Source: Loxodes magnus (Eukaryota; Ciliophora; Karyorelictea; Loxodida; Loxodidae). From it: a DNA stretch of 64,000 bases. The position numbers and the translations under genes were made by a program. The stretch lies in NCBI GenBank assembly GCA_946699065.1, contig CAMPDV010000133.1:186001-250000 (forward strand). The letters are read 5' to 3'. Shown here one piece after another: positions 1 to 64,000 of the stretch. How positions within the stretch are numbered: position 1 is the first letter of the stretch; the number at the start of each line of letters is the position of its first letter. The notes under the pieces were generated by a model, which saw nothing but the letters and a program-made list of their open reading frames with translations, did not search any database and was not told the origin of the DNA.

Positions 1-944
1 CCACTTTATACATGACGTATTCTAACCCTGGCATCTTACATTAAAAAAGCATTAGATTATGGATCCTCTAATTCTAGCCGATAAAGTCCATTGAAAGGTT
101 AATATTAAGCTTCCTATTGCCTTTCCTTATATATATTCTAGCGGCTTTACCCATTTGTTTAGAAGTAGAACGTTCTATTGCACTTTTACTTCGTTTCTAA
201 GAGAGAAAAGGTGTAAGATTTCTCATCCAGAGATTTTTCTACATACTCTGTTAATGAATTTACATTAGTATCTGTCTAAACTCCTAAGTATTTCTGGGAT
301 TCTGTACTAAATAGTGTCACTGGATCTAGAGCTCTAATAGGGACTTCTTCTCCTTTATTTAGGAATTTTTCATTTTCAATGTCTCTAAAAGACTTAATTT
401 TCCAGACGAATTCATTGAATCCACTTGCAATCTTCATGTTTTTCATTGGTTTCAAAAATCCTCCCTCATTAGCAAACGTTTCTATCGATACCTTATCATT
501 CTCATATACGTATCCTCCTTCCTTTCGATGCTTAAATTTAGGTCTAAATTTCCAACAAAATTCTTTAGGGAAAGCTTATTAAAGAGAATCTTAACTCTTT
601 CTTTAACTATATGGTCTGAATTCAATTTTAGTGAATTTCATATCAAACTCTGGCTAGCTTGATTATACAAGGTAGTTAAGTGAACTTGCCATCATAAAGG
701 AAATTTTGTCACCATACTTAATAAGCTATCCTTCTTTAGCCTTCAAATCACAAACTTTAAACAGACAGCGGTCTGCAAAATTTTAAACTTTTTCATTCCT
801 TAATAGCTTTAGAGTCTGTTTGGCCTCTTAATAGTCCTTATCTGGATTGACAGTGAAATCAGTAGGATCATCCGAGCCAATAATTTTAGATCCATCGTCA
901 GATACTATGTAAATAATATCCCCAACCTATATTCGTGAATCCAT
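1..944 (-). CDS. IP3-receptor/ryanodine-receptor-like Ca2+ release channel, N-terminal part (partial at window edge)
   Basis: Read with TAA/TAG as Gln, the frame is open from the ATG at 944 down to base 1, giving 314 residues with no end, so only the 5' part of the gene lies in the window. The order of short motifs resembles the N-terminal beta-trefoil region of IP3 receptors: GDIIYIVSDDG near the start, CLFKVC, then YGDKISFMMASSLNYL, EFCWKFRP, ENDKVSIETF, FVWKI, NKGEEVPIRALDPVTLFS and LYRLELEDP. In IP3 receptors the corresponding stretches are the suppressor domain and MIR repeats. Ciliates are known to carry families of such intracellular Ca2+ release channels. The channel domain would lie beyond the left edge. 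Another MIR-domain protein is the main alternative. The match is judged from motif order only. Confidence 0.55.
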
Positions 945-3077
945 TTAATAATATGAAATAAACAAAATTTAAAAATATTTCCTTTCTATTTAAAATATTG
1001 ATTCATAAAGGTACTGATAATCCTTTATTATATAAATATATAGATTTAGCAATAGCATAATATTCTTTTCGTTACTTAGCATATTAACTAGTTTATAAGC
1101 GAATTTTTCTTGACTTGGCTAGAATTAATAAAGAAAAGCTTGAATTCTTAAAGTTAATGAGTATAATTACTTTTGAATCTAATTATGAGAATTAATTTTA
1201 TCTTGCTATATAAGAGTATTGACTTTTCTATTTTAATAGATTTAAATAATCATATGTGTTTTACTTATAACTATACTCACTTACTTGGTCAATACTAATA
1301 GGATTACCATGTACTTTATAGTTTCTTTTATGCTTTAAATATAGATACCTAAAAATAGTTACCTTATTATTTTATCCTATCTATTTATTAGTCTTTCACT
1401 CTTAAACTATCACAATTCTGACTTGAGTGTGCTTAATTAATTATTTTAGCAACTGGTAAGTTTTAATAAACTGATGTCTAATGATATGATTTTCCATATC
1501 TATTTAGAATAAATGATATAGATACCATTAGATCTATTTTAAGCTTAATTTAATGATGAGATAAAAATACCATAGAACATTTATGTTGCTATTTGAAGGT
1601 CTAAAGATAAACTCATTTCTTCTCGAAGCTCATTTATTCATATCTAGCTACAGGTGCTAATGCAAAAATATTCTAAACAGATCTAAGATTAAGCTTGAAG
1701 GCGAAAAATATCAACTTAAGAAGCCACTTTCTTGAAGTATTCCAAAATGCTTCAAAATTTAAGCTCTTGCAAGTATTTTGAAAGGCAAAGAAAAATAGAA
1801 AAATTAACTTAATTACTTTTATTCTTTTATGATTCACTGTTTATATCTAACTCTATTTCCAATCTTGTAGTTAATTTTTATCTTAATATCATATCTAACA
1901 AATAAAAAGTTAAAGTTAGCTAATGTTTAATATCTAAGCTTCTGTTTTAATACTTCGATTTCTTTTACCAATTATTTAGAAAAAAGCTTGAATTTTCTAA
2001 TTTTTACATTTACCATTTAATATGCAGCTAATCTTTTTTACTAATACCTTGCTTTTAGATTTAAAACAGTATTTAGATAAACTTATGGAAAGTTAGTTCA
2101 GATAATAGTTTTCATTGTACTATCAAGTAAGTAACTTATTTATTTTCATTTGACTATTTACTAGTCATTGGTATATTAAACCAGAAAAAGTTATAACATT
2201 AATAATATTTAAGGTCAAGCAATCTTTGTAAACCCTATGAATCTAGTTTCTGCTTCGAACATGCATCTAGATAGACTTTGCTGATTTTATCCACTTTATT
2301 AAGATGTGAAGTGTGATGCATTATCTTCTTACTAGTATCAAGCTTTGTAATTCAATCATACTATATTTTTCCATTTCCAAAGTATCTTACACTTCTTGTC
2401 TGACGGCTAAGTTGAGTTGTTAATAAGTAAATATTATAGTCTATTAAAGCCTATTAGGATATATACTTAAACTATGAAAGAGGATAATAATGAAATCATC
2501 ATATCTGATCATATTATCTTAATTATCTATTATTTATATGCTTATTACTTCAATAAAAGAAGAAGCTACTATAGTACCCCAGTACACTTCATTAAGTTCA
2601 TAAAAGAAAACTAAGCAAGCGTTATTATTATATTATAGCAAAGAATAATTATAGGTACTAAATATGATTCTTTCTCCACTATGAACTAGAAATTTATTTT
2701 ATTATACAAAAAGATATTTATATATGTATTGTTTTTACCTGCTATTATTATAATCTTCACTTTTCAGAAATATACTATTTACTTTTCTTTCAGTCACACC
2801 AATCATTTTGTTTTATGAAAGTAACCAGAAGTACTATGATTATAGTAAACTGTAAATTCTGAGATTACATTACTCGAATATAAGATTTCTATAATTTTCT
2901 TTATTTAATGCACTTATTTTGCAAGAATATACTTAAATATGCTTTTAGTCCTATAAAGTAATTTTAAATAATGGAATATACTGCGATGTGTTTGAGATAT
3001 TTGGTGTTAATGTTGTATAATAAATGAAACATAAAAAGGATATAAAATTCATTTTATTACTTAAGAATCATTTCTCT
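945..3077. other. Spacer without a recognised gene
   Basis: About 2.1 kb of AT-rich sequence between the channel gene start and the end of the DPP3 gene. A minus-strand frame at 2112-2499 can be made continuous by removing a 22-nt GT..AG segment at 2451-2472, giving 121 residues with a reasonable share of charged residues. It has no motif and open frames of this size are expected by chance. No RNA gene or repeat was recognised. Confidence 0.4.
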
Positions 3078-5162
3078 TCAATTTATTAGTGATTTATATT
3101 CTTGCTTCCAACTCTCGTATAAATCCCAATCTACATTTTTGTAATGACTGACAGCTGCCTTAATGACACCTTCAAAAGTTTCTTCGAAATTCTCGTATTC
3201 GACCTAGTCTTCTCTCACAGAAAAATGAGGACAAATTTTTATTGGACCAGGTTTTTCGTTGAGTAGAGAAATCCTTCTAATCTCTAGATCATTTTCGTCT
3301 AAAATTATAAACTGATTGAAATAATTCCTAGCATTCTCTACGTCACCTGTACTTCGATATACCTACAAGTGGGTTAAAAAGTCACTTATTAAATTTTTTC
3401 CAATTGTAAGTATCAGATCTGGGTTAAAATTAATGTAGAAATAATCCTTTTCTATGATAAAACTAAGTAATCTTTTATCTTGCATCATTACCTTTGTTAA
3501 AGCCCATCTAGCACAATCATGAGCTGATCCCCATTTTTTAGTATCCGGCTAATAAGATCTCACACCTGCGATTCCTCCTCTTACTTCTCCAAGTCACTAC
3601 CCATGCCTTTTTTATTCTATGTCTTAAATATTAAAAGCTTAGAAGGGAAGCTCATAACAGCTTAGATATAAAGCCACAGTATCTGATCTACATTCCTCAA
3701 AGCCATTTGCAAGCTCCTTGAAGACTGAAAAGAAGTTTTGTCCTTCTTTATATCCATACTATGAGAGACTTAAATTGGTTATAGGATTCTTAAGATGAGA
3801 AAGATTTTTAGTTTCTGATTCATAAAGTAATCTTCCTGATCCATGTCCTAATAGTTCATGCAACGCAACATGTACCTAGAAAGATATTTCACCATGGTCT
3901 AAAATTATTTACAAGTCCTTCTCATGTAGAAAATCTATAGTTTCTCTCTTAAGAATGGGGGGATTATTACCTAAGTATAGATTCTTGTATCCATATTTAT
4001 CTTTTATTTCATTTATATGGGGAAAGCATAGTCCGATAGGTACACCACCAAATGCAAAATTTAAGATATCGATTGAATTGAAGTTAGGGGCTTAAAACTT
4101 CTCCTTTTCGAATACTTTGTCATAAGGAAATTCACTTATCAGCTTCTCAGCGTTTGAAACTAGAGTATGAAAACCTTAGCTGGTAACTGGATTTCTTAAA
4201 GCTGTAAACGCACAAAGTTCACCTCTCACTCCTTATGGATCTGAATATGTTAAGAAGTGAGAGAACGAAGTTTCAACTACAGGATCATGATTATTTATCC
4301 AAAGTATTTACGATTTTTCAAAGCTTTCCATATCTCCCGTTTAGAAATAGTTTATATAATTCACTAATATTTATTGCTCAACTTCTGAACAATAAGGCAA
4401 GGCTTAAATCATCTAGTTAACTACTTTCTAAGCTATCGACTAAAAATCTCCACAACGGAATACTAAAGTTTTTCCTTAATACTGATGCTTCGTATTAAAC
4501 AGTCACTAAATCTTAGGATGAGGATGACTTTAGCATGACATTACTTTTATAATTATCTCATTTTCTTGACTTTTAGCTAGTCTTGTTATCATCAGCAACA
4601 TCTAGATCTTATTTTCCTTAAAGAACTGGTTAACAACATCTACATCCTATTATGTTATATTAGGCGTATAAAAATTACTTCTTCCTCCGTTTTCTGCTAA
4701 GGAGAGAATTGGCTCTTCTTTATAGACAAAGTCTTTCACCATATTCCAAATTTCTAGATTCTTCGGGTCTTTTGCAGGAACTTATTACAGAATCTGTTCG
4801 AAATCATTTTAAGGAAGTTCAGGTAAAATTTTGCTGTTTTAGAACCCTCGAAAATTGTTATGATTATAGAAAAACCCACTAACATATGCAATAAACTGAT
4901 TCCAACTCACTAGGTTTACCCCACTATCTATTACATTTTGCCTAAACTAATCCAAATTATTGTTCCCAAATATGTTTAAGAATAATGAAAACAAACCCGG
5001 AGCTTCATACGATTTTTAGAAATAAATCATCTTAGAAGCTTCATAACCTGCAGACACTAGATAGTAGGAATAAAATTTCTGTATATTAGTCAAGCTTTTC
5101 CAACTTTATTTGATATCTAAGTTTTTTATTGGAGTGTTTAGTTTTATATAGGGACAACTCAT
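3078..5162 (-). CDS. DPP3: Dipeptidyl peptidase 3 (M49 zinc metallopeptidase)
   Basis: One uninterrupted frame of 694 residues from ATG 5162 to TGA 3078-3080; human DPP3 has 737. The M49 family removes dipeptides from the N-terminus of short peptides in the cytosol. The zinc motif HELLGHGSG is at residues 435-443, with the two histidine ligands and the catalytic glutamate. The second motif EECRSD at 489-494 supplies the third zinc ligand. Further family stretches are visible: an early TxYY-like NFYTPNIT segment, DPxGVRGELCAF (human DPFGSRGEFEGF), FEKEKFQAPNFNSIDILNFA and the late STGDVENAR. Many Gln codons are TAA or TAG, so the standard code shows only fragments. It lies tandem with the polymerase alpha gene, 402 bp downstream of that gene's stop. 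No targeting signal is seen. Confidence 0.96.
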
Positions 5163-5564
5163 TTTTATTAATTGTATTCAAGAGATAACCAGGGTTAATA
5201 ATCACGCTCATTATTATATTGCTTGTTGAGAAATTAGATTATTGTGGATATACTAGGAATGAGGTGACTAAAGTAACACTGTTAATAAAGTGGATTTACT
5301 TAAGAAAATGATTGGATAAGCATAAATAGATACTACAATCTCAATTCTAGCGAAAGTATAAACTAGAGTGAAATTTGCAAGTGACTCTTTTAGTTTAAGG
5401 TAAAGTATCTTGTAAGTATAAGAAAAAAGCAAACGAATAACGATATTTTAATGCTAGGATTTGAGGTTTTATTAAAAGGAAGAAAGAAAGAGAAAAAGAA
5501 AGTAAAAAGAAAGATTTAGAAGTTAAATATTAATAAATAAGCACTTAAATATGTCACTATTTCC
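5163..5564. other. Spacer between two tandem minus-strand genes, with a purine tract
   Basis: Short spacer between the end of the polymerase alpha gene and the DPP3 start codon. It contains an A/G-only tract of roughly 45 nt around 5476-5520 on the plus strand, a pyrimidine tract upstream of the DPP3 ATG in its own orientation. It could be part of the DPP3 promoter or the polymerase 3' end; nothing else is recognised. Confidence 0.4.
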
Positions 5565-8507
5565 TCAATCAATGAAAAACTTTACGCATTTACTTTCTAG
5601 ATGCGAGTAAATTTTGTTTGATTGAAACTCTGCTGTTGTATACATCGCTTCTTTTTCTACTATTCTATCTATCTTCTATACTATCTCGTTTTGCTAACCT
5701 AACACGATGAAAAATTGTTTTATTTTTAGAAGTAGGAAAATGAAATCTCTGGTAGAAAAAGGCTTAGACTGGCATACTTCGCAGACATATTATACTCCAA
5801 GGAAATATTTACCACATTTTTCACAGTAACCTTAAGAATTCACCTACTTCTATAACTCCATTATCTGCACATGAGCTCTGTTCATTAAAGCTTTGATGTG
5901 ATTCTTCTACTAGCAAGACATACAGAGTATCTCCTAATTTTCTATCTAGTTTTGCAAATTATCAAAAGGATTATTGCAAAACAGGCAAGGAACAGTAATT
6001 TAGTTTTCTTCAGAGTTGTTGACAATTTGCTAGTGAATCTTTATTTACAAAGCAACTGCTAATTATTATTTATCACATATAGAGGAGCATAATCTTGAAA
6101 CTGGGTTATAAATTTGATTCTAAAGATACCATTTTAAATCAGGCTAAAGACCTTCAGCTTGCATTTCAGTAATATGTCTTGCTTTCTCACTTAAGTTATT
6201 TTTATGGGAAGGAATATCGCATATTATATAGTCTATATAATGATTTATCAGCTATTATATACTCAACTTCTAGCTAGCTAACATTCGTTTAGCTATTTAT
6301 ACATGAGGATGCGCATTCTCATTCTTATACTCTTTGGGATGTTTGGTTAGTTTTTAGCATATCTAAAAATCTTCAATAGGAACTTATCCATTCAGCACGT
6401 TTTCTCTTATTTAAGTAAGAAGCTAGTAGATTTCATCTCCAGCTATTGACTCATTTTCCTACTGAAATATTATATCTAATACTTTCTAGCATGTGATTTT
6501 GCATAGATTACTCCAATCTCTTCTAACCATATCAAGACCTTTTATTTCTATTTTTCCATCTTATCTCATAGCAGCATATTTTTTCTTCCCTAGCAAAAGA
6601 AACTTAATAAAGATACACTCAACCTCTATTGTCAAGAATTTGTATTGTTTGTTAATCTTGCTTGCAATCTCTCTAGCGATAGTCCAACATTTCTAGATGT
6701 CCTTTATGTTGCAGTGAATCATAACTGAGTCAGTATCTCCGTATATAACTTGCAGACCTTAAGATTCTATTATTGATTTTGTTGCCAATAAGATATCTCT
6801 TCCATTCTGTGTGATTAATGCAGCCAATTGAGGACAGTAAAATCTGCATTTATCAAATCCAAGTACTCCATACATTGAATTAGCTGTCAGCTTTAGAGCT
6901 TTTTACTATATTTCTAATTAGGATTTTTTCATCTCATTGTTAGTCTTTGAAATCTCCTGCTTTACTTATCTTCTCTCCTCTACCAAATTTTGAATTAACG
7001 TTGGCAAAATTTTAGTTGATTAACTATCCTGATAAATACTAGAAAAGCATAGTCCATATTCAATAATAATGCTAGGATACAGACTATTAAAATCAAGTAA
7101 TAAAACAGGGTTAGTGTAAAACTTCTTTTAGGGGTCTAATACTTTACCTCCTACGAACCCTTGCTTCTTTTAGTTGCTCATATCTGGAACAATAAGGTCA
7201 TGCGATTGAAACTGGTGCATCAGAAACATTTCATTACATTTAGCTCTCTAACCTGATAGAGAAGTCTACCAAGTTGCTCCTGTAATATTAGATATTTGCT
7301 TAGTTAAAGGAATTATTTACATCTACTAAACAAGGTCAAGTATTAAATTCTTATCTAGTACAAGTTACTCCTGGATGTTATCTACTTCAGTCCTTTATTT
7401 CTTAAGGATTTAATTAGTTAGTGTGTTAAGACTATAGTCTTTTAGGTTTATTAAACCTTAAGCTGAGTGGTATAGATCTAACAGCAATATATCCAGATTC
7501 CAAAACTCATCCTTCCTATTTTATCTCCATATCTATTTAAGTGGTTCCAGATCGTATCCTATTAAGATATCAGCTTTCTTAAATTCTGCCTTAAATCTAT
7601 CTAGCATAGAGAGAGTATTCACACACTTTACTCCATTCTATTTAGTTTAAATTTACTAAGAATGTTCTCTATAAATAACTGTATGATCTTAAATACTTTG
7701 AGATTCGAACTAGCATTAAGAATTTAGAGTAGCTTTGTTGAATATAATGTAATCCAAATTTTATTACTAGAAACTGTATGTAAACAAGATAACTACCAGT
7801 TATGGGGTTTATAAGCTTTGATTAGAGATTAGTTCCTTTACTTTTATCTTTTCCGCTTAGATACAAGGAGAAAACTCAGATATTTTATCTTCTATTTACA
7901 ACCAGCAAGATCCCTTAATACCTTTTTCAAGTAAAAAATCCTCTAAAAGACTAACTGTATGTCCATATAGCATTAGCCTCTCATTCCTAAAGATATTTAC
8001 AATCTGATTTCTTTTTTCAATATTATTCCAGTCATAACTTCCTTTTATTTGCAATTTGAACATTTTGCCTGTAAATTATTCCTCTCTGAATATTTATTGT
8101 GCAACTATCTTCTGACATGCAATATCCCCAATAGATTTAATTTTCTTCTTGATGTTTAAAAATTTTTCGTTTAAAGATTCTAAATTAATGTCTTCATCCA
8201 TTAGTTCTATATACAACGTTTTACAAAAGTCCAATACCTTAATATCGATCTTTTTATTGTTATGCTTTCCATAAATCCAAACTGAGTTGTTAACCTCTTT
8301 TGCACCTAAAATATAGAAATCTTCTAAAAAAATATTTCTACTAGTCTGCTTCTACCCAATCTCAACTATCATTTCTGATTATTTCTCAATATTCATGGGT
8401 GAATCCTCTTGATTAGGCAATTTGATAAGCTGCTATTCACTTTCTATCTTCTTTCCTATTTTTAGCTTAAAATCATTCTTCGATTTTTTGCTTGCCGGTT
8501 CAACCAT
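5565..8507 (-). CDS. POLA1: DNA polymerase alpha catalytic subunit (family B)
   Basis: Continuous frame of 980 residues, ATG 8507 to TGA 5565-5567. The polymerase alpha-primase complex starts every Okazaki fragment by extending RNA primers. All family B landmarks are in order: DFNSLYPSI (motif A, residues 472-480), KLTANSMYG (motif B, about 539-547) and YGDTDS (motif C, 589-594), each with its catalytic aspartates. Upstream, ITGATW and FVGGKVLDP match polymerase alpha rather than delta or epsilon. The C-terminus carries two four-cysteine metal modules, CLFCNN..CMSC and YCEKCG..CEVC, as in alpha. The N-terminus is short: human POLA1 has about 340 extra disordered residues. The ATG at 8507 ([10 protein letters not shown]) is chosen; the frame stays open about 59 codons upstream, but that part reads as AT-rich spacer. 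Confidence 0.96.
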
Positions 8508-9416
8508 CTTTTTATTATTTAATTTACATCCTTTTTGGCTTTCAAATTCCAAATTTGAATTTTTGAATTTAAATCTCTTTAAAGCCTCAACTCTATAAAT
8601 AATACAACAAGAACACATATATATATGATAATGTGAAGAGATAGAAAGAGTAAAGTAATAAAGGAAAAAGAAAGAAGTAAACACATTGAGATAATACTAG
8701 GTGGCTTTGATATTGATAGACATCTTCATTAAAGAGTATAACAAAGTCTTGTTCTAAACTTTTCATTTAGATATATAAAAAGCAGCTTTTTTAAATTATC
8801 ATGATGATATTTAAATAAAGTAGATGAAGAAGAACATGCGAGAGAGATAAGAAGGCATAAAAAATCAGACCTAAACCAAAATTATGATAAGTTGAGGTTT
8901 TATTTAAATGTACTTATTAAATCTCTTTTACTTCAAGATTTCATTTATTAAAAAGGTGTTTCTTGCCAGAACTTAACTCAAAGTAAAAGGGTTAATAATT
9001 GAAATAAACGATTAAAACTTGTCTCTATTTCAACTAAGATGGAAGTTCATTAATTTAAATAGTATAATATTTGAAAGATTAAAACTTTCATTCCTTACTT
9101 TATATCTTAGTCAATACTATTAAAGAATCATTATATAAAACCCTGCTGGTTAAGATGCTTTTACTCTAGAACTAAATGGCTAAGTATTATTTTTCTATAT
9201 AAACATTATAGCAAAAAAGTCAAGAAATATTATCCTTAAATTTGATTTAAACTTAGAACCAAACATCTTTCATTTAAATGCAGCCAAATTTATCTTTAAT
9301 AACTATATAGTACCAAAATTTTTTTATGTGGCAACATAGTAAAGTAAATGGAAGACTGAAATAAAAGAGCATACAGATAAAATAATTTATTATAACGATA
9401 AAATTTAAAAATATAG
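8508..9416. other. Spacer without a recognised gene
   Basis: About 0.9 kb separating the polymerase alpha start from the end of the NEK kinase gene, both on the minus strand, so it should hold the polymerase promoter and the kinase 3' end. It includes a short TATATATATA run near 8620. No gene, RNA or repeat was recognised. Confidence 0.4.
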
Positions 9417-11991
9417 TCAAAGACATTGCGACATTATTTTTTGTAGCTAACTCTCTAGATGAAGTATTCTGTACATTGAAATTATTGCCTGAGTATAATC
9501 AACTTACGTCCGTATTTTCTGTGCCTATCTTGCTGAAGACAAAATTACTAACTTCTTCTTGATCTTGTTCGTCTAATTCTTCGTTTTCTACTTTTTATCT
9601 GAAAAAAGAGTAAAATTCTTCAAATATTGCTTTACCAAGACATTTGATACATTCATTTTTTTTAGTTTGAATCAAGTTTTAATAATTTCTGACTTTTGTA
9701 TCTAGCTTTATTTTTCCAGTAGCACTTAGCATTTACCTCGTTGAATTATTATTTATCTCCTAAATTTTCGAAGCTTCTGTTGAAGCTTCTGTTGAAGCTT
9801 AAGAGGATTCTTATTAAACGAAATCTTCCTCTTCAAAATCAGAAGAAAAGCCAGATTGTTCGGCTTCTTTTACTTCTTCTAAACTTTATTCATTCTCATT
9901 TTCCTGCATTATTACTTACTTATTAATAATACTCCTCACTACTTGAATCGCTTTCTATTTCTTTTATCTATTAAACATCAACAGTTTTTGCAGTTGGAAT
10001 TAGTTCTTCTTCTTATTCCTTTTCTTCTTTACTAGGAATATTAGTTTGATCTCCAAATCAATCGTTTACTGTTTCTTGTTCGCTTTTTGAAAGTTGTTTA
10101 AAATTGCCTTAAAGCTTCTACTATTATTCTTTCTCATTTTCTTCATCTTCCTCTTCTTCCCTGTTATTTATTACATTTTCATCCTCAGAACTTTATTCTA
10201 TAGCCTACTCCTATTCTTCCACCTTTTCATTGTCAGATAAATCTTGTTTACTGCTAGAGCTATTTAAATCTTCTTATATATTTTATTTGTTAGCATTTTT
10301 ATTTCCCTATTCTTATTAAGCTGTGATTTTATATATTTACTTCTGTTCTGATTTATTTTAGTTAATTTATGTGCTATCCTGCTCATATACTCTATTAGGT
10401 TATGCGAAAGCTTATTTCTAATTTTATTCCTATTGCTAGCTAATCTTGCTTTACTTTGGAACTTCTGCTGATAAATTTTCTTTCGTTTATGGTTTTGTCT
10501 ACCCTTTTATCTTGGAAGATTGGTCTGCTTCTTTCCAATTACTTGCTGTTGGATATTTTTACTTTTTATCAGGTGAGTATTAAGGATTTTCAGGTAAATT
10601 TGCTACTTCTGCTATTTCTTACTTTTTGGCCTAGCTTTACTTTGTACCTTATTTAGATGTTGGTCTTTATATTTGATAAGGCATAAATGAAGGACCATCT
10701 TATCTCGATGGAACTCCTTTCGAAATTATTCTTTATTTTTAAATTTGTCTTGATATCAAAGGAGTATCTTTTTTGTTCTATTTCATCGGAGGAGTTATAA
10801 ATACAGGATCTTATGAAGCTGGTGTTTGGTATTTATCTCTATTTGGTGGGACAAAATTTTTATTTTATTGCTTTAGATCTTGCTATTGCTATTGCTACTG
10901 AATCACTGACAATGGTAGCCTTGGCTTATTTTTTTCTTAATTTTAGACATTTTAATTTGACTCTCCATTCGACCTAGTTTTAGAATTTTTATCTTACTGA
11001 TTTGGCTAAGAAGCGATAAGTTTCTTTTCCGATCCTCTTATGTTTTCAAGCCTTTAATTTTTGTCTTCTTCTGATGGTATGCCTCTGGTAATAGGTCTGT
11101 TTCTTATATTTCTAACTTCTTGCATTTCTTAGTATAAACATGAGGTTTATGGTATTTCTAAGCCACTTGCTGCTACTTTATCTTTAATTTACGCTAAAAT
11201 TTCTTCTACTTTTGGTCTTCTTCTGTGGTCTTTAAGTAGACATTAGTCAACAATCCTTCTTATCTCAACTCCATATGACGTGGAAATCGGTGCATATTTG
11301 CCTCGCAGTATTTTTAGAACTAATGCTCCTTAGTTGTTCGCGTCAAATGGATGCTTCAATGTACAAAGCTCATACAAAATACACCCTAATGCTCAGACGT
11401 CTGATTTCTCATTATAAGGCTTTTCTTCACACAGTTCTGGAGAAAGATAATATGGTGTTCCAACCATGGTTTGAGCATAAGCTGCAGTATTGGAGAGTAC
11501 TTTTGCAACTCCAAGATCTCCAAGTCTTATTTTATCCTCGGATTTTAGAAATACATTCATAGTTTTTAAGTCCCTATGAAGAACTTTCTGTTTATGTAAA
11601 TACTCTAAAGCTAAGCACACCTAAATAAAAAGTTTTCAGATTTTCGCTTCAGTCAGAGGTCTTTACATCTGCTACTTTAAATATTAAGACAAATCTCCTT
11701 TCTCACAATACTCCATTACAATATTGAGATGCTTATTTTCTATAAACGAGTCATAATATCTAACAACATAAATGTTATCAAGCGATGCTAATATTTTCAC
11801 TTCATTTATGGCATCTTACTGCTACCTTTTATCCATCTATGATATAACTATCTATTTCATTACGTATATTACTCCATCCTCTGAAATATAACAAATAACT
11901 TACTTCTCCTCTTCACTTTGTATACTGTTCCAAAGCTTCCTTAGCCTAGCTTTCCTAAGAAGTCAAAATCTTTTTCGCCTGCTTTTTGCAT
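9417..11991 (-). CDS. NEK (NIMA-related) serine/threonine kinase with long acidic tail
   Basis: Kinase of 838 residues in four exons; introns at 11881-11903 (23 nt), 9904-9919 (16 nt) and 9489-9507 (19 nt). The kinase domain covers about residues 1-260: glycine loop GQGSFGTVYKV, VAIK-type Lys in YVMKQIV, HRDLK at 131-135, DLG in place of DFG (common in ciliate NEK kinases), then GTPYYLSPE and SDVWALGVVLYEL. NEK kinases act on centrioles, cilia and mitosis and are greatly expanded in ciliates. The rest is a low-complexity tail rich in Gln, Glu, Asn and Ser with acidic stretches and a Thr-Glu-Ala-Ser repeat near 9780-9800. At least one in-frame TGA (Asp-Trp-Phe near 10060) is read as Trp. The last two introns rest on frame and splice-site consensus alone, so the extreme C-terminus is less sure than the kinase domain. 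Confidence 0.92.
9489..9507 (-). other. Intron, 19 nt (NEK kinase gene)
   Basis: GTAAGTTGATTATACTCAG on the minus strand. Without removal the frame stops at the TGA inside it; with removal it runs 23 codons further to TGA 9417-9419. Confidence 0.6.
9904..9919 (-). other. Intron, 16 nt (NEK kinase gene)
   Basis: GTAAGTAATAATGCAG on the minus strand. Removal restores a highly acidic Glu/Ser/Gln-rich frame; retention gives an unlike basic frame that ends soon after. Confidence 0.7.
11881..11903 (-). other. Intron, 23 nt (NEK kinase gene)
   Basis: Starts GTAAGT and ends TTTCAG on the minus strand, between kinase subdomains I and II. It is needed to join the glycine loop to the YVMKQ lysine region in one frame. 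Confidence 0.85.
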
Positions 11992-13709
11992 TTTAATTAT
12001 TTAAATGATTATATAATTAAATCTTTTAATTACTTCATTAAACTCCCTTCTATAAATAATTACTTGCTTACTAATATTCCCGTCTTTCATTCTTCAATTA
12101 TTAATTACTTGCCATTCTTATCTCTTAATAGACACCTATCCTTTGTCCATACCTTATACTCTCCCCTATCCTTCTCTCTGCTATTTTAGATTCTTAGGTC
12201 TATTCTACTTCTATATTTCTATCTTATCATAATTAGAGTTTTAAATAGCCTTTTTCAAGCGTTATAGTATACTTTAATAGAGTATTAAGGAAACAATTTT
12301 TAGTGATTGCTGCTAAGAAGTTTCCTCTATTGGTTAGCTATCAGAATAGTTATCTAACAGATAAGTTTACCTTTTTAGTGTAAAGCTATTGATTTAAATG
12401 TATTAAAGGTAAAAAAAGGAAAAATTTAGAGTTTATATAACTTAGATTCAAATACTATTCCTTATCATTAACCGTGTAATACTAATCAAAATATCTCCTA
12501 TAAATGACTGAGTTGCTAATTATAGTACAAAGGATTCTTAATATTATAAAAGCCTATACTAAGCTACTTTTAGTTTCCTTCCAATCAAGTTAGTGAAATT
12601 AAGAATAAAGGCGTAAAAGACTAGGAGTATTGTCCATTATATAGTAAGATTATAGTTCGATGTAGTTTTGCAATTTCCTTACTTTGGTATAGTCAGATTT
12701 AAAGTTAAACGATAATCCATTTAACTGTAAGTATCTAATATATTATATTGCTTTTAGCTACTCCATCATCTAGTACTTTTAGATGACATTAATGGCATAT
12801 TTCTTAGTATTGTCTGGATATTAAAGAATAGCTTCTTAATCTCTACCTCTAAGCATAAGAACAGATTCCTTAATCAGCTACTTCTATCATTAAGGAAGTA
12901 TATTAGTACAGCATAGTTTTCCTACTTCGTTCAGATCTGAAATAACTTGATGGTTAGCTAGTTAAGAAAGCTTATTTAATATCAGACAATCAATTCAGAT
13001 AGTTATATAAACAGACAAGTCAAGTAAATAAAAACTAGCTACCCTTAAATTGGAATTCTTATACTATAAGGGTAAGTAAGTGATGCAAAGGATTAGATCT
13101 AGATTATTAAAATAAAACAGCAAGGAATGTTCTCTTTATTCTATATATATACTTAAATATGGATCTTAATTAGATGGGTAATTAATAGACTTTCATATTA
13201 GACATATATAAAGATAGTAAGAAGCAAAATAGATTAGAATTAGTGCCTCATTGATATGGTACTTTGAATGAAAGCTGCAGTTGTTTAATTAGATAACTAT
13301 TATAAAATACTCACTAGGTATAAACTAAGTATGGTAATATCTCTTTACTACTTATAGGCTATTTTAGCTTTATTGTTATCTTTAAGCATTTTCTCTTTTC
13401 CTCTTTTCCTCCAAATTCCTATTTTTCTATCAATTGATTAAGCAAATATCTCAGCTAGAGCTATTATTTATAGAACCAAAATGATACAATGATTAAGTAT
13501 GCACTGTAGTCAATGGTTTAGAAGCTTGAAGTATGAAAAATAGATAGCATTAAGTTTACTATTTAAAGTAATAAAGTAAGTAATGATAATAAGAACTTTA
13601 CTATAAAAGGGTTTATTTGCAGAATGAAAAGGAAGAGTTATTACTATAGATTAAACGTTGAGTTTAAGCTGCCTTAGATTTTATGGGAGCTTTTATTTTT
13701 AATAATAAA
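11992..13709. other. Spacer without a recognised gene
   Basis: About 1.7 kb between the divergently transcribed NEK kinase and mucin-like genes. TGA and its complement were located along the stretch: no frame on either strand stays open beyond about 550 nt, the chance level here. A cytosine-rich AT stretch near 12100-12190 lies just upstream of the kinase start. No RNA or repeat was recognised. Confidence 0.45.
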
Positions 13710-14081
13710 ATGAAAGCTCTATTGGTGTGTGCCTTGTTAGCTTTCGCTCTTTCCCAAGATGCTCCTGCTGAAACTTCAGCTCAACCTACAACAGAAACAT
13801 CTGTTGAAGCTCCAGCTGATACAGCTGCATAAACTGAAACTCCTGTAACAGAGAATACTGAGGCTAAATCAACTGAAGCAGCTGATTCAAACTAAACTAC
13901 TCCTGAAACATCGGAAGAAGAATCATCAGGAGGAAGTGGATTACTCATAGTAGCCATTATTATTCTAGTAATCCTAGTTGTCGTAGGAGTTGTAGTCTAC
14001 AGAAAGAAGAAAAATTAGGAAAATGTTTAGGAATCACACTATCAAGCTCTTGATAAGGCAAACAAGGGAGACAACGCTTGA
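13710..14081 (+). CDS. Small mucin-like type I membrane protein
   Basis: 123 residues, ATG 13710 to TGA 14079-14081, no intron. The N-terminus is a clear signal peptide (MKALLVCALLAFALSQ). It is followed by about 65 residues made almost wholly of Thr, Glu, Ala, Pro and Ser, a natural target for O-glycosylation. Next come a short Gly/Ser linker, one strong transmembrane helix of about 22 residues (LLIVAIIILVILVVVGVVVY), a basic stop-transfer run and a short hydrophilic cytoplasmic tail. Topology therefore puts the repeat-like domain outside the cell or in a vesicle lumen. Codon use is unlike most neighbours: many GCT, ACA and GAA codons and only a few TAA/TAG, as expected of a strongly expressed gene. 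No family is recognised; a surface coat or food-vacuole protein is a guess. Confidence 0.8.
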
Positions 14082-14349
14082 TAATCTCACGAATTCAATA
14101 AATAATCTATTTAATTCTTTTTTACATAATCCTAACACATTTTATTACTCATATTTAAGATTAATCCGGCAAATTTCCTTCTTTATAGACTCTAAGTTGA
14201 CATTATAGTCTAAGAAGTATTATTTATACTAAGTAAAAATATATAGACATGATATGATGTTCTCTTGATCATATGATATTGATTAAAAGATAAAAAGTTA
14301 CTTAAATATAAAAATCATAAAGATGTTATTATAGTCCTCAAATTATTTA

Positions 14350-15369
14350 TCACTTTACTTAATTCTAAACTTCGTTGGCAGTATTTTCTTATGTAATCTT
14401 TCCTTCCGCCTTAGTAGTTTAGTTCTAATCTGTTTTAACTTGATTAGTCGTGCTGTTTAATGCTAAATTGCTTTCTGTTGCTTCTCTAAATTGTTAAGCT
14501 TTCTAATCTTATTCTTGCTCATTCTAATGGTCTTTAAGAGTAGTTGATTTATTTTCTGATTATACAGTATTTTATATCTAATTTCCATTTCTATTTTCTT
14601 ACTTCTCTTCAGGGCTTTCTGATTTTTACTCAAAAGGCTTAAATTCAGCTGATTTTAATTCTTTAAAAAGCGAATTAGAATCTTTTTCAATACCTTCAGA
14701 TGGGAGTTCTTTGAAACTTTTTGGCGAATTTTTCTTTTACTGAGACTTTTTCATTTGCTTACTTAGATTTTTCTTTAAACTTCCATCTTCTGTTTCTTCA
14801 AAATGGCTCATAACTGACTTTTAAACTCCATAGTCATTAACGTATTTTTTCTGAATTAAGATTCTTACTGATATTGGAGGAAGTTAAAGCTTTTTTAGCT
14901 TTTCATTCCTTTTATGACCATGAATTTGCTTAAATTTTAGCGATTTCTCGTATTCTTTTTCTAGCGTTCTGATAGAAAGTTTTGGCTTAGCATTGCAAAG
15001 TCTGTTAGCAAAAGCTTCATTTTCTGCAGTTATTCTATTTGCTTACTTTCTCCTATGTTCAATGTTCAAACTATACAGAGCATGAGCAGGATTTGACGCA
15101 GCTTTCTTAGAATACTTTCCATTTTAAATAGACATCAGCCTATCCAGCAAAATCTAGTTTTATCTTTAGATTTCTCATTTCTTTTCATGATCCCAGAAGC
15201 TAAATCCCTTCTAAAGCATAGCAGACTCTAAAGATTTAGGTGCCTTATTATCGAGAACTTTAGATCCATGCTTGAAAATATCCTTAATCCTCCTAATATG
15301 ATGTATCTGTTCTTGCTATCTTTGATAAAGCACTTCATAGTTCTCTCCAAAAACCCTAGCTGAGTTCAT
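14350..15369 (-). CDS. CFAP97/Hemingway-domain-like ciliary protein
   Basis: 339 residues, ATG 15369 to TGA 14350-14352, no intron needed. A block at about residues 100-160 reads LYSLNIEHRRKQANRITAE, then NEAFANRLCNAKPKLSIRTL, then EKEYEKSLKFKQI. This follows the pattern of the CFAP97 (Hemingway) domain, in which a conserved Arg/Glu/Asn helix containing EN-x-x-L-x-x-RL-x-x-x-KP is followed by a Tyr-rich helix. Members of that family sit on ciliary or flagellar axonemes. The C-terminal half is low-complexity, rich in Lys, Ser, Glu and Gln, and probably disordered. The gene converges tail to tail with the mucin-like gene at a distance of 268 bp. The family call rests on pattern memory; a generic Gln/Lys-rich cytoskeletal protein is the alternative. 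Confidence 0.68.
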
Positions 15370-17305
15370 ATTTTAATATACATTCAACTAATGAAATTAA
15401 ATCAACTTACTACCTTCAAAGTACCTTACTACATAGCTACTTATTTTTAAATACTCTAAAGAAGGAATTACAATACTCTCACTAAGCCTGTAAGCTACAG
15501 ATTTTACATACAACAGGCTAAGAAAATTTGAGAAGTTAACAAGGATCTGAAACACTTAAAGAAAAGACCCATAAGTGAGGAAATAACTTAGGTATTGAAG
15601 GAGTTTGATCTAAAGCTTTAAAAAAGATAAGCAGATAGGCTGTAAGGGTCATTTTTAATACTTGAAAGTATATATCACTAAAATTATAAATAAAGCATTA
15701 CTAGTAAAATTTTGAACTACAATTTTCAATATAAATATAATGCTTTTGACTATAAATCTTAAGCATCTAGAAATATTTCTAATTACTGGGGCTAATAAAG
15801 ATTAGTATAACCTATTAGCTTTATAGGATTATAGTTAGCATTATGACATTAGTTAGTGCTATTTCGATTAAAGGTGCAAATAGGTAGTTAGCTAATAAGT
15901 AAAAAGGAGCATTAAGCAGATTATTAAATGAACTTAATTCAGGTAATATTGAGTCTGTAGATTTTATGAACTCTTTAATATTCCTTGGATATTAAAGGAC
16001 TAATAATCAATCAAGACTTCTAGAGCTAGAGCTTAAGCCCAATAATTTAGTCACATCTTAACCTCTCTTAATCCTGTTATTATTATAGCTATCAAAAGTT
16101 TAATCTAGGATTTAATTTAAATCAATTAGTATAAAATAGCTAGACTATCTTATAATAGCTTAACTTTATATCCTATATCATAGACCGTAAACTACATTCA
16201 CCTCTCATTGTAACCAACTAAAAAATTTGAATGTCTTCCTAACTCTAGTTAGCATATAGAGTATACTTAGAAGTAAGTTGATTATACTTTAAATTTTAGT
16301 TTACTTATAGTATTATCTTTATAATAAGTAAGGATAAAAGACCTAAGCATAAATCCTTTTTAGAATAAAGCTATTTAATCTATATCTCTATTCTTTTATA
16401 TTTCTAAAGTTCTTATAAAGGCTAAATGTATTAACTACTTTTATCTCACAAGCTTTCGGGTTTATAAGTATCAAGAAAGAAAGATATAGCTCTACAAAGA
16501 TCCACCAGAAACTATGTTGAATTTCATTTTCTTGGAAATATCTAACTAAGATATTAGGATTATGCTCCTTAATATAGCTGTATCCTATTTATATCTTTTA
16601 AATAGTAATAACATATATAAACATTGCTTATAGGTCTTTGAAAGTCAATACCTAATAAATAGAATATAGTGAATATCTTCCCTAATAAATGATGGAAGCT
16701 AACTAGTGACTCGTTGCTTGTAAATAGTAAAACTTATTAATTGAGAAAGTAAAGAGTTTTAAAACCAAGAGTATGAAACTAAGTGTTATATGCTTTCATA
16801 ATCAAGATACCAAAATAGCGTTTAGAAATAAATTATTTAATCCACAAAAGAAAAGTTAACCTAAATCCCTAGGAGCATCTTTCTGCTATAATCCTGCTTT
16901 ATACTAGAACTAAGTATTCCTCTTTAGATAATAAGAAGAACTAAGATATAATCTTGCCTATAATAGCTAAGATTAAATAGATACTACCATTAATTTATAG
17001 TTTAAGCAAAGGAAAATTTCTTACTTAATAGTTCAATTAAAAAAGACAGCTTTTTTGAATAATCCAGTACTAACAATTTATCACTTGCTCCTATAATTTT
17101 CATGGCTATTAAATAAATGAAGGATAATAATTACATTCTAGGATATATTTACTCTATATAGTTTAGATAAGCTTACCTAATAAAGGGTAAGATACTATTG
17201 TCATGAAATGAATAAGATATTTAGGGTGTATGCAGATAAGGAAATAAAATTGATCATTTTATGTTTAAAGTAAAGTTAAAATTAAGATTAAAATATAGTA
17301 ACATC
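15370..17305. other. Spacer with one unsupported open frame
   Basis: About 1.9 kb between two minus-strand genes. The plus strand has a frame from ATG 15843 to TGA 16518-16520 (225 codons) whose first 70 residues have an ordinary composition and whose remainder is hydrophobic. No motif is seen, and frames of this length are expected by chance in spacers of this genome, so it is not called as a gene. No RNA gene or repeat was recognised. Confidence 0.35.
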
Positions 17306-18334
17306 TCACTCATCCTCTAATATGCTTTTGTATGTTTGCAAAGTACATTCACCTCCTGCTTATGGATCAAAATTTGCCAAATAGTAACTTCCTTCGTTAG
17401 ATAGAACTATTATCGTATTAGGGTCAGCACCAAAGGATACTATTGGTCGCAGATCGGGAACTCTAAACTAAGCAAAGCTTCATTCTGAATCGAAGTATGG
17501 AAGCAGCTTTTTCATAAAGGAAAATTTGGATTTTGGGTTAGAAGGTTGTTATGGTTATTCACTGTTCTCTCCTGCTTACTTAAGCCAAAAGATATGAATA
17601 GTTCCCTTGTCAGAACTGCAAGCAACTCAGCGGGAGCTGAAATCAAAAGCTAAGGAGTAAATTTCAGCTCTAGGAATTCCACGTCGTAGCTCTTATAAAT
17701 TTTCTCCTTTTTAAGTATCAAAAATTCGAATAACAGTTCCTTTCTCGCTAGCAGAAGCTAATTTAGTTCCATCTGGGTTTAAGGCAATACAAGCCAAAGT
17801 AGTGGAATGTGCTCTAATAACAGTACTGATTTGGATATTATAATCTCTTATTATTATTTGTCCTTTAGTAGTTTCCGGACAGGCTAGAACAACGCTATCT
17901 TTACTTGAAGTTAAAGCACATAATCCAAGAGGGTTATTACAAGTCTCTAGAGTATCAACTAGTTTTAGCTCAAGAAAATTATAGACATAAATTTTGTTCT
18001 CTAGGATAACTACAACTCTATCTCTCCTTAATCTTACACCTTTCACTTCGCTTCTAAAGCATAACTCTCCTATACATCTCATTTAATGATCATCCCATAA
18101 CATTACTTTATTAGGAGGGTATCTTGGACTCTTACCTCCTCCAACTAAGGCAAGAATGTTACATCTATACAACATCTCCACAATACCTATTCCACCTGTA
18201 AATTCTCTTTTGAAAGTGAACTTAAAAGGCATAGTATTATATATTCTAAAACCACTATCAGTTCCACATGCGAAACAACCAGCGTCTTAATTAAATCCTA
18301 TGTAGAGCAAATCTTCTTTTTATTTGTTTTCCAT
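17306..18334 (-). CDS. PROPPIN autophagy protein, WIPI3/WIPI4 (WDR45) type
   Basis: 342 residues in one frame, ATG 18334 to TGA 17306-17308. PROPPINs are seven-bladed beta-propellers that bind PtdIns3P and PtdIns(3,5)P2 on autophagic membranes. The phosphoinositide motif is seen as LRRG at residues 216-219, followed by the family sequence [12 protein letters not shown]; in homologues it reads F/L-R-R-G. Other hallmarks are [29 protein letters not shown]-like [42 protein letters not shown] and the late GTIHIFWL. These fit the WDR45/WDR45B subgroup better than WIPI1/2. Two in-frame TGA codons (SSR-Trp-VAC and SE-Trp-SFAQF) are read as Trp. The N-terminal [17 protein letters not shown] starts where homologues begin, supporting the start. 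Confidence 0.95.
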
Positions 18335-20147
18335 TTTTTGTTATTTGAATAAGCTTTTATGTCAAATATTATTTTCAACCTCTACTTCTGATTATGCCAC
18401 TTTTATAGTTTAAAATACTCCTTTTATCCTTCTTCTACTTCTACACTTCAAGGAGTTCAAATTACATATCTAAAGAATTAATTAAGATATTCAGAGACTA
18501 TATTTAATGCTTAGAAACAAGTCAGTTATACTTAGCACCTTAAAGTTCCTATTTAACTAAAGTTTGATTTAGCTAAGAAAAAATAAAAAAGCGCTTTATG
18601 AAGTTTCCATAGAAAAGCAAGGATTAGAATAAGCTTAATGAAGACTATATTCGCAAGATTCAATAACTTGTATACTTTTCATCATATAACTAAGAGATTT
18701 AGATATAGCGCATATCAATTTCTTTCTAGTACTATTATAGCGTTTTCCTTTAGATTATACTAAGAAGAGTATATGATCGATAGTTATATAAATATGGTTT
18801 TTTTATTAGTCAATAACGATAAAGATTGATTAGTACTGAAGAATGAAACAATAATTATTATAAAAGGTGATAATTTAAAGGTTAGTAAATGTTCACTATC
18901 ATCTTATTAGAGTGATGATATTTTAGCTTTGAAGTATAATTATTCCCATAGTTAAAAGCATATTACTCATATTTACTTTTACTATGAAAAAAGCCTTGAA
19001 GAACTAATTTAAGTTTAAAGCTCTTAATGATAGAATGATGATCATATGATGCTTTCGTGTTGGTTATCTTGTGTGTATAAAATACTTAACCACTCGTACA
19101 GATATTTCAGACACTGTATTATAGTTAGTTTATTAAATGTAGGGATAGTTGAATTATCTATTTCCTGTTAAGACTAAATGTTATCTATTTAAAGAAGTAA
19201 TAAGAATAATATACTTAGTTAAATATTAGTATGATCTAGTTTAATGGAGATGTGCTTTATGCTGATTCTCCAAAAATAAGGATCTAAATATTAAAGCATG
19301 GAGATAGATATTATAATATACAAACTATCGTTAAGGAGAGGAGATAAGAACTAAGATTTACCTTACTAATTTAGAAATTTAAGATCTGTGGGAGAAGGTT
19401 TTCTAACATAAGAGTAGAACTGAGAATTTACTTAGTATTAAAATGCTTTACAAGGTTAATAAAAGAATCTTTTAAATAAACTTGAAGTAATCTTGCTGTA
19501 TCTCCTAAAAGCGTTAAGTTAATAAATTCAGAAGACGAATCTTATATTAAGATTTATTTGTTTAATGTAGCTCTATTTAGAAAGCAATAGGCTATAATAT
19601 GATTTATAAATATAATGACTAAATGTATTTTAAGTAGTTAGAGCATAGATTTAATATACGCTATTTCTAAATGTTTTCAAAATTAAGCTACTTTTAAGGT
19701 ATCTAAGTGGAATCACAAAATCATTTCTATAATTGCTTGATATCATAAAACACTCGTGATATATATTATAACTTGAAATGTATGCTTTAACATTTCTTTT
19801 CCATATATATGTAGAAAAATCCAAGTCAGTAATTCAAAGGTTATTATATTTAAATGCTAGTATCTCTTTCTTAAGCTCTAGTCTATAAAAGTAGAGTTTT
19901 CTATCCTAATATGATATAATCATTTACTTTGTAGTTATGCAGTTTTTTTAGTTCTAATGTCTCCTTTTATCTACCTAGATTTCTTATGGCATTCTATATT
20001 CACTACCTTTAACGAAGATCAGTATCCTATACTTATTTAAACTATCAGCCTAAGATATCGATACAATAGATAGTTTTATTTTTGAACCAATGAAGTTAAT
20101 TACAAAAGCTCTATTTGAAGTTAGGTTTCATATTTAATTGATATTTT
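18335..20147. other. Spacer with one unsupported open frame
   Basis: About 1.8 kb between the divergent WIPI and amidohydrolase genes. On the plus strand a frame is free of TGA from 19266 to the TGA at 20091-20093 (275 codons), but the other two plus frames over 19150-19480 look equally plausible as peptides, so composition does not decide. No motif or convincing start is present. TGA occurs on the plus strand at the density expected of random sequence of this base composition. Confidence 0.35.
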
Positions 20148-20951
20148 ATGATTAAAAACCCTTCTAGGGTATTTAGAGCTCTCACTAAAGTGGAATAAGC
20201 TGCAGTTGAGCTTATTAATAATTAGCAAGAAGGTAGTTTAGCCTAAATTTTTACTTGTGAACATGCGTCAAACAAACTACCTCCTGAATATAAATGGTCA
20301 AAAAGTGATAAGCAGTTTGAGGAAACTCATTGAGGGTATGATATTGGAGCTGCTAATTTAACTAGATTTCTTGCTAAGCATTTCAAAGCCTCTGCAGTGT
20401 TGACTAAATATAGCAGGTTGCTTCTTGATGTAAACAGAGTTCTTTAGTCGGATACTATGTTTAGAACTCATTGTGATTTCATAGAGTTAGATCTTAATAA
20501 GAATTGAAATGCGGAGGAAGAGTACAAGCGTATAATAAATGTATGGGTTCCTTATTATTAAGTTTTGAAGCATGTGTGCCAAGTCATCTAACCTAGATTT
20601 GTTTGGAGCATGCATAGTTTTACACCTGATTATCAAGGACAAAAAAGAGAAGTCGAAATAGGTGTACTTTGTGACTATAGAGAATTAGATTTCGCTAAAG
20701 AAGCTCTTCATTTGTTTAAGAATGCTGGCTTTAATGCTAAGATAAATGAACCTTGGTCAGGAGAGGGAGGATTAGCATTTGGTCCATAATCTTGTATCTA
20801 GTGAACATCGCCTTTGAAAAGCAGATATCTTGAATTTGAAGTAAGGAATGATATAATTTTGTAATCAGAAGTGTAAGAAAAAATAAAGCGAGTAATGAAC
20901 GAACTCATCCAGTTAGGATGGAGTAAGTTTCTAAGAGATGGATATCAATGA
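20148..20951 (+). CDS. N-formylglutamate amidohydrolase (FGase) family protein
   Basis: 267 residues, ATG 20148 to TGA 20949-20951, no intron. The family is made of zinc-dependent amidohydrolases, best known from bacterial histidine and glutamate catabolism. Visible family features in order are FTCEHASNKLPPEY (metal-binding His near residue 40), THWGYDIGAANLTRFLA, LLLDVNR (the conserved DxNR), an extended helix, then WSMHSFTPDY with the second metal His, IGVLCDYRELDFAKEAL, and INEPWSGEGGLAFG. The length suits the family. Four or more Trp codons are TGA and several Gln codons are TAA or TAG, so the gene is adapted to this nuclear code and is not a bacterial contaminant. The substrate cannot be deduced. 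The gene is rare in eukaryotes, so an ancient bacterial origin is possible. Confidence 0.9.
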
Positions 20952-21811
20952 TACTTCTTTCTTTGTACTTTTAAGTTAAAAATAGTTATAAGTAAAACTT
21001 TTAGCTCATTATGAAAGAACTTTTCTACAACCAAATTAAAGGATATAAAATAGCAAAAATTAATCAAAGTCAGATAAAAGCAGAAAGGCTAAGTTAACAT
21101 TCCATTATTGATTTACTTGACTTGACAACAGAAAGATTATAAACAGTAAGAACTGCTTATTAAATATGCTAGCTGATGGTTATAATTCCTTACGGCTAGC
21201 TATTTGCAATTATATTAAAAAAGACCATCATGAACTAGCATAAATACCTATAGTAAAAGTCCTTTTAAGCATCGGTAAGTAATCAAGCTTAAAGCTAACT
21301 ACTTTATCAATTAGATATTGAATATTATTAATAGTCAAGGATAAAATATAGTGTAATTGTATATTGATAAAGAGAGAATGTATAATAATAAGAAATATCA
21401 ATAGATTTCTGTTTAGAAGAGAGAATATGAAGTTAAGAAACTTGCAATGCTTCTAATTCAGATAAATAATTAAATAATCTAAGATTGTTGATGATTTTAT
21501 AAAAATATATCCTATTTTTTAACATAATTATGAAATAGCATGATAGTGCTCGATTATGTAGGTATAAATTATTAAGCGAAAAATAATTTAAGCATCAATT
21601 TAAAATGGTTTGAAGATAATAAGTAAACATAACTTAAATTTTTAAGTATATTAATACACATCATCACTCCAATAAACTAAATATACTCCTATGATTTCTG
21701 TGAAATAAGACTATTCACATTTAATCACTTAAATAGTCAAACATTTCGTGTTAACTACGATTATATAAGAATGCAATAATCAATTGTTTAGGTTTTAGAA
21801 CAGATATTTAA
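20952..21811. other. Spacer without a recognised gene
   Basis: About 0.86 kb of AT-rich sequence after the amidohydrolase gene. No coding frame with supporting features, RNA gene or repeat was recognised. Confidence 0.4.
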
Positions 21812-22189
21812 TCAGTAAAATTAAAATACTCTAATAACTTTTTCAATTGCAAGCTTTATATCTTATTATGAAAGACAAGAAAAGACAAAATAAATATTTG
21901 GCGTTCTTGAAAGTATTTCAAGCTCTTTCCTGTCAATCTTTAGATTAATATAGAGGTTAAATATAAAAGTATGCAGATCTCTTTAATTTTTCTCATTGTT
22001 ATACACGTTTTTCTGAATTATTCTTTTACCTAAATTATTTTTGATATCTTTTGTTGTAAATGTTTCCAAAATTTGCTGCAATTTATCTTTCTCTTTTTTT
22101 TAGTTTTAATTACTGCTTTCTCTTCTACTTTTTCCAACTTCTTCCAGTAGTTTCTGTATTCTTATTTGAAATTGTATAATTTCTAGCAT
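21812..22189 (-). CDS. Possible small coiled-coil protein
   Basis: Frame of 125 residues, ATG 22189 to TGA 21812-21814. It begins with a regular heptad-like helix (MLEIIQFQIRIQKLLEEVG), then a basic, Gln/Lys-rich stretch ending in KLQQILETF and a mixed charged C-terminus. The minus strand here is markedly purine-rich compared with the flanks, which favours coding. No family is recognised. With TGA as sole stop, a frame this long occurs often by chance, so the call rests only on composition and heptad pattern. Confidence 0.35.
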
Positions 22190-22623
22190 CTCTTCATTTT
22201 ATAGCTATAAGAGTAATATAATGGCTTGATGTCATTAAAAAATAAATATCAGAAATAGAAAAGCAAAAGAAAGATTTTCGATACATTTCGTTCTTCATAC
22301 CTTTTAAATATGTTACCTAAATAAGCCTTAATTCCGAAGCCTTATTATTAACTTAATATATCTCTTATAAAAATACCTCAATTCTGATAACTTAATAGTC
22401 TTCTAGTTCATCTAGTTCCCTAAAACTAAACTTTAGACTTACAAATACCGAAGAACATAAAGAGCAAATTCACTAAAGCATGTTGTGTCTCTATATTGTG
22501 ATAGTTAGTGAATTATACTGTAATTTAGATTTGATTATTTTGGTTAGCATAAGTCAAATATTTAGCACGAGAGTATATTATACTGACTTTTTTATTTCAG
22601 TCAAATTAGGTAAATTAATTAAC
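22190..22623. other. Short spacer
   Basis: About 430 bp upstream of the MFS transporter start, presumably holding its promoter. No recognisable element. Confidence 0.4.
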
Positions 22624-24361
22624 ATGACTGATGTTGAAATTTAAACTCCTGAAGTCATTTCTGTCGAAGATGCCTTTTTTTAAGTGGGTGATAGACATAT
22701 CTATCAGTTTAAAGTCTTTATCTTCTCAAGTGTGTGTGCTGTTGTTAATGTTCTCTATATGGCAGGCTTGTCTATTATAATGGCTAGTCCAAAGTTTATC
22801 TGCACTGGATAATTAGAGTGTGAAGAAGAAGAGGCTTGCTAGTAAAGAGATAGTGAAGGCAAGTATACGTTTGAAGTGTGAAATGAATGAACAAGTCCAG
22901 TTAAAGAATGGTTAGTTATTAATATATAGGAATTTGTACTGTGAAAGGAACTTTTATTAGCAGTTTGCTAATAATCTCCTATTAATTAGCTTTGGATCTG
23001 GATGCTTAATTATATCTTATCTCTCTGATAAATTCTTAAGGAAAAAATGCGCTTTTTTAAGCTACTTGACCTAGATTGCAGGTTCTAGCATCATTGTTTT
23101 TTCTCCAAATTTAGATATTTTTCTTCTTGGTATTTTTATTGTGGGCTTTAGCTCAGGGGGTCTATTATTGAGTTCGGTAGTTCTGCTAATAGAATCGGTT
23201 GGTGAATAGAAAGCAAGATCTGGATTTTAAGTACTGACAAAGTGCATAGCTACGCTAGCATTCTTATTAATGGTACTGTTAGGGTATAAAACTAGTAATT
23301 GAAGGATTCTTTGTGCTGTTATAACTCTAATTAGCATAATAGGACTATTATCTCATAAGTCTATTTATGAAAGTCCAAAGTTTCTAGTATCTAACAAAGG
23401 AAACTACAAATTGGCTAAATTGGTATTGGAAAAAATCGCTTAAATAAATGGTAGAACTTTGGCAAAAATACAATCTCTTCAGGGAGAAAACAATGATAGC
23501 AAGTAATTAACTCATGCGTTGCAGATAAAAGGTAGTTACAATTACTGACATCTTTATAAGTACCCAAGCTTGAGATTTATAACTGTGGTATTGAACATAA
23601 CTTGACTAGCTATAGCATTCTCAAATAACATATTCATATTTAAGATTAAATTAAGCTTCGATAATTTGTAGCTTAGTCTTGGCGTTTTAGCCGCTCTAGA
23701 ACTGATTGGAGGCCTATTAACCATATTGTCAGTACTACTCATCAATAGAGTCTCAAGTCTTGCAATACTTACTACTGCTATATGTAGCTCTGCTTTCTTT
23801 TATGTGATCTCTGAAAAATTTGAATTGTATCTTTGAAGTATAATTAACCTTTCACTAGGCTATTGAGGAAGTTGCATAGCATTTGGAGTTTTATATGTAT
23901 AAGTAGGGGAAATATATCCTACAGTTGTAAAGTAAAAGGCATATGGATTACTAAGTACTTTCTGGGTTCTAGGGTAGATTTTGACTTTAAATGCTAAGTG
24001 TCTTTAAGATTCCAAAAGTTAGGGCTTTATGATATTAGTCGCCTTCATTAATTTGCTTCTATGCTTTTTAGTGGTAAAGATAAACGAAACTAAAAACCAA
24101 CCTATTTAAGACTATATAGATGAAGAAATGAAGTTTAGGAATAAGCATGATGAAAGTAAAGTTGAGGAAGAGTTTGTGTAGCACGTATTCTAAGTGAATA
24201 CATTGTAACCTTTATCAACTATAAAAAATGAAAATGAAACAAGGGGTTCAGTCACTGAATCACTTACAAACAGAATCAAGGAAAGTATCGAAGGGAAAAC
24301 TGCAAAATATGCAGGCAACTTTGGAGCTTTGAATGAAGATGGAACTGAGAAGAGAATGTGA
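22624..24361 (+). CDS. MFS transporter, organic cation/anion (SLC22/SV2) type
   Basis: 572 residues in two exons, ATG 22624 to TGA 24359-24361, split by a 19-nt intron at 22911-22929. MFS carriers have twelve membrane helices and move small solutes. Organic-ion-carrier features are visible: a first helix, an extracellular loop with several Cys and Trp, then KEWNLYCERNF (the WxLxC signature) directly across the splice junction. Then come GSGCLIISYLSDKFLRKKC (MFS motif A, usually GxxxDRxGRR), WRILCAVITL, the PESPRWL-equivalent YESPKFLVSNK, ELIGG in helix 8 and VGEIYPTVVKQKAYGL (equivalent of ELYPTxVRxxG). The cytoplasmic tail is acidic and hydrophilic. At least seven Trp codons are TGA. The next TGA-containing stretch downstream is not homologous, supporting this stop. 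The substrate is not predictable. Confidence 0.9.
22911..22929 (+). other. Intron, 19 nt (MFS transporter gene)
   Basis: GTTAGTTATTAATATATAG. Removal fuses KEW to NLYCER and places the downstream MFS motifs in the same frame as the start codon; retention puts them out of frame. Confidence 0.92.
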
Positions 24362-24962
24362 TTAAAAACTTTAAATGGTAATAAATTATTCGTTTGAGAT
24401 AAAATTAGTATCAAAATAAACTACCGAATTCTTATGTCTCCTAAGAATATTTTACTTCAAATTTAAAATCAAAAAATCAAATGTAAAATAGAATTTAAAG
24501 ATAATTTCATTTCAAAGTGGTTTAAATAAAAAAGAATAACCGAGAATGTTCTTAATCTAACTGTATTTTACAAAGATATACTAAGCAATTTAACTTAATA
24601 ACCAGAATGCTAAAATATTCCTTTAGATCTAGGAAATATCTTTAATAACTATATGACTTCAGTTATTTCTTAGTATATAACTTTGTGAATGTAACTTTTT
24701 AATATTTCTTCTAGTAAGAATCCATCTAAGAGTAGAAGATATTTATATAAGCTTATCTATGTAATATAGATAGCCAATATTCTTATTATCTTGATAAAGT
24801 TACAAGTCAAATAAGAAGATATTAATATACTTAATATTTTTATGTTAATAAAGCTTTACTCCTTTAAATATTATTTGGAGTTAAAATTTACTTTCGATTA
24901 TAGATTTAACTTTGTGAGGGTTATAAATGAGATGAAAAATTTAAAACAACATTTAAATGCAT
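24362..24962. other. Spacer between convergent genes
   Basis: About 600 bp between the tail-to-tail MFS gene and the unknown gene at 24963-25997. AT-rich, no recognised element. Confidence 0.4.
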
Positions 24963-25997
24963 TCATGATATGTATTTCTTCTTTAGTTCCATCAAATCCC
25001 TCGAAAGCATATCCAAAAAGTCCTTGTCACGACTTCCCATTACTTTGACTTTAATTTTGTAGTCGCTTGGAGTTTTAGAACGGCTGTACTAACTTGCAGT
25101 GGTTGTTTTAGGATTAGGACTTTAAAGTTTGTATACTTAAGAAAATCTTGGAGTTTCATTACTTAACCTCAAAAGCTTCTGAGAAATAGAATTGTGTTTT
25201 ACAGTTTCTTAAGTTTGCTTTTAAGGTGATTTCTATGTTGCAATGTTCTTTCTAGGAGTTTCTACTTTCTTGGGCAATGAATAGTGTTTCTCTACTGATC
25301 TCTTATTCTATATCAGTTCTTAGTTCACTTTTGTTTGTCGTGAAGTTCTTTTGGACTAAATTTTATTCTGATTCTATAATTGCTTGACAATTTTAGTTCG
25401 ATCAATTGTTTTACTTGACATGAAGGTTTTAGTTTTTTCATTACTGATTGATCTTTTCAAGTTATCTTAGTATTCTTACATTATCTTCTTAAAGTTGTTT
25501 TTTTAGTTGCTCTTGCTCTATGATTGAAGCCTTTATGTTGCTAATTCCACTTCTTTTCTTAAATGTGATAGATTTTGTTTAAAATCATCTGTATCTTTTG
25601 TCAGTGAGTGCTTTATACCGTTATGTTCTCTAGTTTTATTAGATTTTGGACTTAGATCTTTGCTGATTTTTGATGCATTCTTAAATGAAGTGGTATGTTA
25701 GCCTAATCTTTATGTTGATTTTGGTCTATTTCTATTAGTTACTGAGCCCGGGGCATTGTCAAAATCATTAATTAAATTTAGCTTTAGTGCTGGAACTTAG
25801 CCCTGAGCTTTTTAAGTGTTTAGATTAATTTTCATAAACTACTATTCTTGAGTCCAGTATTAGACAGCAGTTGGTACAAGATTGTTATGCTACTAAGCAA
25901 ACTGAAGTTCTCTTAACCTCCTACAAATATCATTATACTCGAAATGAACTCCATATTTCTATGCTTCATCAATAGTGGGGTGCATGTTTGCTTGCAT
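24963..25997 (-). CDS. Unknown Gln/Ser/Lys-rich basic protein
   Basis: 344 residues in one frame, ATG 25997 to TGA 24963-24965. The first 60 residues look folded (MHPTIDEAQKYGVHFEYND, then ICRRLRELQFAQQ). The rest is low-complexity: a long Lys, Ser, Thr, Gln and Asn-rich stretch with repeated basic-Thr-Pro sites (VETPRKN, SRSKTPSD) typical of phosphorylated cytoskeletal linkers. The final 25 residues are again ordered, ending KDFLDMLSRDLMELKKKYIS. Around 25490-25530 an alternative frame reads as a coiled coil (KASIIEQEQLKKQLQED), so a small unrecognised intron there is possible. No family is recognised; basal-body or axonemal association would fit the composition but is inference. The start lies only about 30 bp below the end of another possible minus-strand frame. 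Confidence 0.65.
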
Positions 25998-28360
25998 CAC
26001 CTACCGAAATTCCTAAGAATATCCGTTCAACATTTCACTTTTTTAAAGACTTGATTCAATTAAAATTAAATGCAGAAACTAAGCTTAATTTCATATCTAG
26101 CGCTACCTATATAAACATCATCCTACAGGTTAAGATTGAAACCTCCTAGGTATCTCAGAAAGATATAATAGAGATCATTGCTTTTAACCATACCAAGTGA
26201 TAAGCTCTATTTTGCTTTAAGCTAATCTATTTCCCTAGTTGAACAGATTGCTCTATTAAAATTAAAACTTCTTCATAGCATTTCTACTTCTTTCTGATCT
26301 ATGTACTCTATATGCTCAGCCTTCCTAGTATCAGCATTCTAATTTAGAAATAGAGAAAAGAGAATACTAGATAATAAACGCTTGAAGCTGCTTTTAAGCT
26401 AAGTATATTAGATTAAAGTAACAAAACAGTAAACTTTCTCTAAATATTCCCTATCATAAGCATAAGAACTATATCAAGCTGTATGTAGCAGATTATACAT
26501 AAAAGGGTTAGATTCTAGTCTTAAAGATTATAAAGTATGACTATATAAAATAAAGGATACTAGTAATTCGATTAATACCAGGATCAATATTATTTAGTTG
26601 TTTCTTTCAAAGGCAAATCTTAATTATAGGAACATACTATGCTTTATAGCTGCTTGATATTGCTAGAGAAAGGAAAATTATAGAAAGATCAAAGCATATT
26701 GCTTAGTATTATAAATATGTAAGCTACTTAGTTCATTCTTCTTTAATTGGGAATTGACAGATATTTTTAATGGTGAAGCGGAAAGACATTGGAATGGCTA
26801 TTATTATTTTTAGAGAAAATAACTTCGAATAATTTTGAATAATATAAGGAGTAAGGCCTTTAATATCCTATAGTTAGGAAATAATAATGAAGCTACTTCT
26901 GTATTTTAAGAAGGCAAATATATCCTATATATAGTTTCCTGGCTGATTAATATAATTAATTTAGTAAGTACATAAGTGAACATCTACTAGGACAACCAAA
27001 TAAAATCAATATTATAAGAAATATCTGAGTTAAGCATTCTTCAAGTATCTCTTTGAGCTTTTATATGATAAGGCTTTTCTATAATCTTATAGTTAATTAC
27101 CTTCACTAATATCTAGCACATATAGTTTTTTATAGCATTCGCATCTTTTTCTCTATATACAGTTTTATTAGGGAGACTAGGAATTAATTAAATACTATCT
27201 ATAAAGCTAAATTAATCTCAGGCTATAGAATAGTTAATAAGGCATATAATTCACTTCTAAGCAAGTAGCTAACTTATCTAAGGAAGCCTAATATACTAAC
27301 ATTAGTGCATTAGACAAGTCTTATAGAAATGTCTGAAAACTGTCTTAAGTATCAATGACATAATCTCAAGTAATAATGGTAGTTAGTGCATATTTCAAAG
27401 CTTTTATTTTATATGTTCATACCTCTTCAATTATATTAATTAAAGTCCCTATAAGAGCATTCACTAAAGGATTTCATTAACTCATAGTAGTTGTTAATAA
27501 ATAATAAGTTCTCTTTGGGAAAATCTTGTTAGGTTAATAAATAAGAATGAATATATTAACTGACTGATGCTACTAAAAAGGCTTATTTTAGATTGTATAA
27601 CTAAGCTAGATTGAAGATTAAAAGTTTTATATCCAATGGAAGAAAAATTAGAGATGAGGTAGTTTAGAATAACTAAAGATAAATAGATTTAAGAGTAAGC
27701 ATATAATTATAATAAGACGCAGATAATCTCAAAGTTTATTACTTCAAAATCAAGAATATATGCTTAATATGCTCTCAAAGAAAGTAACAAAGTATTATTT
27801 AGTAAATCTTAAAATTATATTATAATTTAGAGACTAGAAAGGAAAACAGCTAGCATTAGTAATATGATTATTTAATAAGGATAAGAATTTATCTCATTAA
27901 GATACTTAAAATTTTAGCCTTTAATAGTAGTAAGAATTGAAATTAAGTTACCATTTTATAAAAAAGAAACTCTAGTTTAAATTAGTTTTATAATTAAGTA
28001 TTTCTAGATAAGAAGTTGGTTATTCCTAATCCCTTGTAGACATTCTAAGAATATCTCCTTATAGTCCCCTTCATACCTTACATGTTTTCTTGCTTTTAAA
28101 TATAAAAATAAGTAAGTAAGTTAAAAACTAACCTCCTAATAGCACTTAAATAGATATAAGAGTATTATCCAAAAAGTATATCAATAACTCATGATTAATG
28201 ACATTAGAGTTAAAGCATAATGAATTAGGGGATATACAAAATAGCTATTAGCCATATAACCTATAAATATGCATACAAAGTACTTTATTAGGTAGTATAG
28301 TTCTATCTAAGCATTTTGGACATGAAATGCTAGAACTAAAATCTACATTAAGAATCTCGT
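25998..28360. other. Spacer with one unsupported minus-strand frame
   Basis: About 2.4 kb. Near its left end, a minus-strand frame from ATG 26457 to TGA 26027-26029 becomes 133 codons if a 29-nt GT..AG segment at 26339-26367 is removed; it has a good mix of charged residues but no motif. The remaining 1.9 kb was checked for plus-strand TGA, and no frame exceeds about 200 codons. No RNA gene or repeat was recognised. Confidence 0.35.
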
Positions 28361-29428
28361 TCAGAATGTAGAAAATATAGTGACACTAGCAAAGTGATGT
28401 GGTGAAGCGATGATGAAATAAATATTTAAAAGTAAATTAAAAAGTTACCAAACCTGTTAGGATGTTTATTCTTCTTTATAAAGCATTGGTTCTTCTATCT
28501 GCACTTATTTAGATTTCCTGCAGCACTTTTTTATAAGTAAAGTATAGAGAAGAACCAAAAAGAATATGCAGCACATTGTTATAAGCACTATAGCGTAAAC
28601 TTTTCACGGAATTGACGATTCTTTAGACTTTTCGGAAGCTTGTATCCTTTTCATTTTTAAATAAGCTTGCTTTAGAACAGATACATCAGAGTACTTCATT
28701 AAGCAGTTAAACCACTTAGTTTCTCATTGCTCGTCTACAAAAAACTAAATATAAGGATAATAAATTGCAGCGACGTACAAAAAGCAAGCGTGCTTTTTGT
28801 CCATGTCAGATTGAATCTATTAAGGATTTAAAGCTTCATAGAGCTGCTTGAATTAAGAGTCAAAAGTGCTTGTGGAGCAAAAACCCATTCCAGACGAGTT
28901 AGGAACACAAGCACACTAATTAGAGGCACACTGGTTATCATAATTGCATTTCTTAAATTCATAGTATTTTCTAGGATCATGATTGTATTATCTACTGAAG
29001 CTTTTGTAGTCGCATATTCATATATTTTCATAGCTACACACTGTAGTTGAATTTTTAGATTTGAAGCAATGCTCCTTCAATTCTAATTTGCAACTACTTT
29101 TAACTTTATCACATAGCTCTTCGAACTAAGAGCTACAATAAAAATCATACACCTCCTAAGAATCATAAGCTTGGCTAGAATGGTTCCAAACATTGCAAGG
29201 TAAGTCAGTCTAATACAGATCTCAATAAGGTTAAATATCTAATACGTTACAAACCTTCTTAGAGGTCTAGCAGTTTTTGCCTACATATATAATTTATTCA
29301 GAAACGTTAAAATGTGAGCAATAATTAGCAGGAATAACATTCTAAGATTGATCTACACATACTCATTTAGGACAGCTTAATATTCCTTAAAGACATGCGA
29401 TTTATATAAGTCATAATCTGAAATGCAT
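28361..29428 (-). CDS. Cysteine-rich type I membrane protein
   Basis: 355 residues, ATG 29428 to the first in-frame TGA at 28361-28363. A hydrophobic signal sequence (MHFRLWLIQIACLQGILSC) is followed by about 265 residues with roughly 20 cysteines, spaced as in disulfide-bonded ectodomains, for example CNYDNQCASNQCACVPNSSG. One strong transmembrane helix follows (VYAIVLITMCCIFFLVLLYTLLI), then a basic stop-transfer (KKCCRKSK) and a short acidic tail with PMLYKEE. Two in-frame TGA codons (DEQ-Trp-ETK and SIP-Trp-KVY) are read as Trp. The final 30 codons after PMLYKEE are AT-rich and unlike the rest, so the true end may involve an unrecognised intron and lie elsewhere. No family is recognised; a surface receptor or adhesion protein is plausible. 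Confidence 0.72.
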
Positions 29429-30058
29429 AATGTTTAGATTTAATTCTAATGTCTTAAACTTAATTTAATGCTTATAATATCAACACTATGAAAATAAATC
29501 CCCTCTCTACTTTAATTACCTTTACTGTTTAATACTCTTATCTTCATTTTCTTATTTAAGAGCTTGTTAGAGTTTTAAGTCTGTCATTGAGCTCTATTTC
29601 ATTTCGGTTCTATTGAAGATACTTCACTGAGAATGATATAGACTAGCTTCAGTCTTATTTTATATATAAATAAAGTTAAACTTACTAGCAACTTAATAGA
29701 TTAGAAAGCTAGATCTTGGTCTAAAAAGAGACTGTCACTATTTCATCAAATCTATAACGAGACATCATAAGCTTTTAGCTCTTTATATATAGACTAGATT
29801 AAATACATTCTAGGATATTTCATTGCTAATCTTCTACTCTACTATAATGAATAATGCAAGCTTAAAATAACTAGCTGATTGTCTTATGAAACTATCTTCT
29901 GATAGTAGAAATTAGCAGAGTTTTGGTTGATAATTGCTTTTAAATGTTTTTTAGCCTAGATTTAAAGGTATAGATGATTAGTTTTTTAGTTACTAATGCT
30001 TGATTTAATTTTGATTTACTACCTAGACTTTATTTAATGATTTCAATGTTGAAGCTGA
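29429..30058. other. Spacer without a recognised gene
   Basis: About 630 bp upstream of the cysteine-rich membrane protein, AT-rich, with no recognised gene, RNA or repeat. Confidence 0.4.
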
Positions 30059-30922
30059 TCATTTTAGAAGTATTTCTAGTAAACTATACAGTTAAATATC
30101 TATTTCTCTGATTCTTTATTCATTTAAATTTTATGCTTATACTATGAATAATTTACTAACACAAAGATAATTAATACCTAGTAAGGTTTTAATACCTACT
30201 TTTACCCACATTCCAACCCTTCTACTTTTATAGGCTAATATTAGATAATTCGAATGAAACTAAGCAAATCTTAGTTAAGATGTCTCTTTCTACAGTTCCT
30301 TACTTTTTGGTAGAGCCTTTTATAGCTTATTAGGTAGTAAAAAGTTTACAAATGCGTGAAGTTTTTAATTAGAACTTATACAAGCAAATGATTAATAAAA
30401 GATGCTGTCTTTTACTATATTTCTTGATCCTTATAAAGCTAGATAATTCAATGCCTTCCCCTTATAAACTAATAGTTCAATCCTATTTTTCCTATTTTCA
30501 TCCTTCTAACTAGCTTTATTTTACAGTTAGCTAGTTTACCTTAATTAACTATACCAAGCTATATATTTTACCATTCTAGAACTTAAAAGTTCCTTAAATT
30601 TATCTAAAAACTAATTTCCCTCTATCAGCTTTTTAGCTTTAAGTAGGAAATAAAAGTTGAAGTTTCTTGTAAAAGAACAAATGTTTTTAATCTGTTTTAT
30701 TTGGCAAAACTAGATAGTTTAAAAGTGAATATATAGATAGCAATATGATGTAGATAAGATTAAGGATAGTAAAATTATTAGTGATAAGATAAAGTTCTGC
30801 GTATGTGCTCTTAATTATGTCATACCCACTAAGGAGCCCATGTTTCGTTATATGTATTATCGCTGCTAAGAATCTACTCTTTAGCTGAGCTTTTCATCTA
30901 ATTTTCCTTTAGATGGTTGCAT
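30059..30922 (-). CDS. Possible membrane-anchored protein of unknown family
   Basis: Frame of 287 residues, ATG 30922 to TGA 30059-30061, open for 313 codons in all. The N-terminus is hydrophilic and basic (MQPSKGKLDEKLSQRVDSQ). One hydrophobic helix follows (FILSLIILLSLILSTSYCYL), then alternating amphipathic segments such as KAKKLIEGNQFLDKFKELLS and NRKNRIELLVYKGKALNYL. This single-anchor topology and the balanced charge speak for a real gene. No motif is recognised, and about five frames of this length are expected by chance across the spacers of this window, so it stays a possibility. Confidence 0.35.
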
Positions 30923-31023
30923 TTTTTTTAAGTATACGGTAATGAAATTTGCAAAAATTGAGTTTCTTTTCCACTTAATGGTGGAGTACAGCAAATTTCA
31001 TTAAGTCTCTTGTATATAATAAA

Positions 31024-31506
31024 TCATTATGTGATCAGGAATAAAGAGAGCAAAGAGGCAAGTAAAGTGATAGTTGAGGCTATTAAAATCAAAATAGTCT
31101 TTTCTTAGTTTAAATTTCAGTAAGAACAGTCTTCTTCATCTTCGTTATCATCATTTACAAAACAGTTTTGATATAGCATAGAGAATTAGATTACAAAACA
31201 CCCTGAGAGGATAAACATATATGCAGAGTAAAACGACTAATATATACCTCACATCTAAAGCTTTTTTCTCGTACTTGTTCAACTCCTAAATACAATACAC
31301 AAGCAGGGTACATAAAATAAAGCAGGAAACAGATCTAAAAAAATAGCTAAGATCTAGAATGCAGAAATATAAGTTACAGAAAATATAATCAAACTTGAAA
31401 AGCATAGAATGCTAACTATTGCTTAGATTACCATGGTAATTAAGAAACTTTACTAATAGCTCTTTTTATATTAAGCGCAGAAGAATTGCTTCAATTCAAA
31501 GTCCAT
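31024..31506 (-). CDS. Small four-transmembrane protein
   Basis: 160 residues, ATG 31506 to TGA 31024-31026, no intron. After a short cytosolic start with Cys and Lys/Tyr there are four well separated hydrophobic helices: about residues 23-45, 50-72, 88-108 and 137-158. A basic loop (RSWTSTRKKLQMW) lies between helices 2 and 3. A very acidic, cysteine-bracketed loop (CFVNDDNEDEEDC) lies between helices 3 and 4. The arrangement resembles tetraspan vesicle proteins in outline, but no CCG or other family signature is present. The positive-inside rule puts the acidic loop outside or in the lumen, where the two cysteines could pair. Function unknown. Confidence 0.68.
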
Positions 31507-32367
31507 ATTTATATCACTTAAGAAATAGTTTAAGTCTATCTTCTATAGTTCAAAATTATGATCTAATTAATACCATGATACAGATATTTAGATTCAGTAA
31601 AACAGAAAATAGAACATAAGAGTAAGGAAAGAAACTAAGGCAAACGGAATTAGCTAATTGAATTAAGAACTTGAAATTTCATATCATTTTCACTGTTTCT
31701 TAGATGTACTAAACAGAATGCTGATATAACTAGTAAAGTATTAAGTGTACACTCATAAAAATATGCTATCACTTTTAAGGGATGAATTTATGTCGTTAAA
31801 TCTTGAATTTAGAAATAAATTAAAACAAGAAAAACTTATAATTTATAAGCAAATTTCAAGAATATCAATAACATAATTCCTAAAATACCTAAAATACATT
31901 AGATAGCTAAGTGTGAAATAAGATTTAGACAACATCATTTAAGTATTCATTACATATTTTCTCTCTTACTAGAAGTATAATTAATCAAGCTAAGGACAGC
32001 CGATTAAATTCAAGCTATCATATTTATTAAAACTCCTTTTTCAGTACTCTAGTTTTGACTAGTTTTAAAAAGTCCAAAAAAAGATTTCGTGTAAATTAGT
32101 AGATTTATTACATCTTATAGAGTTTTTAAGACTAATAATATTTATTTGAGATATGCTCTATTTAAACTCAAAGTACCAACATTTATGCTAAAAATATAGT
32201 AAAAACGCTTTTTACTATCATAGTAATTACATAAAAAATAAGCATTTTTAATCTCTATTTTGTAAATTTTATTTAAAAGCTACTTTAAATACCTTTAGTG
32301 TAAATAAGTATTCTTTAACGGTAGTCATTATGGTAAGTATTTAAATTGATTCTTTATATTTTAAATA
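31507..32367. other. Spacer between divergent genes
   Basis: About 860 bp between the four-TM gene and the TauE/SafE gene, probably holding both promoters. An upstream exon coding a signal peptide for the transporter could lie here but was not found. No other element recognised. Confidence 0.35.
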
Positions 32368-33728
32368 ATGTCATTGGCTTGTGTAAGTGACTTGGATTGT
32401 GAAACTATGTGGCTATGTGTGAACTCTGTTTGCTAACACAAAGATTTTTTCCCTGTAACGCTGATGGAGTTTTTCGGAATCATATCCATTTTTGTTGCTT
32501 GCGCTTTGGCAACTGCAGGAGGTGTGAGTGGAGGTGGACTTCCTTGGACTATACTTATTATTCTTTTCAATTTCGATACACATTAAGTTGCTCCTTTGAA
32601 TCATTCAATTCTCTTTGTTAGTGCTCTGATCAGTTTAGCTTTAAACTTTTATTAAAAGCATCCTTAACGAGATGCTCCTGTGATTGACTTCAATATGACG
32701 ATGCTACTCTTGCCTTAATTCTTATTCGGAACTACTTTGGGTGTAATACTCAATAAATCTTTCCCTCAGTGACTAATTTTGGCTTCTCTTTCCATTATTC
32801 TATGTATCAACACTTATAAAGTTTGGCAAAGGTAAGTTGTATCTATAATAAAGAGGAAAGCAGACTTGGAAGTAAGAAAATCTAAAAAAGATGAATGAGA
32901 GCTTAAGCGAAAAACTGATTTAAAAGGAGGAAAAATAGGAGAATCTTGATGCAAACTAGTAAGAAGCTCAAAACAATTCTGAACTTAACTAGATTATAGA
33001 AGAAGAGCGAAATAAATGTCCTGGCAAATAAAACTTAGCATTAATCTCTGTGGTACTCGTTATTATTATTTCATCATTACTTAAAGGAGGTAACAAAGTT
33101 GAAAGCATAATAGGTATAAGCCACTGTGGGTTCTGGTTTTGAGCAATAGAATTTTTGGCTTTTGCTATCTGTCTTTTTTTCACTATTGTATTCGCAAAAT
33201 ACATATCACAGCTACATGAAAAGAAGCTTAAAGCAGGATACTAATTTAAGGATGGTGATATTCATCTTAATTTTAAGAAAACGAGTAAATTTGTACTATT
33301 TAGTTATTTACAATGTGATTGCAGCAGGAGTTGGCATAATCTGCGGACTGCTAGGTATAGCAGGTGGACTTTTAGTAGCTCCACTACTTTTAGGAATGGG
33401 ACTTTTGCCAGAAGTAGCAGCTGCTACAAATGCTTTTATAGTCCTTTTTATTACCTTTTGCACTATTGTTTAGTATTTTATTTTTGGAATAGTTGAGATG
33501 ACTTATTTATGCTATCTCTGCCTTGTTAGTGTTTTTGGAAGTCTTTTTGGACTAAAAGTTCTAAGGAAAGTTGTAGAATATTACTAAAGACCCAGCATAA
33601 TAGTCTTCACAATCTTGCTGGTGCTACTCATCGCTACAATTATTCTACCCATACGTGGATTAATAAACTTGATAAACGACATCAACAAGGGAAGTGATGG
33701 ATTATGGTTCCAGCCTTTATGCAAATGA
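32368..33728 (+). CDS. TauE/SafE-family membrane transporter
   Basis: 439 residues in three exons, ATG 32368 to TGA 33726-33728; introns at 32832-32853 (22 nt) and 33285-33303 (19 nt). The TauE/SafE family exports sulfonates, sulfite or related anions and has two homologous membrane halves. Both are visible. The first contains ALATAGGVSGGGLPW and NHSILFVSAL. The second contains AGVGIICGLLGIAGGLLVAPLL and AAATNAFIVLF, the repeated Gly-rich motif of the family. They are joined by a long charged Gln/Glu/Lys-rich cytoplasmic linker of about 90 residues. The N-terminus has four Cys in a spacing (CVSDLDCETMWLCVNSVC) typical of ciliate members, followed by HKDFFPVTLMEFFGI. A signal peptide is not seen before it, so the start may be incomplete. 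Spliced length is divisible by three. Confidence 0.9.
32832..32853 (+). other. Intron, 22 nt (TauE/SafE gene)
   Basis: Begins GTAAGTTGTATC and ends AAAG. It joins the first membrane half to the Gln/Glu-rich linker in frame. Confidence 0.85.
33285..33303 (+). other. Intron, 19 nt (TauE/SafE gene)
   Basis: GTAAATTTGTACTATTTAG. Removal links FKKT to the second Gly-rich half (NVIAAGVGIICGLLG); without it the two halves are in different frames. Confidence 0.9.
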
Positions 33729-34510
33729 ACTTCTTAAGCAAACATTTAAATATAACCTTATTTTCCACTTATCCTTCGCTAGATGATTCTAGCTTCTACT
33801 TTAAACCAGCTTTAAGTAACTTCTTATACTTAAATATCAAACTAAGGCATCAAGAAAAGCTACGTATTATTAATCAGCTAGATTATATATGCCTTTCAAA
33901 AGATAAATAGTATTTACCTACCTAAAAGTGTAGTTTTACATATCAGCGATTATAAGTGCAATTACTAGAACATCTTAAGCTCTTACTATGTATTTAGTAT
34001 ACCATGTCATGCTACTAAACCAAAGATTAGTTACACTTTTTACGATATTTAATAATAAGCTTAGAGGTAAAGCACTTGGTACTTAGTTATCATAATAAAG
34101 TCCTAAAATATAGATGTTTCAAAGTAAAATTCAGAGAGTTAAGTCAACTAAAGGAATAAATCCCTTCCTAGTTGCCTTAGTTTAATTGCTAGCAATATAG
34201 CCAATAAGATCAAATCACGTTCTTTCTTAGCTTTCAAATTCTGGTTTAATGCATACAATCAATCCAATAACATCGAATCCCCCTTTATTCTAGCCTTTTG
34301 AGATATACTTATCAAATTTTACTTTATTTCAGCTATAAAGAATCACACATCATACTAAAAAGTTGGTTAGCATGCTTACTAATAAAGCATAAAGATTGGT
34401 ATTCTAAAATAAAGGCATAAATGAAAGTAGTAAGGAAACAATTTATAGGCAAAAGTATGAATTATACTAGAATTAGTATTAAATACTATAATTAAGAACT
34501 AATATATAAA
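33729..34510. other. Spacer without a recognised gene
   Basis: About 780 bp between two plus-strand genes. A standard-code frame at 33704-33910 is a shadow overlapping the end of the transporter gene. Nothing else recognised. Confidence 0.4.
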
Positions 34511-36100
34511 ATGCTGTGCTTTGGCTGTGCATCATTCGATTTAAAAACAAACCTTACTTTTTACAAGCTGGGATGCAGTCATGTTTACTGCTAGAAGTGC
34601 TTAGGCTAGTTATAAAACGGCTATTAAATTAGGTGCTCGATTTGTAATTATCAATAGAATAGTTAATAAGTATAGTAGGTTTGGTAAGATGCTTAGTAAA
34701 AGGCAAAGTAGTAGTGTAGTAACCTAGTGTTTTAATATTAAAGCACCAATCCTATCTAGAACTAAGTACAATCTTAGTAGAACTAGGTTTGCTAGTTCCA
34801 CTATAATATATGCCTTTTCATTTGTATAACTTGTAACACGCATATATGTAACTGGTGCAAAAGCTAGTAGCATTAGGGACATAATTTTATTAGTGTTTTA
34901 GAAGCATAAAGCTACTAGTGCTAGATAATCTAGATTTCTTAGTCTGTAAATTTGAGCCAGTTAAGTGAGTAAGTAAACAGATAACTCTAGAAAAATAGTT
35001 AAGAAATTCAAAGTCTAACTAAACTAAAGCAGGAGGCATTGTAAGTATAACAGCTCTATTAATCAAGGATAAATTAGCCTATCTAATACTTGATTTAATA
35101 ATAGTAAAGAATAAAGTAACTAACTGATCTACATATTAAAACAATGAAAGATGAGTAATAACAGTTATCAAATTACGAATAAAATCTAGATCTTCTGAAG
35201 ACTAAGAAAGCTACAATGCCTTCTATTTTTTAATTATTAAAGATAGCAAATATAGAATCCTAGCTTACTAGCGAGAATAAAATAATGGATAATGATTACA
35301 AGTTCAGTATTCAAATGAGTTGTAATTAACAAGCTATTTAGTCAATACAACAGCTATATAATAGTATGATTAAACTTAGAGTGGTTGAAAAATAATAAAA
35401 CCTAGATATTGGAAGGTAATCAATCAATTAGTAGTAAAGTCCTTAAATCCTGAGTAATTTTTAAAACCTTAATATATAACCAAACTAAGGATAAAATATA
35501 CAGAATGCTTAGATAATGCATAATGATTTAAGAGATTAAGGAAATCAGGATGCGTATAAACCTAATTTTTAGATGAATTTTGGATTGTAAAATATGTAGC
35601 AAATATAGAAACCATTGGAGGTGGAAATTCCTTAGATAATATAATCAACCCCAAAACCCTAAATCGCATAAGATCAATAAATCAATTTTTAGCAAATCTA
35701 AAATCCTATTTACTATTAGTAAAATAACCAAGCCTACCAATATTAAGGTCTTTAAAACTTGCAAGGCCAAGAATCTTATAGATGGTAGCAGTAAATCTAG
35801 CCTTATGAAGACATATATAACAATCAGCCTATTTAAAATATCTAAAATTTACTGCAATAAAACATATAAAGTAACACCCCCATCAACAAGAATGATAAAG
35901 ATTAACTTACATTAGAATAATTATAGAAGTATTAATTAGGAGAGAAGGATTTAATACCTTTACAAGAAGCTATAAGCTTTATAAGATAAATGGATTAAAA
36001 GAGCTAGATTAATTTGGACTCTTTAGTCAATAAGTATAAAATCTATAAATCTAATTTATAGAATGTTGCCTTTGAATACATAGCTAGCTAGTTGAGCTGA
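34511..36100 (+). CDS. RING/B-box (TRIM-like) protein with Gln-rich coiled-coil tail
   Basis: 529 residues in one frame, ATG 34511 to TGA 36098-36100, far beyond the chance open length. The N-terminus is a complete RING-HC: Cys3, Cys6, Cys22, His24, Cys27, Cys30, Cys42 and Cys45. A B-box type 2 follows: Cys94, His97, Cys105, Cys108, Cys113, Cys116, His121 and His124. Both sets have canonical spacing. Next come a helical region (about 130-260) and a long low-complexity tail in which a large share of residues is Gln, mostly TAG and TAA codons. RING proteins of this type are E3 ubiquitin ligases, and the B-box and coiled coil mediate assembly. No C-terminal SPRY or NHL domain is seen. The tail ends in an ordered block with LTLEQLQKYQLGEKD. 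Under the standard code it is invisible. Confidence 0.82.
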
Positions 36101-36406
36101 AGAAGGAGCATCTTTCACATTTACAATTATTTAATATAAGGTCTTCTTGTTTAATAAATGTATCTTTCCCTTTTATTTTTATTCCTTTTATCATATTCAA
36201 AAGAGATCAATCATAATTGTTCTCTTCTACTATACGCAGATGAAGATCAATATGTGATATCTTAATAAATTAAAGCTTTACTTTTTACAAGCTTAGCATA
36301 TATAGCATGGTAAGATAGTAAGCTTGCAACTAAGTAGGTCTTTCAATTATTAGTATCTTTATTAGATCATCATTTTGATTCTTTTGATAGCTTCTAGATT
36401 AGATAA
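36101..36406. other. Short spacer
   Basis: About 300 bp between the RING/B-box gene and the WD40 gene, both on the plus strand; it presumably includes the 3' end of one and the promoter of the other. No element recognised. Confidence 0.4.
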
Positions 36407-37656
36407 ATGATGGAAACTACCTCGAAAGCTATTAAGCAAGCAAAGAAGATAGAGATAAAAATTCGAAGAACCTAAGTTAGTCTTTATTTATTAGTATCTT
36501 AAGCTGTAGTTTAATAATGTGTCCTTATTAACGAATTAGATTAATGTTAGATGACTAAAATATAAATTTGCATATTTAAAATGTAAGAGATCGAAGCAAG
36601 AGACGTTTGCAGCTTTACTTCTTATGTTAATTTCCTATTTTACTCTGACCCTCTTTTAGCTATAGCTCATGAGTAGGAAATGTCCTTGCTTGATCTTTAG
36701 ACTTCTTAACTAAGCAAAAGGTGCCAATTTTAAAGTATTATATCTTCAATTTGCTAGTACGATTAGAACTCTATTATTGTTGCTGCCAAGGATGGAAACT
36801 TTTAAATTGTTGATTTGAGGACTTAATAGAATCAAAGCTTCTAAGGTATTACTTTATGCAGTTAAACGCAGTATATTTGACATTGACTATCAGAATAACT
36901 ACCTTGCAATTGCTTCTGATGTACCTGCTGTTTGGGATTTAAGAACTAACTCAGAGGTTTTTAAGTTTTAAGACGCACATGCATTCGATTAAGACACAAC
37001 TTCAGTGAGAATTCTCTACAATTATTTGATATCAGGTTCAGATGATGGTACAATATGCTTCACTAACCTATAAGATATCGAGGACTTTTATAGTAAATTT
37101 ACTAAACTTAGATATAAACTGCAATCAAGCAATTCAGAGATTAGAACTGATAGATTCTAATTTACTAGCTGTCCTTACTATTAATTCCCTTTAGTACTGA
37201 TAGCCTAATGTAATATAAGATATGCCTTATGTCAATCTTCTCAATTAAGATATCTTCGACTGTAAGTTTTTGAACACTCCAATTAACTACTTCGTTAATT
37301 GCTTTGGGTTATCTGCTGTTTGTGGAGATCATGAAGGTAATGCCAGATGTATGGAATTTAACTAACTTCCTGGAAAACTTGAGTTTAAGTCTTTGTGGAG
37401 TAATAATCAAAAAATGCACTCGTCAGTAATAAGAACTTCAGTGATAGTGCAAAACCATTTGGTTACTGGAGGTGAGGATGGAAAAGTAATAGTATGGGAC
37501 TAGACTCAAATGTAAACTCACAAGGAAATGATAGTTCCTATTAAACGAATTGGAAAAATGAAGCTACTGAACAGAAGAAAGAACAGAATGTTTAAATCTC
37601 TAAAGTACAATCCACTTAATTAAGCTAAAAACATTTCTAATGTACTCTAAATTTGA
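36407..37656 (+). CDS. WD40-repeat protein, WDR89-like
   Basis: 404 residues in three exons, ATG 36407 to TGA 37654-37656; introns at 36846-36861 (16 nt) and 37093-37111 (19 nt). Several WD-type blades are readable: SIIVAAKDGNFQIVDLRT, NNYLAIASDVPAVWDLRT, NYLISGSDDGTICFTNL, and near the end HLVTGGEDGKVIVWDQT. Between them NCFGLSAVCGDHEGNARCMEF lies where WDR89 has its conserved late blade. WD40 propellers are interaction platforms, and the cellular role is not evident. The very basic C-terminus (KRIGKMKLLNRRKNRMFK) also occurs in WDR89-like proteins. Two ATGs stand next to each other at 36407 and 36410, in frame. Only the two-intron model gives one frame and a length divisible by three. Confidence 0.83.
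36846..36861 (+). other. Intron, 16 nt (WD40 gene)
   Basis: GTATTACTTTATGCAG. It joins the DGNFQIVDLRT blade to the FDIDYQNNYLAIASD blade in frame. Confidence 0.85.
37093..37111 (+). other. Intron, 19 nt (WD40 gene)
   Basis: GTAAATTTACTAAACTTAG. It joins the EDFY end of one blade to the segment leading to DSNLLAVLTINS and onward to the C-terminal WD blade. Confidence 0.85.
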
Positions 37657-39174
37657 ATTCCCTTTTATTAATAAGGAATCGTTACTATCATTTTCTCTAG
37701 GTGCTTTCTTGTATTTATCTCGTTTCTCAAACCTATTGAATCAAAAACTGAGTAATAGGAATAAAATAATGGTACATAAACTTAAAGATTCGCTAATCAA
37801 AAATATCATATGCTATTATATCTTTTAGAAGGGACTTTAAGCAACTTATTTGCTTAGTCTAACTTTTAGAAATAATCAGAACTATAATACCTAAAATTCC
37901 ATGCTTATGACAAAAATTTTGGAATCTAGATAAATTAATGAGTGTATAGAGTCTATCTTTGAAATTGTCTATATAACGGGGATCATATTATTAACTTTAA
38001 GTTATTCAAAGTTTACCCACTGAAGTTACTTATATAAGTAAGCTTGGAAATACTAAGATTTAAAATTAGAACTTCAAAGCAATTTAAATAATTTCTTTTT
38101 AATCCCTTAAAGATCTCCTTTCTTTCCTTCAATTCAAATGTATAGCATCAGATATTTAATTTACATTAAGAAGTAGCTTTTGTTTAATAATACAATATCC
38201 ATCTTATTATGCTTTATATAAAGCTATCATTCATGCCTATCATTTATTTGATAACTTAGATACTTTAGGTAGAGCTCAAGGCTAAATATACTGATAGATC
38301 TTTAGATTCTAATCCTTTTACATAGCTATAGTAATCTTAATCCTCTAAGCTACTTTTTATTTAATACTTACTCTTGTGATTTATTTTGTAACTTTAGATC
38401 TTAGAAATCTGGAGAATTATAACTCTGTATATTAAGAGTAAAAAAGACAGACAGTAGTACATAAAGGGAGCTAGTATAGAAATAAAGCTTTTATCTCCTG
38501 CATAATAGAAAGAAGAGCTGGTGAGAGGAGTTTAGGATATTATTGTATATTAATAGCTGATATTACAAGCTTATTTAGTAGACTCTTCACTTAGATGGGA
38601 ATTCAAAATTATATATTACTTATCAGTCTAGCCCGTAAATAGTAACCAGTGGACTGCAGAGCTTAGAATGTTTGGTTATTGACCTTAATATATAAGTAAA
38701 GTTATTAGATGTCCCTTGAACCAGTATTTTAACCTTATACCTTTTTTTTAATTTAAATAAAAATCTAAAATATCAGATAATTTTATAAGTACAGAACTTA
38801 CAACTAATAGATATAGAGAATCAGGCTTGAAGGTTTAGTTAAAGGGATATAATGGTAAATTACATAAACTGGGCTCACTCTTGAAGATATTCAAGATTGA
38901 TAATCTAGTAAATAAACCCCTTAAATGAAGCTAAATTACTCTAATGCTTTGAAAGTCTCTTTTTAAAAATATTGCGCAAAACAGATTCAGTTTCTATCTC
39001 TAAGTAATAGAGTTAGTCATTCAGCAGTTAAAATTCTAACTATATTAAAAATAGAAGAGTGAGTATCGTAGATAGAGTATATGAATTGGAAGGAAATTAA
39101 AATAAAGCTGAAGCTGGATTTAAATGTATAAATTCTATTTTATTTGAAGAATAAATAATTGGAAGAAAAAGAAA
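37657..39174. other. Spacer without a recognised gene
   Basis: About 1.5 kb. TGA positions were followed on the plus strand: the longest open frame is about 200 codons (38295-38897), within chance. No RNA gene, repeat or mobile element was recognised. Confidence 0.4.
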
Positions 39175-39837
39175 ATGGATTTCCCTGTTTGGTTTTTCAC
39201 TTTAGGCTATATAACATAACACGTGGGAAGTTGTATTCTGATTTATAAACTTAGAAAAACAAAATCTATCGATGGCTTATCTCCTCATACTTAGTAGGCT
39301 TATTTAATTGGAGCTTTAACTCGATGTGTATGAATTTTTGATACAAGACTTACAGACTTTCCTTTGGCCTATTTGGAAATTTTAGCTAGTATTTTATTAG
39401 CTGGATACTGTGTCTGGCTATGCCACACTCTTCGTCATACTCTTACTGTCGTACCTGATAAATGGCTAAGAACACCTCTTATTTGTGGGCTTTCTGCCGT
39501 CTTAAGTCTGATTTTTCATCCAGGTTCAAAGGGCCCTTATTGGTTTACAGTTCAAATGCTTGTTTCATTCTCTATGTTTGTTGAATCGATGGGGTTACTT
39601 CCACAACTAGTACTAATGCGAAAGAGTGGGGAAGTTGAAGGATTGACAAGCCACTATCTAATGTGTTTAGGTATTTCCAGATTATTAAGACTAACATTTT
39701 GGCTAATGCTTTGGTTTGAAGGAGATGTGTTTATTTATTTAGTTTTTGCTGATCTCTTGCATACTCTTTTGCTCGGAGATTTTGCCTTTTACTATTTCAA
39801 GAGCATCAAGAGTGGAACCCCTCTCTTAATAAGATGA
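39175..39837 (+). CDS. KDEL-receptor (ERD2)-like seven-helix membrane protein
   Basis: 220 residues, ATG 39175 to TGA 39835-39837, no intron. ERD2 proteins return KDEL/HDEL-tagged ER proteins from Golgi to ER. The sequence has seven hydrophobic segments. Family blocks include KTKSIDGLSPHTQQAYLIGALTR early (receptor: SCAGISGKSQ..), ESMGLLPQLVLMRKSGEVEGLTSHYL (human [27 protein letters not shown]), and the C-terminal FADLLHTLLLGDFAFYYFKS (human AGLVQTVLYCDFFYLYITK). The Asp-Gly-Leu-Ser and His-Thr-Gln residues of the first loop recall the plant ERD2-like paralogues more than the classic receptor, so it may be that paralogue. One in-frame TGA (RCV-Trp-IF) and three TAA/TAG codons lie in the first third, so the standard code sees only the last 157 residues. 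Confidence 0.88.
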
Positions 39838-41897
39838 TATTGCACTTTTATTTTAAACTTGATTCAGTTCTAACCAGTTTTGATATAACAAGTCGAAGTC
39901 TGTCTTATTCTCTCTTAATTATTCATCTCTTTACCAAACATTGAAAGTTGCTTCTAAAGCATATGAAATAGAATTATTTCTATATCATCTATTAGCAAGG
40001 ATACTCTTAATATCTTCCAATGCTATAACTGCACTCTTTATCATACCTCAATATATCAAAGTTCCTACTTTTATAATGCTTCCTTTCATTTATATTTATA
40101 TAGCTTTATATCTTATATCTCAATCTTTAGACTTCATGAAGGTCTTAACTTAAATCCTCAATCATTAGTTAGAATAATATTTTTAAGTAGCGCTTAAAAG
40201 AGAAACGAGATCAAAAACTGTACTAAAGAGACTTAGTAAATAAAAAATTTAGCTGGCCTTTCTAGTGAAAAGCTATAACTTGAATAAGAAGAGTTAAAGC
40301 TAATATCTTGAGAAAGCAACTCTTCTTTTACCCGCTAAAGATAGAGAAAGTATTATATAGATAAGCAAATTAAATAAAACAGTTCAATATTTAACTATAT
40401 CAAGTAAACCTATCATTTAGGAAGCATGCATAAATAACTAGAAGTTTATTAAAATAGCAAGCATCCTGTACTCTTCCATTATATTATCTATTCATTAGCT
40501 TGAGAGCTTTAAAATTTAGATTATTAACTAGTCTTCTATTTTCCTTGCGAGTTACAAAGAGAAAATAATTAGAAAATCTAATTTTTTGAAAAATGAATTG
40601 AAATGCTTTAGATAAGGAACTACAAAAGATATTTGCACTTCAAGTCTTCAGTATTGCTTGAAAGGCTAATCTAAATAAAGTATTAATGAAGCTTTATTAG
40701 AAGTAAAGCACAAAAGAGAAATATGAGTTTTAGCTTATTTAAAGATTAGGAAAATATCCTTAGTAATGAGATTTCTATTCTATTTTTATCGATTACTTCT
40801 TAAGCAATAGATATTACATGTGTTGTTGTAAGTATCTCATACTAACTCTTATTGATATGAGTTGCTTTGGATGCTATTTATCATAGTTAAAGAATTAGAA
40901 TAAATGGTTTCATAAAACTTTTCTGTTTGATCCATTTGCTTTTCTTGAAATTTCTTTCTATCTCTATGAACTATCTTTTTACTAAAATCTCTATCATCCA
41001 GTCTAAAGAGATTTATACAGAATGCTTCATTAATCTTATATTTACTAATTTGTGACTTTCTCCCTCATTCAAAAATAATAAGATCTTTATTCTTTAAGCT
41101 TTGCTTTCTACGATTGTCTTTATTTAAAAATTTAACTCTGATTTTATTTAAACTTTAGTATATCTGGTATTTAAATACTTCAAATAAATACCTTTATTAT
41201 ATAGCCCTAATAGTCTAGAAAGTAACTTTCTATATATTGTATAAATTTAATCCTTTGTAGCTTTCTTACTGCTTTAAACTGCTAATTATAATTTATTACT
41301 CCATAATCTAAAGTGGCTATATCGATTCTGGTTATCGAACAAATTTATTTCCTCTATTTCTCTATGTTATTTTATCAGCCTTAATCATTTAAATTAATCG
41401 GGTATATTTCCATACCAGTTAAATATGAAGTTAATAAAAGCTAAATGAGATTAATGTGGTCTAAGGCTAATTTTTATAGTTTAAACCTCTGAAAATATTA
41501 ATTTTTTTTAATTTCTGAAGATAAGCTAGATTAAGTAGTAATAGCCACTTAATTAGCATACAAGGCACTTTATACTCCTTTAAATGTTACTTAAACTGGC
41601 TAAATGATCATAGGATAATAATCTTACTTTTAAATCTTATTAATACGCATAATGGCAATAGCAGCACTATTACCATTAATTACTCTGAACCTTCTACACC
41701 TTTGTATTAATTACCCTTACTTTCTAGCTTTAGTTTTAGTATAGGAAAAATCTTATTTAACTTAGCCTCTTTAATATTTATATTTGGACTTATTTCTGTG
41801 CTTCTTATATTTTATATTAACAAAGAATAGAAAAAGGCGAATTTTATATATATTTTATAAGTAAAACATGAAGTAAAACAAGGGTAAAAATTTATGC
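39838..41897. other. Spacer with one possible plus-strand gene (39941-40726)
   Basis: About 2.1 kb. A plus-strand frame from ATG 39941 to TGA 40724-40726 (261 codons) starts with two hydrophobic helices (residues about 12-36 and 45-64). It continues as a charged region with stretches such as EATLLLPAKDRESIIQISKL and ends in INEALLEVKHKREI. That order would suit a membrane-anchored protein, but no family motif is present and its length alone is not significant. From 41610 to 41897 the minus strand lacks TGA altogether; this is just downstream of the coiled-coil gene's stop. No RNA gene or repeat was recognised. Confidence 0.3.
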
Positions 41898-44800
41898 TCA
41901 AACTTCTTCATCAATACATAAGTTACTAATTATATCTCCCAAGTTATTATCCATATAGTAGTTCTTTGAAGCTCCAAATAGTAAATTCAAATCGTTTAGA
42001 AACTTTAAGATTTACTACCTTTCTTTTTATTAGTTTCCATGCTAAACCAATACTTTCTTAGTGCTTTCCCATTTTTTTTAGTCCTCCTTGATAATTTTTT
42101 ACACTTCTGTTAAAAGTTCGATGAATTTGTCTTCATCTTAGAACTGGGATACAGAGATTTCTGATGTTTTGGCTTCTTACTAAAATATGATAAATGATGC
42201 TTACATTGTGCTATTGAAATTCTTCAATTCACAAATCTCTTCTCCATAAACTTCTTTCCCAAGCTAGCTTTGAGAGTTCTTTTGGTCTTTTTTCCTGAAT
42301 ATTCATCTACTTGATATATTCCTATTCCCTTACATATTTCTATCTTATGAAGTTTTTAAAATTGAGATAGTCTATTGGCTCTATAGTCTTTTATATAGGT
42401 AGATGTAGTGATCTAGGGCTTTATATGTTCTATAATACATTTTATCCATTACTTCCAGAACCTTTTCTCTCACTTTCTGATTACTGAGTTAAAGGATGTT
42501 CTGCTATACTCTGCCTTTTAAAATGATGAGGCTTTTCAAATATCTAATTAGTGAAGAAAAGGGAATTAGTGCGTGCTTATTTTAACCTCTTAGGGATTTC
42601 ATCCTATGAATCCTTTTTCTAATTTTCACTAGAGTTAGTCTATTCTTCGTTATCTTATCTAAATGACTGAAGAATTTCATTGATATTGTTATTTTTATTA
42701 ATATCTATATATTACTGAATGAAGTCTCCTAACTTATCTAGTACTTCCTCTAGCTTTTTTAGAGACTGTCTTCTTTGGCTTCGGTTTTTATTTGACTTAT
42801 ATTTTTTCAGCTTTTTATTAAACTCATCTAAGTTAGAAGGGTCTGCTATGTCTAAGTTCAAGTCTTGTATTCACTTAGATATTTCTTATAATTTAGCTTT
42901 TGGATTACTTAAGAAATCAGTATTGAATTCTATCTCTTATTTGCTTTTCTAGTTCTATTTTCCTTTTTATTCCTTTTTGATTCCTGGATTTTTTGTTAAT
43001 TAGTAAATAGCTTATAATAGATCATCAGCTTCACAACTTCCTAAGTCATCTTTAAGCTAGATAACTTAAGTTTTATTTTCCTTTAGTCTATCTAAATAGT
43101 TCAAAGTATCTACTTTTGCCGTTTTAATCTTTTTCAAATCTCTTAGCAGTTTTTTCAAATTTGATTCTTAAGGCTACCCTTAAATTTTTCTATTGGGTGT
43201 TATTTACCTAGGACTTCTTTTAGATAAAGGAGAAACGTCTCTTAAATTGGATCTTGCTGTTTAAGGATGTGAAATAGTACATTTTGTGGGAGTTTTTAGT
43301 TGTAACTGAGTTTCAATTTATTATCGTTATAATAATTTTAACTCTTACTTATTTTAACTGTTTAAGGTAGTAGTTGATTTAGTTATTTTTGGATTAGAAG
43401 TGATTATATTAATTACGCTTCCTAATCTATTTGCATTTTGATTATAAATTGGTTTTACTCTTTTTGGACTTTAGTCAACAGTTTCTTGAGTATCCTATTG
43501 CTAAACTATAATATCTATTTCTTTAATAATTTTAAGATCCTTTTCAGATTTGTCTGCTTTATATATTCTAGGAGTTATACTTCCGCTTATAGACTCTTAT
43601 CTCTTATGTTAAGGTGTTCTGCTTTATCTGATCTAAGGAGTTTTAATAACTTGATCTTATGCTTAAATGTTTCTCTTTTCCCTTTAATCGTTCGGTTGTT
43701 TTTTTTTCTATTAATAATTAAGTTTCGCTTTAGGAGTACTCTTAGTTTTAGTAAGTACAGCAGTTTTAGTATTCTTAGAAATGGGTTATTAATCTTCCTC
43801 TTATTCTATACTTTGATCAGAATCTTCCTAAAACTTAGGGCTAATTTCTTGTTAATTTGATTATTGCTGGCATTTATCCTTTGAGATAACCGCTTTGTTT
43901 TACTTATCTTTTTGATCTTCTTATTAGTATAATTCATGCATGCTTGAAGAGTTATTTAAATCATTTTTTCCTTGTTTCTATCTATTATCCTTGCTAGTTG
44001 GAGACAGCAGCATATCTATAGATTGTATTTATTCCATCTTATGGTTCTTACTCCCATCATCTTATTATTTTCCTTTTAAGTTTTTCTTATTAGATATCTA
44101 ACTTACTAGCTTTATTTCTTTTCCTTTTGCTTCCTTTTATTACTTTTATTCACTAAACTGTTTACTCTTTTAAATCTTATTTTTATCATCATTTCTTTCC
44201 TTTAAATTCTAAGGATTTAGCTATATTTAATCACACTCTTCTTTCTTTTTCCTTATTATTTATCCCTTTTTTGGAGATTTACTAGTAGTTTAAGTCTAGA
44301 ACTGATTCTATTTCTATGGTAGGTTTAGTTTTTCTTATGATTTTGCATTTTTGTTATACTTTTTTTAATATTTATCGTTTAAATCTTCGATTTCTGGAAA
44401 AGTAAATTTTTTAAAGTTGCTCTTGCTTTTTTGACTTTGTACCATATCCAAATGTGGACTTACCTCTTAAATTTTTGCGCTTGGATTTTGTTTAGTGTTG
44501 ACAATATCTTTTTTATCTTTCTAATCAACTTCATTTTTCAATTTATTTTGCTTCTTTTTACTCTTCGTAAGCGAACTTGTTTAGGTTTCAGCAGTTTCTT
44601 CAATACTAGGTTCTTATATGCTGAACTACTAAATAGGACTAAGTTGGCATTGAAAAATTTCAATAATGCTATTTTCAAATTCTTTATTCAAGAATAAAGA
44701 GCTTTCTTCACTTTTCATATTTTTTATTCTTTCCTCAATCTGCTTTAGTAGTTTCTAAATGGTCTATTTATTTAGCAACTAAGGGTTTTTTTCAACCTCT

Positions 44801-46465
44801 TAATCTTTTTAATTTTGTGGTGCTTAGAATTAATTAAATTTCCTTTCCTTTTACTGATTTTATCGTTTTATATGCTCGAATCTTTTATACAATCTCCTTC
44901 TGGCAGGAATATTTGATTTATTTTTACTTCTGTTAAATAACTCAAATGATCTCATATCAAAATCATTGCCTTTATCATTTTCTTATTCTCCATCATTCTC
45001 GAATATGATTAAAGATTTGTGGTTGAATGTTTTTTCTTTCTTTATTATCGGTTATTAAGATTTTGCCTACAATTTTGTTTCCAAAATTTCCTATTAATTT
45101 GTTTTAATTTTGTTCTCTTACTCTTTAGTACCGATTGAAATATCTTTTGGACTAATTGAATTCTCTTTTTAAACATCTTCTTTATCTTACTTCAGCCCAC
45201 CTTAAAGCTTTCGGGATTCTTGTCTCTTTTCCCTTCTATTTTGTATTCTCTTCTCTATTTGTTCTTCTAAGTTGCTCAATCTTTTAAGGTTTTATTATAA
45301 AGGACAAAGGTTTTCTTCGCTTGAACTTTAGGCTTTTACGAATTATTTTTCTTAAAGTTTATCTATTTTAATGTTTGATAGCCTTTCTTATGATTTTTCT
45401 TTACTTTTGCTAAGGGCTTGTTAAAGAGGAATTAGATCTTGATTGCTTTTTCCTTCTTAAACTTCGTTGAACTTTTAAGGCTATCTTCCCTTTTTGATAG
45501 GTCCTCTAGGTCTCTATAAACTCAAATGAGTAATTTAAGTCTCCTCTTTGATCGGTCGCTTATTCTATATCTAGCGTTATGCTTATCCAAAGAATTATTC
45601 TAATTACTATCTCATCTATTACTGATTAACTTATTTGGGTTAGAATACAGACGCTCTTCTTACATGCTCTTTTTGAAATTCAGGATTTTCTAGTTAATGC
45701 ATAACTTCATTTATTGTATTTAACTGATTTTAAAAATTACTTTCTTCCTTTTCTAATTCCCTTAACATTCCTTATTTCTCCTTAACTATCTAGGTCAAGA
45801 TACTTTCTTAGAGAACTTAACTCTTCCTTTATTAATGCTATGCCACGATATTTTGCTTAACCTATGGAATTACCTACAAAATGGACGACCTTCTCTCTCT
45901 GTGTTTTGCTGCGGCTTCTGCTTTTTAAGGCTTTCTTTCAATAACTAAAATAGACTTTAAAAGTAAACTTACTCTCTTGCATATATGTCTTGGTTCGTAA
46001 TCTACACATCTGCATTCTCCCTATTTCTTCAGGATCATTCATTGAATCTATTCTTTCTTTAATTTCTTATCTTACAAGTTCATTTACCATTTTCCTGTTT
46101 TTTTACCTTTAAAGTTCTTCTTCTTACTCATCTATCAAAGTATCTTACTTGGAAACTGAATGATACCAAAGCTACATTTACTTAATTTTTTTATTCTCAA
46201 GTCAAAGTTCAAGCTCAGTTACGTTCTAGTACTATTTATCATCTTTCAAAGCATTTCTCCTACAAAAATGTTCAGTTGAGTACATTTATTTCTCAAAATT
46301 CTCTTATCAATTAGGGTCAAACACTTCAGACTAATCTGAATCAGTTGACAAAAAACTGGACGTTTCGAAAGAGGACACTGAACTACTACTTTCTTCTGAG
46401 TCTTCTTCCTCTTCTGAGATATCAGATTCAGATGATATTTCAAATTTCCTCCTTCTAGCTAACAT
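41898..46465 (-). CDS. Very large Gln/Lys/Glu-rich, partly coiled-coil protein
   Basis: 1507 residues in three exons, ATG 46465 to TGA 41898-41900; introns at 45945-45972 (28 nt) and 42295-42310 (16 nt). The N-terminus is acidic and Ser-rich (SSESDISEEEEDSEESSSS). Residues about 60-170 form mixed helical segments, including MVNELVRQEIKERIDSM. The middle 1000 residues are low-complexity Lys, Gln, Asn, Glu and Ser with basic Thr/Ser-Pro sites (LLSPTSKDNR, SPRQITPNRK) and short coiled-coil stretches such as LLKQIEERIKNMKSEES. The last 130 residues are more ordered and end ISNLCIDEEV. The exon-2 frame has no TGA over more than 3.5 kb, which cannot be chance. No domain is recognised; a scaffold of cortex, basal body or cytoskeleton would suit the composition but is inference. 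It is the longest gene in the window. Confidence 0.82.
42295..42310 (-). other. Intron, 16 nt (large Gln-rich gene)
   Basis: GTAGATGAATATTCAG on the minus strand. Removal leads into the ordered C-terminal frame ending at TGA 41898-41900. Confidence 0.75.
45945..45972 (-). other. Intron, 28 nt (large Gln-rich gene)
   Basis: Begins GTAAGTTTAC and ends TTTTAG on the minus strand. It joins the N-terminal exon to the 3.6-kb TGA-free exon. It is longer than the other introns here and contains an internal AAAG that would not give the right frame. Confidence 0.7.
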
Positions 46466-47887
46466 TTTTATACTAATATTGAATATAAAATTCCAGTCTA
46501 AATACTTTAAATCTTAACCATTAGCATAGTTACTGCTCCTTTATCAATTCAGCTTTTCCTATTGTATTTTCTTTTTAAACGTTTCTTTCTTATCGTTTTT
46601 ATCTTCCTTACTACCTAAGATGCTACTTGCTTCTATAATGAACCATTTACTCTATCTGGATTCTAAATCACTGATCTTAGGATTATCTTATGATTCCAAG
46701 TCTTAGTTTTAGCTCTTTTAAGTAGCTTAAATAATAAAGTAATATCTCCCTTTACTAAAAAAGCGCTTTGTGTTATAGAGGTAAATATATATATTGTAGT
46801 CTATGTATACAGTAAGCTTAACTCCTTAGCTTTTATTAGAAATGTTAGCTTTTATAGCTTGAGTATGGTTATTATATACTAGGCTATTTCCTTTTATTCT
46901 GAAATACCATCTCAATGCTACTATAGATAGAAGCTAGTAAGTGCTTATAAGCGTTTTATCGAGATATGTATTGGGAGACTATTTAGGGAATGAGAAGAGG
47001 GATTTTATGAGTATGATGATATGTAAAGCTTGCTAGTTTTCTTTAATGATAAGGTTTTTCAGTAGGATTATTTATGTATTTTATATAGTCCAATTTATAG
47101 ACTGATTAGGATAGTAATAATACCCATTTCATGGCTTTATCTTAATTGATAAATCTAAAATCTGGTTATTAAGCATTGGCTAGTAGAACTAAAGATACCA
47201 TATACAAGGCAGTTCCATTAAATTAATTAAAGGGTTACTCACTTCTAATAGCTATCTCTAGTAGAGTTAAACCTTATTATCTTGCTATTTAATATGCTCA
47301 TGTTTCTAGTATCTCTTGAAACTCTTATAGTATAAGCTAAATAAGTAACTCTATAGCTTATACTTAGAATGGCATTTAAATAGTCTAGACTATTCAAATA
47401 TGTATAAGTATGTAAAAATACAGAGCTACTAGAAAGAGTCAACTAACCATATACAGTTTAGTTTAGCTCTAATCAGGATAGATAAGAGTCTATTATCATA
47501 GAGATTATATAAAATGTAGATTTTTGATTGAGGAGATTAGTAGATTGCTTAAATCAGGTGAGAGCTAGATAGTAAGGATAGTAATCTACTATACAACTTA
47601 CTGATTAAATAGGCTGGTTTAAATAAGAGTTGAGTTTAAGAGCATTAAGATAATAAGAAGGTATAGATTAGTAAAATAAATCTACTAAAGTGGTATAAGG
47701 AAGCTCTATCTGCTTAATGGCTATAATTAATATAGAGTCAATTAATCTAAGTATTTGATTATACTATACAAAATACATATAAAGATAGAAAGAAGGTAGT
47801 AAAGAGTTTTGGATAGTAAATATAAAATAAATAGAAGGGAGATTTTAATTTAAGTTTTAGTAACTTTAGTTACATCTTAAATTAAAA
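46466..47887. other. Spacer between divergent genes
   Basis: About 1.4 kb between the large minus-strand gene and NDUFV1. Plus-strand TGA positions leave no frame beyond about 190 codons. It should hold both promoters; no element was recognised. Confidence 0.4.
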
Positions 47888-49282
47888 ATGTTCATCAGAA
47901 GGTTGGTTAGGAGAGCTTATCAGGGTGGTTTGAAGGATGCTGATAGAATTTTTACCAATTTGTATAATGATGGAGATAGATATTTAAATGGAGCTTTGAA
48001 AAGAGGAGATTGGTATCGCACTAATGATATTCTCTCAATGGGTCATGACTGAATTATAAATGAAATTAAGAAATCCGGCCTTAGAGGTAGAGGAGGTGCT
48101 GGATTTCCTTCTGGTTTGAAATATAGTTTTATGCCTAAGGTTTCTGATGGTAGGCCAAGTTTTTTGGTAATAAATGCTGATGAATCTGAGCCTGGAACTT
48201 GCAAAGATAGAGAAATTATGAGATTTGATCCTCATAAATTAGTAGAAGGAGCTCTTGTTGTTGGCTTCGGAATGAGAGCATCAGCTGCTTATATCTATAT
48301 CCGAGGAGAGTTTTATAATGAAGCTTAAGTACTTGAAAATGCGATCCATGAAGCATATGAAAAAGGACTTTTAGGACCTAATGCATGTGGATCTGGTTAT
48401 AGTTTTGATGTTTATGTTTAAAGAGGAGCAGGAGCTTACATTTGCGGTGAAGAATCTGCTTTAATTGAAAGCTTAGAAGGAAAATAAGGAAAGCCTAGAA
48501 TTAAGCCTCCTTTTCCAGCAAATGTAGGACTTTGGGGATGTCCTACTACTGTAACAAATGTTGAGACTGTTTCAGTTGTTCCAACTATTATGAGAAGAGG
48601 AGGAGAATGGTTTGCTTCCTTTGGCAGAAAAGGTAACAGCGGTACTAAGCTCTTTTGCATATCTGGTAATGTGAATAATCCATGTACAGTAGAAGAAGAA
48701 ATGTCTATTCCTCTGAGAGAACTAATTGAAAAGCATGCAGGTGGTGTAAGAGGTGGATGGGATAATTTGCTTGCCATTATTCCTGGAGGTTCTTCTGTTC
48801 CAATGTTACCTAAAAATGTATGTGAAGAAGTTCTTATGGATTTCGATGATTTAATTAGAGTAAAATCCGGTCTAGGAACAGCAGCAGTTATAGTAATGGA
48901 TAAATCAATAGATCCAATTGATGCAATCTAAAGATTAGCATGGTTTTACAAGCACGAGAGTTGTGGATAATGCACTCCTTGCAGAGAAGGAACAACCTGA
49001 CTCTACGATCTCCTTACAAGAATGAAGTATGGACAAGCAGATTTTGCTGAAATAGATTAACTATAAGAACTTACAACTCAAATAGAAAAGCACACAATTT
49101 GTGCACTAGGAGATGCAGCTGCTTGGCCAGTTCAAGGCCTTATTAAAAACTTTAGGCATGTAATTGAAGAAAGAATAGACGATTTCTGGGCTAAAAACCC
49201 TCACTATGCCAAATAGCCAATTACCTCATATCCCAATATTGAATAGAGTAAGACAACCCAAAATCTTCAATTCATCAAGTGA
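47888..49282 (+). CDS. NDUFV1: NADH dehydrogenase (complex I) flavoprotein 1, 51-kDa subunit
   Basis: 464 residues in one frame, ATG 47888 to TGA 49280-49282. This subunit binds FMN, the substrate NADH and iron-sulfur cluster N3 at the tip of mitochondrial complex I. Family sequences run throughout: [15 protein letters not shown] (NADH/FMN site), [50 protein letters not shown] and [12 protein letters not shown]. The four cluster ligands are Cys359, Cys362, Cys365 (SCGQCTPCREG) and Cys405 (HTICALGD), with the same spacing as bovine 379/382/385/425. [12 protein letters not shown] is a plausible mitochondrial presequence. The gene is the best proof of the code: TAA or TAG stands at conserved Gln (GKQGKPR, CGQCTP) and TGA at conserved Trp (HD-Trp-II; the second at TT-Trp-LYD), while another TGA terminates. 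Nuclear location of the gene is inferred from its code and spacers. Confidence 0.98.
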
Positions 49283-50547
49283 TAAATTATTTAAAACTAT
49301 CCTAAGTATTATTATAATTAAAGCATTTAACTCCTTAATATCATTATTCAAAGGTAAGAGTAAGGCAGATCAAAATCATTGGATAGTCATTTTTACTCAT
49401 ACCAACGATTTCCATTTATTAACTTATACGGTAATTTTCCAGTCTTATTCTATTTTTATCTTCTAATTGATTAACTAAAACAACATAAGGAAATTATATT
49501 AAGATACTATTCCCTTCATTCTTAACCTTATAGAATAAACTAAATTTATCTTAGCTAAATTTTAGCTTCTTCAAATCAGTTCCCTCTTTGATATAATATT
49601 CCTTATAAGTTCCTATAAAGGAGTAATAAGCTAAATCTTAAAACTCTTTATTATGTAATTTATCAATACTAAGGGCATTTAAATCTGCTTATAATTGTTT
49701 CATAAAGAGTGTGTAATTACTTAAAAGTCACTAAATCATAATAGCTTACCTTTCTAATACCTCCAGTTTATACTAATAACCCTAGTTACGTACCTTGTAT
49801 TTACTACAAAGTTTTCTAAATTAATATAATAGACTCAATTAATTAAATAGCTGATACAGCACCTTAAATTACAAGAATAAACTGCAAAGTAAGAATCGAA
49901 GGTATGTTCATATAGAGACTTTATAGTATAAATTTATGAAGATAGGTCTATTTATTACCTTTTGTCTATTACCAAAAGAAACTGTAATGATTAAGCAATA
50001 GAACCGGAAAAGTAATTTGAGTGACTTTATGTGACTCTTAGTTGCTCAAAGCTAAAAGGAAGAATAGTGAGCAGATAAATAATTAGTGTATGAATATATC
50101 TAATATATAGGTTATTACGTCTCTCTTATAAGCTAAGTTATTTAATAGTAACACTACATTTAAATATTTCCTATTTAAGACTTTAGAATTTTTAGCTTCT
50201 AAGTAATATTACTTACAGTGCTTAATACTACACACTTTAGAAAACAGCAATTAAGAGTAAAACATTAAGGGACTAATTTTTGCCTAATGTAACAAAAGTG
50301 TTTTGCAAGATATTTCCCTTTTATTTAATCTAACCAATTTAGGGTTAGAAACCAAGGAAAAGTTCTATTAATGTAGATAAGAATTCAGATTAAAGCTAGG
50401 AAATAAAGCTATAGAGATAGGAGAATCAGTAAGAGAGATATAATAAAGGAGGGATGGAGTAGAGATAGGTATACTTGTTGAAGAGTGGATTGGATATTTA
50501 TTTAAAGTAAGTTGAAGTTTAATTGGCTTAGAAATAATAAAATACAA
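49283..50547. other. Spacer without a recognised gene
   Basis: About 1.27 kb between NDUFV1 and the acyl-CoA-synthetase gene. One plus frame is open for about 740 nt to 50022 but has no start or motif of note. Region 50345-50520 contains a purine-rich plus strand. No RNA or repeat recognised. Confidence 0.35.
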
Positions 50548-52086
50548 ATGGAGTTGCCAATAATTAAAAATGCTTTCTAAGCTTTGACTAGAAGAGCTAC
50601 CGTTTGTAAGAAGGGTACTTTTAGCTATCAAGACTTGCTTAGAAAATCAGCAAGTGTTAGTGAAAAATTGCTGAAGATTTTCGGTTAGAAAAGCCTATCT
50701 GGAGCAAGAGTTTGCTTTTTATGCTCTCCTGGAATTGATTATGTAGCTACTTAATGGGGAATTTGAAGAGCAGGTGGAATTGCAGTTCCTTTATGCACTG
50801 CTCATCCAGTTCCAGAATTGGAATATGTAGTTCAACATTGCTAAAGTAATTTTGTGATAGGAAACAGTGTATTTAATGAAAGGCTTAAATAACTAAAGGA
50901 TAGAAACTAAAACATATCTTTATACTTCAATGAAGAGATTTAAGAACAAAATAGACTTGAAGTTAATGTTGAAGTTCCTATTTAAAATCCAGGGATGATT
51001 TTATATACATCAGGTACTACAAGCAAACCTAAAGGAGTTGTATTAACCCATTTAAATTTAGAATCTCAGTGTTAAAGTTTAATAAAGGCATGGGAATGAA
51101 CAAAAGATGATTATATCTTAAACGTACTTCCATTGCATCATACACACGGAATCATAAATGTGCTTTGCTGTGCTCTAAGATCAAATGCTACTTGTTAGTT
51201 CTTATCTAAGTTTGATGCAGGAAAGATTTGGAATTTATGATAAGAGTAAAACTTTACCTTATTTATGGCAGTTCCTACTATTTACTATTCCCTTATCAAG
51301 CACTTTAACTAACAATCCTAGGAAGAGCAAAATAAAATGCGAGAGGCTTGTAAAAAGTTCAGATTGATGGTTTCAGGATCAGCTGCTTTACCCACTTAAA
51401 CATTCGATAAATGGTAGTAAATATCAGGCCATAGACTCTTAGAAAGATTTGGAATGACTGAGATTGGAATGGGCTTATCAAACTCTTATAAAGGTTCAAG
51501 AATACCAGGATATGTTGGAATAGAACTGCCAGGAGTTTAAGTAAAGCTAATTGATGAAAAGCACCAATTCATAAATGAAAGTAATGTACCAGGAGAAATT
51601 TTAGTAAAGAGCTAAAACATCTTTAAGGAATATTATAACAATCCTAAAGCCACTTAGAACTCCTTTTGGAATGAATGGTTTTTAACAGGAGATATTGCTT
51701 TTAGAGATGCTTAAAATGAAAACTACTATAAAATCTTAGGAAGAGCATCATAGGATATCATTAAATCAGGTGGATATAAAATCTCAGCTTTAGAGATTGA
51801 AAACGAAATAAGGAATCTAGATTGGATAGATGATGTAACTGTTATTGGCATGAGTGACGAAAAATGGGGAGAAGTAGTAGCAGCCGCTATATGTGTTAAG
51901 AGTAAGTTCAAAGGTAAAACTGAGCAAGAAATAAACAATTAAATTAAAGATTGGCTACATACTAAAATAGCTAACTACAAAGTCCCTAAAATAATTATTG
52001 TTCTAGATGAATTACCAAAAAATGCAATGGGAAAAGTAGTGAAGCCAACAGTAAAGGAAATATTAGCGAAGTGCATTAAGAATTGA
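50548..52086 (+). CDS. AMP-forming acyl-CoA ligase, malonyl-CoA synthetase (ACSF3) type
   Basis: 512 residues in one frame, ATG 50548 to TGA 52084-52086. The ANL superfamily activates a carboxylate with ATP and transfers it to CoA; ACSF3 makes malonyl-CoA in mitochondria. Motifs: phosphate loop [12 protein letters not shown] (from residue 153), [46 protein letters not shown] (F301-E305), [24 protein letters not shown] (377-384), [21 protein letters not shown] and the catalytic lysine in PKNAMGK496. MTEIGMxLSN and the PGYVG..LPGV stretch favour the malonyl/methylmalonyl group (ACSF3, MatB) over acetyl or long-chain ligases. A mitochondrial presequence is not obvious. Three Trp codons are TGA (GI-Trp-RAGG, AWE-Trp-TKDD, WNL-Trp-QEQ), all in the first half. 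Confidence 0.92.
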
Positions 52087-53861
52087 TAAGAACATAATTC
52101 AATATTTAATAATCAAAATTAAGCTTTTTACCCTTATTTCTATTATAAATCAGTCAGAAAATCAAAATCTAGATAACTATATTTAATGAGTAAAGGAAGG
52201 ATCAAGCTCCAAGTTATAAATTAGAAAAGGTAATTTAAATCTAAATCAGCAATAAATAAGCTTATATATAAGTAGTATTTTCATAGGTATATCAAAATGG
52301 TAGAAGCATATAAAGCAGGAATGCAGTTCTAGTTATATTTTTTAAGTTTATAAGACCGAAATATAAGTTAGATTGTCAAATAAATCTAAGTATAGTTAGT
52401 GAGGGGTGTCTTTTCCTTCAATGTAATAGTAAGAAACGTATTTATGATATTGTATCTTGATCTTTATGCACCTAGTTACTTATAACTATATATGCCTTTT
52501 AATATCATAGAACAGTACAGATATATATATATCTTAGTTCATTTCCAAATAGTTCCTCTTAGATCACTTTATCTTTATAAGGTATTTTCAAAATGAAATT
52601 TATGAAGATGTGTTAAAGGAAAGAGGTAAAGAAATTAACTTAATAATAAGCTAATGAACAGAGTGAGACTACAATCTACCATTTAAGATACCAAAATTAT
52701 TAAAGAGTGGAATAATTAGAAATATTTAGAGCGTAAAGCCTTTAATGCTAGTTTCAATCTATCTAAAATAGCTAAATTGTACTTTAAATACATACTAAAG
52801 AATATAAAGGAATTCCAAAAATGCTTGGATTAATTAACTGTCATCCTTTTAAAAGGATTAAAAGAAAACTTAAACGAGGAAGTAAAAAGCAATAAGAATC
52901 TGAAATTGGATAAATTAACTTGATACTATATTATAAATAGAGTTAAATATACCATTCATAAACATTCTCTATTATATCTAAACGTCTAATAAATAAAAAC
53001 ATAGCAATAACCAAATTAAGAAGGTTAAGTTTATAATAAGAGGGATATAGGAAAATCAAATATGATGATAATGAAAAAAAGGGATTACAGGAAGTCATTC
53101 ACTGTTTTTATAAATAAATTAAAATTAAATATGTAAAGCTATAACCATATGGAAATATTATAAGCTTATAAGGCAGAAAATTACACTTAAAATAGTTATG
53201 TTATAACATACTGATAAATTTGAGTTTATTAATAACTATTATATTATCTGTATATCTAGTATTGTGTAAGCTTTTAAGGTTGAAATTAATATCTGTTTGG
53301 TGGTTACATTAAGCACACTTAAAGTTTGGAAGCTCTTTGTTATCTTTAATTTTTATTAATAGAATTAAAGAAAAAAGAACTGAAAATCTTAATGTTACAT
53401 TATATTAAAAGCCTACTATTCTTGACTAGCCTTGAAGAATAGAGAGAGATAACTGATATTAGAAAAGTAGAGAAGAATAGCATTTTATCAAGGTATTCTT
53501 TCTCTATTTCATTAATTCTATCAGTTAAAGTATTGAGAAGTTCCTATTAATTCAGCAGTAAGATAGAGCTTATTTATCTAAACTTAAACTTATTTCAGAT
53601 ATTATATCTTAATCAAGCAAAAAGTTCCACTAATCTAGAAATTTAATTATCAACCTCAAGCTATTCAAACTAATGCTACCCTCTCATCATTTTTACCATC
53701 TTATATCTAGAAGCTCTTATCAATGTCCTTTTAACATGTTACTAATATAAAACAGGATTTGCATATTACCAATTTAAACATATGGTATAGCATCAAAAAA
53801 CGGCTCTAAGAAATTAGTCAAAATTAGTTATTTTTTTTAATTTTCATCTATAAAAAGCATA
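52087..53861. other. Spacer with one possible plus-strand gene (52593-53435)
   Basis: About 1.8 kb. A plus-strand frame from ATG 52593 to TGA 53433-53435 (280 codons) begins with MKFMKMCQRKEVKKLTQQQ. It has a long basic Gln/Lys-rich section (PFKRIKRKLKRGSKKQQES) and later one hydrophobic helix (ILINLSLLITIILSVYLVL). Its first 500 nt are more purine-rich than the flanks. It has no motif, and several such frames are expected by chance. An AT dinucleotide run lies near 52521-52532. Nothing else recognised. Confidence 0.3.
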
Positions 53862-54830
53862 ATGGAAAGCTATAACTAGATGCTATAAAAATATAGTAAT
53901 CCTATCTTACTCAATAAAAATATTACAGTAGGTAAATCTAAATTTCCTGTTGGCAAAATTCCCGACAATATTGTATTTGGAGCTCAAAAAATTAAAAAAG
54001 ACAATTGAAATGCGGTGATTGTTACTTAAGAGTGAGTAGAGCATAAACAAACATCTCCTAGATATTTAGGAATAAACTTCTTGAAGATGAACAAGAAGTG
54101 TGCTGTGATTGGCTCAAATATAAAGGAGCATTTAAAGTATAAGAAGGAAAAGTAGGATATATTTAAGACTTTTTCTAAGTAAAATAGTCTGAATAAAGCA
54201 AATGAGCCAACTCCTAAAATAGGATGAACCAGATCATAATCTCCAAATCAAACTTATGATTTCGCACATGGTCGTAAAACAAGACCAGCAACACCTATCA
54301 TCTCAGTAATACAAAACACGTATGCTCAGTTATCTGAATAAATTTAGGAAAAAAACTACAATAAAGTAATTCAAGAAAAGGCCGCTATTAATTAGTAAAA
54401 ACTCAAATTCAAGTAAACTAAAAGTTCTAAATTAGCTGCTTAATGTATACTAGCAAACTAATATGGGTTTGAATAAAATGAGGATTTTAAAATCAAGAAG
54501 TTTCAATCGATTAAACCAAGAGTGAATTGCTATTCTCATAGAAGAGACTTGTCTTCTCCATGCTTGAATTCATAATCCTAAGTGATACATTTTCTTTAAT
54601 AAATTTCTGAACATGCTTCGCTTTATCTCGCTTGCATTTTTAACTCAATAACTAATACATAATTTACTTATCATTCTTTAAATAATGATATCATAAAGCT
54701 TAGATAATACTAATTTAAGCACTAATATACTAAGTACAAGTCTGCAATATTTATTGATTACCTTTAGTTTATTAATAGCCTTTAAAATTTAGTACCGTTA
54801 ATGTTATTTTCTATCTACAGCTAGAAATGA
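53862..54830 (+). CDS. Unknown basic protein (3' end uncertain)
   Basis: Frame from ATG 53862; the first 236 residues have convincing composition, while the remaining codons up to the first TGA (54828-54830) are AT-rich and may be 3' spacer or follow an unrecognised intron. The body is basic and mostly unstructured in appearance, with small ordered pieces: VGKSKFPVGKIPDNIVFGAQ, then WVEHKQTSPRYLGINFL, and HGRKTRPATPIISVIQNTYA. One helix is rich in Gln and Lys (QLSEQIQEKNYNKVIQEK). Three Trp codons are TGA. Short Arg/Lys-Ser/Thr-Pro sites and this overall style are common in ciliate axonemal and basal-body proteins, but no domain is recognised. Reliable extent is about 53862-54570. Confidence 0.58.
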
Positions 54831-55438
54831 TCAGTATTGATTCATATTCTTATGTTTTTGCTTAATTGCTAATTTTTGTTACTACCAAACTAAAATTTTT
54901 TATTCTTCTTTGGGATCTATTTAGCTTAATTTTCTAGATTTTATTTCTTACTCTAAATACAATAATTTTCATTGAAGTGTCTCTTTATATAGTCAAGCGT
55001 TAATTTAATTTACAAATTCAAATAAAAGAGAATTAAATTGAAAGCCTCCATTTTTATCTGCTATGTAGGTTTTCTTTATGATGTATAAACTTTTAAACTT
55101 AGCTTATTCTCAAGTTTTTCGAAGCATTAGATAGAGTCTTAACACTGCTTATTATATAAAAAGCATACCTAACTAATAGTGTTAATACCTAGACTCTGGT
55201 TGATTTCAAACCTAATAGGTATTAAATATGCTCTGATATAACTAAACAGTCAGAAAGATTTAGAGGATTTCAATAAGACACAAGCTTATAAACTTAGCTT
55301 TTACAAATAAAGAACTAAGTGTCTAGTATACCCTTTCTCTCTTCCTTAACACTTACTGCTAAAGCATTTTCGAAGAGAACTTATTAGTTAGCAAGAGTCA
55401 GTTAGATATAATCTGATATAATTAAAATATCCGATAAA
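54831..55438. other. Spacer without a recognised gene
   Basis: About 600 bp upstream of the HRD1-like gene; pyrimidine-rich on the plus strand near 54840-54990. No element recognised. Confidence 0.4.
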
Positions 55439-56507
55439 ATGGTGATTTTTTCGCAGATAGTAATAAGTTCAGGTATTTGTACTTTAGTATCATCTATAAT
55501 AATATCTAACTGCTTTAACCTTTAGTTTTAAATGTCTATGAGTTAGTGACTTTATTGATTAAATTATTCTAAAGAACCTTTTAACTTTATGCTGGTAAGT
55601 TCTCTATAAAGTGTGTTTTGTTTTTTTAATTTAATCTGGAACTGTTTTTCGCTTCGATTTTCGTGTGGAGGTTTCTTGGAGAAATAAGGAAATAAGACTT
55701 AATTGTTTTGTACTAGGTTTGTATTAATGACTCTCTATGGCTCTTTCTGATTTTACAACTTTTTGCTGAGTAAGAAGAGTCTGAGAAGTTTATTCCTTCT
55801 GAGTATTTTATATGACTTATATTAGAACTGTGGTTTCTTTTTATTCGCTCCATGAGCTTTTTGGCCAAAGCTAAGGTGTTCAATGTAAGGATTTATATAG
55901 TTCAATCAGGATTGAATTATTTGAAAGAAGGTAGAAAAGCTTATTTATATACTCTTAGCCTTAACGATATTTACAATCTTCTTCTTTCTTAAGCTTTTTA
56001 GATACTCTGGCACTTTCTATGTCATTTTAATTCTGCTAGAGGTAAGAATTCATATAGCCACTATAGTGCTTAGTTATCCAAGGTTTAGTGCTACTCAAGA
56101 TCCATTTCTCTCAATGAGTTTTTGTCAATTCAGACAGCTTTTTGTAGCTACTTGTTGACTCTTTCCAGCTAATATAGCTGTCTTTGATCCATTTAAAGTG
56201 ACTGATAAGGATAATTTATACCTTTCCCTAGACTATTATGTCCCTGTTCTTCCTTTTGCTAAGAAGCTTAGAAAGTATCAGGAACTTCAAAAAGTTTAGA
56301 AGATTTTACTCCTTTATTATCAGCTTCGAAAGATCCTTTTCTCAAGTAGAGTCAAATGATTTATGTTCTATATGTTGGGAAGAAATGAGAGGGTAGAAAA
56401 ACCTAAAGATGCCCTGCTAGCATATATATCATAGAAACTGTATACGCAGATGATTAGAAATGTCATCTGTATGTCCGATGTGCAAGTAGAATATTTTTAT
56501 TCAATGA
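55439..56507 (+). CDS. HRD1/synoviolin-like ER membrane RING-H2 ubiquitin ligase
   Basis: 339 residues in four exons, ATG 55439 to TGA 56505-56507; introns at 55595-55611 (17 nt), 55885-55900 (16 nt) and 56042-56057 (16 nt). HRD1 ubiquitinates misfolded ER proteins during ER-associated degradation. The protein is strongly hydrophobic for about 270 residues (several membrane helices). It keeps HRD1-type landmarks: FVWRFLGEIRKQDL (family FFGQLR), FTIFFFLKLF (family FTLLLFLK), YTFPQTIMSLFFLLLRSLES and IRNFKKF (family HTFP..IRQFKKA). The RING-H2 follows at the C-terminus: CSIC, 14 residues, CQH, IYH, RNC, then 10 residues, CPMC. It ends shortly after, so the long cytosolic tail of animal HRD1 is missing. 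Without the three introns the landmarks fall in three different frames. Confidence 0.84.
55595..55611 (+). other. Intron, 17 nt (HRD1-like gene)
   Basis: GTAAGTTCTCTATAAAG. It joins NFML to CVLFFQFNLELFFASIF in frame. Confidence 0.82.
55885..55900 (+). other. Intron, 16 nt (HRD1-like gene)
   Basis: GTAAGGATTTATATAG. It joins AKAKVFN to FNQDWIIWKK and brings LTIFTIFFFLKLF into frame. Confidence 0.82.
56042..56057 (+). other. Intron, 16 nt (HRD1-like gene)
   Basis: GTAAGAATTCATATAG. It brings the C-terminal membrane helices, IRNFKKF and the RING-H2 into the same frame as the upstream exons. Confidence 0.85.
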
Positions 56508-57528
56508 TAGGCATAAAAAAGAAGGGTAAAGAATTCTTTAAACAAGTTAATATAATAAACCTTAGATCTTGCTTACATGTGCTCATTATGTTCTACTTTT
56601 AATCAAATATCTATACTCAATCTTCTCATTTCTAAGTAGGATAGATTTATTAGAATGCTAGGAGTTACTTTAGCAAAATGTAGCTCATAACCACTTAGAA
56701 AAAATTAGTTTTTCCCATTTCAAAAAAGCAAAAAATGAGCTTCTTTTGTTTCTTTGGTTTTTCTTTTTATTAAACTAGTACTTTGATCCTTATAACAGCC
56801 CTTTCATAATAGCATTTATAAAGTTACTAATAAAATGATGACTACAAGCAATATTCCTATAAAAGCTACTGAGTTGACAAAAAAATAGGTAAGATAACTA
56901 GTTTTTCACGAAATTCCAATTAAGCAAAAATAAAGTAAGAAGTAAATTGAAGTGATTGAAGTATATTTTAGTTTAAATATCCAAAGCAAGAAAACTAAAG
57001 TATAAGAGATAGTTATTGAAGTCTAATTCTCATACTTACTATATGAATCTTAAATTAGCGTGTGTATTCTCACCAATCTAATAAAGGATTAAGGTTAAAA
57101 GTATTTATATCATTTATCTGATCGTTATCCTAGATAGTTATTTACAAATTGATAGTAGTGAATTCGTATTTATTGAAAGAAAGAATAAGATTATCAAAGA
57201 AAAAAATGATTAATGATTAGTATTTTGAGATGTGCTTAAGTTTAATCTTCAGTCTATTAAATACTTTTAAGCATGTTATCTCAGTTTTCTGGTCTAAGGA
57301 TATGAAAAATACTAGCAAATTAAAATATATTTTAGATAGCTAGAAGGTAAAAAACATGAGTTTAGCTATAACTTTTTTCCAATATTATCTTAAAAATCTT
57401 ATTAAGTAATGAGTTAATGCCTTTCTCTCAAGCACTTGAAGCTTTTTATCTCATTAGTGATGAATATACATCAAGTGAACTTAGATATTATATTAGTAAA
57501 GTAAAATTACATTAAAAAGCAAAGTAAT
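56508..57528. other. Spacer between convergent genes
   Basis: About 1.0 kb between the HRD1-like gene and the end of the minus-strand kelch gene. AT-rich with many TAG/TAA/GTTA motifs; no gene, RNA or repeat recognised. Confidence 0.4.
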
Positions 57529-59121
57529 TCAGCCATACTTGCAGCTTTGTTGCCAACAACGCTTCTGTAGGTTATAGAATACAAGTTCGTTATTTTCTGT
57601 GAAGCAATAAACTTTGTTAAGTACTTGGTGGGGCTTTGTAGTTGACTATCCAAACTTATATTTTTCTCCATGTACATCTAGATTAAATAATCCATTATAA
57701 AGCAAAGTTTATATAGAGTTTTCCTGGAATTTGTTCTAGAAAACTAAAATCTTTTTAAAAGTGTTGAGAAAAACTGCTTAAGCTGTACCATAGCAAGGCA
57801 TTATAACTGATTATAGACTTCAAATATCTGTTTACATGTTATAAAACTGGACCTTGTTAGTAGTTGCCAGATTAACATGAATAGCTCCTCCAAATACAAA
57901 CAACTTCTAGTTTAATATCTCACATCCGAAGTTAAATACTGGAATAGGTATATTAGCTATCCTTTTGAATTTCTAAGATTTCAAGTCAAACACCTCACAA
58001 CATTCTTACAGACTCTACTACTTCTAAGATTCGAACCCTGATATTATATAAATTTTGTTAGTCTTCTAAACCATTTCATGACACATCCTTTAACCTATTA
58101 AACTTAATTCTTATACAGTTAGCTCAGGAAATCAATTAACCACAGTGAATCTTTTTTCCATTCCACTTCCTCCCGATATTATATAACCATAATTAGATAT
58201 TTGAAAAAGCTTACTTCCTGGTGCAAAATTTGATAAGCCTGCTATATTTATCTCATCATAACTGTTTCTTTTCACATTATACTTTATCTATTTCTAAGTG
58301 TTTAGCTTAAATGCATAAATAAAGTCAAAATGAGAAGGAACTAGATTAGTTAGTATGTAGTATTTTATTACTTAATTTGGTATTTTAGAGAAAATAAAGC
58401 CTAGCATGTTTGTGGCATTTTACCCAAACTGGAAGTTTTAGTCACGGCCTGAGAAAATTTTATTTTTTTGAAGATTTGAGTTCCAGTAAGTTATCTGTAA
58501 TATTCTTAAAAACTGCTATTGCTTTGAGTAGTCTCAGTTATCATAGAACTGCTTGCTCTAGTTTAAATAATCCAGACTTTCAAATGAGTATTAATCAAAT
58601 GAGTTACCTAAGACTGTTTGCTTAGTATTGCTATTATGTTCAAAAGAGTACTAGAATGTTACTTCATTGATATTATTCTAGTAGTTCTACTTGAACTACT
58701 CAAAGTTCTTATTTTTCATCCTTGCAAGCTAGCTTCGTGCACTAACCAAATGCTCGCTTACTACCATTTCTGACTACTAAGAATTCAAACTTTAGCTCTC
58801 TTCACTTTCAGCAAAGGTAAATATTCTTTCCTATTTAATGAACTAATTTTCGCTTTTGGAAGGCAAGTACTAGTTCTAGTTGGTATTCTAATAGGCACTA
58901 CTGTTATAGTTCTGCTAAAAGTCTTAGCTTTACTCCTCTCCACACTGATTATTACAAGAGCAATTTTAGTTCCCACCTCCTTTAATCTTAACTCTTGGAT
59001 TAGAATACAGTCTGAGGTAGGTTAGGTATGGATGAGTATTCTTAAATGGTTAAATAATAATGAGAGCATAAGACTTGCTTATACTATATACTTAGGAATT
59101 GCTTTATTTAGAAACAATCAT
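57529..59121 (-). CDS. Kelch-repeat protein
   Basis: Frame of 530 residues from ATG 59121 to TGA 57529-57531; the C-terminal 320 residues are a kelch-type beta-propeller. Kelch features are repeated hydrophobic strands ending in double glycine or its variants, followed by Tyr and Trp: FDFIYAFKLNTQK, YGYIISGGSGMEKR, NKIYIISGFESQK, CCEVFDLKSQKF, KLFVFGGAIHVNLAT and VQFYNMQTDIW. The N-terminal 200 residues are Gln/Asn/Ser-rich with a Cys cluster (NCSCNNQC) and one helix (SARSQLARMKNKNFEQF). Start choice is uncertain: the next in-frame ATG, 58767, would remove 118 residues of coding-like sequence, whereas 59121 leaves only 53 bp to the EB1 start codon. Kelch propellers serve as protein-binding modules; no BTB or other partner domain is seen, so the role is unknown. 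Confidence 0.78.
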
Positions 59122-59174
59122 TTCTATCTTTACTTGGTTATTAGTCTAAAGCTAAGATTTTAAAATAATTTTAA
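59122..59174. promoter_or_regulatory. Candidate compact bidirectional promoter
   Basis: The 53 bp between the kelch ATG (minus, 59121) and the EB1 ATG (plus, 59175) must hold both start regions if the long kelch start is right. It is AT-rich with no recognisable box. If the kelch gene starts at 58767 instead, the shared region is about 400 bp. Confidence 0.35.
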
Positions 59175-60044
59175 ATGGCTACTGCGGGAGATAATATAGG
59201 GATGATGGAAGGAGCTTATTGGGTTGGGAGGAAAGAACTGATCGACTGGGTTAACTCCTAACTAAGCTTGAACCTTCATAAAGTTGAGTAATGTGCTGCT
59301 GGGAATGTTTATTGCCAGATAGTTGATATGATCTGGCCTGGTTCTATTCCAATGCATAAGATCAAGTGAGGAGCTAAGGCTGATTTTGAGTTCGTTCAAA
59401 ATTACAAAGTATTACAGTAGGGATTTGAAAAGGTAGGAGTTAAGAAAGTGATTGATGTTGAAAAGCTGATTAAAGCTAAGTATCAAGATAACTTGGAATT
59501 CTTGCAGTGAATTAAAAATCTCTGGGATAAAAATTATAATCAAGCTGAGTATAACGCAGTCGAAAGGAGAAAGGGATAAGATGTTGCCTTTTTGTCATAA
59601 GGAGGAAATTCAAAAATAAGTAAGATTTAAAGAGCTCCTTTAAATGTGCAAGCTCCAGCAGTTGCTCAGTAAAAGAAACCCCAACCCATAAAGCATCATG
59701 TTTAAGGGAATGCTAACAAAAATGAATAACCTTCTTCTGAGCTATAACAGAAAATAGCACATCTATAGGAGCTAGTTAACGAATAGGAAAACATTAAAAG
59801 TGGACTAGAAGGAGAAAAGAAATTTTATATCAACAAAGTGTAATTACTAAGCTAAATGATAGATTCATATTAAAACTAAAATGACCCACTTATTATAGGT
59901 CTAAAAAAACTGATGAATGCATAAAATCCTACTGAAGAAGTTGTTCAGTAAATAATAAAAGAATTCCAACCTTCTCAAAGTGAGTTTGCAGATTAATAAA
60001 TGAATATAGAGGAGTTCGGCGAAAATGATATGGAGACTCTTTGA
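59175..60044 (+). CDS. EB1-family microtubule plus-end-binding protein
   Basis: 289 residues in one frame, ATG 59175 to TGA 60042-60044. EB proteins track growing microtubule plus ends and recruit other plus-end proteins. An N-terminal calponin-homology domain (about residues 10-125) is clear: YWVGRKELIDWVNSQLSLNL, AAGNVYCQIVDMIWPGSIPM, KIKWGAKADFEFVQNYKVLQ, then LIKAKYQDNLEFLQWIKNLWDKNY (human: [24 protein letters not shown]). A basic Pro/Gln-rich linker follows. The C-terminal EB homology coiled coil then holds the family sequence in which EREKDFYFGKLRNIE-type residues appear as EGEKKFYINKVQLLSQMID. The very end (NIEEFGENDMETL) replaces the human EEY/F motif. Two Trp codons in the CH domain are TGA; none follows in the last 170 codons before the terminating TGA. 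Confidence 0.96.
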
Positions 60045-61207
60045 AAATACTTTTTTATACTGAAAATATTTCTAAGTTAATCTTTCATTCTTTCAAATAT
60101 CACTCAAAAGATAAAAATCAAACTTCAACTACATGAAAGCTTTACTGCTGCTCATCTATTAGATAAGTTAAATGCTTAATTGTAACTATTAATCAAATAT
60201 AAATCCATCATCTATTTAGGATTTTCTAGGCTTTCTCTCAAACTTAAACCACATATAACCATTTTTCGCATACAGCTAGTCACGTAACTCCAATATGGCT
60301 AAACACTAAGTACTTAATATTTTATCAGTTTAATTCCTTAAATTTAGCAAATAAGGTAAAGAAAGCCTTTGCTACAATGCAAAGCAGATAAGATTATAAG
60401 ATATATTTTAATAGCTACTAGCTCAAATACATAAGGATAACATTCACCTAAAATATATCTTAACATACGTTTGTAGACTAGTCCTTGATACTTATATTGG
60501 CGTTGTGTATACTAAGGTAACTCTAGTAGCTACTTCAACTTTGCTTTACTCCTTTTTATGTTCACTTATTAAGAGAAATTTTAAAATTAAGCTTATTTTC
60601 AATACTTGACTCTATAATTCAGCTACCTCAACTGCATTCTTATTCTTCTTATACCATTATCTTCAGTACATTGATCATACTATTTACTCCAAAGGTTATA
60701 TAAAAAAAGAGTAAGAGAAAAGGTATTAGATAGTAGCTTTTTACTATCAGTAGTTTCAGAAACCTATAGCTCAGAATGCAGTAATAAGGTGTTTTAAATG
60801 CCACATTTGTAGCATTTAAATAAGAGGAATATAAGATAGCTTATTATAGTAGAGATCTAATATGATTAGGAGCATTTTTGAATGCTTCTTGAAATTATAC
60901 CAATAGTATGATCATTAGTTTTGGTATCTACAGCTATGTAATTAAGTAATTGCGAGAATGAAAAAAAATACTTAAGCTATAGAAACCGCTAGCAAGGTCA
61001 TAACAATAGCCTTTTGATAAATGGTAATAAAAAGTTTATATCTATACTAATAACTAATAAGTTCTGAAATTCCTGAGTGGTAATATGAAGAGAAGCGAAG
61101 ATTTATAGAATATCTAAGTAATAAGTTTAGACTTTAATAGTAACTTCTCATTTTTGTAACCTTTAATATTTCTAGACTTAATATAATTAGAAGCTTATAT
61201 AATATAA
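60045..61207. other. Spacer without a recognised gene
   Basis: About 1.16 kb between EB1 and the large kelch gene, both plus strand. No coding frame with supporting features, RNA gene or repeat recognised. Confidence 0.4.
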
Positions 61208-63514
61208 ATGAGCAAGGAAAAGTAAGTAAACATGAATATTCCTTTTGTAACTAAGAAGATATAAATGAAAAACTTACAATCTGGATATTTAAAAACCAAA
61301 ACGCAAAACATTTTGAGTCCCTTTTTGGAGATTGAAGATGAATCGGAGGAAGAAAAAAAAAATGTCAAACAGTTTTTGACTCCTACGGCTAGCTTAAAGG
61401 CGCTTAAGTAGTAGAAGCTTTAATTTTTTAATAGACAGCAAGATTTAGAGAATTTAAAACTGGAGGTAGAAAAAAAGTTCAATAGAAGTTTTGAGTCTTA
61501 AAGTATGCTAAAATAGTATATAGTCCATAAGATGAAAAAATCTAAGTAATAAACTAATGAAAAAGCAGAATAGTCTATGATTGTGGGCAATCAGAAATTT
61601 AACTGCTTGCTATAGCCTTGAATGAAGAAAATAACTACAAAGATATTCAAAGATACTCAAGAAAAATTTTTGCAAGTATTTTGGACTAAAAGAAGTGGTT
61701 CTGTTACTAAACCTTCAACTAGAGAAGGCTCAACTCTTTTGTATTATAACCAAAATATTTATCTGTATGGAGGGTTTAATAGTCAATCCTTTGGAGAAGT
61801 ACATAGGATTGAATGCATTACATGGTAATGAGATGAAATATAAACTAGAAACGGTCCACCGGCCAGATATGGACATTCTGCAGATATTTTCAAGTAGAAT
61901 ATGATTGTGTTTGGAGGGTAAATAAAGATAGTAGGAGAAAAGAATAAATCATCTATAAAAGATGTTTGGATGTTTGATATGAATCTTCATGTCTGAAAAT
62001 AAATTCAAACTAAAGGATTTATAGTTGACTCAAGGAAATATCATGCTAGTTGCATTCTTGGGAAGTATTTGTTTATCTAGGGTGGAATTACATAAGGAGG
62101 AAATTTTTTGGATGATTGTCTTGTATTGAGTCTTGAAACATATAAGTGATATTTAATGTCTAAATTCTCTCATGGTCATTAATCTTAAACAGACAAAAAA
62201 AACCCAGGAGCTTTGGCTTTCCATAAATCAACAGCTGTTTATTGACTAGCATAATATACCCAAGAGTGGTATCAAATGGATTTAGTCAATGCAAGCAACC
62301 TGAACAATAAAAAGGGAAAAACAGTAAACTTCTAGTAGGGAATTTATATGTTTGGAGGAATGAATGAAAATGGGTAAGTAGTTAATGATCTGTGAATTGG
62401 AACGATTTACTAAAAGAAATTATCCTGATAACTAGCTAGCTAGTTTTCAGGTAGAAAGCCAAGTCCTAGGTGTTAGCATTCTTAAGTTCTAATTAATAAT
62501 CTGGATTATCTTTGTATATTTGGAGGAAGAAACTAGTAATAGGTATGTTTAAGCGATATGTTCATTCTTGATTTAGAATAGCTAACTTGGATGGTGGTTT
62601 GGCATTATGGATTGATCCCTAAAGGTAGATGCGCACATGCAGCTACTAGTATTGATTCCAGAATGATAATTTTCGGGGGTATAGGAAAATAATACTGCTC
62701 ATCAAAGCTACATATTTGTGAGTTGGAAAAAAAGAAATCTCAGAAATGTATAGCTGATGATATAAAAAGAAAGCAGAAGTAAGAAAAACTAGCTTAGAAA
62801 ATAGAAAACTTAATCAAGAGGAATAAGAAACTCCAGATTTCATAGCAGCTTGAAAAAGAGTTCGATCAAGACAGAGAACTAAGACATGTCTTCACTAAAT
62901 TTTTCACAGAAACAACCGATAATATAACCCAATAGGAGCAAAAAAAGCTAAAGCAAGGTTATTGAGCTAATTACATTTTAGAAAAACACTTAGGAAGCTA
63001 TTTGCAGATTAAATTCTAGAAAAAGTAGGAAAAAAAATTTTAGCTCATGAATGACCAAATGCAACCATAAGCTTAAATGAATTAAGAAGAAACGAAAAAG
63101 TTAATCGCTTAAAAGATTAAATACAATATAGAAGAGAAGAAGCCTTTGCTTTAGTTTAATAAGAAATAAAGGGGGAGCATTCTAAGTAATTTTATGAAAT
63201 TGGATAATTCTCTTAACGTAATTCCTAAATATCATTTAAACTACTCTGAAGAAGCTGAGAAGAAGGAATAAATTCCTAGGAACTAAAGTCAAAAAATCTT
63301 ATAGCCTATAATTAAAGAAGAACCACTTAAAATTAGTATCCCTTAAACTAGAGAAGTAACTCCAATTCCAAAAATATACAATTCAGTCAACACTCCATAA
63401 AACTTCGACAAAATATTACAAGAAACAAGCAAAAAGTTAATAATGAAAACCATGCCGAAAATTATATAGCGTAAAAAGCCCGGTAAGAAGGAACTTAATA
63501 CTTTTATGTTCTGA
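61208..63514 (+). CDS. Large kelch-repeat protein with C-terminal coiled coil
   Basis: 768 residues in one frame, ATG 61208 to TGA 63512-63514. About 140 N-terminal residues are charged and partly helical (LENLKLEVEKKFNRSFESQS). A six-bladed kelch propeller follows at about 180-510, with blade cores IYLYGGFNSQSF, MIVFGGQIK, YLFIQGGITQGG, IYMFGGMNENG, LCIFGGRNQQQ and MIIFGGIGKQ, each paired with a Trp-containing strand (for example DVWMFDMNLHVW, NDLWIGTIYQKKLSW, LEQLTWMVVWH). The rest is a Lys/Gln/Glu-rich coiled coil (QEKLAQKIENLIKRNKKLQI) and a basic tail with Thr-Pro sites. Ciliates and trypanosomes have similar kelch/coiled-coil proteins on cytoskeletal structures, but the function here is not known. 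Adjacent TAA and TGA codons within the first blade (Trp-Gln-Trp-Asp-Glu) illustrate the code. No intron is needed. Confidence 0.92.
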
Positions 63515-64000
63515 TTATATCATTTGTAATTACAATTATATCATACTACTATAGCCCTACAGTTTAAATCAAGCTTTCTTATTTCAATTCATATACTTTT
63601 TGCTAAGAATTTTCTTTATAAACTGGTATTTTTATAAGTTATTATATCTATCGCCATTTTTTAAGTTACTAGATCTATAAATAAAAAGTATATCACTATC
63701 AGCTTCTCGCTATTAAAAGTGTTAGCTTTGAGATTTAAAGCTTCTATAAAATGGTTTATAAGGAAAATTATCTTATTAAGGTTTTTTAAATGTAATATAA
63801 TGAGTAAACTTATAGCTTAATTATCTAGCTATAAAAATTCGCTTTATGATTTACTTAAAATTCTCTAAATAAAGGATATTTTATAACTAAGTAGAGCGAA
63901 GTAAAACGAACTTTATAAAGATTAAAAAAGCTTAGCCAGTTATATGTTAAGAAACGATTGATTAAGACTTTTATAATGCTTCAAAATAAACCTAATATAT
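63515..64000. other. Spacer at the right edge
   Basis: About 490 bp of AT-rich sequence after the large kelch gene up to the window end. No gene start, telomere repeat or other element is seen. Confidence 0.4.

Follow-up and report, generated by a model that had tools for sequence, protein, structure and literature searches.

Reassignment of all three standard stop codons to amino acids was published in 2016 for the ciliates Parduczia sp. and Condylostoma (Swart; PMC4967479). The karyorelict form of this code, NCBI table 27, reads TAA and TAG as Gln and TGA as Trp while terminating at TGA, and is stated to be the code of Loxodes magnus in PMC11441545, which cites Seah 2022. In Condylostoma magnum the three codons have the same sense meanings, and TAA and TAG serve as stops too. 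Condylostoma is reported to have Gln tRNAs that read UAA and UAG, with no tRNA-Trp(UCA) detected, and the proposed mode of termination is a context-specific override close to the ends of transcripts (PMC4967479). In published data on the karyorelict code, UGA and UAA are depleted in the ~20 codons before the stop. The nonstop code of Blastocrithidia likewise reassigns all three stops and has TGA as Trp, as here; its TAR codons are described as Glu, with TAA as the stop. The Condylostoma code is table 28 and that of Blastocrithidia table 31.

The window analysed here, a 64,000-nt stretch of Loxodes magnus DNA, was read as karyorelict macronuclear DNA using code 27, with TAA and TAG as Gln and TGA as Trp inside genes and as the stop at their ends (probability about 0.97). 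No difference in meaning was found from table 27 as set out for Loxodes magnus (PMC11441545) and Parduczia sp. (PMC4967479). As in table 27 systems, introns are near 20 nt; an AT-rich stretch follows the stop and may correspond to the short AT-rich 3′ UTR of such systems. Loxodes introns have a mean of 19.3 nt and a mode of 17 nt, mostly spanning 16-25 nt, against 15-16 nt in heterotrichs (PMC11441545), and the only three introns placed in the window (19, 22 and 23 nt; Table 1) fit the former and not the latter. In nine window genes, GC content falls from 0.31-0.37 in the coding sequence to 0.15-0.27 over the first 60 nt beyond the stop; PMC11441545 gives similar values for L. magnus, 33.5% in coding sequence and 18.6% in the 3′ UTR. 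Sense TGA makes up 23 of 4536 codons (0.51%) in these nine genes, compared with 0.120% reported for Parduczia (PMC4967479).

The original prediction of a match to the karyorelict nuclear code of Loxodes and Parduczia thus holds for all three codon meanings and for termination at TGA, seen in nine of nine histone H4 genes. The code was already known and this reading of it is correct. Since it was published in 2016 and is stated for Loxodes, the window confirms it and adds little new.

Reassigned codons in NDUFV1 and other genes of the window

The gene for NDUFV1, the complex I 51-kDa subunit, is translated over its whole length in one frame that contains 7 TAA, 2 TAG and 2 TGA codons (Table 1). 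With stop triplets masked as X, its top solved relative is the Tetrahymena protein 7tgh_V1 (E 1.4e-234). Columns were counted over the best 120 of 7996 homologs. It had been proposed that the Gln residues of GKQGKPR and of the CGQCTPC motif are written TAA and that two in-frame TGA codons fall at Trp positions. Both proposals were borne out: the first two columns hold Gln in 76 and 120 of the 120 homologs and the latter two hold Trp in 115 and 119, with TGG at both TGA sites in a paralog (L004, contig C66). The other five TAA codons lie in columns that are variable or conserved for another residue, including a His column at codon 178 (96/120) and a Met column at codon 391 (111/120). Judged by these alignments, not every NDUFV1 codon is informative alone. 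Because both TAG codons lie in a tail that aligns poorly with outside homologs, such homologs support the meanings of TAA and TGA and are silent on TAG.

Homologs of NDUFV1 (120), DPP3 (45) and the polymerase (120) were used for two column tests. A profile test, which recovered 56 of 60 sense codons over the three families, assigned TGA to Trp (3 columns) and TAA to Gln (61 columns), with a score of 15.8 versus -0.6 for Lys and -29.0 for Glu; the latter margin separates the window from Blastocrithidia. For the 38 TAG columns, Ser came top and Gln third, 8.6 nats lower. An entropy-matched test gave a mean Gln share of 0.148 in the TAA columns versus 0.044 in matched columns (z 11) and a Trp share of 0.879 in the TGA columns (z 15). 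No residue was clearly enriched in the 38 TAG columns, where Ser was best (z 2.6; p 0.01 without correction for 20 residues) and Gln reached z 0.8. CAG, a genuine Gln codon, likewise gives a weak signal in this test (15 columns, z 1.2). Counting in-frame stop columns against protein families, the check attached to the original prediction, therefore bore it out for TAA and TGA and left TAG without a Gln signal. A test confined to the window would have left TAG undecided.

Pfam scans with code 27, covering part of the window, identified peptidase M49, DNA polymerase B, CFAP97, PROPPIN, N-formylglutamate amidohydrolase and an AMP-binding ligase, and further CFAP77, a CH domain (EB1), Kelch, MFS, TauE/SafE and KDEL receptor matches; a protein kinase aligned best to NEK1. 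Residue-by-residue alignments cover NDUFV1, DPP3, the polymerase, EB1, WIPI, the NEK-like kinase, the ligase and the KDEL receptor. In masked alignments to solved structures, one of two TGA codons falls at Trp in both EB1 and WIPI, the other being at Phe and at Leu, respectively. In the NEK-like kinase, TGA matches the Trp of KSDIW in all five alignments shown, four to NEK7 chains and one to NEK1; the second TGA is opposite Trp in the NEK7 chains and Leu in the NEK1 chain. Among the alignments shown to solved structures, TGA meets Trp at 0/3 sites in the acyl-CoA ligase and 0/1 in the KDEL receptor. The other genes named alongside NDUFV1 as sharing its pattern are all present.

Several other features of the window were recorded. 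A coding-like stretch of ~1267 codons on the minus strand (42220-46020), without a Pfam match, is rich in Gln codons (92 TAA, 42 TAG). Six-frame Pfam scans of a gene-poor 15 kb (26301-41302) returned a TauE/SafE-like gene and the KDEL receptor only. The cilium genes CFAP97 (14200-15510, minus strand) and CFAP77 (53613-54821, plus strand) are consistent with a ciliated cell. An in-frame TAA stands right after the stop TGA in NDUFV1 (49280-49285), in its paralog and in the acyl-CoA ligase (52084-52089). Neither a tRNA nor an Rfam family at gathering score was found in the window.

Table 1. Location of genes, reassigned NDUFV1 codons and introns in the window
Feature	Position	Strand	Details
DPP3 (peptidase M49)	3078..5162	-	20 TAA, 13 TAG, 2 TGA inside; stop TGA
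DNA polymerase family B (alpha-like)	5565..8507	-	38 TAA, 30 TAG, 0 TGA inside; end placed at TGA; start uncertain
NEK-like kinase, part examined	10502..11940	-	TAG at Gln of WFVQ; TGA at Trp of KSDIW
Intron, NEK-like kinase	11881..11903	-	23 nt, GTAAGT...CAG; predicted from frame change
WIPI/PROPPIN	17306..18334	-	9 TAA, 1 TAG, 2 TGA inside; stop TGA
N-formylglutamate amidohydrolase	20148..20951	+	7 TAA, 3 TAG, 3 TGA inside; end placed at TGA
MFS carrier	22985..23983	+	Pfam match only
Intron, TauE/SafE-like gene	32832..32853	+	22 nt; predicted from frame change
Intron, TauE/SafE-like gene	33285..33303	+	19 nt; predicted from frame change
KDEL receptor	39175..39837	+	two adjacent TAG, first at Gln of GISGKSQ; stop TGA
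NDUFV1, complex I 51-kDa subunit	47888..49282	+	single exon, 464 codons; terminal TGA 49280-49282
NDUFV1 internal codon numbers			TGA 55, 371; TAA 147, 178, 200, 348, 361, 391, 393; TAG 443, 453
Sense TGA, NDUFV1 codon 55 = Trp	48050..48052	+	Trp in 115/120 homologs; paralog L004 TGG
Sense TAA, NDUFV1 codon 200 (GKQGKPR) = Gln	48485..48487	+	Gln in 76/120 homologs; L004 also TAA
Sense TAA, NDUFV1 codon 361 (CGQCTPC, 4Fe-4S motif) = Gln	48968..48970	+	Gln in 120/120 homologs; L004 CAA
Sense TGA, NDUFV1 codon 371 = Trp	48998..49000	+	Trp in 119/120 homologs; paralog L004 TGG
Sense TAG, NDUFV1 codon 443 = Gln	49214..49216	+	paralog L004 CAG
Sense TAG, NDUFV1 codon 453 = Gln	49244..49246	+	paralog L004 CAA
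Acyl-CoA (malonyl-CoA-type) ligase	50548..52086	+	17 TAA, 6 TAG, 3 TGA inside; stop TGA
EB1	59175..60044	+	17 TAA, 3 TAG, 2 TGA inside; end placed at TGA
Kelch-repeat protein	61208..63514	+	30 TAA, 23 TAG, 8 TGA inside; end placed at TGA

Termination at TGA and the Condylostoma code

TGA serves as Trp inside genes and as the stop at gene ends, and position would decide which. Nine window genes were closed at TGA; these ends prove little alone, because they were placed at TGA by choice. The clearest evidence comes from histone H4, where all nine genes of the same genome carry TGA immediately behind the codon for the final Gly. In DPP3, WIPI, the ligase and the KDEL receptor, the stretch from the Pfam domain to the closing TGA is free of TAA and TAG, and the two late TAG codons of NDUFV1 correspond to Gln in the paralog, which ends at the matching TGA. 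Ends are less fixed in four genes (Kelch, EB1, polymerase and amidohydrolase), which have TAA or TAG between Pfam domain and TGA, and those of CFAP97, CFAP77, MFS, TauE and the kinase could not be placed and were left out. TAA or TAG as the stop was thus seen at 0/14 well-fixed ends (9 H4 and 5 window genes), with rare use elsewhere possible. Among 50 tubulin genes, ends were assessed in 23: the first in-frame TGA lies near the end of the match in 22, whereas in L043 the 150 nt beyond the match contain none. At the well-fixed ends TGA is the only stop seen, in line with table 27.

Across the nine window genes, the nearest sense codons precede the stop by 49 codons for TGA, 15 for TAA and 12 for TAG. 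The last 20 codons of these genes contain TAA at 3/180 positions (p 0.16) and TGA at 0/180 (p 0.39), so neither codon is significantly depleted in this sample of 180 codons.

These ends bear directly on whether the window could instead use the heterotrich code of Condylostoma, in which TAA, TAG and TGA can each also act as stops. Its sense meanings are identical in print (PMC4967479), and in the NDUFV1 tree the row nearest by path (P0002) is sister to Blepharisma. However, all nine H4 genes stop at TGA, no end at TAA or TAG fits DPP3, WIPI, the KDEL receptor, the ligase or NDUFV1, and introns of 19-23 nt exceed the 15-16 nt of heterotrichs. The tree, built with 68 of the 120 homologs, places NDUFV1 in a ciliate clade with support of 100/100 without resolving its place inside the ciliates. 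The Condylostoma code is consequently a very unlikely reading, although it is the strongest of the rivals to code 27.

The meaning of TAG in the wider genome

A second rival, with precedents in some other ciliates, holds that TAG differs in meaning from TAA (e.g., Ser, Glu or Leu) and draws on the lack of Gln enrichment in the 38 TAG columns of the three families. Pfam bit totals over 10 proteins were highest when TAG was read as Gln (1915.3), among only five readings tried, followed by Glu (1908.0), Lys (1904.5), Ser (1901.5) and Leu (1849.4); the lead over Glu is only 7.3 bits. TAG coincides with Gln in the WFVQ segment of NEK in 5/5 alignments shown and in the GISGKSQ segment of the KDEL receptor in 3/3. 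In alignments to solved structures, most TAG codons fall at other residues: 4/5 in the kinase, 1/2 in the KDEL receptor, 1/1 in WIPI and 5/5 aligned in the ligase. An avoidance of conserved sites by G-ending Gln codons (13/84 versus 1/53 columns) was considered and rejected: beta-tubulin Gln334 is TAG in 12/20 genes, so this avoidance does not generalise.

Codons were then compared in other genes of the Loxodes magnus assembly (705,730,643 bases in 7,843 contigs), in which the window is C133:186001-250000. In the nine histone H4 genes, the first invariant Gln is written CAA five times, CAG once, TAG twice and TAA once, and the second CAA seven times, CAG once and TAG once; these sites are presumably Gln27 and Gln93. 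The NDUFV1 paralog reads CAG and CAA where the window copy has its two TAG codons. It further has CAA at three of the window TAA sites and TAA at one window CAA, and four TAA codons are common to both copies; a single site with AAA versus TAA is a real amino-acid change. Tubulins comprised 50 genes in 22 clusters (30 listed loci and 20 picked from 64 further matches). With one gene per cluster, human Gln is met by 161/288 TAA and 55/100 TAG codons and human Trp by 35/46 TGA codons, next to 89/118 for CAA and 19/27 for CAG at Gln and 35/37 for TGG at Trp as controls.

Taken together, the H4 codons, the NDUFV1 paralog and the tubulins settle TAG as Gln, and a distinct meaning for TAG is highly improbable. 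The central claim, that TAR is Gln and TGA is Trp, accordingly stands, carried by homolog columns for TAA and TGA and by these three gene sets for TAG. One Gln tRNA pattern with a Tetrahymena-like stem had 0 genome matches. A tRNA family search returned many near-identical tRNA-Lys(UUU) genes (L064-L093); 27 of the 30 loci were scanned, each with a tRNA-Lys, and several adjoin tRNA-Ala(UGC) genes at short spacing. Neither result bears on the Trp and Gln tRNAs that would decode the reassigned codons.

The same comparisons address whether the many in-frame stop triplets could mark pseudogenes or sequencing errors under an ordinary or a TAR=Gln code. The triplets stand at Gln and Trp sites and exchange with CAR and TGG between copies of H4 and NDUFV1, and the genome's H4 and tubulin genes behave alike in this respect. 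Furthermore, sense-codon differences between the two NDUFV1 copies comprise 166 synonymous and 17 nonsynonymous changes, which points to purifying selection; the 17 include the tail, where one row (TGA versus TTT) was dropped as an alignment artefact of copies that differ in length. The H4 codons and the NDUFV1 paralog refute this explanation, which deserves even less credence than a distinct TAG. Least credible of all is a non-ciliate alveolate with a similar code, such as Amoebophrya sp. ex Karlodinium veneficum, in which all three stops are also described as encoding amino acids: NDUFV1 groups among ciliates (100/100, in a tree without an Amoebophrya row), and dinoflagellates and their kin, to our knowledge, lack complex I. 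Karyorelict code 27 is thus retained.

Uneven use of TGA among tubulin classes

Under code 27, Trp may be written TGA or TGG, and the choice differs sharply between tubulin classes. Canonical alpha- and beta-tubulins use TGA for 0/100 Trp codons (31 genes in 7 clusters; L005-L028, L031-L037), whereas other tubulins use it for 62/74 of their TGA and TGG codons (19 genes in 15 clusters; L029, L030, L038-L054); copies within arrays are not independent. For comparison, TGA accounts for 23/79 of these codons in the nine window genes. The share of TAR among Gln codons is 0.40 and 0.52 in canonical alpha- and beta-tubulins versus 0.82 in the other tubulins. Divergence in sequence is not a sufficient explanation of the TGA bias, since one TGA-rich beta-tubulin copy shares 84% identity with human. 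Contigs C64 and C237 together carry clusters of at least 24 alpha-tubulin genes, which have 85-86% identity to human.

These codon counts raise the tentative suggestion, rated somewhat below even odds, that sense TGA may be under strong gene-class selection in this genome. The tubulin bias may perhaps be less known than the code itself. With all 64 codons having a sense meaning and termination set by position, this code is among the most unusual known, and annotation tools built on the standard code would break most genes here. If selection of this kind does operate, decoding TGA as Trp would be costly, through slow decoding or occasional termination, and would be avoided by highly expressed genes.
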